From Branchinecta lynchi (lineage: Eukaryota; Arthropoda; Branchiopoda; Anostraca; Branchinectidae), in contig JAKZAP010000014.1 in assembly GCA_023053575.1 (NCBI GenBank), positions 682,001 through 746,000 on the forward strand: a stretch of DNA of 64,000 bases, in the 5' to 3' direction. The translations under genes were made by a program, and so were the position numbers. This document shows, piece by piece, positions 1-64,000 of the stretch (positions are counted from its first letter, which is position 1; every line of letters starts with the position of its first letter). Under the pieces are notes generated by a model. The model was not told the origin of the DNA and searched no databases. It was given only the letters and a program-made list of their open reading frames with translations.

Positions 1-273
1 CTCCCCAGAGAGGCGGCTGCGAAAGTTCCAAAACTGACACCAGTTTATTCCAGGTCACAGCGTTATTCTCGAAGCTTTGTGCCGAGTTTTGTTCGTACTT
101 TTAACAATTCGTAACTTGTGCGTTTTATCCTATTCTTTTTGTTTTTCTCGTTGACAAATCTTTCTTGTATTAACTGTTTGACTAAAAGATACCATATTTG
201 GGCTATGCCTATGAGAGACTGTATCTTGTTTACATTAAATGATTTGATTTTTGATTTGATTTGAAACAAGCAT
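1..273 (+). mobile_element. 3' tail of a LINE (non-LTR retrotransposon), truncated by the window edge
   Basis: Frame 1 is open from base 1 to the stop at 112-114 and ends in a motif (RYSRSFVPSFVRTFNNS) typical of the extreme C-terminus of CR1/L2-like LINE polymerases. The fragments at 18183-18570 and 52712-53140 have similar ends. About 160 bases of 3' UTR follow and finish in an imperfect TGATTTGATTT repeat, the usual kind of tail for such elements. The rest of the element lies outside the window. Clade assignment is inference. Confidence 0.6.
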
Positions 274-290
274 AGCTCTACTGAACTGTA

Positions 291-448
291 CACTGTAAAA
301 AGTTTCTCCGAATAAGGATGCAGTATTTACTACTGGGATTAATCTTATCTTTATTCAGATAAGATTTATCCGAGTTAGGGGTAATCTTATCTCAATAAAG
401 ATAAGATTAATCCCAGTAGCAAATACTGCAAGATTTTTTTTTACAGTG
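291..448. mobile_element. Palindromic MITE, CACTGTAAAAA family, copy 1
   Basis: Begins CACTGTAAAAAG and ends TTACAGTG. The two halves are near-complementary around GGGATTAATCTTATCT, so the element folds into one hairpin. Other copies are at 31337-31502, 46545-46714 and 56081-56230. The 31337 copy is flanked by TA on both sides, suggesting a TA target duplication. Confidence 0.8.
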
Positions 449-454
449 CTCATT

Positions 455-1519
455 CGCTAACTTAAATGTGATATAGCAGAGGCATGCTTCTTTGAACATT
501 ACAAACAGTGCTATTTTCATGCACTTGCTATCTGCTTATTATGACAAAGTTCAACTACCAGTCAGCCAAAGTAGCTGATTAAAAGCTGCTAAAAACACAT
601 ATCGCATATCTATATCTGATTATTTTAGGTCTTCATTTTACCATTTAGCCAAAACTGCACTGTCAGTTCTTCTAAAACTGCAAGGTTCAACAGAGAAAGA
701 AGCATATTTCTACAGGAGGGATATCCAACCTCTAGCTTGTAGCCTACAACCTTGGACCTGACATAAAATGGTTTAAAGGGAAAATTTCAGTGCAGTCCTA
801 TCAAGGTCCTAACTGTGTGTGAAGAAGGATGACCTGACTGACCTAGGACCTGTTTTGGTCCTAAAAATCACAAACTTGATAAAAGCTAACAGCCAACTAT
901 TTCAGGGTTATCCTGGCATAAGCTTTAAGTAGAAATTCAATTTAACTTTCTTTGATTTTGATTTTACAAAAAAGCTTTTACAAAAAAGGTGTCTGCAGGT
1001 TTGGATGGCCATCTTCTCCACTGAATGGGTATTCCTCGCGGCAAACTTTTCAGATTATGAAAAGAAAACCAGATGTCAATAGAATCACTATCAGACATGA
1101 ATCAGCAAAATATTTAAAAAGTGGTAAAAGCCATGAATTGTTATGACAAGTATTTATAGTAAAAAATGCCTGGCTAGGGTATTAGTTTTTTCTTTGGTGA
1201 TCATTCACTGTTGGCAGACGTTCACATAAGCATATTTCTACTGTAATATTAGATTACCAATTAAGTTTTAACAGTAGAAGTATGCTTATATTAACGTTTG
1301 CTGATATTGCCATTTTCACGCACTTGCTGTGTCTAAAGCTAACTACCAGTTAGCCAAAATAGGTAATTATTTAGGTAATTTAGGTATAAAATAAAATAGG
1401 TAATTTAGAAAGGGCATTTGAAAACACCTTAATAGGTATTTTAGATCTTTATTCTACCATTTAGCCCAGAACCGCACTATTCACATTAAAGCAGCATTGA
1501 AGTAACTGTTCACATAAAC
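455..1519. repeat. Cluster of diverged MITEs with CAGTAGAGGTATGCTTA termini
   Basis: Three diverged pieces lie together. About 479-712 and 1272-1519 are related to each other, sharing blocks such as ACTACCAGT.AGCC and TTCTACCATTTAGCC. About 880-1243 is an inverted match to part of the element at 46017-46493, with shared blocks around GGGTTATCCTGGCA and AAAAATGCCTGG. The 1243 and 1272 termini face each other. No real coding region is visible. Confidence 0.6.
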
Positions 1520-1830
1520 ATACAGGAGGGGTATCCAACCTCAGACAAGATTCAAAACTCCAGAGAAGTCTTTCCTTCAGAATAATCTATCTTGCTTAAA
1601 AACGAACCAACAAATATGACAGACATGCTAGATTATATCTAACTGAATGATTTACATACTGATAAATAAATATTACTATTTCTGGTTCAACATATCTTTC
1701 TTATCAAATAACATCATCTCATTCTAACGTCATGAAAAAGGAAGAGTTAGCAAAGTCTATAGCAGGTCTATAGCCAGAAAATCTCTTTTCAAAGTAGCTT
1801 CAAAACAAAGTACCTCTACTGTAATAGGCT
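1520..1830. repeat. About 300-bp interspersed repeat, copy 1
   Basis: Closely matches 51420-51740 in the same orientation, beginning at ACAGGAGGGGTATCCAACCT and continuing through CCAGAGAAGTCTTTCCTTCA to TTCAAAACAAAG. It has no clear terminal repeats and no coding potential. Confidence 0.7.
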
Positions 1831-2828
1831 TTGCATAAGGAGCATACACTTACTTGGTAGTATCGGCATGTCCTGTGCCAATATATTTTGACTGCAAGTG
1901 TTCTAGCTGACTGTGAATATTGTATCTTTCACCCATGTTCCAGAACAAATTTAAATATCCCCGCAACGCAACAAGCTACTAAAAGTCAACCAAGAACGGG
2001 GAAATAACGATGTAGCCGAGAGTAAAAGTGCAGTAAAACAAATGAAGAGCTGAGCGCACAAATGTGATAAGTCCCTTTATGCTCGTTTCGAGACAATCAT
2101 TTTTGAAGTTTGGGAAGTTAGTACATCGAAAGCTAGTTCCCATTTTTGTCCGCCGAGTATCTCAGTAGGGAGTGAGCTGACGAAGATTCTGATAGCCCAG
2201 GAAGAAAGAGCGCAAAAGTATACCAGATAGATGGTGCTCTTAATACTTATCTCAATTTGCCAAAAATGCAAGTTATCACCTTCATGTGGAAAAAAAATAC
2301 CCACGGAGTACGGGTAAATACCCTCCGTGTAAACGTAGCTTCAGCTCTTCAAATATTAACAAATGTTACATTAGTTTCGTTTTTGCAGATATATACCATG
2401 GTAACTAAATATGCAATACTTCCTTCATAAAATCCGATGACGATTTGCCGCCAGATGCGCTATAGGAACAATAACAATCACACGTGAGATCTGGGGATAA
2501 GTTATCTGACGGGTGAATGAGCGATTAGGCTTCCGCCTCATATCGAGTCGCGCATTAGCCCCGTGGAAAAGAGAGCCAGCGCTTAGCACTGAAGGCGGAA
2601 GCTAGAAATGACAAACTTGATGACGCTTGACAGAACAGACTTGGGTAAAGCAAAAAGAGGGGAAGAGGCTTTTTAAGCAGTTTTAAACATGGTTATGCCT
2701 AAGAGGAATTCAAAATAGAAAAACAAACCTGGATAAACGTACACAAAGAAGTAACGTGTCCTTTATGATAGCACACCTAGCGGCCAAAATAGAACTAATC
2801 GGAGAGGAATTTTATGAGGGGCGCATTA
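1831..2828. other. No recognised feature
   Basis: About 1 kb with many stops in all frames. I see no gene, RNA or repeat that matches elsewhere in the window. Confidence 0.4.
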
Positions 2829-3225
2829 GTCGTTTCTGCAATTACCGTAGTATCTGATACACAGTTTCTCTGCAAAAATGACTACTACCAAATTCCAGTT
2901 TTCGAAGTCATCCCAAAAGATTAACTGATATCCAGTTACATCACTTATCACGATCAGTTCACCACGGTCCGACCGTGGTAACTGGTCTGGTATCTGAAAA
3001 GTCATCTCAGTTTCATTTTGTCAAATTGGTGAGAAAGAAGTTTAGCACTTAATCACGTAACTGGATATCAGATTGTCTTTTAGGATGACTTCAAAAAGTA
3101 TAATTTCGGCAATAGTCGTTTTTGCGGAGCAACCGTGTATCAGACACCACGGTAACTGCAAAAACGACTAATTGCAGATTCAGTTATCTTCGTAACAGAT
3201 ACCATAGTATCTGTAAAAACGCAAC
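2829..3225. mobile_element. Foldback element with TACCATGGTA-type inverted repeats, copy 1
   Basis: Related to 54017-54370. Both contain a central GGTCCGACCGTGG block, TTCGAAGTCATCCCAAAA, and arms rich in ATACCAYGGTATCTG, and both end CTGTAAAAACGCAAC or CTGCAAAAACGCAAC. The short palindromic units recur several times inside. Non-coding. Confidence 0.65.
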
Positions 3226-3582
3226 TAATATCTTCAGGTTGTGTCCTCGGATGCCAAGTCAAATTGATTTGGCCGCCAAAGTAAAAGTTCGCCTACCAGC
3301 TTACAAGTCTTTTTAAAATGTTCGTTTCGGTGCTCGAAACGCTGAAAACTGACAAAAGCTCTTCAAGGTTATGACACTTTACCAACACGCATAGCAGACT
3401 AGCTAGGCTACGAAGTCGAAATTAGTGACTACCTATGGCCTCCATCCAACTCGTAACATCGTTCCGGCCTACAGATGGCATATCTAGTACTCGAAACGCG
3501 CCAACACCTGACACAACTGTTCGCGGACAAACGGAAGGATGGACAGACTGTAGTCAAAAGTGACTCAAGAAGAACGTAAGAA

Positions 3583-3588
3583 TTTATT
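3583..3588 (-). terminator. AATAAA poly(A) signal overlapping the murQ stop codon
   Basis: On the minus strand the codons GCG AAA TAA A form an AATAAA hexamer that contains the stop codon. If used, the 3' UTR would be only about 15-30 bases. It could be chance. Confidence 0.45.
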
Positions 3589-4027
3589 TCGCAAAAGCAT
3601 CTAAAACTTTTCTAACATTTCCGTGCTCTTCCAACAGCCTATTTGCTTCCTCCTCTGGCACCCCAAGAATATCCTGAACCATCCGAGAACCCCTAGCTAC
3701 TAATTTAGTATTATTCAACATCATGTCAACCATTTTGTTCCCTTTTATCTTGCCTAGCCGAATCATAACACTGGTGGAAATCATATTCAACACCATTTTC
3801 TGAGCCGTTCCTGATTTCATTCGCGTACTGCCGCTAACAAATTCTGGTCCTACAATGACTTCAACTGGGAATTCGCAACTGGCGGCTACTGCTGAGTTAG
3901 GACAACATGTTATGCATCCTGTATTGACGCCTGATGCTTTTGCATCACGTAAGCCCCCGATGACATAAGGAGTCCGGCCGGAGGCAGCTATTCCAATGAC
4001 GGTGTCTTTCTCGGTGATGTCGTGCCC
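3584..4027 (-). CDS. murQ: murQ-like exon 3 (C-terminal half and stop)
   Basis: Acceptor TTTTCAG|GGGCAC at 4027/4028. The 444 bases encode residues 121-267 and the TAA stop. It holds the second half of the SIS domain, the GPE..SGSTR.K signature and the helical C-terminal tail, ending [10 protein letters not shown]. The open frame through the exon is unbroken. Confidence 0.96.
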   Translation of the reverse strand, partial: GHDITEKDTVIGIAASGRTPYVIGGLRDAKASGVNTGCITCCPNSAVAASCEFPVEVIVGPEFVSGSTRMKSGTAQKMVLNMISTSVMIRLGKIKGNKMVDMMLNNTKLVARGSRMVQDILGVPEEEANRLLEEHGNVRKVLDAFAK

Positions 4028-7000
4028 CTGAAAATACAGTAAATCAATAACTTATTCCAAGACCAAAGCTGGTCAGAGGCAACAAGTGGTGTATAGTCAG
4101 GTACAATATATAAACAATGAAGAATAAATAAAACCTATGGGTCAACTTACTTCTGAGAATATTTCACTACTACCAGAATTATAACGTCTCGCGAAAAGCT
4201 TTTCATACCGTTCAAGAAGAATTTGCGGTAATCGACGTTTTGGTGAGACAGCCCCGAAGCTAGAACTCAATAGAAGAGGAAGAATATGTTGTCTTGAGTT
4301 AAACGTGGTCAGTCAGTTAAATAAATCCTTTTACACACCAAGCAACACATTTCATTCATTAGCCTACCGGTTGTGTAACTATGAGCGTGTTCCACCCTTC
4401 TAACAATAGTAACTATTAGTTAGTATTTCCGTTCCAACCTCGTAAAAAGTTACTACGCTGACCGTTCCAACCTTATCGAAATATTAACTAACAGTAACTA
4501 TTTGCTTACCATGCTCGGGAGCGTAGTAATCGTGGTAACTACGCATCCCCGTAACGTGATTGGTCGGATTCGCCTGTTGCATGATATTCTGCTGGAAAAT
4601 AGAAAGATCGTTCCAGCCTTGACGGCAAAAGCCAGAATTCAAGACGTCATGCGTAGAACTACGGTAAGTAGGATGGAACGCTCTAAGTTTACTAAATTGT
4701 TTTCAAGTCAGCTCGACTTTGTATTTTCAAAATTCGAATTTCCTGCTCGGCCCGTACTAAACACAGCGTGGCATGCTCGTATGAGCTAAGCATACTGATT
4801 TACTTGATTGACCACGTTTAACTCCAGAGTAACAAAAGTTACCATTGGTAACTATTCGTAACGTTTTGGATGATTTCCATACTTTCCATGCCCCTGGTTG
4901 GAAGTTGATGGTAGAAAGTATTGTAGGAGGTTGAAGGTTGGAAAACACTCACAGAATAAGATTTCTGTGTGGAACTTAAGATGACAGGCTACATGTAAAG
5001 TGATTGGTCTTTGGGGAGACCCGAGCTTACCTTCAGGTCTTTCCATGCCTGTGCCTCATCATCTTCAGCAAACTCTACCGCCCGCCTGATGGCATCGTCC
5101 CCTCCTGCAATGAGTCCCACCACTACTCCATGAGGTACCCCATAAGTGGGAGGGCATTCTGAAGCATCGATGATCCCCAACCGACCACTTGTTCCAGCAC
5201 CTGAAAAAGTATACGTGTGTTCTGCTGTTGGTGAAACAAATAAAAGGACACAAACTGCACAGCAAGGAAGTTAAAGTGACGTCAGATCCACTTTCTCATT
5301 CTACGCTTTTGACCCGCGAGCCCAGAGTAAAGCAGAGTTTTATTCACCGAAACAAAGACGTTAAACCCAGTCCTATCTCGCTATCGTCGGCAATGACGTC
5401 TCTCGAACATGTATGTTATGTATATCTTCCTATGTCCACAGGACATACATGACAATGAGTTATGCGGAGGTTGATATAATATCGTATCAGCCTCCAGAGA
5501 GGAGACCAACCACTGAAAAGTAGAATCCGGCCAACAAAAATAAATAGATGACATCACTTCAGAAAAAAAAAACACTAACAAATAATCACAAAAAATATGT
5601 TCTAAAGCTGACAAAAAATCTTGCTTTCCCAGCCAACCTACCAAGTAGGCTACTACCAAAGAAGATTGAGTAGGCTACTACCCAAACAAAATTTCTGTTC
5701 AAAAAAGTTATAATAATCTCAGTTAATATCGGAATAACAAGTTCGAGGGCCATTCAAAAATATAAAGATAAAACATTTATTCAAACAATGTTTACAACGG
5801 ATACGTCAGCTATGATTTTTCATCAGCGATATTTCGGCCCTTCTTGGCAAGGGTCCTCGTCAGGCTGTCAATCCTCTAGATCAACTGCGGGGAAGGAATC
5901 AAACCTGTAATAAATAACTGAAGCTTCTACCGACTATAAATATCTTATTAAAGTAAATTATCTTCAATTACCACTAGAATGAAAAAACTAGTCCTGAGAT
6001 TTAATTTTTGACAACGACGCTGTTTTTGCTGCACGATTGGGTTTGATTCCTTCCCCGCAGTTGATCTAGAGGATTGACAGCCTGACGAGGACCCTTGCCA
6101 AGAAGGGCCGAAATATCGCTGATGAAAAATCATAGCTGACGTATCCGTTGTAAACATTGTTTGAATAAATGTTTCAAAGTCAGCTTGGGTTCAAAGAATA
6201 TTTAAAGATAAAATAATCAACATGCCTTGCCTTCGGCTCAGACAAGTTATTTCAATGGCCGTCTCGTTGCTATAAACCGATATCGAACTCGACGTCGGAA
6301 GTTAACCTTTATTATATATTTTCCTCCTACTCCTGTTGGATGTAACTGGTAGAATCAAGAATTAATCCGAAGCATGTTACATGGGAGGATAAGTACATCA
6401 GAAATAGGAAGGATAAGTACATGAAACTAAAGTACGCAAACTGTAAAAAGTATCTCCTACATCGGAATTCTGAATCGCCAGAATGGGAGATTTGAATCCA
6501 TGTTCGTACAGTTAAAACGGGATGGAGGATTAAAACGCTAAAATGCAAAATATTGCAGATTAAGTTATTTGAAAGCGGAGAGTATTTTGTACAGTGTCTC
6601 AGCGAAGAAAGTAGGCTAATATAATACAGATAAATTACTATAAATTTGCTTTGGTATAATAGTTATAACTTTTCGCTGCGTAGAGTCGAGCGAGACATGC
6701 GTTTAGGCTGCGCTTCATTTGAGACAGCAAAGTCATTCTTGACTTTGTCACTCATGAACAATGACTTTGTAGCTACAAAACTGTCAACAAAACGAGGCTT
6801 AAGCTCGGAGGCGCACATGTTTACCTGCCGAACAAGGTACAGTCATGGGCTTTGGAGAGTGCTGTGCGGAACACTCAGTTCAATTCTCATTCGAACCATA
6901 AAACGAGACTGTGAGCGTGTTCCACCCTCGTACCAATAGTAACTATTAGTTACTATTTCCGTTCCAACCTCACCAAAAGTTACTACGGTGACCGTTCCAA

Positions 7001-8774
7001 CCTTCTGGAAATAGTAACTAACAGTAGCTATTTGCTTACCACGCTCGGGAGCGTCGTAAGGGTAGTAACTACGGATCTCTGTCACGTGATTGGTCGAATT
7101 CGCCCGTGGCGTGATATTCTGCTGGAAAATAGAAAAATCGTTCCAGCCTTGACAACAAAAAGGCAGAATCTGTGAGTTCATGCGTAGTAACTACGGTAAG
7201 TAGGATGGAACACGCTCTGTGTAGTTCTTTTTCCCTAAGGCGTATTCTCGCCGTTCCCCGAGGACTCCTCGGGGAATCGAAGGGAACGGCGAGAATAGAG
7301 AGTCACTCCACGCGGACTCCGCGTACAGAAACAGCGAGAACACGGGGAATGCTTCCAAAATCGATTTAGTTCGAATAAGGAATATGCAGTTGACGAAATT
7401 AGTCTGGATCCACTTTATTTTTTGTTTTGTTTATTCTGATTATTTTTAATAATTCTACATTGCACCAATACCAGCAAAAACTGATTCCCCTCCGAATCTG
7501 AAAAACTTTATGATGATGGGGATGATAATCGGAGCATTCCCCGTCCGTGGGGACTCGCGAGAATACGGAGAGTGAGTCCCCGGGACAAACAAAAACGCGG
7601 GGACTCCTCAAGTGGAGTCCTCGGGGAATGGCGAGAATACGCCTCTAGTCTTAAGTTATTTTGCCACAGGTCGCATGTCATTAAGCTCTGCTTGGCACCA
7701 AATGCGTCATGACGACAGAGTTACTATACTCTGGAATGACCTTCTCTCAGCCAGTTTCAAGCTGTGTCTATCCGTAGCAAAATCGCAGATACCCAAAGAT
7801 AAACCTTTTCAGCCTCCACTTTCAGACTGGTCATTTAAAGTGCGAACACACGATGAGGATTTCACGGCCGGATTTCCTGCACTTTCATCATCAAGTTGAA
7901 AAAATTTCCACTTTTACATATGGAAGTGATGATGGTGGCAAAAATCCGGGCAGGAATTCCAGTCCGGGAGATTCCTATCCTGATCGTGTGTCTGCATTAT
8001 TAACAACCTTGATACAATAATTCACTTAATATCCATCAAACTGCAACGCCCCTCTTGACTGGAAAACAGAGTTTTGCCCGTGACTGATAGCATGGTAGCC
8101 GAGAGGGGTTTCTGGGGCGTGTACAGTGTACCGATGCTCCGCGGTAAACCCTTTACCAAGACCATCCAAGGGTAGGTATTTTACTGTAGAAAAAGTGAAC
8201 AATAATGTAATAGAACTTAAAGAGTAAAACTTTATGTGTTTTGTCTTAAATGAAAAGAAACCGGGACTAGACTAAGCTGCCCAAACTGACTAACCCGAAG
8301 GCATTAAAACTCCTTATGAAACTGGAGTAAAGACCTGAACAATACCTTATAAACCACGACACGACCTAACGCTAATACCGTCACTCTGACCAGTGTGCAA
8401 GCACTCCGAACCACAACTGACGGTTTAGCTAAGCCGTGCGTCTCCTATAAGGCTGGGTGAAATTAGATTCGAAGCTCATGGCAATATTTCAAGGAGCCCT
8501 GGAATTTTCCCAGAGTGTGCGGGCTACTCGTTACAAAACCCTTTAATCTTACTACGTCCAACCCCCAACACATCTAATCTGTACCTATATAGAAGAGTCT
8601 CCCGCCATCTGCCATCTGTGGCACCATCGACTCCACCAACGCCTCTATCTGGTCTAAAGCCTTTTCAACAGCACCAGCAACTGTTTTGTCTTCCTCGTTG
8701 ATTCCCATGAGCAATTGTCGAGTGGTCTTGAGTTCGAGGTTTTCATGTTTTCCAGATGCTTCGGTAATATTCAT
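3584..8774 (-). CDS. murQ: N-acetylmuramic acid 6-phosphate etherase (MurQ-like), three exons, complete
   Basis: Coding exons 8585-8774, 5031-5200 and 3584-4027 join in phases 1 and 0 to give 267 residues, close to bacterial MurQ length. MurQ cleaves the D-lactyl ether of MurNAc-6-phosphate to give GlcNAc-6-phosphate and D-lactate. Visible features are a SIS sugar-phosphate fold, [15 protein letters not shown] at residues 57-71, [10 protein letters not shown] at 75-84, AVEFAEDD at 104-111, [11 protein letters not shown] at 135-145, and the MurQ/GCKR signature [18 protein letters not shown] at 180-197. Glu78 and Glu109 fit the two catalytic glutamates of E. coli MurQ (Glu83, Glu114) at a constant offset; this is inference. 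The sequence is most like Bacteroidetes MurQ. Introns full of MITEs make it a resident eukaryotic gene, not contamination. Its upstream same-strand neighbour is the kinase gene. GCKR, the animal relative, is about twice as long with two SIS domains, so it is a poorer match. Confidence 0.95.
4383..4684. mobile_element. MITE with GAGCGTGTTCCA termini, copy 1 (murQ intron 2)
   Basis: Begins GAGCGTGTTCCACCC and ends GGATGGAACGCTC, so the termini are inverted. It is about 300 bp and nearly identical in layout to 6913-7217 in the same orientation, including CTGCTGGAAAATAGAAA and ACGGTAAGTAGGATGGAAC. Confidence 0.85.
5031..5200 (-). CDS. murQ: murQ-like exon 2 (SIS active-site core)
   Basis: Acceptor TTTTTCAG|GTGCTGG at 5200/5201, donor CTGAAG|GTAAGC at 5030/5031. 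Supplies residues 64-120, including [19 protein letters not shown] and AVEFAEDD. The 170 bases run from phase 1 to phase 0, which matches both neighbours. Confidence 0.95.
5795..5871 (-). ncRNA. Hammerhead-ribozyme-like motif (Penelope-associated), left arm
   Basis: On the minus strand: ACAGC (stem I), CTGACGA core, stem II CCCTT/AAGGG, GAAA core, an imperfect stem III (GCU..AUG with CAU..AGC), GUAUC, then GUUGU, which can pair with ACAGC. Core residues are intact, but one extra C before the stem I return strand departs from the consensus. Ribozyme activity is inference. Confidence 0.45.
6076..6152 (+). ncRNA. Hammerhead-ribozyme-like motif (Penelope-associated), right arm
   Basis: Reverse-complement twin of the motif at 5795-5871. 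CTGACGA is at 6082-6088 and GAAA at 6110-6113. Stem II pairs CCCTT with AAGGG. The downstream GTTGT pairs with the upstream ACAGC using one G-U pair. Confidence 0.45.
6913..7217. mobile_element. MITE with GAGCGTGTTCCA termini, copy 2 (murQ intron 1)
   Basis: Direct-repeat partner of 4383-4684. Ends GGATGGAACACGCTC, giving a 12-base terminal inverted repeat (GAGCGTGTTCCA). It is followed within 20 bp by another inverted-repeat element. Confidence 0.85.
7236..7647. mobile_element. Inverted-repeat element with AGGCGTATTCTCGCC termini
   Basis: The left end AGGCGTATTCTCGCCGTTCC is mirrored at the right by GGAATGGCGAGAATACGCCT. The arms also share TCCCCGAGGACTCC and GGAGTCCTCGGGGA. It is about 410 bp and non-coding. 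Confidence 0.75.
7648..8584. other. murQ intron 1, nothing recognised
   Basis: Contains an open stretch at 7612-7899 (+) that resembles no family I know and partly overlaps the inverted-repeat element before it. I treat it as chance. Confidence 0.4.
8585..8774 (-). CDS. murQ: murQ-like exon 1 (N-terminus, start codon)
   Basis: Encodes residues 1-63 and the first base of codon 64, starting [10 protein letters not shown] and running to GGRLFYI. The donor is G|GTACAG at 8584/8585. The ATG sits only six bases inside an acceptor (CTTTTAG|TCAACAATG, boundary at 8780/8781), so the upstream part is either a 5' UTR exon, a trans-spliced leader site or, in phase 0, a fusion exon. The start agrees with the start of bacterial MurQ. 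Confidence 0.93.
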
Positions 8775-9239
8775 TGTTGACTAAAAGACAAGAAGATGAC
8801 TGCACACCCAATACAATCGCTAAAGGCAACTATAGTTGCATTTTGTTTTATGCTGTTTCGGTGTCGTTTCACTATAGTTTGACAGACGTCTGTTTTAGTT
8901 TTGTCAGTACAGTATATGCAACTTTTTATTTGCCCATTCCACATATTGTACTTTCATAACTAAAACAAAAATACGTCAAACTACAGTGAAACTACACCAA
9001 CTACATAAACAAAAACACAGCCTATGTGACAGACAGATATTTTGCACCAAGTTTGTTAGGTAACGTCACCTAACTAAAAAAAAACAACACGTAAATAATC
9101 AGGTCAATTCTCTCATCGAAAGCTTCATTATATAATGTCATAAAAGAAGGATCTATTCGCAAGCCTACTGAACATATTTGAAGAGCTGCCGTGTTCCTCC
9201 CGCAGTAGCTACCTATAGTTGGTGCATTTTTACCAGCTT

Positions 9240-9772
9240 TTGAGAAAGAAAAATACCTCTATGAATGAACGAATGAATTTATTCCCAATAAAGCCCAAGG
9301 GCCATGGCGGGAAACATAGCACAATAACAAAAACAAAATATCATACACTCCAACAACGAACCACAAAATCAACTTTTATAAAAATAGTTCACGGTGGGCC
9401 ATAGCTAGCTTCAGGAATCTACCCAGCCTCCGGATCTCACCAAAACACTTACTTCCCATACTTGAAACCAAATCCCTTTCCTCCCAGGCCTCCCGACCAA
9501 ACACTTCCTTTCTTAATTCTTTCAAGTCCTCGCAATAACATATCAAATGTACCGCATCCTCTCCTTCAATACCACACATTGGACAAAAATTAGGAGCAGT
9601 ACCTTTCCTATCTCTACCAATATAATTTCTCTGCATCCCCAACGGAAGAGCGTCCACCCTAAGACTCACCATCCACTTCAATTCTGCCCCCTCCCCAACT
9701 TAAAATATAATTCTTCTCCCCATGTCTCTTTGGCCATACCATACAACTTCAGAGATTGGTGCTTTGATACAC
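9240..9772 (-). mobile_element. LINE 3' fragment with CCHC zinc-knuckle C-terminus
   Basis: Minus-strand frames 9376-9681 and, after a frameshift, about 9690-9760 read WGEELYFKLG, then VDALPLG, YIGR and a CPMCG-x10-H-x4-C zinc knuckle. The same order occurs at 32745-33267 (GEEVYFKAG, ADSLPLG, YIGR, CPMCG). This is the C-terminal tail of a non-LTR retrotransposon polymerase. The 3' UTR runs to about 9240. The piece lies between murQ and the kinase gene. Confidence 0.7.
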
Positions 9773-9779
9773 CCCCATG

Positions 9780-10015
9780 CCACCTATGGCGACCTGCTGT
9801 ATCGGGTGGTTCCAAGATCTGAGACAAAATCGATGCAGGGGGTTGCCCCCCCCCCCCCCCGAAACATGAAAAAATAACGATTGTTATAGGCTTTTCCGTC
9901 TGATCTACGTGTTTTTTGTACTTTTTTGTCCGACCAGCAGGCAATAATCCCCCTCCCCCCGAAAGGCACCCTGCCCCCCGAAATAAATTCCTGGATATGG
10001 GCCTGCATATCCCCA
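9780..10015. repeat. Low-complexity repeat with poly-C tracts
   Basis: Contains a long C homopolymer at about 9847-9860 and further C-rich runs near 9950-9980. It resembles the homopolymer-rich parts of other DNA elements in the window, but I could not define its ends. Confidence 0.4.
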
Positions 10016-10917
10016 TGTCACGGAAATTAATAATATAGATGGCGCTTTACACAAGGGACTTGTACCGTGACCAATACCATAAACAATTTTTCGAATGTAA
10101 TTTAGAAGTCTAGGACTCCCTTCTCGGAGCCACGTAGACAAACCAGGGATATTTAAGGTCATCTTTTCTGCTTGCAGTTTAGAAAAAATTTTACCGTCGA
10201 GAAAAAAGACACCTAATCATCCATTTGTGAACTAATGTAATTGTTCCGTGACAATAAGCTGAAAATATTCAAGCTATTTATATTTTTGGTATTGTTCTTA
10301 GAGGTAAAGAAACTATCACCTGATAATCCACTTCGAAAATAAAAGACAGAAAAGAGTGAGCTTACATTTCCTGCGGATAGAATTCGGCCATTTGTAGCTG
10401 AAAACGGGTAATCATGTCTCGCGGAATTAATTAACTACTCACAGAAGAACGTTACCGTGACCTGGAGGACTACTTCCTCCAGAACCACTCGCTACCTAGA
10501 CATGCCACAGATTTTCGCAGGAGATGGGGTTACATTCATTTTTCGTCGAAATCGGCGAGTAGATTGCTACGAATCATCACGCTTACTGAAAGCACAATAT
10601 TATTCAAACCGCACATTATTGAATTCTTCGTGAACCCAAAGGCCAAGCAGGCCTTGCGAAAAGACTTACTTGCCACAGCCTCAGTCAAAAGAGGGCACGA
10701 CCAATGGTTGTGCGAGGCTGATTGATCGATTATCCTCTTACAGTAGACAAAACACTTTTACAAGTCTCTCTCGGGTAGATGTAAGTAATTTCTTGGCCCG
10801 TCGCACGGGCTTCTATGAACGAATAAGATCCGATTCTGAATCGTCAGTCATATGCCTCTAAGATCGATAGTTCGAAGTAAATAAGAAGAACAACAAAATC
10901 ACAACTTATTTACGAAA
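10016..10917. other. Spacer between kinase and murQ genes, no confident feature
   Basis: Holds a possible 32-base mini-exon on the minus strand (10366-10397, TTTTCAG acceptor, GTAAGC donor). Its length does not connect the kinase reading frame to the murQ start, so it is not called. A good isolated donor lies near 10665 (minus). Confidence 0.35.
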
Positions 10918-13900
10918 CTAAACATACGTGTGATAAGCAATCAGTCCTCTGATCGGATTGCGCTCAATGAGATCAACGATATATCCCTTCTTGCCTGCGG
11001 CTTCTCTTAGCTGGTCCTCAAACTCAAAAGCAACTGATCCAACAAAGCGAAGAGGAAGTCCCTTCCCTCCTAGAAAGGGATCGATGCAGCCGGAGAAATA
11101 TTCTTCAAAATTTGACTCCACGAGCTTTCTAATTTCTAGATTGCCAATATGTTCTCTCATGAACGGAGCAAACGAGGCGAGGTAGCGGTTCGGAAAATTC
11201 TCCCTAAAAAGGACAAAGCATTCAACCAAGGAACAGACAAGTGATTGCCATCTGGGCTTTCTAACAAGAAAGGAGGGGAAATACGGTCGTAACAGCTACA
11301 ATTTCAAGACAAAATAAAAAAGGAGCAGCTTGAAAGAAATTGAATCTAAAGAAATCAAATGGGAACGTATTGGCAAAAGTTCTTTATCAACTTTATAATT
11401 TCTCAAAGGTGGCTTTGCGCTTTCAAAAGACTTGCAAAAGAGGGCCTAGTAATTCGGAAAACACTTCTGAAAAGGAAACAGCGATTTGATTAGACCGGGA
11501 GATGTTGCAAGTGTTAAGAGGGGCCACGAAGAGGAGGGCAAAGCGACTGTGAGGAGCAATAGCAAAATAAAAAAAAACGATTATGCCAGGCGACAATATG
11601 TGCGAATCGAGCCCTAAATGAGCGTTACCACCCCAAACTTCTGCATTCACACGCGTCTGCGAAACTCAATACTCTATCCGTATGATGGCAAATAAAATGG
11701 TATAGACTAACCAATGGGAAATTCATACACAATTATAGAAGAAGACCAAAGGTTTCGATGGGATCCCACAAATATAACATTTGATTCAAACAATTGGGTC
11801 ATGTATCGCCAGTCAGTCTTCGTCAGATTCCTTGAACATGTTTACTGTTAAAGTAAAATTCAAAAGTGGATTCAGCATGTCTCCTTGCCCCGATACCGAA
11901 TCTCTTATCAATTTCGGAAACAAATTTGAGCTTCGACCAAATTTCCAGTTGGAGCCGAATTCGTGACGAACCGTTTGTCCAGCAAGAAAACTAAGTTCAG
12001 ATATGGATTCAGTGGACCTACTTACCCCCTCAGTGAATATCTTATTAGCTTATTAAACATAGGCTACATGTTTTTTACCGTAAACTCGAAAAGAAAGATC
12101 AATTAGTTCGTAAGATACGAACTTGACCTGTAATTTACCAGCGACTCCTCATTGAACAACATCCTCGCTTAAACAACATATTTCTTCGTTTGAACATTAT
12201 ATATCAAACCCCTTCGACCTTCAATTACACTAGATCTCTCTGACGTCCATAGAATAAACAAATGAATGTCGTCATCAGAGCTATACCGGTTTGAGAATAA
12301 GGTGGTAGGGACTGCAATAGCCGAAAATTGGTGGACAAACATTGAGTCTCAATAGCCGGCATTTGGTAGCCATCCTGAATTTGTAAATTATTTGACACAT
12401 TTTCTGAACCTTTCTTCACTGTTTTATCCCAGTACTGGAGAAGATGTTTAATCAGAAAGAAGATCCTGAAGGTTTGAACTTTCACATCCTATTGGTCGAT
12501 TTGCACCAGCGAGTCAAAGACTGGCTTCCTATTTGGTCAGTACTGCCAAACTAGTTGCGTTTTTGTTCGACCTTTCACTCACCTTTTCGACGGCTTTTTA
12601 CTTTTTTTGCGTTTTCGTAAAATGGTCCTAAGCACTGTTTGACAATTTCCCGTTTTTGCCAAAAAGGCAAACGCCGACTTTCGCCTTTTCCCTCGGCTTT
12701 TTGCAAAAAGGCAAACTTGGTAGGTGACCAAGTTACGCTCTCCTTTTGGCTTTTTGCCTCGCTACTTTAGCCAGTTTATCTCAAAATCCAATAAAAGAGG
12801 AATTTGATTCAAGATGAAAATCAGTATTTCGAGACTGTCTCGGATTTTAAAGATGAGAAATTTGTAGTGCATGTAAAATACCAATAAAACGGCATTTGTC
12901 AAAATAGAGAAAAGTGAAAAGTCCTTGGTAGTAACGGCAACTTGCTAAAACGCGAGAATGTTAAAAAAGGCATGAAAACGATAAAAAGCCAAAGGTGAAA
13001 AGGGAAAGGCAAAAGCCGAACACAAACGAACTATTGACTCAGATACTGTTTTCCGTGGGCGCAACCTCCTCTTTACAAGGTTTCGGGTATAAGCAGCCGC
13101 TCAATGGCTAAGGAGCATACTTGCGGATTTTTGACGCAATGGATGGGAGGTTAAGTTCTTATCCATTGTCAGTTCTTCGTTACTCACGCTTCACGTAAAG
13201 CAGCGTCTGGTGTTCTCTCGGGATCTAATTAAATACTGATAAAAAGGCTCATGTATACTTCAACAAGGAACGTGCTATATCCCCCCCCCCCCCGCACATG
13301 GGAGAACCAAAAGACTGGTCTGCAAGATTTGATACGAGACTCATAGAACAGTTGACGCGGGAGATTACGCTCGCGAGAGGCGTAAAACTAGCTAACTTAA
13401 AGGTCCCCTCGCATTATTGACTCTTCAACTTACAGTAGTTTAAAATATTTGAATACTTTAAAACTAGACTATGCTTTCAACTCTTTCAACACTTAACCCA
13501 CGGTTTTTGCTGTTTTAAGCCTTTTCTGAGCTCAATTGACTTGTAACGAAAACGGGAAACAACATAACCGTTTTTTCTGATGGAAAAACTTCTCGCAGAA
13601 AACCGTCGACAGCGTGATACACATCGAAGGGCTAGTAAGAAAATCCCCGTGGATGTGTTAGAGGGGTTGGAATTTAACGTACAAAATTAGAGTCTCCGGG
13701 TTTCGAAACATATGGAGTGATTATGGAAGTAGGTTGCGTTAACATTATAGCCTATAGGTAAGACAGGTCCTTTAAGTAATGATAATCGTTAGGAAATTGG
13801 AGGGCACGCAAGATTATATGCAGATGATAAAGCTCTATCGTATAAACTGTATGAAAATTCAGTCGTCTATGTGTGGAAACGTAAGCTCTACCTATCCGTT

Positions 13901-16409
13901 AACTACGCGAAGAGGGACTCGTTAATGATGGCGTCACGTGAAGAGTCTGACGCAAAGATGAGAACAGTGGACAGTGACAAAGCAACGCCCTAAGCTACTG
14001 TACTGTAGCGATCGGAATACTCTTTATGACTAAGTCCAAAGGCACGCCAGTGATCCTCAGGAAGAAGAAGTAAGCGTCTCCGTAACGGCTAAAACTCAAA
14101 TTCTGTGTCAAACAATCACGGCGATCTTTGGGAGCAGCTGTGACACTCCTTCTGCCTTTCTGCCGATAGGTACCCGGAGAGGCCGGAGATATTGCATCGG
14201 CAATTAGAGATAGTCATCAAGAGTATACCGAATGAGCACAGCTTCGAATGAGTTATTACTTGAAACTTGAATTTGGGCCCAAGTGTTAGGATCTCAAAGC
14301 CTCTGTCGACTAAAAGAAGAACAGCTACTCTTCTTAAAATATCCTTCGTGCTATAAATAATTCACTTAAATAAACACATTTTTAGAGTTTACTGAAAAGG
14401 CACCTGCTTTTTGCATCTAATAATTAAATACACTGAAATATATTGACTAATAAGGGATTTTACGGTTTTTCATCCAGGCTTTGTAATAACATTGCTGCTT
14501 GCACGACAAACCAAAATACGTCAAGGCGCGGAGAATTTGAATTTCAACAAAGGCATGTCCGATGTGTCCTCACGGGGAGACGATGACGTTAAGATATGCC
14601 TTGCAGGAATCGGACATTTGTATTTTAGTTCTCAGCAATGGCCTATATTTGTAGCTGGTAAACGTGGAGGTACAATCACATAGAGGTACTACAAATCCGA
14701 AAGAATAAGTTCGTCTGATAACTGACAAACTAGGTAACGCATTTTTATCGGGTTTTCAGGCCTATTCAAGTGAATAAGTGATGAGTAACTAGACTGTCGA
14801 GTCTCAGCCCTATTCGTTCAACTTTAAAATCATAGAAGATTTGGGTAGGTTCGTCCTCACGTTTCTCCAACGTCCAGCACGCTAGCTCTGTGGTGCTATG
14901 CGAAACAGAGGGCATACTAAGGTCTTAGTTGTAGGAAAGCAACCATTCAGTATTTACGGAACATGATCGCGGATTTCTGCTTGGAACAAGGCCGAGGCAT
15001 AGGTTCTTATAATTATCTGTTCTTGGTCTTGACTGATAACCCCAGTCTGGTCGTGGGTTGTTTTCACACAATTGCTGTTTTCAATTACGTCTCACGTAGT
15101 GAACTCACTTTCGTTGTTGCCACGTTTCTTTGACGGAACCTCTGACAATCGGCAGCAAAACCCTGTGACATTCTGACGCCCACAAAATTGGTTATTTTTT
15201 TTTCAGTTTCAACGAAAAACTCTTATATTTTATAAGGTTCCAATTTGCTCTTGTAAGAGGAGTTAATAGGCGCAAAAAAAACAAAATCCTTTTCACAAAA
15301 GAGTTGCCTTGGAATTGCCCAAAATACTTTGAAGGCGCAGAATTTGTGACATTTTTGGCATGCGTGAGATTTCCAGTGACAAATTTTTCACAGCTGCGAA
15401 TCTGGAGAGAAGTCGAAAACCTGTGACAAATCACAGAATTCTGCGACCAGTGGCAACCGTGCTCACTTTCCCCGTCCTTTCCGAAACTAGCTGGGCGCAA
15501 AAACATCTGGAAAGCGAAGCGAGTTTTAGCCGGAGTCGCAAAAAAGCCGGCGCTTAGATTAGCGGAGCTTTCCAAATCGCCAAAATCGCCTTTATCATTC
15601 TGGCATAACCGCCCAAATCGCCTTTATGAATTCTGGCATAAACGCCAGAATCGCCTTCATGAATTCTGGCATAAACGCAGTAAAAATAACACGTTCGTTT
15701 ACACTTTGGCGAGCGGTAGAAAACCTGCAGAACTGTGTAAGATTGTGCAATGCAAGTCGCCAAGTCTGTCGAATCTTCCGATCTTCTTGGTAACACTAAG
15801 ATTACTGATACTGAAATACTGATTACTACATTGTCAGAAGTTTACTTACTTGTAAACTCTCCGGAGCACCTCAGACGCATCCACACTACGACAAAACTCT
15901 TTCAAATCTTCAGCTACAGCAAGAGGCAGCTGATTCCTCAAAAAGCTTCGCAAAAGTTTTCTTCCAAGATTTCCGCCACTTCCTTCGTCCCCCAAGTAAA
16001 GTCCTAAGGGATTGACACTCTTCACTATCTCCCCGTTCCTGCAGTATCCAGTATTCGATCCAGTACCTAAGATGCAAGCAATCCCTTCCTTTTTACCAAA
16101 CAAACATCGAGCCGCTCCAAGCAGATCACTTTGCACTTCGATCGCTCCTCCTTCCAAAGTCGATTTAAGTAAGTTTTGAACTCGGCTTTGGTACTCTGGC
16201 AAGCCGCACCCCGCGCCGTAGAAATAAATCTGGTCGGCTTGTAGCTTCTTTCCGGTTAGAAAGGCTTTAACAGAGTTGACTATTTCAAATATTTCACTGT
16301 CTGATTGATAAACAGGATTTATCCCAGGAGCGTCGTAGTAAAATGTTTCTTGGGGAGTCCAGACTGCCCACTTACTTTTCGTCGAACCGCTGTCAGCAAC
16401 CAGAATCAT
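10918..16409 (-). CDS. BadF/BadG-family amino-sugar kinase (NAGK/MurK-like), two exons
   Basis: Exons 15850-16409 and 10928-11203 join in phase 2. Reading on to the first in-frame TAG gives 281 residues, the usual length of Bacteroidetes BadF-type kinases. The fold is ASKHA. Visible motifs are the phosphate loop DSGSTKSKW at residues 6-14, YGAGCG at 64-69, SDLLGAARCLFG at 94-105, the second phosphate loop ILGTGSN at 113-119, LGDEGSGG at 139-146, and FPNRYLASFAPF at 190-201 across the splice. Family members phosphorylate GlcNAc and, in MurK of Clostridium acetobutylicum, also MurNAc. With MurQ next door on the same strand, MurNAc/GlcNAc 6-phosphorylation is the likely role; substrate choice is inference. 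It resembles Bacteroidetes proteins more than the usual animal NAGK. The exact 3' end is uncertain: a strong donor (AC|GTATGT, at 10927/10928) lies 10 bases before the TAG. Confidence 0.93.
10928..11203 (-). CDS. Kinase exon 2 (C-terminal lobe)
   Basis: Acceptor TTTTTAG|GGAGAA at 11203/11204. It completes a Lys codon, then reads ENFPNRYLASF, LRFVGSVAFEF and NPIRGLIAYH, the last matching the natural C-terminus of bacterial family members. It either splices at AC|GTATGT or reads on three codons to TAG at 10918-10920. Confidence 0.92.
11230..11740. other. Kinase intron, nothing recognised
   Basis: No repeat or coding signal recognised in this part of the 4.6-kb intron. Confidence 0.4.
11741..11965 (-). 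repeat. Family A repeat, truncated copy
   Basis: Starts GACCAAAGGTTTCGATGGGATCCCA, the conserved outer end of family A (see 19164-20607) in minus orientation, and continues with the TTGAACATGTTTACTGTTA-like and GGATTCAGCATGTCTCCTTG blocks before diverging. Confidence 0.75.
11966..12559. other. Kinase intron, nothing recognised
   Basis: One short block near 12196-12230 (CAAACCCCTTCGACCTTC) recurs at 44845-44870, so part may be a degraded repeat. Confidence 0.35.
12560..13028. mobile_element. Foldback element with GTTTNTGTTCGRC termini
   Basis: The left arm (GTTTTTGTTCGACCTTTCAC, then CGGCTTTTTACTTT) is mirrored loosely at the right (AAAAAGCCAAAGGTGAAAAG, then GCCGAACACAAAC). The interior is full of TTTTTGC and GGCAAA runs. 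Non-coding. Confidence 0.55.
13396..13776. mobile_element. MITE with TTAA flanks and AGGTCC termini, copy 1
   Basis: TTAA|AGGTCCCCTCGCA at the left and ACAGGTCCT|TTAA at the right indicate a TTAA target duplication, as made by piggyBac transposases. A near full-length relative is at 26776-27168 and a truncated one at 35703-35830. They share CTTCTCGCAG and CCGTCGACAGCGTGA. It lies in the kinase intron. Confidence 0.75.
14465..14830. repeat. Interspersed repeat family C, copy 1
   Basis: Shares ordered blocks with 35095-35455 (CACATAGAGGTACTACAAAT versus CTCATAGAGGTACCAGAAAT; AGTAACGCATTTT or GGTAACGCATTTT; AAGTGAAT followed by GGTAACT; CAGCCC) and with 47690-47900. No terminal repeat or coding region found. 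Confidence 0.65.
15582..15680. repeat. Tandem repeat, about 32-bp unit, three copies
   Basis: Three consecutive units of AATCGCCTTTATGAATTCTG plus GCATAAACGCC with small changes, just downstream of the donor of kinase exon 1. Confidence 0.85.
15850..16409 (-). CDS. Kinase exon 1 (N-terminal ATPase lobe)
   Basis: The ATG at 16407-16409 begins MILVADSGST, exactly where bacterial homologues start. It lies five bases after a possible acceptor (TTTAAG|GTTTCATG) preceded by a T-rich tract. The donor is TACAA|GTAAGT at 15849/15850. The 560 bases end in phase 2 at residue 186. Confidence 0.94.
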
Positions 16410-17818
16410 GAAACCTTAAATATAAAAAAAAAATACAGCAAGACGGGTTATACTTTGCATTCGGTTTCGGCTGCCAATACTGAGGAAATACTCTGCAAAA
16501 CACAAAGGTGTCATAAATAACTATGGTTAGTTGGATTTTCACCTTATCACTATGACAACTTGAACAGGCTTTCTAAAGGTTTTACTGTTGTTTTTTCTAC
16601 GTTTATCACGATTGAAAAGGTTTGAAAGATTTGTTGAAGTCCGATGACCCTGAACGAGAGGGTCCTTGTGGGGGAAGAGACCCACGAAACAGAGTGTGAT
16701 GATTTTTTTTGTATATATTTTTGTTTCTCGTGAAAAGGAAGAAAAACATGAGGTGAATGATGACATTTGAACAGATGAGTTATTTGGTGGACCATTGGTG
16801 GACCACGAAACGGATGTCGTGGTTCTTTGTTCTTAGTAATACTGATCCCAAAAGCTCGAATCATTTCAACTATTAAGAATTTTGATACTTAATATTCTAG
16901 TATATTATTCGTCACACATTAATTTAAGACTATAAAGTATAAAAGTAAGTAAGTAAGTAGGTATTTGATTGATGATACGTGAAAGAAAATAAATAAAAAA
17001 AAATTTGGAGTGGTTTAATATTTTAAATTAAAGAAAAAGGTATCAGAAATAGCTTTGTACCGGCGTTTATTGCGTTTACTGGCAGTGTGAACAAATGATT
17101 CTCACATGTTTGGTAGTGTTTTTGCTTGTTTCGACTAATTTTCGGCCACCAGCCTAGGTTATTGGTACAGCGAGTGCTTTCGTATGTACCCGGAGAGAAA
17201 TGCCAAGTTTATAGGCCTACTGCGAAATTTGGTTAAAAAATAAAAAATCATTATTAACTTTCTTAAACCGATCAATTTAAAATTAAGTTTAGCTTCGAGG
17301 ATAGTCGTGAACTAATGCGAGTTGGGCACAAATCAGGCGTGTCAAACGCAAACATCCACTCGATCACAAAGATTGTCTTCTAACCAAAGAGTAATAGAGT
17401 TATATGAGACGATTTTGACTTTTAAAGAAACAGCCCGATTACGAACAGAGAATGGAATTGTCTTTCCTGCTCAACTGCCCTTGCAGAGTAGGAATATGAC
17501 TCCTCTGAGGGATTAAGGCAGCCGGTGCATTAAGCAGGCACTGTCGCAGTCACAGCAGACTATCCGAATCAGATATACTAGAAGCCAGCAACCTCCCAAA
17601 GCAAGCCTACTTCCGGTCCCTCTGAACTTGACGCTCGGGCAGCAATGAGAAATATTCAGAATCCGGATAAAAACCAAACTACAATGGAGAACAACTGAAT
17701 TGAGAAATTACTACGTGACACTGAAACCTTAACGAGTCTGATAAGAATCAGAAGATAACAGGGACATGACAGACATCATGATAGTACAAATGGAAGATTT
17801 TACCTACCTATCTTCATT
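16410..17818. other. Upstream of the kinase gene; nothing recognised
   Basis: The kinase promoter or a 5' UTR exon should lie here or further up, but no convincing element stands out. A T-rich tract directly precedes the acceptor-like AAG at the ATG. A GTAA microsatellite is near 16943-16960. Confidence 0.4.
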
Positions 17819-17984
17819 AGCTGCGTTCTTTGTCATGGAGTTCTCACCGGTGGTCTCCGGTTATTCTTATGAGGCGTTTTTGCATTGGTGGCTACTCACC
17901 AGTCTTATAACCCGTTTTTGAACTAACCAGTGTCCGGTTTTATCTCACCGGTACGGACTAACCAGAACCTGGTCGGGAGCCGAC
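17819..17984. repeat. CCGGT-rich repeat, copy 1
   Basis: Inverted match to 33561-33731: AGCTGCGTTCTTTGTCA here against TGACAAAGAACGCAGCT there, and ACCTGGTCGGGAGCC against GGCTCCCGACCAGGT. Confidence 0.8.
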
Positions 17985-18182
17985 TTTACCCAGAAGTTAG
18001 CAATTTTTCGTCAACTGACTGGGTTTCGCGCAAAACCAGAATTTATGCCGTTTTTGCAGTCACCGGTGACTACCCACCAGTGAACAAAAAAACGCGTTAC
18101 AAGACAAGAACCGCACGCCGGTGACAAAACACCAGAGACAGGTTGGAGTGCAACGAATGCAGCTATTATTCACGGACAAATC

Positions 18183-18570
18183 AAATCAAATCAAGTTTAT
18201 TAATTAGCCATAAATGTCCAAAAACGAATAACACTGGCACGTCAAAGATAAAAACAGAAACGCTGCTTGAGGTCACAATTTAAGTCAAGTCACTGTTAAA
18301 ATTTTTGCAAAAGTACGGTGCGAATGAACGATCATACCGAACAGTACAATTTGTAGGAGGGAGCGTTAACTTTTGCTTCCCCGAATGTGATCCTCGAGTG
18401 GGGCGTTTATTTTCAGCTGCTGGCTGGAAATCTGGCAGAATGTTGCGAAAAAGCTCCGACGACAGGCAGGACCTCCCAAAAGCCATGAGAAGTTCATGCC
18501 GCCTGTTTGATAAGGTACCCAGGCCTAGTGACCAGACCAGGCCAGACCTTCGCGTCAAGCAAATCAAGCA
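18183..18570 (-). mobile_element. LINE 3' fragment
   Basis: The minus-strand frame 18280-18567 contains ILPDFQPAAENKRPTR and ends YDRSFAPYFCKNFNSDL, parallel to [16 protein letters not shown] and [13 protein letters not shown] at 52900-53136. The element ends in an ATCAAATCAAATCA-type tail near 18183. Confidence 0.65.
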
Positions 18571-19163
18571 AGAAGATTTGAACTATATTCGATTCTATTC
18601 AATTCAATCTATTATAACTCGTCAAAAGAAACGGAATCGAAGTGAAAAGACATCGCACGTACTAAAACTTTACACTAAACACAACACAAGCATAGCCACA
18701 GATTACACGACGAGGGAAGACCACTGGGGGTTCAGTTTACTAGCGGAAGATTTGAAATCTTCAAAAGATCAATGATCTTTTCAGACAAAACCAGTTGAAA
18801 TTTCTGTACAAAAGAAATCGCTGTCCCAGGGGCAAACGCAGATACTAGGCAAATTTAAAATAGATCCGGCGAACATTTTTCTTATCAGAAGCAGACACAA
18901 ATTGCAAAATGTCCGATGAAAAATTCGTTAACTGTGTAGTTGTACGAAAAAGTTGCATGGATTGATATGTCCGATTGGGTTAATCTTAAAGGAGTTATAT
19001 CATAAGCATTCTAGCACTTGCAACGTCTAGAACCCCCTCATCCAAGACCCAAGATGAAGCCACGACTCGATCCGACCGCTGGGTCATCTAGCGGCACGGG
19101 TCGAAAGCGCCCGACATAGGGAGGATGGAATCATAGTTTGACTCTGGATCTAACAAAATCTTT
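18571..19163. other. No recognised feature
   Basis: About 600 bp between a LINE fragment and a family A element, with nothing recognised on either strand. Confidence 0.35.
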
Positions 19164-20607
19164 TTGGGATCCCAAAACGTAAGTGGAGGGATACCTATGA
19201 CATCGCAAAAGTTGTCCGTCTGTCCGTCCGTCCGTCCGTCCGTCCGTCCGTCCGTCTGTCCGTCCGTCTGTAAGCACGATAACTCTCGAAGGGAATGAGA
19301 TATTTTGATGAAACTTGGTGTGAAGGTTCGTTGGGTCGTCGGACCAGTCAAGTTCGTAGATGGGCTTTGTAGCTCTACATTTAGGGGTGGGGGAGGGGAT
19401 TCAAATTAAGGGACAAACAAAATATTTTGAAACAGCTAATGTGATAGTCGATTATGGGGTAAGAAAACATGCTGAACACGATGGTGAAAACCATTTTGTC
19501 ATCGGACAAGTATTTCGCCCGGAATCCGGCCAAAGCCGGAAAGTTTGTTGAAAGTAAAAGTTTTATTTGAAGTTGATTAGATGTTCGATTTAGGGGTAGG
19601 AAGACATGCTGAAGACGATGGTGAAAATTATTTTCTCGACGGACAAGTGTTTTGCCCGGAATCCGGCCCAAACCGGAAAGTTTGTTGAAAGTAAAAGTTT
19701 TATTTGAAATTGATTAGATGTTCGATTTAGAGGTAGGAAGACAGGCTGAAGACGATGGTGAGAACTATTTTCTCGATGGACAAGTATTTCGCCCGGAATC
19801 CGGCCCAAACCGGAAAGTTTGTTGAAAGTAAAAGTTTTATTTGAAGTTGATTAAATGTTCGATTTATTGGTAGAGAGACATGCTGAAGACGATGGTGAAA
19901 ACTATTTTCTCGACGGACAAGTATTTCGACCGGAATCCGGCCCAAACCGGAAAGTTTGTCAAAATTAAAAGTTTTATTTGGAGTTGATTAGATGTTCGAT
20001 TTAGGGCAAGAAGACATGCTGAACACTTATGTGAAAACAAGTTTCTACCCGGACATGTAGTTCGTCCGGAATCCGGCCAAAACCGGAAAACCGTTGGAAG
20101 TCAAAGTTTTATTTCTAGTTGATTAGATAAGCGATTTAGGGGTAAGAAGAGATGCTGAGTCCCTGTGTGACAATCATATTTTACCCGGACATATAGTTCG
20201 ACCGGAATCCGGCTTGAATCGGAACATTTGTTATAAGCTAAATTTCTATTTGAAGTTGATTAGATGTTCATTACTGGGGAAAGAAGATACCCTGATTTCG
20301 TCTTTGAGCTTTCTTTTTTCGCCGGACAAGTAGTTCTGGAGTTCGGCCGGAACCGGGAAATTGGCAGAAGTGGCAGGAAGTTTTCGTCAAAACAGATATG
20401 ACTTATAGGGGTAAACACACATGCTGAATCCAAATCTGAACTTGGTTTTCTCAGGTGATTAGCTATTTGGCCTTAATCTGTTTCTGAATTTTAATTGTAA
20501 AAATGTTCGAGGAGTCTGGCGATGACTGGATCTGGCTAAGACAAGACCCAGTTGTCTGGATCAGATATTGAATTTTTGGGATCCCATCGAAACCTTTGGT
20601 CTTGTTA
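19164..20607 (+). mobile_element. Family A repeat element, fullest copy
   Basis: Modules in order: TTTTTGGGATCCCAAAACGT; a (CCGT)n tract at about 19210-19270; GATAACTCTCGAAGGGA then GATGAAACTTGG; a TAGGGGTGGGGGAGGGG block; a tandem array; TGGATCTGGC and TTGTCTGGATCA; and a terminal TTTTTGGGATCCCATCGAAA ending CCTTTGGTCTTGTT. GGGATCCC occurs at both ends. Other copies: 29443-30630 (+), 37186-37918 (-), 48513-51236 (+, interrupted), 60037-60735 (-), 62979-64000 (-), and a scrap at 11741-11965. No transposase is visible, so it is probably non-autonomous; its class is unknown. Confidence 0.85.
19541..20240 (+). repeat. Internal tandem array of family A, about 137-bp unit
   Basis: AAGTTTGTTGAAAGTAAAAG recurs at about 19541, 19678 and 19815, and a variant at 19951, so the period is 136-137 bp. 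Each unit contains GATGTTCGATTTA, AGACATGCTGAA, GACGGACAAGT and CCCGGAATCCGGCC. Further decayed units follow. Confidence 0.9.
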
Positions 20608-21235
20608 TTCTAGCAGGCATATGAAAAATGTGCAGAAACGTTCAACTAATTATTTGCATTATCGATTTCTTTTAGTGTTTTGTTTAATGTTTATTCTTCT
20701 TAATTCCCGTAAAGTCCAAAGAATTAAGAATGTAAACTAGATCACAGTAAACGAACGCCTTAAATTATACTAAATTCGTTATAGTGATTTCTTGAAGATT
20801 CTGAAACTGAGCTAAACAATATTCAGCTTCCGAGACCAAAAAATGTCAAACTGGCCGATGATTTTATCTTCCGACATATCTAAACGTCCAGATGGTGATA
20901 TACTTAGTTGTTTTAATCCTCTTCGACGCCAGTCGATGTTTTCGAAGGTTCTAGTACTCTTTTGACCAGCACCAGAAGATCAATGAATTATTAATTAGCA
21001 ATGCGGATTGGCGTTCAGTGAATTGTGTTCAAGTAATTTCTGGATAACGTTGGCTACCGTGACAATTTTGGGAAAAACAAAGGTAACAGTGTGTTCGTAA
21101 AAGTTCGACCCATCGAAAAATGATGGTGTCTCCCACCTTCTCGGTCCGACTCAGAGACTTTAAGTAGTATTATCCGATAGAATCCAATCTTGCTGTAATA
21201 GCATCCAGTAGTAGCATGCAGTGAAAACAGCTACT
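20608..21235. other. No recognised feature
   Basis: Nothing recognised on either strand. Confidence 0.35.
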
Positions 21236-21656
21236 ACTAAAAGCTACCAAGAACAAATAATCAGATAGAACCTCCGTCTCCCTATCTCTGTAATATAACT
21301 CCGTGGAGTCGAATATTTCCACATACCCTTTTCGCTGCGAATGAGCGAAGATTAGTAGCTTCGCACCACATCACGTTTCGTTACCTCAACAAATAGCTAA
21401 TTCGCTGTGAAGCCGCTTTGAGGAAAAGTAGTAGTCAAAACTGATTGGTTCTACGGACACGCACCAGAGCGAGTCTGCGCGCGAAGTAAACTTTATGCAT
21501 TTTTTGAAGTCGGAAGTCGAGTAACGGGTATCAACATCAGCTCAAAGCTAGAGTAAATACCTCTAGGTCCGCTCAGTTTTGTCGGGGTGTTCATAGTCTA
21601 GTCGCTGCATGGGACTCAAGACGGTCTATCTGATTATTTGTTCTTGATGCTACTTT
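21236..21656. mobile_element. Inverted-repeat element, 30-bp arms
   Basis: GAACAAATAATCAGATAGA (about 21250) is mirrored at about 21622-21645 by TCTATCTGATTATTTGTTC, with AGCTACYA on the outer side of each arm. About 420 bp and non-coding. Confidence 0.75.
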
Positions 21657-22427
21657 TTCATACAACTCCATACGAATAATTATCGAAAAATTTTCATCGG
21701 GTGGTGCACATAGCAAGATGATGGGGCACAGTTAGACTGTTGTAGAGTTTAGAAAAGATGAAACCGACTAAGATTTGGGATATTAGAAGCAAGTGTAGTA
21801 TAAGCGATCCATATCTTTTTACCGAGGTTTTGATTATCAGGCTTGATGGTTTCTTTTAGCTTTTCCGATGGTCATACCAAAGTAACATGACTGTCAGAAA
21901 GCGGAATAGATAGTATCCTGTATTGTGGTGGCCTCTGTTGTCCATCTTTTCTACTTAAATAAAACTGCATTACTCATCCCAAAGTTGATTTTGTATCGAA
22001 ATTCTGAATTTAGACAATCGTGGTCTTGTAGATTTTCTGTCTTCGCCAGATCCAGCAAACATGTTGTTTGTCTAAAGGTCAGACTACGACCGGAATACCA
22101 ACGCTAGTCAAAAACATATAAAGATTCTGAAACAGTTTGTTCATTCCGAAATTTCCGGTTCAGGTTCCGGACGAATTCCTTGACAGGTGGAAAAAATAAA
22201 GTTCAGAAACGGTTGCACTTTCACTTTCCTGAATAGCACTTCGGAAAGGGTTATAACAAAGGTGTGCGAATATATCGACGGAGCGCTGAAGCTAAGAGCG
22301 ACCAAGCTTAGTAAAGAGACTTCATAGCCGCAGGAAAACATTGTTGTTGTTTTCTCTTGTAATGTGTATTATTGTCGTGTTATGTAAATGACCCCTGGGC
22401 TTTTCAATACACTTATATATCTTTTTA

Positions 22428-23490
22428 AGGCACTTGCAGCTCCGCTCAAGTGCCATATACCGATCACTTTTCGGTCGGTCGGTCTGTCGGTCCACTGTTC
22501 TCGAGTTAGGGTATTTCCAAAAGGACTAGGATGATGAAACTTGGCAGGCATATTACGAACTCGACCAAACTAACTTGGAAATAGTCACTTGCCCGATCCG
22601 ACTATCGTGGGGGGAGGGGGAGTTGGCCGAATCCGGAAAATAGGGGCATGCATAACTTTCGAATGGGTGATCGGATCTTATTGAAACTTGACATCTGGAA
22701 ATACCTCGTGTCTCAGATGTCTCAGTTCAAATCCGGACCGGACCCGATGAATCTGAAGGGAGTTGGAGGGGGCGGAAATCCTCTGAAACTGTCAGAGTGG
22801 AGCGATCGGGATGAAACTTGGCGGGAAGAACAACCACAAGCTCTAGATACATAACTGACTGACTGGGTCGATTCGGTCACTGTTGTTGGAGCTGGAGGGG
22901 GGTTCCGGAATTCCGGCGATCCGTAGCTAATGTACTTCCAGGGGGGCTAGAACGATAAAACTTGGCAGGCATATCAGAGACCCGACCAGATCAACTTGAA
23001 AAGAGTCATTCGCCTGATCCGACCATCGTGGGGGGAGGGGGAGTTGGCGGAATCTGGAAAATAGGGGCATGCATAACTTTCGAATGGGTGATAGATTCTT
23101 AATGAAACATGACGTCTGGAAAGACGTCATGTCTCAGATGTCCCATTTTGATTCCGGGCCGGATCCGATGAACTGGGGGGGGGGGGGGGGGGGGGGTCGG
23201 AGCGGAGAACCGAAATCTTATGAGAGTGGAGTGATCAGGATGAAACTTGGTGGGAAGTACAAGCAAAAGTTCTAGGTGCATAGTGACAGAATCGGACTGG
23301 ATTCGGGTACCGCGGGGGGGGGGGGGACTGTAGGGGGGTATCCGGAATTCCAGTGATTGTGAGTTAAGGTACTTCCAGATGTACTAGGACGATAAAACTT
23401 TGCTGGAGCATTAGAAACTTTACATCGTTGGGTTAGACAAAGTCACTTTTCCGATCCGACCATCCTTAAAGAATTCATCTTAACCGCAGA
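22428..23490 (+). mobile_element. Family B repeat element
   Basis: Starts AAGGCACTTGCAGCTCCGCT with the palindromic GGCACTTGAGC/GCTCAAGTGCC end, then a GGTCGGTCGG tract, then TCGAGTTAGGGTATTTCC and GATGAAACTTGGCAGGCATAT. It contains an about 422-bp tandem unit (GGGGCATGCATAACTTTCG at 22643 and 23065) and long G runs at about 23176-23196 and 23314. Relatives: 60974-62393 and the split copy 37059-45390. Confidence 0.8.
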
Positions 23491-24687
23491 ATACAAAAAA
23501 TACTTTTAAGCAACAATTACTTTTTCACGATCGTCATGAGCACATGATCCTTTTTGCCTCAAGGGTTTTGCTTACAAATTGTTTTTAAGCACCCTTAAAG
23601 TGCACACCCTAACCAAAAAGTGAACAAGAATTTTGACCATCACTTCCATCCTCTGACCTAGCCTTGCAGTTTGGCGCATCTTAACCGAAAAGTGAAAAAA
23701 AATTACTTTTGACCACCACCAGCTCTTGTTAATCCAATAACGAATCTCCAACCGACTTTTGAAACAAATTTACTTCTACGAAATTTCCGGGAGAACTGCT
23801 TATCCGGAAATAAATTCAGCATGTCTCCGTACTCCTATAGCAATTTTTTAATCGTCTCCAGACCTAACTTTTAATATACTTTCTTCTGAGTATAGAGTGT
23901 AACCCAGCAAGGAAGTTAACATACGGTGCGCAAAAGGCAGTACATAACTTCCCAAGCCCAGGTCTGCTATACCTCGAACGGTTCGGCACAATTTTGCAGT
24001 AACCATATCTAATTCCTTTAGCGGCTGATTTAACTGCTTCCTCGCAAATCTTTCGCACAGTTTGCGCAATTGCTGTACCAAGCCATCGATTTTTTTCCTC
24101 AGTTATGAGAACAATCTGCTTCACGACTCGACAGATTTGTTTCCTCTTATTTATTACTCCCAATGCTCCATTGACCTAGGTCGTTTTTTCTTCACTTTAC
24201 AGTGAGTGACAATACTTCGACCCCGCATTAGCAATCCGGCCTAGTAAGTCACGGTCACGGTTTAATCTGAGGATACCCGCGACTACCACTCTATCCATCA
24301 TTTCTAGATAAGTTATATGATATGTCCAAGCCACACTATTTCCCTATGGCGCTGATCGAGTGTGCCCTACTAACATCTAGCGGTGTCGCATCTGCCATTG
24401 TTTCATGGATCGATCTACCGGGACGTATTGTATGTGACAAGACGCCTTTGGAATGGCAAGTGATACTCGGAAAATCAGAAACACTTACAGCTGAAGACAC
24501 CGACAGAAAGGTCCAAAGCAGATTCCTGGAAATGTCCGGTTCTTGTCTAGGAAGTTCTTTCTTTCTCGTTGGGAAATCTTTGTTGACGGAATAGCCCTCA
24601 AATCACCTACAATGACAGTGCTTCGTCGATAGACTGCGCCTCTGAGATGGCGCATAAGTGTGACATTGGGTTGGTCATTAATTAGTT
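23491..24687. other. Decayed family B tail, otherwise unrecognised
   Basis: The first 300 bp share phrases with family B edges (CATCTTAACCGCA, AAAGTGCACA, TTGACCA). Open stretches at 23848-24163 (-) and 24322-24594 (+) match no family I know. Confidence 0.4.
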
Positions 24688-24695
24688 ATCAGAGG

Positions 24696-26123
24696 CAGGG
24701 GCGTCGCAAGAGGGGGGGGGGGGTGCAGCACCCTCCCACCTTTTTGAGATTCGGTAAAATTTTGAGAGGGAGGCCGGATGCCCAAAATTATACTAAAATT
24801 GTTCGGTATTTTTTCGATGGCAGAACTGTTCGATATATTTACGGGGATTCGGTAGTTACACAGAATCCTAAATAGGATATCTGTACAAATTTCTTCGGTA
24901 TAATGATCGGGATTCGGTACAATTGGCAGTATTCGGTATTTATCACGAATTTGGTGAGAGAATTTACTGAAATCATTTGGTAATTTATCGATGCCGGAAC
25001 TATTCGGTATATTTATGGAGATTCCTTAGTTACACAGAATCCCAAATAAGCTATTGGTTCAAAATTACTCGGTATCATGATTGGGATTCGGTAATTTATT
25101 CAGTATAATTTCCAGGATTAGCAAGTTAACCACAAATCCTGACTTTGTTCCAGTTTCAACGAAAGTATACCGAATAAGAATATTGTTCGGTAGTCTTTGG
25201 ATACCGAAACAATTCGGTATAATAACCGGGATACGGTAGTTGTATAGAATCTCGAACATGCTATCGGTAAACTTATTCGGTATAATAACAGGGATTTGGT
25301 AATTTATTCGTTAGGGATTCGGAAGTAGTTTATTCCTTTTCTAGCTTTTAGCTATTCGGATTAAACTTGACTGATTGATTGATTGATTGATAAAGTACGA
25401 ACCTTGAAACTCAGAAGAGGTCGAGTGAAGCACTGATTGCAGACAAAAGAGATGATCTATGATATCATCGATAGTCCGTACTTTTATTTTGGATCCCCAA
25501 AAGAATATATACGGTAATCATAAATATTTCGAAAATTCCGCCTGCAGCACTTTTCGTAATATTCTCTATTATGTGGAAGGTCGCGTCATTTGACAGGGGT
25601 TTTAAGCCAGTTTTAGGATTGAGATTTCGAAACATTAAAAGCTAGAATTTGGATGTATATTGGGTAGTATATTAACTAAACTACAGTTGCTGCTGCTGCC
25701 GGAACGTCGCTCCATCCGTTTTCTGGAACAAAAGGATCTGGAACTGGAGTCTCGGTATTTAATCAACGGTAAATGATAGAATTTGTAAGAGAAACAGTTA
25801 AATTTGAGCCTAAAGAAAAAAAATGGATTTTGCTAAATTTTCGCCTGCGGCGTTCGGATTTAATTTTTAGAAGCTGTTACAGCAATCATGCCCGGCAATT
25901 TCTCCATGTGGGCTTCGCCAAAACGCCGCCTAATAGTTGGCTTATCGTCTTTCATACTACCCTTTATTGTTACTCTTCTTACGTAATCGTTTCTGTTCCG
26001 TAATTTAAAGCTCGAGTTCTTAGTTCTAGGATTCGGTAAATTTTTTGAAAGATTCGGTAAAATTTTGGCTCTGCAACCCCCCCCCCCCCCCCCCCCCCAC
26101 CGAATGGACTTGCGACGCCCCTG
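24696..26123. mobile_element. hAT-type DNA transposon, non-autonomous, with 8-bp target duplication
   Basis: The terminal inverted repeat CAGGGGCGTCGCAAG is perfect at both ends. It is flanked by ATCAGAGG at 24688-24695 and again at 26124-26131. An 8-bp duplication with CAGGG-type ends is diagnostic of hAT elements. The interior has G/C homopolymers next to both ends and a repeated ATTCGGTA motif, with no transposase. Confidence 0.93.
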
Positions 26124-26131
26124 ATCAGAGG

Positions 26132-26775
26132 CAATTTTATTCTTACTTCAGAAAATAGAAAAGACGTATAAGAATATCCATTCCCCCTTGGAAACACTGA
26201 TCTTGGTAAACCACCCTAGGTACTGAGATTTTAGGAATATCCTGTGTGGTACAAAACTAACGGAAACTGTGGTAGCGGAGAAGCAGGAACTGGAGAGTGG
26301 TTTTGACGCAGATGTGATAGAGATGATATTAAGATGCGATTGAGAATAGATTGACGGAGAATTTGACGAGAATTAGAGTGAAGGCAAGCCAAACCAATTA
26401 GAATACTGACGATATTTCGTAACCGAAAGGATTAATATAATAATAATAAGTTCAATCGAACCATCAAACGAAAGATTACGATTCCAAATACACATTCGAA
26501 AGGTTGATGCGCCACCTACCCGCCTCTTGCTAGAAATAGCTATTTTCTGCCACGCGCGCCACCCATCTGCCACTTGCGCCACCCGATGTACACCGATTTT
26601 GAGAGTGGGTAACCCCTCGGTAATTCCCCGTTCGCACGCTACCTCTATGTCCGTCAGTCGGGCGTAGCCCGCGGTCAGAGTATCCGGTATCGACATCGAG
26701 ATGGCATCAAAAGGTTCATCTGGACGTCGGAAGTAAAGAATAATAACACCATAAATAACCACACCGGTTCACAAG
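26132..26775. other. No recognised feature
   Basis: An open frame at 26373-26762 (-) shows no recognisable domain and is not called. Confidence 0.35.
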
Positions 26776-27168
26776 ACTTAAAGAACCCCTCGCACTATTT
26801 ACTTTTCAACTTTCAATATTTTAAAATAATTGAATACTTTCAAACTAGGCTCTGCTTTCAACAAATTATCCACAGCTTCGGCTGTTTTAAGCATCTGTCG
26901 ATACCCTTCGATACGTAGCAAAAATTGGGAAAAATTTTACATAGCCCGTTTTCTTAATGGAAAAACTTCTCGCAGACGACCGTCGACAGCGTGACAGATA
27001 GAAGGTGGCAAAACAGAAAAATTAAAAAAATGAACGAGTTTTTGTTAGAAGGGTTCGAATTTACCGTACGAAATTCGGGTCTCCGGGTTTAGAAATGGAT
27101 GGAGTGACTATGGAGTGACTACGGAAGTAGGCTACGTTACTATTATAGGTAAGACAAGGTCCTTCAAG
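26776..27168. mobile_element. TTAA-type MITE, copy 2
   Basis: Same family and orientation as 13396-13776, sharing TGGAAAAACTTCTCGCAGA, CCGTCGACAGCGTGA and GTCTCCGGGTTT. The ends are CTTAAAGAACCCCTCGCA and AGACAAGGTCCTTCAAG, so the right TTAA has decayed. Confidence 0.75.
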
Positions 27169-28074
27169 TAGGTAAAGTCGCCTAAACGAAGCTTGAAGGA
27201 AACACACACGGAATGCCTGAAAAAAAAAAATTAATATCAAGGTCTGGCAGTACGGTTCTTCCTCAAACAGAGACAGCTGCCTAGCAACCGGTGAAAACTC
27301 GGTTGTTTAAAGGAGTGACTTGATACGAATAAAACAGGGGGAGAAACAATCACCAATTGACAGGGATGACTATCGGAAACGGCAACATTTCAAATGGATT
27401 TTCACAATGCAACATTTCGTCTTGGTTATCCGCCGATTGTTAGGTAGAAATGACGTAAATCAATTATCAGTTGCTGCAGAAACCATGGTATTTGATACCA
27501 CGGTAACTTGGACGTGCATTCAGCCTGAAAAGTCTTCACCACATGGGTTACAGTATTTATCCAAAGCTCTGTCCGAAAGAGCATCTGGGTTCCATTCTGC
27601 TAGTTTCGACGACCCCAAGCGTTATGGTTGGAAACCATAGCCACATTCGTGCAATTGCCAAAGTGAACCTGCCCAAGTCGTGTGATGATTTAAGACCAAG
27701 TGGGCCGAGGAGAGGAGCAGCGTCGTCAGGATTGCCAAAGGAAGTACAAAAGTTCTACTTTGTTGGAAGCTAAAGAAACAACTTTTCTTCAAAAAACACT
27801 TTCATCTTATGTTACGACTGCTTATTGTCAGTTCGATGATCAATGTTGTCCATCCGTTAGTTTAATAGCTTTTTTACAGTATAATTCGCGTAATATTGTA
27901 CTCTTGTACTTCAAGTAGAACTAAGAACCTTTTCGGATCTTTTGAGAGATCGAAAAATTGTATTACCGTGGCAATACCGAACGCCGCATTGATAAGAACC
28001 TCTTGGGTTCTATGTGAACAGGCTTGTGTATTAAGACGTACACATCGCGTATAGCGCTATTCAGCTTCTAACAC
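27169..28074. other. No recognised gene; one short foldback block
   Basis: Near 27480-27512, ACCATGGTA and GATACCACGGTAACT recall the foldback family at 2829-3225. Short open frames at 27320-27918 (+) show no domain. Confidence 0.35.
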
Positions 28075-28652
28075 CTATAGAGAGATTGCACCCTACCCGA
28101 TGAAAACGGATATTGCTACCTCATCATCACGGGATCATAACAACAAAATTTAACATTGGGAGGTATAGGACTTGTAACTTTGAAATTGAATTGTCGGCGT
28201 TTTTTCATCATTCTGCGCCAGAAACTTGCTGGAAATGTTAATTGGGCTATTCCTTAACCGCATAATTCTATTTTTGCAAAAGAGTATCCATGGAAGTAAG
28301 AGCTTGAAGGCTTCAAAGTTTGAACACAAAAACGGAGTCTCGAATCCTATTGGTCGGCGATGACGCGGATTTGGAAAAATGTGTTATTATTGACCAATAG
28401 GACAAGACTCCATCTTCGTTTACAAAATTTGACGCCTTCAAACTCTTACTTCCATGGAAACTCTTTTGCAAAAATAGAATTAAACGTTTAAGGAGTAGCC
28501 CAATTTACATTTCCAGCAAGTCCCTGGCTCAGAATGATGATAAAACGCCTATAATTTAATTTCAAAGTTGAAAGTCCTATACTTGTTAATGTTAAATTTT
28601 TTCGTTAGGATCCCGTCCGTTTTCGTCGGGTATGGTGCAATCTCTCTATTTG
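28075..28652. repeat. 578-bp imperfect palindrome
   Basis: Two arms of about 290 bp mirror each other around position 28363. ATAGAGAGATTGCACC at the left pairs with the right-end GCAATCTCTCTATT region, and TTTTGCAAAAGAGT.TCCATGG with CCATGGAAACTCTTTTGCAAAA. Terminal similarity is high, so it could be a long-TIR MITE or a recent inverted duplication. Confidence 0.85.
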
Positions 28653-29442
28653 GATGACGCTCAAGTGAGGCTGTAAGCAAAACCCGTCGCCTACTTTGGC
28701 AGTCCTCCAGCGCCCAGATGACCGCCTTGTCAAACAAGAATGTATCGACATTCTTACCAAAGTAACCTCATAACCTGGAATATTGATAGTCACCGGTACA
28801 TCTCAAGATTTCAATGAAGGAAGAAGAGGCACCAGGAAGAAGGAATTAAATTAAAGAGAGATTCAATAAACTACTACCAATTTCAACCCCAAAAGTGGTG
28901 TTTGTTTCAAGATTAGTGGGTCTCGCCTGTCACGTGGGCATAGGCCGCTCGTTGCGTTATCTCGAGAGCTAAGCTGATTGTGGATTTAGCCCCGTTAAAG
29001 GGTTAGGAGGCGTTTAAACATGTAGGATACAGTAAAACGTGGAAGGTATCGATTATAATACTACAGGTCCAATTTGTCATATAACACAAATGAGAATCAT
29101 ACAACAAAAAAGCTCTTAGGCAACTCTACTGTGAGTTTCTTTTTTTATTCTTTTTCTAGCCTTTCCTAGCTGTGAAGAAGACGAAACATCACTTCAATCG
29201 CTACATTCTAATTTCCTTCCTCTTTTTACCAAATCCTTCTTTTTTTACCCTCTTGGCAAAAAAATAGACACCTGATTTCACGATCCAAGCTTGTATGGAC
29301 AATGCCTGGCCGTACGTAAAAAAAAATTTGCCCATCGAACCCGTCTGCACAAAAAACGGTATTTTCCTTCTTCTGGTTGCTTTTAATTTTTGTTTTGTGA
29401 TGTGTCCATATTTCATTTTTATCTTTTCACTCGTCGTTTCGG
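28653..29442. other. No recognised feature
   Basis: Nothing recognised on either strand. Confidence 0.35.
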
Positions 29443-30630
29443 TTTTTGGGATCCCAAAACGTAAGTGGAGGGATACCTATGACATCGCAAAAGTTGTCCG
29501 TCTGTCCGTCCGTCCGTCCGTCCGTCTGTAAGCACGATAACTCTCGAAGGGAGTGAGATATTTTGATGAAACTTGGTGTGAGGATTCGTTGGGTCGTCGG
29601 ACCAGTCAAGTTCGTAGATGGGCTATGTAGCCCTACATTTAGGGGTGGGGGAGGGGGTTTAAATTAAGGGGCAAACAAAATATTTTGAAACAGCTAATGT
29701 GATAGTCAATTATGGGGTAAGAAGACATGCTGAGCATGATGGTGAAAACTATTTTGTCATCGGACGAGTAGTTCGCCCGGAATCCGGCCAAAACCGGAAA
29801 GTTTGTTAAAAGTAAAAGTTTTATTTGAAGTTGATTAGATGTTCGATTTAGGGGTAGGAAGACATGCTGAAGACGATGGTGAAAACCATTTTCTCGAAGG
29901 ATAAGTAGTACGCCCGGAATCCGGCCGAAACCGGAAAGTTTGTTAAAATTAGAAGTTTTATTTCGAGTTGATAGTTTGATAGTCGATTATGGGGTAAGAA
30001 GACATGCTGAGCACGATGGGGAAAATCATTTTGTCATCGGGCGAGTAGTTCGCCCGGAATCCGGCCAAAACCGGAAAGTTTGTTAAAAGTGAAAGTTTTA
30101 TTTGAAGTTGATTATATGTTCGATTTAGGGGTAGGAAGACATGCTGAAGACGATGGTGAAAATCATTTTCTTGACGGACAAGTAGTTCGCCCGGAATCCG
30201 GCCAAAACCGGAAAATTTGTTAAAAGCAAAAGTTCGAGTAGATGACAGATTAAGGGGTAAGAAGGGAGGCTGAGTCGGTTTATGACGATGTTTTTTTACC
30301 CGGACATATAATTTTTCCGGAATCCGGTTGTAACCGGATTTTTTTTTAAGTCAAACTTTTATTCAAAGTTGATTAGATGTTCTTTATAGGGATAAGGAGA
30401 TACGCTGGTTTTGCTTCTGTATTTTTTTTGTTTGCTGGGCTAGTAGTTCGCTCGGAAATCGGCAGGAAGTCCCGGTCAGTATCGTCAAAATAGATATGGT
30501 TTATAGAGGTATATCTGAACTTGGTTTTCTCTGATAATTAGCCTGTCCAAGACTGGATCTGGCGAAGACAAGACTCGATTGTCTGAATCAAATATTAGAT
30601 TTTTGGGATCCCATCGACACCTTTGGTCTT
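29443..30630 (+). mobile_element. Family A repeat element
   Basis: Same module order as 19164-20607, from TTTTTGGGATCCCAAAACGT to TTTTTGGGATCCCATCGACA and CTTTGGTCTTGTT. The (CCGT)n tract is shorter, and the 137-bp array is partly duplicated as a longer two-unit block, in which GATAGTCRATTATGGGGTAA alternates with GATGTTCGATTTAGGGGTAG. Confidence 0.88.
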
Positions 30631-30907
30631 GTTTATCCAAGTAGAGCATACCGATAAACAGTAAAAAAAAAAAATATTTAAACCACCATTAGGCTTGCCT
30701 CGGGCTGACACTTCGGTCGAAGATAGGCGCGCGTTCAGTCTACGTCCCGATTTATTATTATTTCCGAAGGATCAAACTTCCTTTGCCGTTACTATCCCCC
30801 CTCAACGTATTATACTGAATTTTAGTTTACCGTGTTTGTTCCTTTTCGAGACAGATCAGGCTTCCCTTTTAACACAAAAGTTCCGCTACCTTAGCTGGAC
30901 CAGGCCG

Positions 30908-30980
30908 ACACTCTACATGGCGCCGACACGCTACATGGCACCATGACTCTACATGGCGCCGACACGCTACATGGCACCAG
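30908..30980. repeat. Short tandem repeat, four copies of a CTACATGGC unit
   Basis: Four units of 17-18 bp reading GCCGACACGCTACATGGC with small variations. Confidence 0.8.
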
Positions 30981-31336
30981 CCCCAGGGAACCGAAGTCCG
31001 AAATATCAGTCCGGCTTAATTAAATTCCTAAAAATAGAAAGAATATAGATAAAAATCATCCAGCCAGCCTGTCTATTCTCAAAAAACACTTGCTGACAAA
31101 ATACAGGAAAACACTTCATTCAAACATTGCAAAACCTAGAAGCTCCGATGGGCACTAACTAACCACATGCAAGACCTGTACTGCCTAAGCACAAAAGAAT
31201 ATGTGAAGTCAGAAGCTTAGCCCCTTTCTGGTAGTTTTCTCTACCGATGAATCATCAGAGGAGTCTCCGCTGTACAATGAGGCAGGATACCTACCTTGAA
31301 CAGACTTCGTGCTGAAACAAGGCCGGTAAGTGGCTA

Positions 31337-31502
31337 CACTGTAAAAAAAACTTGCAGTATTTCCTACTGGATCAATTTTGTCTCTACTGAGATAAGATTA
31401 TTTCTAATTCGGATTAATCTTATCCCAATAGAGGTAAGATTAATCCCAGCAGCAAATACTGGAGTTAACTTTACTCCTTACACAGAGAAACTTTTTACAG
31501 TG
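31337..31502. mobile_element. Palindromic MITE, CACTGTAAAAA family, copy 2
   Basis: CACTGTAAAAAAAACTTGCAG to CTTTTTACAGTG, flanked by TA on both sides. The internal halves fold back on each other. Confidence 0.82.
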
Positions 31503-31867
31503 TAGGGGCAAGTTCCTGATCTGGAACTTCCCGCACTTTAATGCTTATTCAACAGATGAGTAAATTCAAGAATTATACCTAAACGAACTTGGCGGATCCA
31601 GAGATTCACTCATGTGAGAGGGGAGGGGGCGATGGCTTTCGATACCGAGAAACTGAAGCATTAAAAAAACTTGTCTATGATCCATCAAACACACAGAAAA
31701 GAACAAGCTCGTATTCGGGATTTAACCTTCATATCCGATTAATTATTTCGATGTTTCGACCAACACAAATCCGAAAAATCGAAAGTCCAGGCGGCTTTCG
31801 TTAATTCGGAGGGTAAAGCGGCACTTCGATGGAGCAAATGGATGTTCAGGTTCTCTCGTGTATCACA

Positions 31868-32196
31868 CAGGGGCGTCACGACTGGGAGGGGGCGGGACGC
31901 GCCCCCCCCCCCCAATGTTGTCGGCCAGTCAGTAAAAAATAACCGAGTCGGCGCGAAGCGCCGCGATTTTTCGTCAAAACAGTTGATTTTTTTCATGAAA
32001 ACAGTCCGTTTTTCTGAAAATTGGTCGATTTTTCGTCAAAATAGTCGGTTTTTCTGAAAATCAGTGAATTTTTAAAATCAGTGGATTTTGTTGAAAATAT
32101 TCCTGTTTTCTGCAGAAAAAGTCGGTAAAAATTACCAGCCAGTCGGTAAATCCCTCATCCCCCCCCCCCCAAACATTTTTGCTAGTAACGGCTCTG
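31868..32196. mobile_element. Short hAT-type MITE with 8-bp target duplication
   Basis: GTATCACA precedes (31860-31867) and follows (32197-32204) an element that begins CAGGGGCGTCACGAC and ends GCTAGTAACGGCTCTG, imperfect inverted ends. It contains poly-C tracts near both ends and AATGTTGTCGGCCAGTC. The left half matches the truncated copy at 48353-48512. Confidence 0.88.
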
Positions 32197-32510
32197 GTAT
32201 CACAAGGCCTTTTATAAGCTTCTAGCCATCATACACAGCGGCGCTATGCTTCTGACTTGAGCAGAAAATCAAATTTATAAGGGTAAAAAAAAATAAAGAA
32301 ACATATATCAAGAGCCTAGTAAACAAGATTGCATAATCTTAGCCGTTTGAACCATACCATTGTACCGACAATCAGAGATAATTTATACAAGTAATAAAAA
32401 AGTATCACCTTCGGATGGAAGATTCAATAAGATCTAACATGAAGACGTCTGACACTTACTGTTTCAGCAAGCAGCAACCGAGATATTAAGCATCGAAAAT
32501 AATGGTGGGT

Positions 32511-32693
32511 TTACACACTGCGTAGAATCCGAGCAATTTCGAATCCGAGCATATTTTACGCACGTATTTGAGCTTGAAAAGATCTCTAGCGAATCGGACG
32601 TATTTGAGAAATCGCTCCATTTCTTATATAAATACGTCCGTGTTGCCAAATACGCTCGGATTTCTAAACGCTCGGATTTAACGCAGTGTGTAA
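32511..32693. mobile_element. MITE with TTACACACTGCGT termini
   Basis: Left TTACACACTGCGTAGAATCC is mirrored by right GGATTTAACGCAGTGTGTAA, with an internal ATCCGAGC/GCTCGGAT pair. It is 183 bp. Confidence 0.88.
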
Positions 32694-32744
32694 GTGTTTG
32701 TTCGTCCAAGCACAATTCACAAACAGTAACTCGGCAAAAAGCTA

Positions 32745-33360
32745 TAACTTCTTTTTCAGAGAGTTAAATGGTCGATCTGTGCATTCTTGTTCCAAACCGA
32801 ACCACTCAACTATAGTGGAAAGTCGTCTGTTGGATCAAGAAATTCAATCTTGGCAGGTTGCCAAGGATGAGTCAATGTCTTTGAGGTTTTATGCAAAAAT
32901 TAAAGAGATTTGGGGGGAGGAAGTGTATTTTAAAGCGGGTCTTAAAAGGGAGGAAACACGGAATTTGATTAGTTGTAGGGCAGACAGTCTGCCACTGGGG
33001 GAAAGAAGACGGTATATTGGGAGGGCAAAGGGTCGGTCCGGTCCTTATTCATGTCCGATGTGTGGCAGCATGGACGAGAATTTAAAGCATTTATTGTGTG
33101 AATGCGAAAGTTTGAGTGAACTTAGGTTAGAAATTTTTGGTGTGAACGGAAGGGGAATGGATGAAGAATGGATGTGTGGTGTAATAGGGAATAACTGTTT
33201 TGGAAATATAAAACAGCTGGTGAGGTTCCTCAGGGTAGCCTTAGCCCGTAGGGATAGGTGCCTATAGGAGTTTAATATTTTTTGTGTGTGGTGTTGTTTT
33301 TTTGTTATATACGTATTTGCCATGGCCGTTGGCTTTTAGCGCAAATAAAATCTAAAAAAT
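32745..33360 (+). mobile_element. LINE 3' fragment with CCHC zinc knuckle
   Basis: The open frame to the stop at 33265-33267 reads KIKEIWGEEVYFKAG, SLPLGERRRYIGRAKG and a CPMCG-x10-H-x4-C knuckle, the C-terminal tail of a non-LTR polymerase. It is homologous to 9376-9760. The 3' UTR ends near GCAAATAAAATCTAAAAAATC. This copy is less damaged than the 9-kb one. Confidence 0.75.
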
Positions 33361-33560
33361 CTAATCTTATGGCATAAAAATAGCAATTGCTATGCTGTCT
33401 ATGCAGATACACTCAAACTCGTACACGATCAAACACTTATATCGTTCCGTAACTCGCTCGCTATCTCGGGGGCATGTCACTGCAAATAGCTACGTACGTT
33501 GCACTCCGGGCTGTCTCTACCCCGGGGAGTTGATGAAAACTTGCTAACTCCTCGGTAAAG

Positions 33561-33731
33561 CTGGGCTCCCGACCAGGTTCTGTTTATTCCGCACCGGTGA
33601 GGTAAAACTGGACACCGGTTAGTTCAAAAACGGGCTACAAGACTGGTGAGTAGTCACCGGTGGGTACAAAAACGGCTTATAAGAAAAACCGGAGACCACC
33701 GATGAGAACTCCCGTGACAAAGAACGCAGCT
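33561..33731. repeat. CCGGT-rich repeat, copy 2 (inverted)
   Basis: Reverse-complement relative of 17819-17984, with ordered ACCGG and CACCGGT blocks. Confidence 0.8.
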
Positions 33732-34178
33732 TATGACACTCTACAGTCAGATTTAGCCTTCCGATCACCCCCTGCACCAAAATCCCGAAAACGCCATTGC
33801 CAAGAGCAGATCTTCTTCGGGTAAGGGGGTTGGAAGGTATGACGAGGAACTTCCGAAATGAGTGGGCAGTTTACGAACGGAACGGGATCCACCAAAGCAA
33901 CAAGAAAGTACCCCTTTCTGTGTAGGCGAGAGAATAAAAGAAGGCGAGAGCAGAAACCTTTAAAACTATCCCTGAGTTACCATTCGTTCAAAGTTCAACA
34001 ATTAAAACAAAAGGCAAAATCTGCATTCAGACAATAGGGTCACAATATTTGTCATTAAGTGAGGGAGTGCAAAGTTTCAAATCGTTACTACATCAATACC
34101 AAGTCCTTCTTTATTAGTTTGTCATATGGCCTTTCATGCCCAAATTAGTTGTTGTGCCAATGTAATATTTTGCTGGTA
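33732..34178. other. No recognised feature
   Basis: Nothing recognised on either strand. Confidence 0.35.
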
Positions 34179-34551
34179 CAGTAGAGGTATACTTCTTAGG
34201 AAACTTCCTAAAGTTTTGTACCATTTTTGACCACTTAAAACCGGCGAATGGAAATGATAAATTAAGAACTTAATATCAACTAAAAGCCAAGTGTTTTTCG
34301 TCATAGAGATTGAAATCAAAACCTTTAGGTGAACTTCTTCTTTTTGAATTTTATTATTTTTGTTTGGATTTTTCGACAGCTAGGAAAGTAATACAATTAA
34401 ACTAAACAACAAAAGATCAAAATATTCAAAAGAACAATAAGTTGTAGAGCTACTGCAGCTACTGTGCATGAATATTTGGTAGGTTTGGTTTTCATCATAT
34501 TCTCCTGCAACGTTCAAAGTTATGACTGTTCAAAGTAACATACCTCCACTG
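34179..34551. mobile_element. MITE with CAGTAGAGGTAT termini, copy
   Basis: TA|CAGTAGAGGTATACTTCTTA at the left and GTAACATACCTCCACTG|TA at the right. These are the same ends as 46017-46493, with a different length of interior. Confidence 0.78.
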
Positions 34552-35094
34552 TACTACCGGTTACAGAAGTATAAATTCAAACAAGGGTGAAACGACACAA
34601 AAATATTCTCGGTAAGCATGTCCCAACAGCAGAATGCAATACTGCTCCACTACCTACTTCCTATAATTCTAACGTGGGCAGTTCAAATGTCATTCTTTGC
34701 ACAAAATCACTCCAACTGGCACTTCAAAGAGATAGATACTCTGACTAGAGTAGAGTAAAATACTCAAGTCACTGAACGCGGGGGAAGGAGTGTGCCTGCC
34801 TCGAGTCAATCCGTTCTGGACTTGATCCTAAAGCAGCTGATGCCGAAGTAGTTGCACATTTGGCGGACCTAAGAAATAACTTTTGTCAGTAGTTCAGTAA
34901 ATTGTCGGCCTCTAAGGTCTAAACAGGTAATTCCCTACCATTTTCTACGCAAGGAGGTAAGGTACTGACGTTGCCCGGAAGTGGTTCAATTTAAAGTTCA
35001 ACTGAAAAGTCAACTTATTTTTGTGTCATTCAATTGGATACACTGAATAGTTTGGATTCCGCAAAAGGATTTTTGTATTTCCATTATCTGCTCT
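34552..35094. other. No recognised feature
   Basis: Nothing recognised on either strand. Confidence 0.35.
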
Positions 35095-35455
35095 AGTTAT
35101 GACGTTAAGAATATCTGCTGCCCGTCCCCACAACCTAAATTGTACTATGACGCGGAAAATTTTAATCTCAACACAAACGCGGCTTTTCAGTGGGCAGGTG
35201 GTGAGCTTGATGAAGACTGCTTAGTGCCTGAACAAAAAAACAATGTTTCTGGTAAGGCACACAGCACAGATACAAGCTCATAGAGGTACCAGAAATCACA
35301 CGGAAATTCCACTATTTGAAAATCAATTATTTGTGAATAGCGGAACAATGAAGTAACGCATTTTCAGTGGGTCGTCAAGCCAATTTAAGTGAATGATTGA
35401 GGGGTAACTGGGTTGTTCTATCCCAGCCCTTTTCAGTTAAACTTTAACGTTTTGT
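35095..35455. repeat. Interspersed repeat family C, copy 2
   Basis: Matches 14465-14830 block by block, including AATTTTAATCTCAACA versus AATTTGAATTTCAACA. Confidence 0.65.
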
Positions 35456-35479
35456 CAAGAACCAGCCAAAGATCCCTCC

Positions 35480-35590
35480 TGCCCGGGAGGGCAGCCCGTT
35501 GTGCCCGGATTGGGTTGTACCCGGGAGGGCACACTGTTGCCCTCCTGTGGTTGCCCTCTGTGCCCGGGAGGGCACAACCACGTCTGCCTG
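35480..35590. repeat. GC-rich repeat of CCCGGGAGGGCA
   Basis: Three copies of CCCGGGAGGGCA with related TGCCCTCC segments in inverted order. It is much more GC-rich than its surroundings. Confidence 0.7.
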
Positions 35591-35702
35591 TTAGCTACTG
35601 CTGCGATGTTCGCTTCTCGCGGTCTGAGCATCAGCTGTGCCTTCGGAAGTCTTGATGAGGGTTACAAGGTCAACTTGCCCTCGGTCAGGTTCTGGTCCGT
35701 TC

Positions 35703-35830
35703 CTTAAAGGACCCCTCGCACTATTTACTATTCAACTTAAAGTATTTTAAAATATTTGGATACTATAAAGCTAGGCTGTGCTTTCAACAAATAACCCACG
35801 CTTTTGGCTGTTTTAAGCGCTTTTCCAGAT
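35703..35830. mobile_element. TTAA-type MITE, truncated copy 3
   Basis: CTTAAAGGACCCCTCGCACT and about 110 bp match the left part of 13396-13776; the right half is missing. Confidence 0.7.
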
Positions 35831-37058
35831 ACGTTCAAGATTGGCTGAGCATGGGATGGGTATTGCATTCTTAATGCTTAGCTACTACAATGACAGAACT
35901 GTGGTAACGTTTAACACACGCATGCATGTCCTTATGTTGATCGCTCTGAACTATTTACAGAACACCTACGTTACGACCTTATAAGTGTAGTGTTCCCAGA
36001 AAACATGACACTGATTTCAAGTGTTCGGAAACGGCTGTAGGTTTACAAAAAGATGACAGGAGCTTCTACCATTTAACGGACGCAAATCATGATGCTGATT
36101 CTTCAATCAGACGTCTGACAGTGTATTACTATAGATGTAAAAAGCGTATTTTGCAACTGAAACATTCAGTCGAGTATTCGCAAAATTGTATTCGGAGAAA
36201 AAGTATTCTGCAGAGAAACAGAGAGAAACGACGAGTATGGCGAATTTTCGCAAGGAAAATGCAATTTTCGCTGCTATTTCGGGGGATTTGCGCCTCCCAC
36301 ACTACTCAGTCATACCCGAAGGGAGCAAAGTCATAGACAAGTCTTGCATTTAGAGCCAATTAGGGCGTGACTTCGACAGGAGGGATCTACACAATAAAAA
36401 AAGAGGGGTGTTATTTGTGGTTGGAGATTATATTTTATTTGATTAGCAGGTTGCAAAAACGATATCGCCATGGACCACGGCTTCATATCTGAAACCGTAA
36501 ATTCTTGTTAGTCTTACAAATCAGATTCTCGTCAATTAGACTTTACGAACATTATCGTTAAATCAGACCCTTGACTACCCTAAGCAGTAAGCTTGGCAGC
36601 AATGACAATGCGTGGCCCAGTCAGAAGGGTTTCTTACTTATGAGGATATGCATGCACGTGATATGCACCTTTTTTCAAATTTATTAATTTTTTTTTTTTT
36701 AACTTAAAGTCCACTAAAATAATCAATAAGTTAAAGAAGAGGAAAGGCACTGATAAATGAAACATTCATACGCGAAAAATTAGACCAGTTACGATTTCAA
36801 TAAAAGGGACTTCTTGCTAAATCTATTCGATATTCTTAATGGGGGACTCCGGGACTCGAAACTCACTCGTTTAGTGGATTTGGCAATGTCTTCAACATAG
36901 AAATTTCCACGTCAAGAAAATCCGTCGTCATTGTCAAACGCTTGAAACTCACTTAAAGCCGCTAGGTCTACATAGTCCCCGGAGCCCCTTACAGTTTGCT
37001 TGGCAAACTTAATTTAAGACATCGCTAACATATCTATTTTTGTCACCGGAATTTAAAA
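35831..37058. other. No recognised feature
   Basis: Over 1.2 kb with no recognised gene or repeat. Confidence 0.35.
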
Positions 37059-37185
37059 CAAGAGCTGAAAGCTCATACGGCACTTGCAAGAATAGGCAAA
37101 TGTTGGCAGGAGTTTATTGTTTGGGAACTTTGTACAGAGTCGAATATTATTTTATTATACACTAGTAAGTAAAAAGTTGACTCCT

Positions 37186-37918
37186 TGAACGTTTTTCCCA
37201 TTAAAATTCAAAAACAGATTAATCATCTGAGAAAACCAAGTTGTCATATCTGTTTTGACGAAAACTTCCTGGCGAAAAAAGAAAGCTAAAAAACGAACTC
37301 AGCGTATCTTCTTTCCCCAATATTGAAAATCTAATCAACTTCAAATAAAAATTCAACCTATAACAAATTTTCAGGCTCCAGCCGGATTCCGGTCGAACTA
37401 TATGTCCGGGTAAAAATGAATGTCATACACGGATTCACCATCTCTTTACCCCTAAATCGAATATCTAATCAACTTCAAATAAAACTTTTACTTTAACAAA
37501 CTTTCCAGTTTTGGCCGGATTCCGGGCAAACTACTTTTCCGATGACAAAATGGTTTTCACCACCGTGTTCAACATGTCTTCTTACCCCAAAATCAAACTG
37601 TTAATGAACTTCAAATGAAACTTTTACTTTTAACAAACATTCCGGTTTTTGCCGGATTCCGGACAAACTACTTGTCGGACAAAAAGACTTTCATTTGCCC
37701 CTTAATTTAAACCCCCTCCCCCACCCCTAAATGTAGGGCTACATAGCCCATCTACGAACTTGACCTTACTCTTGACCCAAAGAATCCTCACACCAAGTTT
37801 CATCAAAATATCTCACTCCCTTCGAGAGTTATAGTGCGCACAGACGGACAGACGGACGGACGGACAACTTTTGAGATGTCATAGGTATCCCGCCACTTAC
37901 GTTTTGGGAACCCAAAAA
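37186..37918 (-). mobile_element. Family A element nested in family B
   Basis: Minus-orientation modules: CAGATTAATCATCTGAGAAAACC, two or three CCGGATTCCGG units, CCCCTCCCCCACCCCTAAAT, TTCATCAAAATATCTCA, the GACGGACGG tract and GTTTTGGGAACCCAAAAAG (the GGGATCCC end, mutated). Confidence 0.8.
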
Positions 37919-38232
37919 GTATATTATTGTTGAACTTGGCTGTAATGATGCGGACTTTAAAGGCGCTAGAAATGCATCTGTAAGCAAAACCCTTGAGGCA
38001 AAAACGATAGCAGGTTCTTGGGGATCATTAATATATACAAGTTTGGTCAAAAGTAGAACCCTTGTGGCACAAATGATCATGGGTTGAGATGTATCGTTTG
38101 ATAAAAAGTACTTTTTGACCTTGCGGTGAAGATGCGGCACTTTAAGGGAGCTAGAACCTCATTTGTAAGCAAAACCCTTGAGGCAAAAATGGTAATGGGC
38201 TCATGGGGATCATGAAAATGCATATTTTGCTT

Positions 38233-38677
38233 AAAGGACACCTGAACGAAGAGTACCAAGTATCATCCCTATCTGTACGACTTCCGTTAACAATGCCTGC
38301 AGAAAACCCAATCCAAATACGAAATTGTGTTTCCAAGCTATGTTTTTTGCTCGATTTTGCATCTGTCCTTATTTCAGTACCGAACAATTTTAGAAATGAA
38401 CAAATGTCTCCAATCAACCCTTCTTCTGGAATATTTTTTAACCAGTTAATCCCAAATGTATATCTAGAAGAAATTCCAGTACGATCCTGACAGCGCTGTA
38501 CAAGATTTGAATGAATTGCGCTTTTTGTCTTGGAGTCTGCATGTGCAAACCTCCAGAAACACAACATCCCTATTTTGAAAACGTCACGCTCAGGAGAAGA
38601 ATGCTCTCCGTGGCCATGTCTGTAAATGCATTCTCCATGGTGCGTTCAAGCATGGTTTCATTGTTCAAGTGTCCTTT
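38233..38677. mobile_element. TIR element inside family B
   Basis: AAAGGACACCTGAAC at the left and GTTCAAGTGTCCTTT at the right are inverted repeats. The intact family B copy at 61150 reads straight through the site (TTTTGCTTAAAAGTATTTTT), which confirms an insertion at or next to TTAA. Confidence 0.75.
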
Positions 38678-38707
38678 GAAAGTATTTTTCTTAATTTGCG
38701 GTCATTT

Positions 38708-38739
<32 letters not shown>

Positions 38740-39756
38740 TTTTTAAATACCCGTAGCCATAATTTACTTTATTTTTATATTACGTAAAAAAAAAGAAAAA
38801 AAATCTTCTTTCGTACTTTCTGTGGCTACTCCTCCTTCCCTCAGTGACGTTAATTTAGTCTATTTTTACCCATTTTTAACTATTTACGTCACTTAACTTT
38901 TGAAAATAAGCCCGTATTGTATTTACTATTCTTCCCCCCTAAGATATTTTATTTTTATTTTTGTCTGTCCTACAAACCTCAACCATAAATTGAAATTTTA
39001 CTCCAAACCAAATTATTGTAAATTACGAAAAATAAAAAAATTAAACCAGAAAGATTTTACAATACCATACATATAAGGGGAAAAAACGACACAAAGGGAC
39101 AAATATATCTTTCCAACTACAAACAACTATAAAACATTTTCAACTCCACACAATATTTAAATTATACTATAAAACGCAAAATGCATTTTTGGAAACAAAC
39201 TTGACTAGTTTACTTTATCACGACCATATTTATTTATAAATCTTTTTTTAAACTCATTTTTCAAACACTTAAAAACTAATTTACTGGAAAATTACAAACA
39301 AACAAAAAAACACGAAATACCCACGACTGCAAGGGGCTCTTCCCGTCCTTAAAACTAAATAACAATATCACTTTAAAATAATCAACCATTAAATACACAA
39401 TTTACAATTCATGACGTAATTTACATATAATTGGGTACACACAATACATATATATATCAAAACAAAAACATAACAACTCAACACAATCACTGGGCCTTGC
39501 GTTGTTGGGCATTTCGTAATAATTAAATTTTTTATAAACCAAAAACTTTCCAGTAATTCCTCTCAAAACTACAAACACACAAATAATTGCTTACTTCTTT
39601 ACCACCAATCTACGTCGTTTGTCTCTAAACTATACATATTTCCATACAAAACAAAACAAAAAAAGAAACTAAATAATTTCAAACTTCATCTCTTACCATC
39701 ACATTTCCGTTTTCATTTCCATTTTTCCATATTACATTACACTAAAAAATATGTTT

Positions 39757-42700
39757 CTACTCTTCTTTTCTCACTCTTAATTTTTTTAAACTCTCCCATT
39801 CTGTCCTAACCATCATCATAATTTTTTCTAGACTATCCTCTTTACCTCTTCCTTTCCAACTGTAATAACAAAATGTTCCTATTAAAAAAGCTGTCGTCCT
39901 GTTCTCAGGTGTTATCTTACCTTTAACAATATCCTTGTAGAAAATCTGTTTATCAATCTTCCATTCTTGGCTATATCTGTTTATCTTTCTTAAAAGAGTT
40001 TCTAATTCTCCCACTGTTTTCTCCTTCGCCTTGCACTCTATCACGAAATGTCTTATTGTTTCAATTTCACCGCAAAATGTGCACCTCCCTTGTGTTGATG
40101 TAGGCGAGATTCTGTGTTTCCTTTCTTCAGTGGGAAGAATATTATGAATTTGATAGAGCATGTGCTCTTTCACTCTTGGCTTTAACATAGACGAGTGTAG
40201 TAGCCGTGCTGTTATCGCAAGCTCTTCTATTGTTGTTTGGCCATCAGTCACGATTTTTATCTGGGGTACATCCATGCTTTCTTTATAATATATTTTCAGT
40301 TCTTCCTTTGCTATTATTTTTGTTTGGAAATTTATTAAGCCTTTTTCTTCATTTTCTTTTATCTTTGCAAAACCTTTCTTGAGTTGCTGAGGACATTTTC
40401 TTGGATCCAGCTTCCATGACATTAGCACTGACCTTTCTCTGCCCATGATTCCTTCGGCTAGCGCTCTTACAAACATCTCTTCAGCTTTGGATTGAAGGTG
40501 GGTGACTTGCAAACCGCCTTCTTCTTTGCATAGGTACGAGTCGCTCATCTTAAGTTTTGGTGGGTACTTACCTTGCCATAGAAAACCATATAAGATCTTT
40601 TCTATTTTCTTCCTTGTTGTTTTTGTCATTTGGGATATATTGGAAAAATACCATACGAGCGGAAGACAGTATTGGTTAATGTACTGAGCTTTTTGGAAAA
40701 TCGTCAGTTTCCGGTTTTGCCCATACTGTACTGAAGCAATTAGATTGGTCGTAACTTTCTGCCAGTTTTGCGCTTCCGTCTTCTGCCATGTTTTCTAAAA
40801 CCAGACACCAAGTATCCTAATTTCTTGTGATATTCGTAGCCCGTGTAAGCTCGGTGCTTTGATGCTGTGTTCTTCCTCTGTCAAAAGCAGAACTTCACAT
40901 TTGTCACCGTTCAGTTTTAAGTTAAAGATTTCGCAGTATTTCGCAGCGCCTAGAATTGCATTTTGATGGTCACTATCGTCAACGGTGAAAGTGCTTAAGT
41001 CATCAACGAAACCTTTGACCTTCAAAGTTTCGTCTATCATTTTAATTCCTCTGAGTTCTTTTTCTAGATATTTTAGGAGAGGGTCAAAATATAGCTCGAA
41101 AAGTAATAAGCTTAAAGGGCACCCTTGCCGTAGACCTGTAGCTGCTGTGAATGTTTCCGAGATTACTCCCGAAATTGCTATGACTAGAGTTGGGTTGGTG
41201 TATAATATTTTTATCCACTCTGTAAATTTGTGGTTAAAACCGTAGAATTCCATGACGATGAACAGCAGGACTCTCCTGATTCTGTCAAACGCTTTTTGTA
41301 TGTCAAATGCTGATAATCTCATTCGAAGGTTCTTTTTCCCTTTCTTTTTTTGTAGATATAGAAGTAGGTCACGTATGCAGTTAAGGATGTCCGATGTTTT
41401 TCTTTTATCGACTCCTCCTCTCTGGTTTTTGCTAAGGATTGTTGGCAATACTTCCTTTAGTCGGTTCGATAGCACTTTAGAGAGAAGCCTGTAGTCGCAT
41501 TGCGTCAGTGTTACAGGCCTCCAGTTATTTAAATTTTCTAGGTCCCCTTTTTTGGGAATGAGTTTTATAACTCCTGTCGTGTTCATCTCACCTTTCTGGC
41601 AGAGCACCGCGTTAAATAGTGAACTCAGGACTACTGCAAAACCTGGCTTGAAAAGTGGGTCTTTAAATAGCTCGTAAGGGATTCCGTCGAGTCCTGGCGA
41701 CTTCCCATTGTGGGTCTGATTTATAGCATTCAATACTTCTTCAGGTTGGATGTTTCTACATTGCGTTCTGTTTTACTCGTTAGTGACTTAATTAATGCAA
41801 ATATTCGATAGAAAATCTTCGAGCTTTTCTACGTCTTCCGTCGTTTCCTCCTGTTCTTTCTGTAAAACCTCTTGAAAAATGATCGGGCTTCCTGCAGTAT
41901 CTCTTCTTTCCCTGTAACGTACCTTCCTGATTTTGTTCTGACCCTAGATATACTGGCTGCTTTCATTTTCTTCTTTTCTTTACAAATAATCGTCGTTGTT
42001 AACTGTTCGTTTTGAATTAACTGGTCAAGTTTCGTTCTTACCTTGATTCCACTTGCTATTTTTTCATTTATTTGCTTGATCTCATTCTGTACTTCAAAAA
42101 ACTCTTCATTTACTTCCTTGCCGTTGTTTATCTCGTGTTTCAGTGCGTAAAGCACCTCGTGAAGGTGCTCCAAGTGTTTTTTCTCCATCCCATATAAATC
42201 TTTCGATATCGTTTTTGCATTTTCCGTTATTTTCCTTTTCGCTGTGATTTCCCAGAACGATACTATATCTTCATTTGGTAATAATTTCATCTCTTCCACA
42301 AGGCCTGATATAACTTTACGCATTTCTTCATTCTTTAGGACATTTGTATTCATTTTCCATATAGTCTTTTTTGTATTCTTCTTTCTATTTGTTCGCCTTC
42401 TTTAAAACTAAGAACCACTGCGAAGTGATCAGATAGTGGTGTGTATAGGTGTTGAATTTCGGTCACCATGGACATCGGTTCTTTTGCTGCATACATTCTG
42501 TCAAGTCGGGAGCCTCCCCCTTCCCTTTCCAGTTTACCCTTGTGTAATCTTTCGTTCCCTTTCTTTCCTCCCATACGTCGTGTAGATCAAGACCCTTTAC
42601 TAGTCTTTGTAATGCCTTGGAAGATATGTCACTCGTTAAATCAGCGTCTTTTTTATTTATGACGCAGTTAAAGTCTCCCATCAGAATAAGCTGTGCCTTA

Positions 42701-43056
42701 TGGATTAAGAAAGGAGCCAGCTCTCCCTCGAAAAAATCTTCTCTTTCTTTTCTCTTACTGGACCCAGAAGGTGCGTAAACATTAACGAACTGAATATTAT
42801 CAATTTGACACTCTATTATCCGGCCTTTCCCGTCCGTCCTTACGTTCTTTACATTAATACCTTTTCTGTATATTATTGCAACGCTTCCTCCTCCAATTTC
42901 CGTATTGGTTTGAAACAGAAAATCTGGCCGTAGATTCTCTAGATGGTCTGTGTCCGTTTCTTGCGCGAAAGCAACATCAATTTGTTCATTTATTAAAAAC
43001 GTCTTAAAAGCTTTCTGTCTGGCTTTTTGTTTAAGGCCGTTTAGGTTGATCGTCAT
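39757..43056 (-). pseudogene. LINE ORF2: AP endonuclease plus reverse transcriptase, disrupted
   Basis: The start at 43056 overlaps the end of ORF1. Endonuclease motifs are NLNGL, QETD, VYAPSG, MGDFN, then after a frameshift RLDRMY and SDHFAVV. Reverse transcriptase motifs are GKSPGLDGIPYE, LIPKKGD, WRPVTL, AFDIQKAFDR, GLRQGCPLS and the catalytic FVDD near 41000. An in-frame TAG at 40795-40797 precedes the C-terminal region, which carries CTFCGEIETIRHFVIEC. The role is target-primed reverse transcription. Breaks lie near 42460-42570, 41830-41760 and 40795. Confidence 0.9.
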
Positions 43057-44324
43057 TACTTTTTTGTTTCAGAACGTTCTCCTTCTTGTCTGGTCTCAAT
43101 GCTTTCTTCATCGCTTTCGCTTCGAAATTCCACGTTTTTGCTACCCAGAGGGGGGACGTTTTTGTCTTCTTTGCCAAGATAGAGTGCTGCGATGAGTTCG
43201 TTGAGTCCAGATCATCTGGTTCTTCAAATACTGTTTTTTGCGTTCCTTCTGGGCTTTTTTGGAAGAGATGGGAAATACCGTCCACCATTTTCTCCATGTT
43301 TGTGATGATCCGTTCTCCAACAGACTGACCTTCTTGTACTGTAGTGTCCTCAGTCTGTTTGCTCTTCCTTTCAAAAATTCTTTTCATGCCTCTTGTGACG
43401 ACTCCTTCATTTGTGGTGCATTCCATCTCCTGGTGGTCCATCTCATAGCAGCCATCCTGGGAGCTAACAGATAGGTTCCGTCGGCCCAATCTTTTCTGCT
43501 CCCTTTCCCGATCATTCGTTTCCCTAGAGTTCCTGTTTTTCCTCTTTTCTTCTTCCCGGAGCTGATTTTTTAGTTTTTCGATCTCCCGTTGAATGATAGG
43601 TTCTTCGTACTTCTTGCTGCTTATTGCATCCTCCAAAGTTGGAAAATCTTCCGCGTTTTGTGTATTTGCCGGTTCTTTTCTTTCCGTGAACCTTTCTGTT
43701 CACTGACCTTTTTTGAAGAATGGCGATTGGTTGCAGTCCTTTGCGATATGGCCTTGTTCATTGCATCGTCCGCATGTCTTGATCTGGCCATCATACCATA
43801 CGCGAACGCGCATGCCATCGATCTCTAAGAAAGATGGGATCCCTTTCGTAAGGTGCATGCTTGCGGAGATTCGAGTTTTTGCAGTCTCTATAAAGCCATC
43901 TCCTTGGAAGAAATCCCTCTTGCAGTGAACTACCCTTCCATATTTTTTTTAGCTCTTGGCTTACCATCAGCGGGTCCATCTCGAAGGGGACTCGATCGAC
44001 TTTTACCATGGTTGGTCTGTTTTCGCAGTCCTCAGTTGGTACTTTTGTTGTTTTCCCCCCTTTCTTTAGGAGCAGCGTGCCCTCCTCCCTTTGCCGAAGA
44101 AAATTTTGTAGGGCACCATGGTTTGCAAATTTCACGTACACGCATCGTTTGAAAAATAGACTCGACGAGTCTATACCGACAAGCTCTTCCTTTTGCAGAC
44201 CAAGGCTTTTTAGCCATCGGTGAACCTCAAGCTCATCCGGTATTTCCGCCTCCTTGAAATTACTGAAACTGAGAAAAGCCGTGTTCTTCCTCGCGTATTT
44301 GAACTCACCGTTTACCGCGCTCAT
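43031..44324 (-). pseudogene. LINE ORF1 (RNA-binding, CCHC and coiled coil), frameshifted
   Basis: Starts at 44324 (MSAVNGEFKYARK). The frame slips at an A8 run at 43943-43950, continues through MRVRVWYDG and a CGRCNEQGHIAKDC knuckle (C-x2-C-x4-H-x4-C), slips again at the A6 run near 43709-43714 and once more near 43640, and ends in a charged, coiled-coil-prone Glu/Lys/Arg-rich tail to 43031. The product would bind element RNA as a chaperone. At least two of the breaks lie at homopolymers, so sequencing error cannot be excluded. Confidence 0.85.
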
Positions 44325-44450
44325 TTTCTCCCAACCTTTCTTTAAAACTACACTACTCTATCCTACAATTTTTTTTTAATTTTTTTTCTTATGCTTAACC
44401 TACACTAACTTACGAAACACCCTACTCTAAAACTTAAAATGGAAAACAAA

Positions 44451-45390
44451 AATACCATGATTGGTACTTTAAGGAATGGTCGGATTTGGAAAGTGTCAAT
44501 TTCTAAGCCAATCTTGTCGGATTTACAACTCCACTGCAGCTTGACAATATCACAATTATTCGCAATCTCTCTACAATGATTGATCTACCACTACTTGCTT
44601 TAACTGCTTGCTTTTTCGAACAAAGGCTTTGCCATCAAACACAAACAACACAATAGACCTACACCACACCAGTATTTCGTCGCAAGAACACGTAGTAATT
44701 GCGTTGTAACCATAGGGGAAGAGTTCTGGCGTGTCAAAACTGCGCGTAAGATCGCATACAGGCCATCTAGCGTTTCAGAAATACATATACCTTGGTAGTT
44801 TTGTTTGGCCAGAGAAGCCGCTGACACTTGCCATATTATTCCAAACCCCTTCGACCTTCGATTGCTCTAACTCTCCCCGAATGAATTTAAGCAAAGAATG
44901 ACTCATCCACGAGTAGAGATATACTAGTGTGAAGAAAGAATGACTCAAAGACGCGCAGAGCTAGACTAGTGTGAAGAAAGGGGTAGGGGTTTGACAAAAA
45001 TTAGAAAAAGCGTTTCAAAAGATTTCGGATGTCCCCCTCCAGCCCCCCCCCCCCCCCCCCAGTTATCGGATCCAATCCGAATTTGACAATGAACATCCAA
45101 GACACCTGTTCTTGATACCAGTCAAGTTTAATGCACGCCCGATTATCCGTTCCAGAGTTATGAATGTTACTAATTTCCGGATTCCCCATCTTGCCACTCC
45201 CCCATTGATGGTCGGGTCGGGGAAGTGCTTATTTCCACGTTAATGCGGTTGGGTCCCTGATATGCGTGTCAAGTTTTATCGTCTTGGTCATGTGGAAGTG
45301 CCCAAACTTAGCAAAATGCGGACAGACCGACAGACAGACAGACATTACGATCGCTATATGGCACTTGAGTAAGCTCAAGTGCCATAAAAA
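44451..45390 (-). mobile_element. Family B element, second half
   Basis: Continues family B after the LINE: ATGGTCGGATTTGG... matches 61190-61210. Later modules are a C homopolymer near 45046, CTGATATGCGTGTCAAGTTT, an ACAGACAGACAG tract and the terminal TGGCACTTGAGTAAGCTCAA. A short direct repeat around GAATGACTCA...TAGTGTGAAGAAA lies at 44898-44980. Confidence 0.7.
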
Positions 45391-45800
45391 TGGGAAAGAT
45401 AAAGTCTAGAGTCTGATTGATTCTTTGTTGAAACAGTAGACGGTGATGGAAAAAAGACAGCGTAATTTGTTTTTATTCTTGCGGATTGCAAATGTTACTT
45501 CCAGTCAAGCTAGAGTGGTGAAATTAGGATCAAAATTTTTAAATTTTAATTGTAGCAAGCCTGGAAATGTTCCTACTTGTTGGATATGGTTCTGGTCTGA
45601 CACTGGGTGAGAGAGGGGGAGAAGACGCATACTCTTGAGTGAGTTCCCCAAACTCTAGCTCAAAACCTTATTTTTCAGCTTTGTTTACAATTTTCCGGCG
45701 AATATTCGCAATTTTCACATAATAAAAAGAGGTACTGAACTTTTACATCTATGGGCTATTTATCACCTATTCAGGGAGAAAGTGAGAAGACTGTACTTAC
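45391..45800. other. Downstream of the last recognised EPT1 exon; nothing seen
   Basis: I looked here for the last EPT1 exon and a SECIS element and did not find them. Confidence 0.35.
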
Positions 45801-45968
45801 CACAGACACACCATAGTGGATATGTGCCAAAGTACAGATGGCAGTTAACATGTATAAGATCATCAACTGCGCAGAGAGGGAAGTGCAGGGAGGCAGCAAT
45901 GCAATCAAGACGGCGCCGATCACAGGGTAAATAATTCCCGGAATGAGATCACATTTAGTATCAGACAT
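45801..45968 (-). CDS. SELENOI: EPT1-like exon (penultimate, membrane segments)
   Basis: Acceptor ATCCCAG|ATGTCT, donor TCTGTG|GTAAGT, 56 codons in phase 0. Reads [15 protein letters not shown] to [16 protein letters not shown]. The leading Met is internal in homologues, not the start codon. Confidence 0.93.
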
Positions 45969-48900
45969 CTGGGATACAATTAGTCGGCACTAAAATGGAA
46001 ATGAGATCGGTCAGTACAGTAGAGGTATGCTTATGTGAACGTTTGCTAACAGTGAACGATCACCGAAGACAAAACTAAAACCCAAACCAGGCATTTTTTC
46101 CTATAAATATTAGTAATAATCACTCACGCTTTTGTCACTTTTTGAATATTTTGCTAATTCACCATTCACCTATGAAAGTGACTCAGCTGACACCTCTATT
46201 TTTTTTTTAAATCTGAAAAGTTTGCCGGGAGGAACGCACCTTCAATGGAGAAGATGGCTGTCCGAACCGTCAGATGCCCTCAAAAGAGGAAGGACCTTTT
46301 AATAAATTCAAAATCAAAGAAATTTAATTGAATTTCTGCTTCAAGTTTGTGCCAGGATAACCCTGAAATAGTTGGCTGTTAGCTGATATCAAGTTTGTTA
46401 TTTTTCATTTCCATTTTACTTTTTTATATGCAAGTAAGAAAGCCAAGGTAGTGGAACAGTTAAAAAAGTGTTCAAATAAGCATACCTCTACTGTACTAAA
46501 CTGTTGTAGAGGTAAGCAGCGCCGAAAAAACAGTCATCTGGATACACTGTAAAAGAAAATCTTGCAGTATTTGCTACTGGGATTAATCTTGTCTCTAATG
46601 AGATAGGATTTTCTCTAATTCAGATTAATCTTATCCCAGTAGAGACAAGGTTAATCCCAGGAGGAACTTATTGCAGTTAACTTTAATCCTTACTCGGAGA
46701 AACTTGTTACAGAATATAAGGCTAGAATCGCAGGCTGGAAAAAAAAAAAAAAAATTTGTTGAAAGCTAGAGTCTGAAAGCTTCTGAGGCTTCTGAGGAGA
46801 GCTGTAAAATGAATTTTTGGAAAAACAAGTTTCTCGACAAGTTCATTTTCCAGCTTGAGCCTGAAGAGGAGCCTTTCGAGGAAGGGCGGAAATATAGCTG
46901 TAATAAAATTCAGCTGACGTATCCGTTTTGTAGAGTCAAACATAATTCGCAGTCAGCTTGGGCTGACGGAATACGTTTTGTGTATATTATTTTTAAATCT
47001 AAATTAGATTCTCTTAAAGCACAACCCTTACTAGAAATGATCTTCTCCCTATGTAATGGGCCAGAAAAAACGCTTTCCGAAAATACTATTACTTTCTACC
47101 TAGAATTAGCGATTTTCTTGTTAGCGCTTGTCTACTGTATCCAGCCTTTCTGCTCTCCCACGCGGCAGCTGGGCGCAAAACATTTGAAACAGAACGCACC
47201 GTGGTAAAAAAAATTAGAAATACTAAGCAAATAAAATAATTAAAACACAGAAGATTCTGATATCCTTATGTGTGAAAGAGTTGTAAGGGAAAGCTGAAGA
47301 TTCCGGCAAACTTTGCGTTCTGTGACGAGCAAAATTCGGCAACGCCGAAAAAGTGCTTGAAATTCGTAGGCACTAAACGAAATCATTGAGAAAAGTGGGG
47401 TTTTTAGCAACTTCTAATTCCATAAGGGAGCTAGGTATATTATAAAAGGCAGAAAAAGCAAGAGGGGTCCTTTGAGGGATCTAAAATTTATCCGCAATAG
47501 GCTCTAGTAGAGACCCTGAGACTACGGACGGCCTCCCGACAAGACCGCCTCAAAACTCATCATATCCGATATCAGACATTGTACATATAAGACGACATTA
47601 GACGTTGAAAATATCAGAATGACAATCTGCCTTTTTAATATTCTTCTTATTTTAATATTTTAATATATATATATTTTGGGAATCGTTTGCCGGTGTGGTT
47701 GCTCGATATTTAAGAATAGAGGTATACGCACAAAGTGATACCACAAATCCGAAAGGTAAAATTCACAATAGGGAAATCAATTGTTCATGAATAACGAAAA
47801 TACGAAGTATCGCATTTTTTTCTGGTTTTCAAGCATGTTTAAGTGAATTGGTGAGGCTTAACTAGGTTGGTCTCTCAGCCATTTTCGAAACTTTATAGGA
47901 ATAACCGAATGAATTCCTTCTGGTCTTTAAGAATCCCAAGCTTTTAAAACAACCCCAAGGATACATTTTCACAGGACTGCAGTATACAGCGCCCTTCACA
48001 CAATGGGGGAGTAACTACATGGATTTACCTGCCTTAACCGTATCATGTCACCCAACGAACAGCTCTAGCTCGACGGAAAGTTGAGATCAATGCGGGAAGC
48101 AATTTTTTGTCAGTACTGTGTTGCGAGAGCAACACTTCAGTTTCGTCCCGTTTTCCCTAATAGGAAGATATCTCGATACCAGCTTATTACTAGAAAATGG
48201 TAAGGGTCTAACCTCTGCGGTTTCCCTACTTCGGATATTCCGTTTGTTTCTTTTCAAGGCGGAAGGAATCTTCGATAGGTTGACAACTTCACCCTTTAAC
48301 CGATAGCGAAGAGACAGATTGTGCTGGCGAAGCCAAACAAAGGTTGCTGCAACAGGGGTGTCACATATGGGCGGAGGGGGGGGGGGGGGGAGGGGGCAAC
48401 ATTTGGGGGGGGGGGGGCCAAATGTTGTCGGCCAGTCGGTAAAAAATAACCAAATTGGCGCGAAGCTTCGTTGTTTTCTTAAAACAATTAATTTTGTCAT
48501 GAAAACAGTCAGTTTTTGGGATCCCAAAACGTAAGTGGAAGGATACCTATTACATAGCAAAAGTTGTCCGTCTGTCTGTCTGTCTGTGAGCACGATAACT
48601 CTCGAAGGACAAGAGATATTTTGATGAAACTTGGTGTGAGGATCGTTCGGGCCAAGGTAAAGGTCGAGTTCGTAGATGGGCTCTGTAGCCCTATATTTAG
48701 GGGAGGGGGGGGGGGGGGTCAAATTAAGGGGTAAACAAAATATTTTTAAACAGCTAATGAGATAGTCGATTAAGGGATAAGAAGACATGGTGAACACGGT
48801 TGTGAAAATCATTTTTCTCCGGACAAGTAGTTCGCCCGGAAACCGGCCAAAACCGGAAAGTTTGTTAAAAGTAAATGTTTTATTTGAAGTTGATCAGATG

Positions 48901-51900
48901 TTCGATTTAGGGGTAAGAAGACATGCTCAACATTGATGTTAAAATCATTTTCTACCCGGAAGTAGTTCGCCCGGAATCCGGTCAAAACCGGAAAATTTGT
49001 TAAAAGCAAAAGTTGTATTTGTTGTTGATTAGAAGTCCGATTTAGGGTGCTGATTCCATATATGACAATACATTTTTACCCGGATACATAGTTCGGCCGG
49101 AATCCGGCTGAAAAGGAAAATTTTTATAAGTTAAATTTTAATTTGAAGTTGATTAGATGTCGGATATAGGCAGAGGTGGTGGACTCGGACTCGTCTCGAG
49201 ACACCTTTTGCTGGGACTCGGACTCGTCCTTTGTGGAGGAGGACTCGGGCTCGTCTCCTCTCGAAATCCGGGCGTGTCACCCGAGTCCAGGAGACGTCTC
49301 GGACCAGCAAATTCAAAATTGACGTCTCCAGGGACCAATACGAGAGATTGGCCAAGGGATGTTTACGTCGTAACCTTTGCAAGTAGGATTAAGTCAAGTA
49401 ATACTCAAAATATGAACCGGAGGTAACAAGGTTGTAAGGGCTTTTAAAAGGTCACAGTTGTGAAAATGAGTGATCCCAAGATAGTTAGATAAAGATATTT
49501 AGATTACAAAATTTTCTCTACAGAGAAAAAGCAGTGGCAAATGCAAATTCTGCGTTAAATTAATCACAGAGACCCTTGGTACAACGTCAAATTTCAATCG
49601 TCATCTTGCCAGGAACCACAAACTGAAATAAGTAATTTTGCTGTTGACATGACACGGATATCCCATTTCGAAGGCACAAATCTAGTTTTAAGGTTTGTTT
49701 TGTTATTCAGTTGGGAACCTGTTAATTTTGAAGAACCTGAACACAACATTCTAACAGTTGTTGAAAAAATCAACACTCCCTTAGTTGCGAATTTTAGATT
49801 CAGATCTAATTTGTCATACTGGTGCTGAATCCCTCAACTCTTCAACTGAAAAAATTAGACCGTAAAGTCTCTAAGAATAGCATGTTATCTAACAATTACT
49901 TTTGCTCTCTCTAAACCATTTTGGTGTTGTGTGACATTCGCAGCTCCGCCAACTTCCAGGTATGCTAGGAAGATGAAACTTGGTAGGCAAATCAGAATAG
50001 TCTACTCCTCTCGTGGTGGGAGTGGGGGAAAGGGCTTGAATTATTTTCAAACGGGTGATGGGATCTAAATGAAAATGAATTGTCTCAGATGTTTCGCCTA
50101 GGATCGGATCGAAAAGTTATAACTGGGAAGGGACCAAAGGAAAAGGAGGATCTGTAAGGATCTTGGTAACCACTTTAACTGAGAACTTAAGGGTTTTGTT
50201 TATAAATGAATTCTAAGCTTTCTTAAAGTGCACATCTTAACTGCAAAGTACACAACATACTTTTGACCGGACGTCACATTTTAGTGTTCCTAGGACAATC
50301 CACTATTGCGAGCGCTCAAGCAGTTTCCGGTTTTCACCGTATTTGTCTAGTTGTGCCTTTTGGGGGTTCCACTCCCCACACCCACCAGGTTCAGGGGCAA
50401 ATGTGCCCATGTTGCTCATAACTTTGCAAGACCTGGACATAGGACGATGAAATTTATTCTACTTGCACATCCTAGATCACCTCACCTTAGTGCGCTTGTT
50501 TTTCTAAACTGTAACACTGATTGATGATTTTTTTTTATAATTGTACCGTGTTCTTCAAAACTGTGCTAACTAAATTTTCATAATTTTTGGGCCCAGTTTT
50601 GTGTATGCCTTCTGCATGAAGAAATGTCGTCATCTAACATTTAGCACAATTTAATAGAATACCAAATCAGATATGTTCTATCCAATCGTATAGTTAACTC
50701 AGTTTTTTTTTTTAATTTCAGTTAGCACAGTTTTGAAGAACACGGTACAATTACTTTGTATTTAAAGATTATAGTTTATAGTCTGACAAAAACAAAACGT
50801 ATTGTTAGAACTCAGGCCGTGACTCGGTCTCGAGACACCTTTTTCAAGAACTCGGTCTCGTCTCGAACAATTTTTTTCGCGGAATCGGACTCGTCAGCGT
50901 CACTTCGGTCTCGGTCTTGTCTCGGACTCGATCACAGCGGACTCGCAGCACCTCTGGATATAGGAGTAAGGAGATACGCTGAATTCGTTTTAGCTTTATT
51001 TTTTCCGACGAAACCGGAAAATTGGCAGAAGTAGGGCAGGAATTTTCGATCCATTTTGTCAAAATAGATATGACTTATAGGGGTAAACACACATGCTGGA
51101 TCCGTATCTGAACTTGGTTTTCTCAGATGATTAACTCTTTGGCCTTAATCTGTTTCTAATTTTAATACTAAAAATGTTCAGGGAGTCTGGCGAAGACTGG
51201 ATCTGGCGAAGACAAAACCCAATTGTCTGGATCAAAAATGTCAATCGACCCCACCAGCCACCATCAAACCTTTCAAGTAAAGCAAGTTCTGCTTTCTCAA
51301 TTTCCTATACCAGTTTCACCAAGTTATCAGAATTCATGTAACTTATGTTTACGTAACATGTTTATATTTATGTTGTTTACGTTTATGTTATGTAATTTAT
51401 GTTTATGTAGAATTTATGTATGGTACAGGAGGGCTATCCAACCTCAGACAAGATTTCAAATTTCCAGAGAAGTCTTTCCTTCAGAATAATCTATCTGGCT
51501 TAAAAAGGAACCAACAAATATGACGAACATACTAGACTGAAGCTAATTGAATGGTTTGCATACTGGATAAATAAATTTTGCTTCAATATTTCTAGTTAAA
51601 CATATTTTTCTTCTCAAACAAGATCCTTTCATTCTAACCTTACCTCGATTGACTACAAAATGATGAAAAAGGGAGTGTTAGCAAAGCCAATAGCCAGAGA
51701 ATCCCCTTTTCAAAGCAGCTTCAAAACAAAGAAAAGGCAAAGAATCTGAATATTTTTGGACACACGCCTGTTCAAACAAGTCATATTTTGCCTCTTGACT
51801 GTCAGGACAGCGTGTACATTTCATTTTAACATTTTCACGGTAAAAATCGAGGTAGTGTAAAAACGAGGTCAGGTACCCCTCCTGTATGTAACTGAACACT

Positions 51901-54900
51901 CACCGTAATATTGGCGAAGACCACACCAACCATAAAAACAAAACACCTGGGATCCTGCTCCAACACTTTGGCTGGACTGAAAAACGCCCACGTGGTTGTC
52001 GCTGCGAAGAGTGCAGCAGTCCCAGCGAGGGGTCGGAGGCCCCCTAGTATGCCACGGTTCTTGCCAGTGCCGTTATTCCAAGAGCTGAAAAAAAAATAAA
52101 AAATAAGTGAATAGGTTCAAATCTTCCCTCCCATACCAAGGTGTTACAGAATGTCGACAATCACTGTCTGTAAAAATGCCAAAAACATTTCCGATGACGA
52201 AAAAACGTTAATTACGTCAAAAGTGTTTCGACAGATCCAGAAATCTTATACAGAGGATGAATATTCCTTCAGCCCCAGCTGACTGCGAATTTGATAGTGC
52301 AAACGAATGCGTCAGCTGAATTTTGTTGGCCCTTCTTGGCAACGATCCTCAACAGGCTCAAAACCGCTCAGGTTGGAAAAAAGAACTTGTGGGAAAACAA
52401 ACTAAAGATTCTAGCATAGCGTTAAATATTAAACTTCGTACATTCCTTTATGAGAGTTGCTTCGAGTTAAAAAGGTTGCTGTGACCTCATTTTGGACACG
52501 CCTGCTGTTTTTGCTGCTCGATTGGGCCGTTGATCGGGTAGACATTTGTCTGCATCTGGGTTTACTTTCGTTTTGTTGTAAAGCAGAGCTTGAGATCTGA
52601 ATTTCCTTTCGCTGATGATGCCTTTCCATGTTTCTGGTAGTGAGTATTCGCCTGTGTCTCTGTTGATCCCTGGACGGTTTTTCATAATTTCAACGGCTTC
52701 TCTTATAGTTTAATAATAATAATAATATGACCTTTATTTCCATAATAGCACAACATAGTATGGCTAACAGAGGATCGTCATGACGTAGCACATGTCAAAA
52801 CATTGATGGACAATATATACAGTACATGATAATAATGAATAGGCCTACACATTATAAACATGTCACGCAACAAGAACTAAAATGGGAAATAATCAAGTAT
52901 CAAGAGTTAAAATGAGAAATAAAATAAGGTACGAATGATGATAAATATCGGTCAGACGAGTCAACTAGGGGCGGGGTAATTTGAAGCCGATCTTTTTTTT
53001 CAGTTTTTAGTCTAGTGATGGGCTGATTGGGGTTAGGCGATTGGTAATCTGGTAGAATGGATCTATGATTATCGGAAGATAGACATTTCAGTTTGATGAA
53101 GTCCAGTACATGTTGCCAGAATCTGGGCTTATTCAAAATGTTTAGTTTCAGTTTCAGTTTAGTTTCAGTTTATTTCAAATATCAACATATATCGTGGCTT
53201 GGAGCCAAATGGCGTGTTGAATACGTCAATATACATGAAAGCAAATCAATAATGTCTGTCATAATATCAGATAAATAATTCAAACTTAATATGGCCTAAC
53301 ACAAAAACATAACAATGAGACACACACAAGAATGACTAAACCTCTTTGTTGAAAATATGTAAAAATTTAGGGATAAAACTATTTCTGTAGCTTGGGTATT
53401 CGCTCCGCACACGCTCTTTGCAGACGCAAACGTTGAGGTTGGAAGAGAGGCGGCAGAAGGGAGCGGAAGGAGGGGTTCTGTAGGGACTTCACACAACGTG
53501 GGATGGGTTTTCGAAAACGTGTTCGGCCAGTGCCGATTTGAAGATGTAATTTGGACGGTGTCCATTCGAAAGGGCGTGGTTGATCTCCGGTTCGTTTTCT
53601 GTGAGCCTCTTTTCGAAAGTCCTCTCTGTCCTGCCGACATAGCACTTCTCACAGTCGCAGGGTATCCAGAAAATACCTCGTTGGTTCTGGTTTGAGACTT
53701 GATCTTTGCCGGTGTTTAGGTTAGGTAGGTTGAAGTAGAGTGTTTTGAGCCCGGTGAAATGCTTCGATGTTGTACTTTTTTAATGAATGAGAATGAAAAT
53801 ATAAATACCTAAAGACGTTCCAAAGTGACATAGGAAGACTTGTTAACAAAGAGCCAGACCACATGAGGAGTTCAAATGAGACTCCTGACGGAATTCCTCC
53901 AGGAAGTGTGAAGTGCCAGAACTCTTGTCCATAAAAGAAACTCAGTAGATAAACTGTCAGGCAGAACTGAAAAGAAAAGATATTGCATCCGTCTGTACTA
54001 ACTATAAACTACAACAGTTGCGATTTTGCAGATACCATGGTATCTGTTACCACGGTAACTGGATCTGCAATTAGTCGTTTTCGCAGTTACCATGGTATCT
54101 GATATACGGTGCTGAGCAAAAACGACAAATGCCGAAGTTGAGCTTTTCGAAGTCATCCCAAAAAGAAAAACTGATATTCAGTCACATCACTAAGTGCCAA
54201 ACTTCTTTCCCACCAGTTTGACAAAAATTGATGGAAGTGAGATGACTTTTTCCGATACCACGGTCGGACCGTGGTAGACGCCTTTTGACTGTGGTATCAG
54301 ATACCACGATAACTGCAAAAACGACTTTAGACCGTGGTATCAGATACCATGGTATCTGCAAAAACGCAACTATTATGTCAGCATCTGTTAAAGACGTCCT
54401 TAAAATACACTGATTTTACTGGAAGCCAACGCATATCTGTATTTGATCCGTAGCTGATCCGAACCAGGCGTCCAACGATGCACGTGGTTAGACAGGCGCT
54501 GCACGTCTAAGCGCAGCATTTCTTCGCAGTAACACTACACGCCCGGTATTCACAGGGTTATCCATTTACGCTTCACCATGGTTTAAAATACGCGTGAGGC
54601 TGCGAAAAGCAACTTATCACTACACTTCTCTTGATCGCACGATATTGTTGTATACAAAATACACTATTTGTAGGACATCCGACTGAAAGTCTGCCTTTTT
54701 GCTACTATTCTTAATCAAAATACAAAATAATGTGGGTTTTAAAGCATAAGGAAAAATTCAGATAAAATGCAGAACAATAGTTAACAGATATTTGTTATTT
54801 AATGAAGTTAAATAACATAAATAAACTGAGTGGAGGTGCAGACGTAGCCACTTGGATTAGGTCACTCCATTGTGAGAGAGCAGGAAAAAGAGAAAGAAAA

Positions 54901-57517
54901 GCTGGACAGCCGACTTCAAATCAGCTACAGGACAAACCCACTTGGAGATATGGCTTGTACCAATCAGTACTGACAGCCAGCATTTGTACTACTGATTTTT
55001 TCTAGTAGCAAAAATCGAGCCATTGACTGCCACCTTTTACCAAACATCCAGTCAGTGCGCTTCTTGAGTCGGCTTCCAACAGATTACAGTCCCGAGACCG
55101 AACAACTCGTGTGTAAGACCGAACGACTTTTGTATCATGTACTTTATGATGTTTTATTGTAGAACTTAAAAGTTTAAGTGAAAAGGGCTGAGACAATCTA
55201 GTTACCCACCACTTAATTTACTTAAAGAGTCTTGAAGACCCGAAGAAAATCCGTTACGTCGTAGCTTCGCACGATAATCGATAATAATATAGTGGACTTT
55301 CTCTGTCGGATTTGTGGTACCTCTATGACCTTTTACCTGTGCTGTATGCTTGAAGAAGACAATTGCGAAAAATAACTGGTCACGCAGTGAGCTACCTTCC
55401 GCGAGCTGATCACTGGCCACTGAAAAGCCACGTTTGTGTTAAGATACAAATTTTCCGCGTCGTGGTAGAATTATGCGTTGTGAGTACGGCCGTAGATATT
55501 CTGAACGCCATGCTAGAGTAAATAGTGGCAAATAAAACAAATCCTTTACACAATCCTAATAATACAATGTGTTCAGTTAAATGATACAAAAATAAGTTGG
55601 CTTTTCAGTTAAACTTTATCTTCACGGGATGTTTATCGGTGATGTTACCAAACCACTTTGAAGCGGGCAAAGAGACTTTTGGCGTGCGAAAGATTTATTT
55701 ACTTGTCCATCAACATCCACAGTCGGGCTGCCAAGAAAATGTAATAGCTATCATCTATCATAAAAGAAATTAGTACTTACCAGTTGTGAGATATCATACC
55801 CCCATGGAAGAAAGAGGACACCCGTGTTGTACTTCTCCCAGTGGGATGCCATGAAGGTCACCAAAACGCAGCCAAGGCAGCCGTAAAATCTGAAAAGGGG
55901 TATCCCCATATGACCCCTTCCGAAAATGGAATATAGGGTGGCAGGAATAAAGAAGGATGTCCATGCATCTAAGCCGTGATCAAACAGCTCACCAAGTGGG
56001 CCGCTAGTCCCTGTCCGTCTTGCTTGTTTGCCATCGATCCCATCTACAAGGATAAACAAAAATCGTCAAGTTCCTGTATGCACCGTAAAAAAAAAATCTT
56101 GCAGTATTTGCTACTGGGATTAATCTTGTCTCTAATTTGGATTAATCTTATCTCAGTACAGGTAATATTAATCCCAGTAGCAAATACTGCAGTTATCTTT
56201 AATCCTTACTGGGAGAAACTTTTTACAGTGTGGGTTCATCCTCCCACAGCTGGACTTCGTGGGTTCATTCTTCCACAGCTGGACGTGTCACCGGGTCGTG
56301 GTGGGGACCGGGTACTGACGGGAGAACACGCATATTTCCATTAGTGTGAATGTCATACATTGAATTATAAATGTTGCATTTAGCTAAAGAAGTTTTTCCA
56401 TCCCGTGCACAACAAATTTGTCTTCTCAGCGGGGCTCTGGACCTTTTGTTATTTAGTTTATTATTAAAAGAACCTAAACCTGAACCATAAAAAAAAAATC
56501 AGACCAGCCTTCCACTTGAACTAAACAAGATTCTCACGTACTTCCATCTTACTACAAAGGTAATCGACTTCTAGGGTAAAGACTGGAACAGACGTGTTTT
56601 CCATCACAACTTCAATTACGAAACTGAAAAAATCTAAATTTTTCCGTCTGGAATCGATGACGTGAGCTGCAGCAACGTTTCTTGCCCTAGAACAAGCAAT
56701 CAAAATCTGGACAAAGCATTATGAGGCGCTTAATTCAGGACCAACATACCTAGTGTATGTGCAAGAAAATGGTTTACTGCAATAACCAACCAAATCCATT
56801 GTGGGATCGGCAAAACATCAGTGACGACTTGTGAAGGGCCCCAGAAGTCGTAGTCATAATGAGCGAGAATAAAGAAATTTATCGTCGTCAGCAAGAATCC
56901 AGAAAAGGTCAATGTGTTCGGGGCTATCCATGTTGGGCAGATCTGTAAGAAAATAGCGTCATACTTTCAAGTCATTTAAAAATAAAACCTTCCCAATTTT
57001 CCTGCTGATAATTTCCAGTTTATAGACTTGGACATAGTCAAGAAGCAGAAGATCGTTTGTTACTTTTGTAAGCTGGGATTGCTTCGACATGAACAAAAGA
57101 TCTTATTCTTCAGACTAAGATTTATTTTCGAATTTTCAATGAAGATGTACAGGAGTGCTGTAAGTTTTATGTCAGTCACGGAATACTTGGATGAGTGCAA
57201 TTGCTGGAGTTAAGACTGATGAAATTATCCCCCTGTTCCATTGTCGCACTGTGCACTTATCAGTCTGGGGTTCCTTTAAAATTAAGGTTTAATCCTCTTG
57301 ATAGTATCAGAAAAGGCAATCCTAAGGGAGACCCAGACAGGCATATCCTAGGTACATCCATGCTATAACCTAACCTTGGGCCATCCTTTACAAAAATAGT
57401 GGTTCGTGGTAGTCTAACTAAGCCTATATTTTAGTTCTAGAGTCTCACCTTGACAACGCTGTTCCAAAATGGATGCATGACGTATCTGCTAAGAGGACTG
57501 TTGTCGATTGCATTGTA
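45801..57517 (-). CDS. SELENOI: Ethanolaminephosphotransferase-like (EPT1/SELENOI family), six exons found, ends missing
   Basis: Exons 57449-57517, 56750-56942, 55781-56043, 53809-53966, 51904-52084 and 45801-45968 join in consistent phases to about 344 residues. The family transfers phosphoethanolamine from CDP-ethanolamine to diacylglycerol in the ER/Golgi membrane, the last step of the Kennedy pathway. The catalytic CDP-alcohol phosphotransferase pattern DG-x2-AR-x8-G-x3-D-x3-D is intact at the start of exon 55781-56043, and several hydrophobic segments follow. YVMHPFWN near the N-terminus and the TLAHIHYGV end point to EPT1 rather than CEPT1/CHPT1. Not found: the first exon (about 20 residues), a predicted about 7-codon micro-exon between the last two exons listed, and the final exon, which in vertebrate SELENOI carries selenocysteine. 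Whether this gene uses selenocysteine is therefore unknown. Confidence 0.93.
46017..46493. mobile_element. MITE with CAGTAGAGGTATGCTTA termini, best copy (EPT1 intron)
   Basis: TA|CAGTAGAGGTATGCTTATGTG at the left and AATAAGCATACCTCTACTG|TA at the right: terminal inverted repeats over 20 bp with a TA target duplication, as in Tc1/mariner-type elements. It is 477 bp with no transposase. Confidence 0.9.
46545..46714. mobile_element. Palindromic MITE, CACTGTAAAAA family, copy 3
   Basis: CACTGTAAAAGAAAATCTTG at the left, GAGAAACTTGTTACAG at the right (end decayed). The halves fold back. Confidence 0.75.
46854..46932 (+). ncRNA. Hammerhead-ribozyme-like motif, third copy
   Basis: CTGAAGA at 46861-46867 and GAAA at 46889-46892 are both intact. 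Stem II pairs CCTT with AAGG around TCGAG, stem III pairs AGCTG with CAGCT, followed by GACGTATCC. Stem sequences differ from the 6-kb copies while pairing is kept, which favours a real structure. A Penelope-type TCAGCTTGGGCT edge follows at about 46955. Confidence 0.45.
46933..47689. other. EPT1 intron, nothing recognised
   Basis: An open stretch to 47207 (+) has no domain and overlaps repeat sequence. Confidence 0.35.
47690..47900. repeat. Interspersed repeat family C, partial copy 3
   Basis: Matches the right half of 14465-14830: ATACCACAAATCCGAAAG, the ATCGCATTTTTTTCTGG block, GTTTAAGTGAATTGGTGA and CTCAGCC. Confidence 0.6.
48353..48512. mobile_element. hAT-type MITE, right end cut off by a family A insertion
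   Basis: CAGGGGTGTCACATATGGG followed by G runs and AAATGTTGTCGGCCAGTC parallels 31868-32050. It stops where TTTTTGGGATCCC begins. Confidence 0.75.
49533..49631 (+). pseudogene. hAT transposase BED zinc finger, remnant
   Basis: The frame reads [19 protein letters not shown] and then [13 protein letters not shown] to a TAA: C-x2-C, aromatic spacing and H-x4-H as in BED fingers of hAT transposases. A TTTTCTCTACAG acceptor-like tract precedes it. No catalytic domain survives. Confidence 0.8.
50541..50750. mobile_element. MITE with perfect 30-bp inverted repeats
   Basis: Positions 50541-50570 (starting TTGTACCGTGTTCTTC) are the exact reverse complement of 50721-50750. It is nested in the hAT element. 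Confidence 0.9.
51420..51740. repeat. About 300-bp interspersed repeat, copy 2
   Basis: Direct partner of 1520-1830, lying just past the EPT1 exon 51904-52084. Confidence 0.7.
51904..52084 (-). CDS. SELENOI: EPT1-like exon (membrane segments)
   Basis: Acceptor TTTTCAG|CTCTTGG, donor ATTACG|GTGAGT, phase 2 to 0. Reads [12 protein letters not shown], a hydrophobic stretch, then [17 protein letters not shown]. Confidence 0.9.
52712..53140 (-). mobile_element. LINE 3' fragment inside the Penelope-like element
   Basis: Frame 52900-53136 reads [12 protein letters not shown] and [13 protein letters not shown] as at 18280-18567. The 3' end is an ATT microsatellite next to 52712, where the Penelope frame resumes. 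Confidence 0.65.
53141..53488 (-). mobile_element. Second LINE-like 3' fragment
   Basis: A minus-strand frame through about 53480-53340 ends [20 protein letters not shown], similar to LINE C-termini, and finishes in an AAACTGAAACT repeat near 53141-53175. Assignment is tentative. Confidence 0.5.
53809..53966 (-). CDS. SELENOI: EPT1-like exon (middle membrane segments)
   Basis: Acceptor TTTTCAG|TTCTGC, donor TTTAG|GTATTT, phase 0 to 2. Reads [17 protein letters not shown], then a Gly/Pro loop and a second hydrophobic stretch. Confidence 0.9.
54017..54370. mobile_element. Foldback element with TACCATGGTA-type inverted repeats, copy 2
   Basis: GTTGCGATTTTGCAGATACC at the left, GGTATCTGCAAAAACGCAAC at the right. 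The central GGTCGGACCGTGGTA block is shared with 2829-3225. Confidence 0.8.
54371..55780. other. EPT1 intron, nothing recognised
   Basis: No repeat partner within the window and no coding signal on either strand. Confidence 0.35.
55781..56043 (-). CDS. SELENOI: EPT1-like exon (catalytic CDP-alcohol phosphotransferase motif)
   Basis: Acceptor CTTGTAG|ATGGGA, donor CAACTG|GTAAGT, phase 1 to 0. Encodes the complete DG..AR........G...D...D motif and FDHGLDAW, then YSIFGRG and [16 protein letters not shown]. Confidence 0.97.
56081..56230. mobile_element. Palindromic MITE, CACTGTAAAAA family, copy 4
   Basis: CACCGTAAAAAAAAAATCTT to GAAACTTTTTACAGTG, with the GCAGTATTTGCTACTGGGAT/ATCCCAGTAGCAAATACTGC-type fold. 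It lies 37 bp upstream of the catalytic EPT1 exon's acceptor. Confidence 0.82.
56750..56942 (-). CDS. SELENOI: EPT1-like exon (first membrane segments)
   Basis: Acceptor CTTACAG|ATCTGC, donor CTAG|GTATGT. Reads [16 protein letters not shown] and two hydrophobic stretches up to HFLAHTL, phase 0 to 1. Confidence 0.95.
57449..57517 (-). CDS. SELENOI: EPT1-like exon (N-terminal region)
   Basis: Acceptor TTTTCAG|TACAATG, donor GTCAAG|GTGAGA, phase 0 to 0, 23 codons reading [19 protein letters not shown] and then SVVK. The upstream initiator exon was not recognised in 57518-64000. Confidence 0.92.
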
Positions 57518-58229
57518 CTGAAAATAAAATAAAAATATTTCTATGGACAGAATACTACAAAAAATGACCTAGAGTTTCTAGGTAAGGGAAGCCAGGTGAC
57601 CTTTCTTTAACAGCATTTCCTACCACTGCTTCCTGGCAGAAAATTGAAAATTAGTGTCTTTTTCTGTGTCTTATTTATTTTCTTTCATTTACTCCGCTTT
57701 GTAGAAATGGCGGGTTATAAATAAATTACTTACTTATTACTTAGTTTATTCATGAAGGGTAAAAACCACCTTTAGGTCTTAGTTAAGCTAATCAAAAACC
57801 GAAATTTTCTAACCTCCTTGCCAACACCCGCACCGGTAGTCAATATAAACTCTCATGGTATTCATATTCATCATAACATGGTGTTATGATCTGTTTGAAA
57901 TCTATTAGGTTGTGTTATAATCTAGTCATAACCAGTCTGCTACCATCTTGGAAGGGAGAACATGGAAGAAGATCACAGTCCAGGAAAAAAAGGGTGACTT
58001 TACTTTTTATTTTTACATTGTTCTTGAAATATCCCAATAATTCTAATGGTCCAAACAAAACTCCTCGGTTTAATTATAGCAAGTGATTTAAAATGGCACC
58101 CCTAACGAAGGAATGGTAAAGCGTAGACATACCGGCCTTCATATGCTACAATTACTCACTAAAAATAGGTTCCTTCAACAAGATCTGCTCCGCTTTTCTT
58201 CCATTGCTTGTTGATTGGATTTGTAATTT
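57518..58229. other. Upstream of recognised EPT1 exons; nothing recognised
   Basis: The initiator exon was searched for here by its expected GFDKYK-type ending and not found. Confidence 0.35.
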
Positions 58230-58349
58230 TTAAAGCCCTTTTCGAATGGTTTCCAGCCGATCGGTTTGCTCCTGGTTCAGCCCTGGATGCCATACAGCGC
58301 GGCAGTATTCGAGCAGTGGCCGTATGTACACCATTACGCACTGGGCCAT
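58230..58349 (-). mobile_element. LINE reverse-transcriptase remnant
   Basis: The minus-strand frame reads YIRPLLEYCRAVWHPGLNQE and QTDRLETIRKGL to a TAA, the thumb/C-terminal RT signature of CR1/Jockey-like LINEs. Only about 40 codons survive. Confidence 0.8.
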
Positions 58350-59305
58350 GACTTAGGCACTCTGCAGTCCAAACCTCTTAAGGATCATTTACACGGCAGG
58401 TATTTTTCCCCAGAGAAGAGAAGGGAAAGTATTCACACAGTAGTCGGGTATGTTTCAAGGGAGAGTACTGTCGTGTGGCAATAAATTACAAGCTTGTAAG
58501 GCTCAGGATATCTCTCTACAATGGATACCAACATGTGTCCAATTGGACCACTTTTTACATTGGAATAATCATCATCGATCACCTGTAATATCGTTAATCA
58601 AGCATTGTAGCTGACATATCAATGTATACATTATCTGAATATGTGTTTCAAAGTCAGCTTGGGCTCAAGGAATATCTGTTCCAATATTCGAAGCTGGAAA
58701 AAAAGCTTCCGATACTCTTATTCTTGAGAGGGTTGTTCTAATACAATGGTTGCTGTTTCCCACTTAAGCTTTCAACGAAGTTTGGGCTACTTGACTGGCA
58801 AAAAACACCTCTGCTGGAAAACCACTCAATATTTGGGGGTAACAGTGATGCAGGACGGGTATTTCTGAAGCTGATAATCCGTAATGGAGCTAAGTTTAAT
58901 GTAAAAGTTGGGATTTGTGATAGGATTACCCTCACGTGTGCAAAGTTTTTATGTAGTAGCCTAACTGTGTTTCGCGATCTTCAGCTCCCGGTGAAAGAAT
59001 TTTTGATATCTCATTATGTTGATGACGGTATAGCCTACCTATGACTGTAAATTGCTGCGTTTTTTGCTGTGATCCGGCTAACTGACCTACAAGATTTCCC
59101 ACTATAAGTCGTTTTCTTCCTTCGGTTAACCGACCTAAGTTTTTATGAGCTATTTTTTTTCCTCCGCTTGCCGGTCGGTTAACCAGCCTGTGGACTTAGG
59201 CGGGAGCTGCATCCAATCGACCTAGGCTCTTGGCCCAGCCCGAAATTCAAAATTCCCATTGGTGAGATAGGCGACAGGGATTGGAAGGGTCGCTGTCACT
59301 TCCGC
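58350..59305. other. No recognised gene
   Basis: A Penelope-type edge (TCAGCTTGGGCTCAAGGAATAT) lies at about 58655-58675; otherwise nothing recognised. Confidence 0.35.
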
Positions 59306-59658
59306 AACACGTCAGTTCGCATAAACGTCAGTTCGCCTAAACGAAAAATCCGACAGTTCGTCAACACGTCAGTTCCCTACACGTCAGTTCCACTACACGT
59401 CAGTTCGTCTACACGTCAGTTCACCTAAATGTCAGTTGCTCTACACGTCAGTTCGCCTACCGTCAGTTGACATAAACGTCAGTTCAGTCACCGTCAGTTC
59501 ACCTATTTTAGAAATCCGTCAGTACGTTAACACGTCAGTTCAGCTACACGTCAGTTCCCCTACACGTCAATTCGCTTACCGTCAGTTGACATAAACGTCA
59601 GTTGACATACACGTCAGTTGACATAAACGTCAGTTGACATAAACGTCACTTCGCCTAC
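59306..59658. repeat. Minisatellite of about 21 ACGTCAGTT units
   Basis: Short units of 14-20 bp built on CACGTCAGTTCGCCTA, with variants (CGTCAGTTGACATAAA, CCGTCAGTTCACC). Units are degenerate and vary in length, without the constant repeat and unique spacers of a CRISPR array. Confidence 0.92.
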
Positions 59659-60036
59659 AAAATCCGTCACCACCCCCAGAGATTCAGACCCGCCTATTAG
59701 TTCGAAGTCGACTGGGTCACCGAAAGCAATTAAGCAGAGGGAATAAAACCCAGGGGATTAATAAAACGAAGCCGACATTTGCGCATATTGATGAGGGTAA
59801 AATTAGTTAAGAATCACCGGGAGCTTGCAATCAGATGCGGCAGACGGGGCTAGTCAAACGAAAACTGAAAAATATGAGGTGAACGTATAATTAAACACAA
59901 ATAAGGGCTTAACAACCATCGCAAGGTGAAGGACCAAAATGTGCCAGTGATTCTCAATCTTTTCCGAAAGGGTACCGGAAACAGTGAGGGACGAACTCTT
60001 TTCTCTTGGCTCTTGGCCAGTGCTTCCTCTATTGTC

Positions 60037-60735
60037 TTCAAACAAGACCAAAGGTTTCGACGGGATCCCACAAATTTCATATCTGATCCAGACAGTTGGA
60101 TTTTGTAGATAAAAATCCGGTCTTCGCCAACCAATTTTAACTGGAATTTAGAAACAGAGAGACGTGGATTCAGCTTGCGTGTTTACTCCTATAAGTCGTA
60201 TATACTTTGACAAAATTTATCAAAACTTCCAGCTGCCTTACTGCTCACATATTTTCCGGTTTCTGCCTGGTTCTTGGCGAGCTTCTTGTCCGTTATGTAC
60301 TATATACTACCTTACAATATACTACAGATAAAACTTTAACTTTTAACGAATCTTCAGGTTTTGGCCGGAGCCCGAACTATTTGTCCGGCGTGGAATATTG
60401 ACACACAAGTTCAGCATGCCTCTTTACCACTACACCCATCCTCTAATCAAAATAATTTTCATATTCGGGCTTTTCATATTCAGCATGTCTCCTTATCTCT
60501 GAATCGATTATCTTATTAGATTCTAAAATATTTTTTCGTCCCTTAGTTTGACCCCCTCCCGACCCCTAAATATAGGGCTACAGACCCCATCTTCGAAATT
60601 GACCTGTAATTTGAACCAAAGATTCTTTATGCCAAATTTGTACGAAATATCTCAACCCCTACGAGAGTTATCGTGCTAACAGAGGAGAGACAGCCAACTC
60701 TTACGAAGTCATAGGTGCGGGATCCCAAAAAGTAG
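60037..60735 (-). mobile_element. Family A element, short copy
   Basis: AACAAGACCAAAGGTTTCGACGGGATCCCA at one end, GCGGGATCCCAAAAAG at the other. The 137-bp array is reduced to about two decayed units. Confidence 0.85.
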
Positions 60736-60973
60736 TAGCCCTCCAAAATAGTAGATAAAACTAGAATTTTCTGTTAATTGATAGTAATGCAATCACCAGT
60801 CCCATTTACAAGTTAGTTCAATAAATTAAAAAAGTAAACAAACATATTTCTGTCTGCTAAAATAAAAAGTTTCTAATATAGAGCCACATTATCCACATTA
60901 GAGCCTAACATCAATAAATTTTCTCCCCAGAAATAGCTATTATTCCAATAGTTCCGAAAAATCCATAAAAACA

Positions 60974-62393
60974 AAACAAGAGCTGTAAGCTCATACGGCA
61001 CTTGCAGGGGTTAAGATATATTTTTCATCAAAAGAACTTTGCGGTTAAGATGCGCGCTGTAAGGGGGCTAGAACTTCATTTGTAAGCAAAACCCTTGAGG
61101 CAAAAATGACACTTGGCTGATGGCGACCATGAACATACATATTTTGCTTAAAAGTATTTTTCTTACTTTGCGGTAAAGGTTGATACGGTAATAATCGGAT
61201 TTGGGAAGTAGCTATTTATAAGCAAATCTTGTTGAATATCTAATATTCCAGCGAAGTTTCGTCGTCCTAGCTCATCTGGAAGTACCTTAACTCGCGATCA
61301 CCGGAATCCCAGACCCCCCCCCCCCCTCCAACTCCACCCACAATACCCGGAGCCAATCCGGTTCTGTAAATGATGCCCAGAGCATCTGTTTGTTATTCTA
61401 CAATGTTCGATCCTGATCACACCAGTCTAAGCGGGTCTAGTATTCCCCCCCCTCAACAGTTGTCGGATCCGATCCGGAAATGGCGAAGATCACCACAGGG
61501 ATATGTCCTCTGTTCATTGATTAAATTTCACTCGAATCCGATCGCCCGTTCCAAAGTTGCGCATGACTCAATATTCAGGATTTCCCTCCCTCCACTCCCC
61601 CCTAAGATTATCATATCGAAGATTTTTTTTTTTTTTCCAAGTCAGTTTGAACGGGTCCCTGATATGCCTGCCAAGTTACGTCATGAAAATCCCCAGAAAC
61701 TGGAATTCCGGGAAACCCCCTACACACCCACCCCCCAAGTGTCCGGATCCAGTCCAACTGTGTAAAAGATTAACTTGGAGCAGATGTTTGTTCTTCCCAG
61801 TAAGTTTCACTCCGATCCCTCCATTCTAACCGTTTCTCCAGATTTCCGGTCTCCCCCCCCCCCAATTCCCCCCTAGCCCCCCTAGCTATCGAATCTGGTC
61901 AAGACTTTAAACGGGACATCAGCCATATATAATCTATTCAGTTACTAAGTTTCATTCCAATCCGATCACCCGTTCGGAAGTTACACACTGCTCAATTTCC
62001 CGGATTCCCCCGCCCTCCCCCCCCCCCCCCAAGATGGTCGGATCGCAAAAATTATTTATAAGTTTGTTTGGTCGGGTCCCTGATATGCCTGCCAAGTTTC
62101 ATGGTCCTAGCACATCTGGAAGTACCCTAACTCGAAAAAGTGTGACAAACTGCCCTCAATTTTCAAGTTCGCACCGCCCTCCACTCCCCCAATATGGTCG
62201 GATTGGGAAACTGATTATTTCCAGGTTAGTTTGGTTGGGTTGCTGATATGCCTGCCAAGTTTCATTGTCCTAGTACATCGGGAAGTACCCTAATTCGAAA
62301 AAATTTGACAAAAAAACCGGACCGACCGACAGACCGACGGACGGAATTGTGATCGGTATATGGCACTTGAGCCAGAGGCTGCAAGTGCCATGA
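60974..62393 (-). mobile_element. Family B element, most complete copy
   Basis: AAGAGCTGTAAGCTCATACGGCACTTGCA at one end and ATATGGCACTTGAGCCAGAG plus GCTGCAAGTGCCAT at the other. Between them are repeated units with GATATGCCTGCCAAGTT, CTAGCACATCTGGAAGTACC, C homopolymers (about 61314-61326, 61852-61863, 62018-62030) and a GACCGACCGACAGACGGACGG tract. No protein-coding capacity. Confidence 0.8.
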
Positions 62394-62399
62394 AAAAAA

Positions 62400-62630
62400 A
62401 ATATTCCTTGAGCCCAAGCTGACTTTGAAAAATATATTCAAATAATTATTATTTGAATATTTTATTATTTGAATTATTATAATAATGCATACAACGGGTA
62501 CGTCTGCTACGATTCATTGGCAGGGACGAACATTGACAGCCTGACGAGGACCCTTGTTAAGAAGGGCCAAATATCGCTGCCAAAGCATCGTAGCTGACGT
62601 ACCCGCTGTATGCATTATTTACAACAAAAA
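62400..62630 (+). mobile_element. Penelope-like element end
   Basis: AATATTCCTTGAGCCCAAGCTGACTTTGAA precedes an AT-rich tract and a further copy of GACAGCCTGACGAGGACCCTTG...GAAGGGCC and AGCTGACGTACCC, as in 5752-6185. Confidence 0.65.
62536..62609 (+). ncRNA. Hammerhead-ribozyme-like motif, decayed copy
   Basis: ACAGC and CTGACGA are intact and the return strand GCTGT pairs perfectly with ACAGC, but the GAAA core has lost its G (GGCCAAAT). Probably inactive. Confidence 0.4.
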
Positions 62631-62978
62631 AAATGGAAAATCAATATTTTTCTACTTAAATACAGACAGTTTTAACACAGAGTGAACCAGACTGTTTTAA
62701 AACTTTATACCGCAGTCAAAAATTTCGAAAATCAGACTCCTTCATGGTAAAAATCGACCAGATTACTTTCCAAATAACAGTGTGTCGCAGACAAAATCTT
62801 TAAGATATATGTGTTTTCTGTAAAAACCCTAAGTCGCTTACTTACCCGATCAGACCATCGTGGGGAAGTAGTCAACTCATCGTGGATTTCAAAAGTTTAT
62901 ATTCCAAAAACATATTTTGTGTGAACTGATGACGCAATCATTAGTCTCATAGGCCTAGCTATCCCTCAGCGATGAAAA

Positions 62979-64000
62979 ACAAGACCAAAGGTTTCGATGG
63001 GATCCCAAAAATTCAATATCTGATCCAGACAACTGGGACTTGTCTTAGCCAGATCCAGTCATCGCCAGACTCCTTGAACATTCTTACAATTAAAATTCAG
63101 AAACAGATTAAGGCCAAATAGCTAATCATCTGAGAAAAACTTCCTACCACTACCGCCAATTTCCCGATTTCGGTTTTCTTTCCCCGATTTTCTTTCCCCA
63201 ATAATGAACATCTAGTCAACTTCAAATAAAAATTTAGCTCATAACACATTTTCCGAGTCCAGGCGGATTCCGGTTGAACCATATGTCCGGGTAAAATATG
63301 ATTGTCACACACGGATTCAGCATCTCTTCTTACCCCTTGTTATCTAATCAACTAGAAATAAAACTTTAACTTCTACCAATTTTCCGGTTTTGGCCGGATT
63401 CCGGGCGAACTACATGTCTCGATAGAAAATTGTTTTCACATAAGTGTTCAGCATGTCTTCTTGCCCTAAATCGGACATCTAATCAACTTCAACTAAAACT
63501 TTTAATTTTAACAAACTTTCCGGTTTGGGCCGGATTCCGGTCGAAATACTTGTCCGTCGAAAGAATGGTTTTCACCACCGTGTTCAGCGTGTCTTCCTAC
63601 CCCTAAATCGAACATCTAATCAGCTTACAATAAATCTTTTACTTTTAACAAACTTTCGGGTTTGGGCCGGATTCCGGGCGAACTACTTGTTCGATAACAA
63701 AATGATTTTCACCATCGTGTTCAGCATGTCTTCTTACCTCATAATCGACTAACACATTAGCTGTTTAAAAATATTTTGTTTGCCTCTTAATTTGAAACCC
63801 CTCCCCCACCCCTAAATGTAGGGCTACAAAGCCCATCTTCGAACTTGACTTGTCCGACGACCCAACGAATCCTCACACCAAGTTTCATCAAAATATCTCA
63901 TTCCCTTCGAGAGTTATCGTGCTTAGAGACGGACGGAACCAAAACGTAATTGGAGGGATACCTATGTCATAGGTCATAGGTATGTCATAGGTGACCATAA
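62979..64000 (-). mobile_element. Family A element, running to the window edge
   Basis: Starts AACAAGACCAAAGGTTTCGATGGGATCCC, then TCGCCAGACTCCTTGAACA, four CCGGATTCCGG units of the 137-bp array, CCCCTCCCCCACCCCTAAAT and TTCGAGAGTTATCGTGCTTA. The outer end near 63940-64000 is rearranged, with a repeated GTCATAGGT. Confidence 0.85.

What the first reader, a model, noticed from the sequence alone, without database searches (positions are those of the whole stretch)
3584..16409. Bacteroidetes-like MurNAc salvage pair (sugar kinase plus MurQ etherase) as intron-bearing genes in an animal genome
Seen: a BadF-type kinase and a complete MurQ, same strand, kinase first, each interrupted by introns with proper splice sites and matching phase, and with animal transposons in those introns. 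Known: in Bacteroidetes such as Tannerella forsythia, a kinase (MurK) and MurQ act in consecutive steps to turn MurNAc into GlcNAc-6-P, and the genes are neighbours. Inferred: the pair was acquired as a block from a bacterium, has gained introns, and lets the animal use peptidoglycan sugars from food or symbionts, or dispose of them. All expected MurQ and kinase motifs are intact, suggesting it is under selection.
Basis: partly seen in the sequence, partly recalled or inferred. Interest (0 to 1): 0.88.

Follow-up and report, generated by a model that had tools for sequence, protein, structure and literature searches.

The report
Bacterial cell-wall sugar genes in crustacean
A crustacean related to the brine shrimp carries two neighbouring genes that look bacterial in origin but now have animal-style introns, and they look able to turn a sugar from bacterial cell walls into one the animal can use.

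Summary
On the minus strand lie a 281-aa kinase (2 coding exons) and a 267-aa MurQ (3 coding exons), both intact, split by three GT-AG introns on a 23.1-Mb contig.

For both, the best-scoring listed hit is Artemia franciscana (kinase 52%, MurQ 73%). Host gene UTP6, about 113 kb away, is also nearest to Artemia (65%; Daphnia 40%). All three Artemia proteins are listed on a contig of 50,985,676 bases. So the host is an Artemia relative, and the pair probably sat on this chromosome in their common ancestor. MurQ nests within Bacteroidota. Of 80 bacterial MurQ loci, 13 hold the kinase, 12 of them directly upstream.

Best reading: a Bacteroidota murK-murQ operon, acquired, given introns and kept by selection, converting MurNAc to GlcNAc-6-P. 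The history is well supported; expression, activity and benefit are inferred. An ant murQ transfer is in print (PMC13320244); my searches found no animal kinase-murQ pair. The genome also holds a Bacteroidota-like AnmK gene lacking a conserved loop.

The parts
15850..16409 (-). Kinase coding exon 1 (ATG at 16409), phase 2 at its end
   Evidence: tblastn of bacterial kinases
11204..15849 (-). Kinase intron, 4646 bp, GTAAGT..TTTTTAG
   Evidence: repeats
10918..11203 (-). Kinase coding exon 2 with stop TAG
8585..8774 (-). MurQ coding exon 1 (ATG at 8774)
5201..8584 (-). MurQ intron 1, 3384 bp, phase 1, GT-AG
   Evidence: repeats
5031..5200 (-). MurQ coding exon 2
4028..5030 (-). MurQ intron 2, 1003 bp, phase 0, GT-AG
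   Evidence: repeats
3584..4027 (-). MurQ coding exon 3 with stop TAA
16415..16431 (-). 3'-splice-like tract ending 5 nt before the kinase ATG
   Evidence: such tracts precede 168 of 8099 ATGs locally; consensus match only
8781..8797 (-). 3'-splice-like tract ending 6 nt before the MurQ ATG
   Evidence: consensus match only
10922..10927 (-). Donor-like GTATGT in the last kinase codons (hypothetical splice to MurQ)
   Evidence: no transcript evidence
3583..3588 (-). AATAAA overlapping the MurQ stop codon
   Evidence: consensus match only

Best explanation
A Bacteroidota operon of two adjoining genes, a BadF-type MurNAc kinase followed by MurQ, entered the germ line of an ancestor shared by this animal and Artemia, gained introns, and has been inherited vertically since. 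Proposed mechanism: digestion of eaten or symbiotic bacteria frees MurNAc (inferred); the kinase phosphorylates its C6 hydroxyl (inferred from conserved active-site residues); MurQ removes D-lactate to give GlcNAc-6-P (inferred from MurQ family membership); GlcNAc-6-P enters the animal's amino-sugar pool, for chitin or through a NagA-like deacetylase (inferred; NagA-like exons found). Shown here: gene structure, Bacteroidota ancestry of MurQ, a single MurQ locus, matching Artemia proteins, and conservation that tracks functional columns.
For: Intact exons with GT-AG introns on a 23.1-Mb contig. Best-scoring listed hits for both proteins are Artemia, listed on a contig of the same length as Artemia UTP6, whose homologue lies about 113 kb from the pair here. 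MurQ tree: window + Artemia 98/99, inside Bacteroidota 100/100. Kinase tree: window + Artemia 100/100. Bacterial order kinase then MurQ, same strand, in 12 of the 13 loci (of 80) that hold both; Parabacteroides annotated so too. Window and Artemia agree at 54 of 65 highly conserved kinase columns and 113 of 121 MurQ columns, but at 29 of 113 and 19 of 54 variable ones. Kinase residues D95, N119, D141, S94, P134 and L135, which match the MurNAc-binding pattern of PMC10465942, are present in both animals. NagA-like exons on C11.
Against: No transcript or enzyme data. The N-acetyl pocket is altered: MurK F34, F35 and F137 correspond to V33, Y34 and L137 here (V, L, I in Artemia), while position 137 is F or Y in 128 of 131 bacterial rows; position 133 is N, against S in 98 of 131. 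In Artemia the DxGxT Asp is Glu. The kinase stem is 1.09 against 0.27 for MurQ, and the two trees do not point to one donor. No MurNAc transporter (MurT) gene was looked for genome-wide. Adjacency in Artemia is unknown. Only 13 of 80 loci nearest in MurQ have the kinase next to it. The AnmK gene of the same genome lacks a loop present in the 23 other genuine rows, which would fit decay of the pathway.
Confidence: 0.72

Rival explanations
1. Acquired and retained as above, but the job has changed: the kinase acts mainly on GlcNAc, muramyl peptides or another amino sugar, or the pair chiefly disposes of immune-stimulating muramyl compounds rather than feeding the animal.
For: Altered N-acetyl pocket in both animals; long kinase stem; human NAGK is reported to phosphorylate muramyl dipeptide (PMC10465942, passages).
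Against: MurQ keeps the family pattern, and the lactyl-ether side of the kinase pocket stays open: P134, L135, S94.
Confidence: 0.2
2. The genes came separately, or independently in this animal and in Artemia, from related bacteria, and were not moved as one operon.
For: Different stem lengths and no shared donor for the two trees; adjacency in Artemia not tested.
Against: Adjacent, same order and strand as in bacteria; each animal pair forms one clade; UTP6, kinase and MurQ of Artemia are listed on contigs of one length.
Confidence: 0.06
3. Contamination or misassembly, or an old eukaryotic gene (GKRP for MurQ, NAGK for the kinase).
For: Pfam labels the MurQ domain GKRP_SIS_N; the animal has no other support here such as RNA.
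Against: Introns and a 23.1-Mb contig; bacterial MurQ 250.6 bits against 69.9 for GKRP; among the 7 PDB sequences matched by the kinase none is human NAGK; MurQ inside Bacteroidota.
Confidence: 0.01

Closest known systems
Tannerella forsythia murTKQ operon (MurK, MurQ)
   Same: Kinase then MurQ; kinase of the same family (E 1.4e-49) with matching catalytic residues and lactyl-ether pocket.
   Different: Animal host, introns, altered N-acetyl pocket, no MurT gene seen beside the pair; activity untested.
murQ transferred from Spiroplasma/Mollicutes to Camponotini ants (PMC13320244, passages read)
   Same: A bacterial MurQ gene conserved and vertically inherited in an arthropod.
   Different: Other donor phylum and host; the passages mention no kinase partner. 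The authors report expression, which I could not test here.
Vertebrate glucokinase regulatory protein (GKRP/GCKR)
   Same: Related SIS fold.
   Different: GKRP chains in the PDB are 619-638 aa and score 69.9 bits or less, against 250.6 for bacterial MurQ.
Naegleria cell-wall digesting enzymes (PMC9928731, one passage read)
   Same: A bacteria-eating eukaryote listed with AnmK and a GKRP homologue.
   Different: A protist; that passage names no MurK-MurQ pair.

Membership tests
MurQ (MurNAc-6-P etherase) | Score over the curated TIGR00274 cut-off, full-length SIS etherase | tested here: met
   321.7 bits against 302, residues 9-257
MurQ (MurNAc-6-P etherase) | Catalytic Glu and Asp (identity of the residues recalled) | tested here: met
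   E78, D110 and D111 invariant in the 5-row alignment; which of them are catalytic is recalled, not tested
MurQ (MurNAc-6-P etherase) | Cleaves MurNAc-6-P to GlcNAc-6-P and D-lactate | not testable with these tools
   needs an enzyme assay
MurK (Bacteroidota MurNAc kinase) | Catalytic Asp95, sugar-binding Asn119 and Asp141, DxGxT phosphate motif | tested here: met
   all present in the window protein; in Artemia the motif's Asp is Glu
MurK (Bacteroidota MurNAc kinase) | Room for the lactyl ether: small residues at 94 and 133-135 | tested here: inconclusive
   S94, P134, L135 fit; 133 is N here (S in MurK, P in Artemia, R in the active paralogue K1058)
MurK (Bacteroidota MurNAc kinase) | Aromatic N-acetyl pocket (F34, F35, F137 of MurK) | tested here: not met
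   V33, Y34, L137 here; V, L, I in Artemia. I therefore say 'works like MurK', not 'is proven MurK'
MurK (Bacteroidota MurNAc kinase) | Phosphorylates MurNAc at C6 | not testable with these tools
   needs an enzyme assay
BcrAD_BadFG (PF01869) | Score over Pfam's gathering cut-off | tested here: not met
   28.8 bits against 31.5; many close bacterial relatives also carry no Pfam label
GKRP/GCKR | Two SIS domains, about 620-640 aa | tested here: not met
   267 aa, far closer to bacterial MurQ
Bacterium-to-animal gene transfer | Nested among bacteria in a tree | tested here: met
   MurQ 100/100 with Bacteroidota rows; the kinase tree has no outgroup, so nesting there is not tested
Bacterium-to-animal gene transfer | Lies in an animal chromosome, with introns and host neighbours | tested here: met
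Bacterium-to-animal gene transfer | Shared by a related animal | tested here: met
   Artemia proteins P0001 and P0121
Bacterium-to-animal gene transfer | Absent from other animals | tested here: inconclusive
   Artemia is the only row named as an animal in the best 120 of each search; most rows are unnamed and lower hits are not listed
Bacterium-to-animal gene transfer | Transcribed and spliced | not testable with these tools
   no RNA data held

The most novel reading that the evidence does not exclude
This crustacean lineage runs, or once ran, a nearly complete bacterial MurNAc-recycling pathway of Bacteroidota descent (kinase, MurQ and AnmK), and the kinase-MurQ pair is still read as an operon-like unit: splicing the donor in the last kinase codons to the acceptor before the MurQ ATG would give one message in which the kinase stop overlaps the MurQ start (ATGA), as in three of the bacterial operons seen here.
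Probability: 0.12. Interest if true: 0.88.

Novelty: new variant of a known kind. Interest (0 to 1): 0.74.

Why it matters
Transfers of single bacterial cell-wall genes into animals are known. A two-step MurNAc pathway moved together, given introns, and kept since before this animal split from Artemia would mean a filter feeder can recover cell-wall sugar from bacteria, perhaps for chitin, or disarm it. Artemia carries the same two genes and is easy to rear, so the question can be tested directly.

Tried and rejected
Contamination was rejected by introns, a 23.1-Mb contig and the Artemia matches. GKRP and animal NAGK as the true identity were rejected. More transferred neighbours: 1051 ORFs of at least 100 aa from the 80 bacterial loci, searched against 274 kb of host sequence, matched only the five exons. 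Naming the species: the two Branchinecta genome papers are not held. Kinase paralogues elsewhere in the genome are untested: the protein query did not complete, and the PF01869 scan did not find even the window's own kinase. Scans for peptidase S66, PGRP-type amidase and i-type lysozyme did not complete. The first AnmK tree held a wrong ORF in row L153, replaced. P0002 (internal duplication) was left out of the kinase sets. No structure was predicted. No Artemia DNA was at hand, so dN/dS, Artemia introns and adjacency are untested. L132 and L133 were used only for the contig length.

Full report
What is there. On the minus strand a kinase gene (16409-15850, 11203-10918; 281 aa) is followed by a MurQ gene (8774-8585, 5200-5031, 4027-3584; 267 aa). 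Both frames are open and the three coding introns are GT-AG. MurQ exceeds the TIGR00274 cut-off, and a scan of the whole 575.7-Mb assembly with that model finds only these three exons. The kinase matches Bacteroidota sugar kinases of solved structure, including Tannerella MurK and K1058.

Where it is. The window is C5:682001-746000 of an assembly of 216 contigs, and C5 is 23,102,945 bases long. Parts of all three introns are repeated in the surrounding 274 kb; none of the five exons is. Exon GC is 0.456 and 0.476, intron GC 0.400 to 0.417.

Who the host is. A recognisable host gene, UTP6, starts at about C5:572616, some 113 kb from the pair; it has an open frame of 652 codons, of which 591 were read. 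Its best hit is Artemia franciscana at 65%; the next two are Daphnia at 40%. Artemia is also the top hit for the kinase (52%) and MurQ (73%); in each search only the 8000 candidates sharing most words were scored and 120 listed. All three Artemia proteins are listed on a contig of 50,985,676 bases, which I take to be one chromosome. That fits one old insertion and vertical descent. The Artemia genome paper PMC11492255 (passages only) does not use the words 'horizontal' or 'etherase' in its main text and puts Artemia about 385 million years from the other branchiopods it compared; the split between this host and Artemia is not dated here.

Origin. MurQ tree of 74 rows (window, Artemia, 45 of 80 locus MurQs, 20 of 119 other hits, 7 from plasmid records): window + Artemia 98/99; 68 rows with every named Bacteroidota sequence 100/100; an 8-row clade with six unnamed environmental proteins 95/80. 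The bootstrap had not fully settled. Kinase tree of 56 rows (window, Artemia, Parabacteroides, 10 of 13 locus kinases, 43 of 118 hits): window + Artemia 100/100 on a stem of 1.09, no outgroup; a 70-row quick tree agrees at 99. The 80 bacterial loci carry Bacteroidota-group titles, counting one Rhodothermaceae and one Chlorobiota MAG. Thirteen hold the kinase. In 12 it lies upstream on the same strand: in 9 from a 20-base overlap to an 11-base gap, in two 105 and 250 bases away, and in one my script found no ATG. In L036 it lies downstream. The Parabacteroides record has an annotated 'ATPase' ending three bases before murQ.

Selection. In columns at least 90% conserved among the bacterial rows (131 kinase, 199 MurQ), window and Artemia agree at 54 of 65 and 113 of 121; in columns under 50% at 29 of 113 and 19 of 54 (Fisher p 9e-14 and 1e-15). 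The 100 kinase and 92 MurQ columns between were left out of the test. If there was one transfer, this constraint acted after it. The bacterial rows are the nearest hits, which may sharpen the contrast.

How it probably works. In Tannerella, MurK makes MurNAc-6-P and MurQ converts that to GlcNAc-6-P (PMC10465942: abstract, passages and part of section 8; PMC5790795: passages). The window kinase keeps D95, N119, D141, S94, P134 and L135, but has N133 and a less aromatic N-acetyl pocket. MurNAc is the likeliest substrate; GlcNAc or muramyl peptides are the main alternatives. NagA-like exons on C11, each below the family cut-off as expected exon by exon, offer an outlet for GlcNAc-6-P.

A third gene. 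The genome also has an AnmK gene on C3 (23.4 Mb), 340 aa in one coding exon, 210.7 bits on PF03702. AnmK was found in 19 of 20 Bacteroidota genomes searched. The host copy falls in a 12-row AnmK clade at 100/99 whose other members are Bacteroidota, as a long basal branch that the program warns about. It lacks the GG(I/F)xN hairpin that the 23 other genuine rows of the alignment have. By analogy with sugar kinases this loop should hold ATP phosphates (recalled), so the protein may be inactive or changed.

Transcription. The kinase and MurQ ATGs both follow a 3'-splice-like tract; 168 of 8099 ATGs in the region do. The AnmK ATG follows one too, judged by eye. This suggests 5'-UTR introns or trans-splicing. 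After the kinase stop the first AATAAA or ATTAAA comes at +1635, and a donor-like GTATGT in its last codons, if joined to the MurQ acceptor, gives a stop-start overlap. This is a hypothesis.

Prior art. A murQ transfer from Mollicutes to Camponotini ants is published, expressed in eight species, and called unreported before by its authors (PMC13320244, passages). My ten searches of an open-licence library listed no paper that I recognised as reporting a MurNAc kinase with MurQ in an animal, or these genes in branchiopods; most listings were seen only as titles and abstracts.

Noticed in passing
Host genome C3:8311541-8312536 minus (L131, 2514-1492): A Bacteroidota-like AnmK gene (340 aa, one coding exon) that lacks a GG(I/F)xN hairpin found in the 23 other genuine rows aligned.
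   Followed up: partly
window 10922-10927 and 8781-8797: A donor-like site in the last kinase codons and a strong acceptor-like site before the MurQ ATG; joined, they would give an ATGA overlap.
   Followed up: partly
window 39757-43068 minus: Large open frames that look like a non-LTR retrotransposon with endonuclease- and reverse-transcriptase-like parts (by eye, no family search).
   Followed up: no
window 19448-20295, 29700-30234, 48766-49047, 63342-63738: Tandem arrays of similar units of about 135-137 bp in several places.
   Followed up: no
window 5790-6170, in MurQ intron 1: A pair of long inverted repeats around a short centre, like a small inverted-repeat transposon (seen by eye).
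   Followed up: no
Artemia protein P0001: The first Asp of the kinase phosphate motif is Glu in Artemia.
   Followed up: no
Host C11:8214905-8241420: Four NagA-like exon matches, presumably the animal's own GlcNAc-6-P deacetylase.
   Followed up: no
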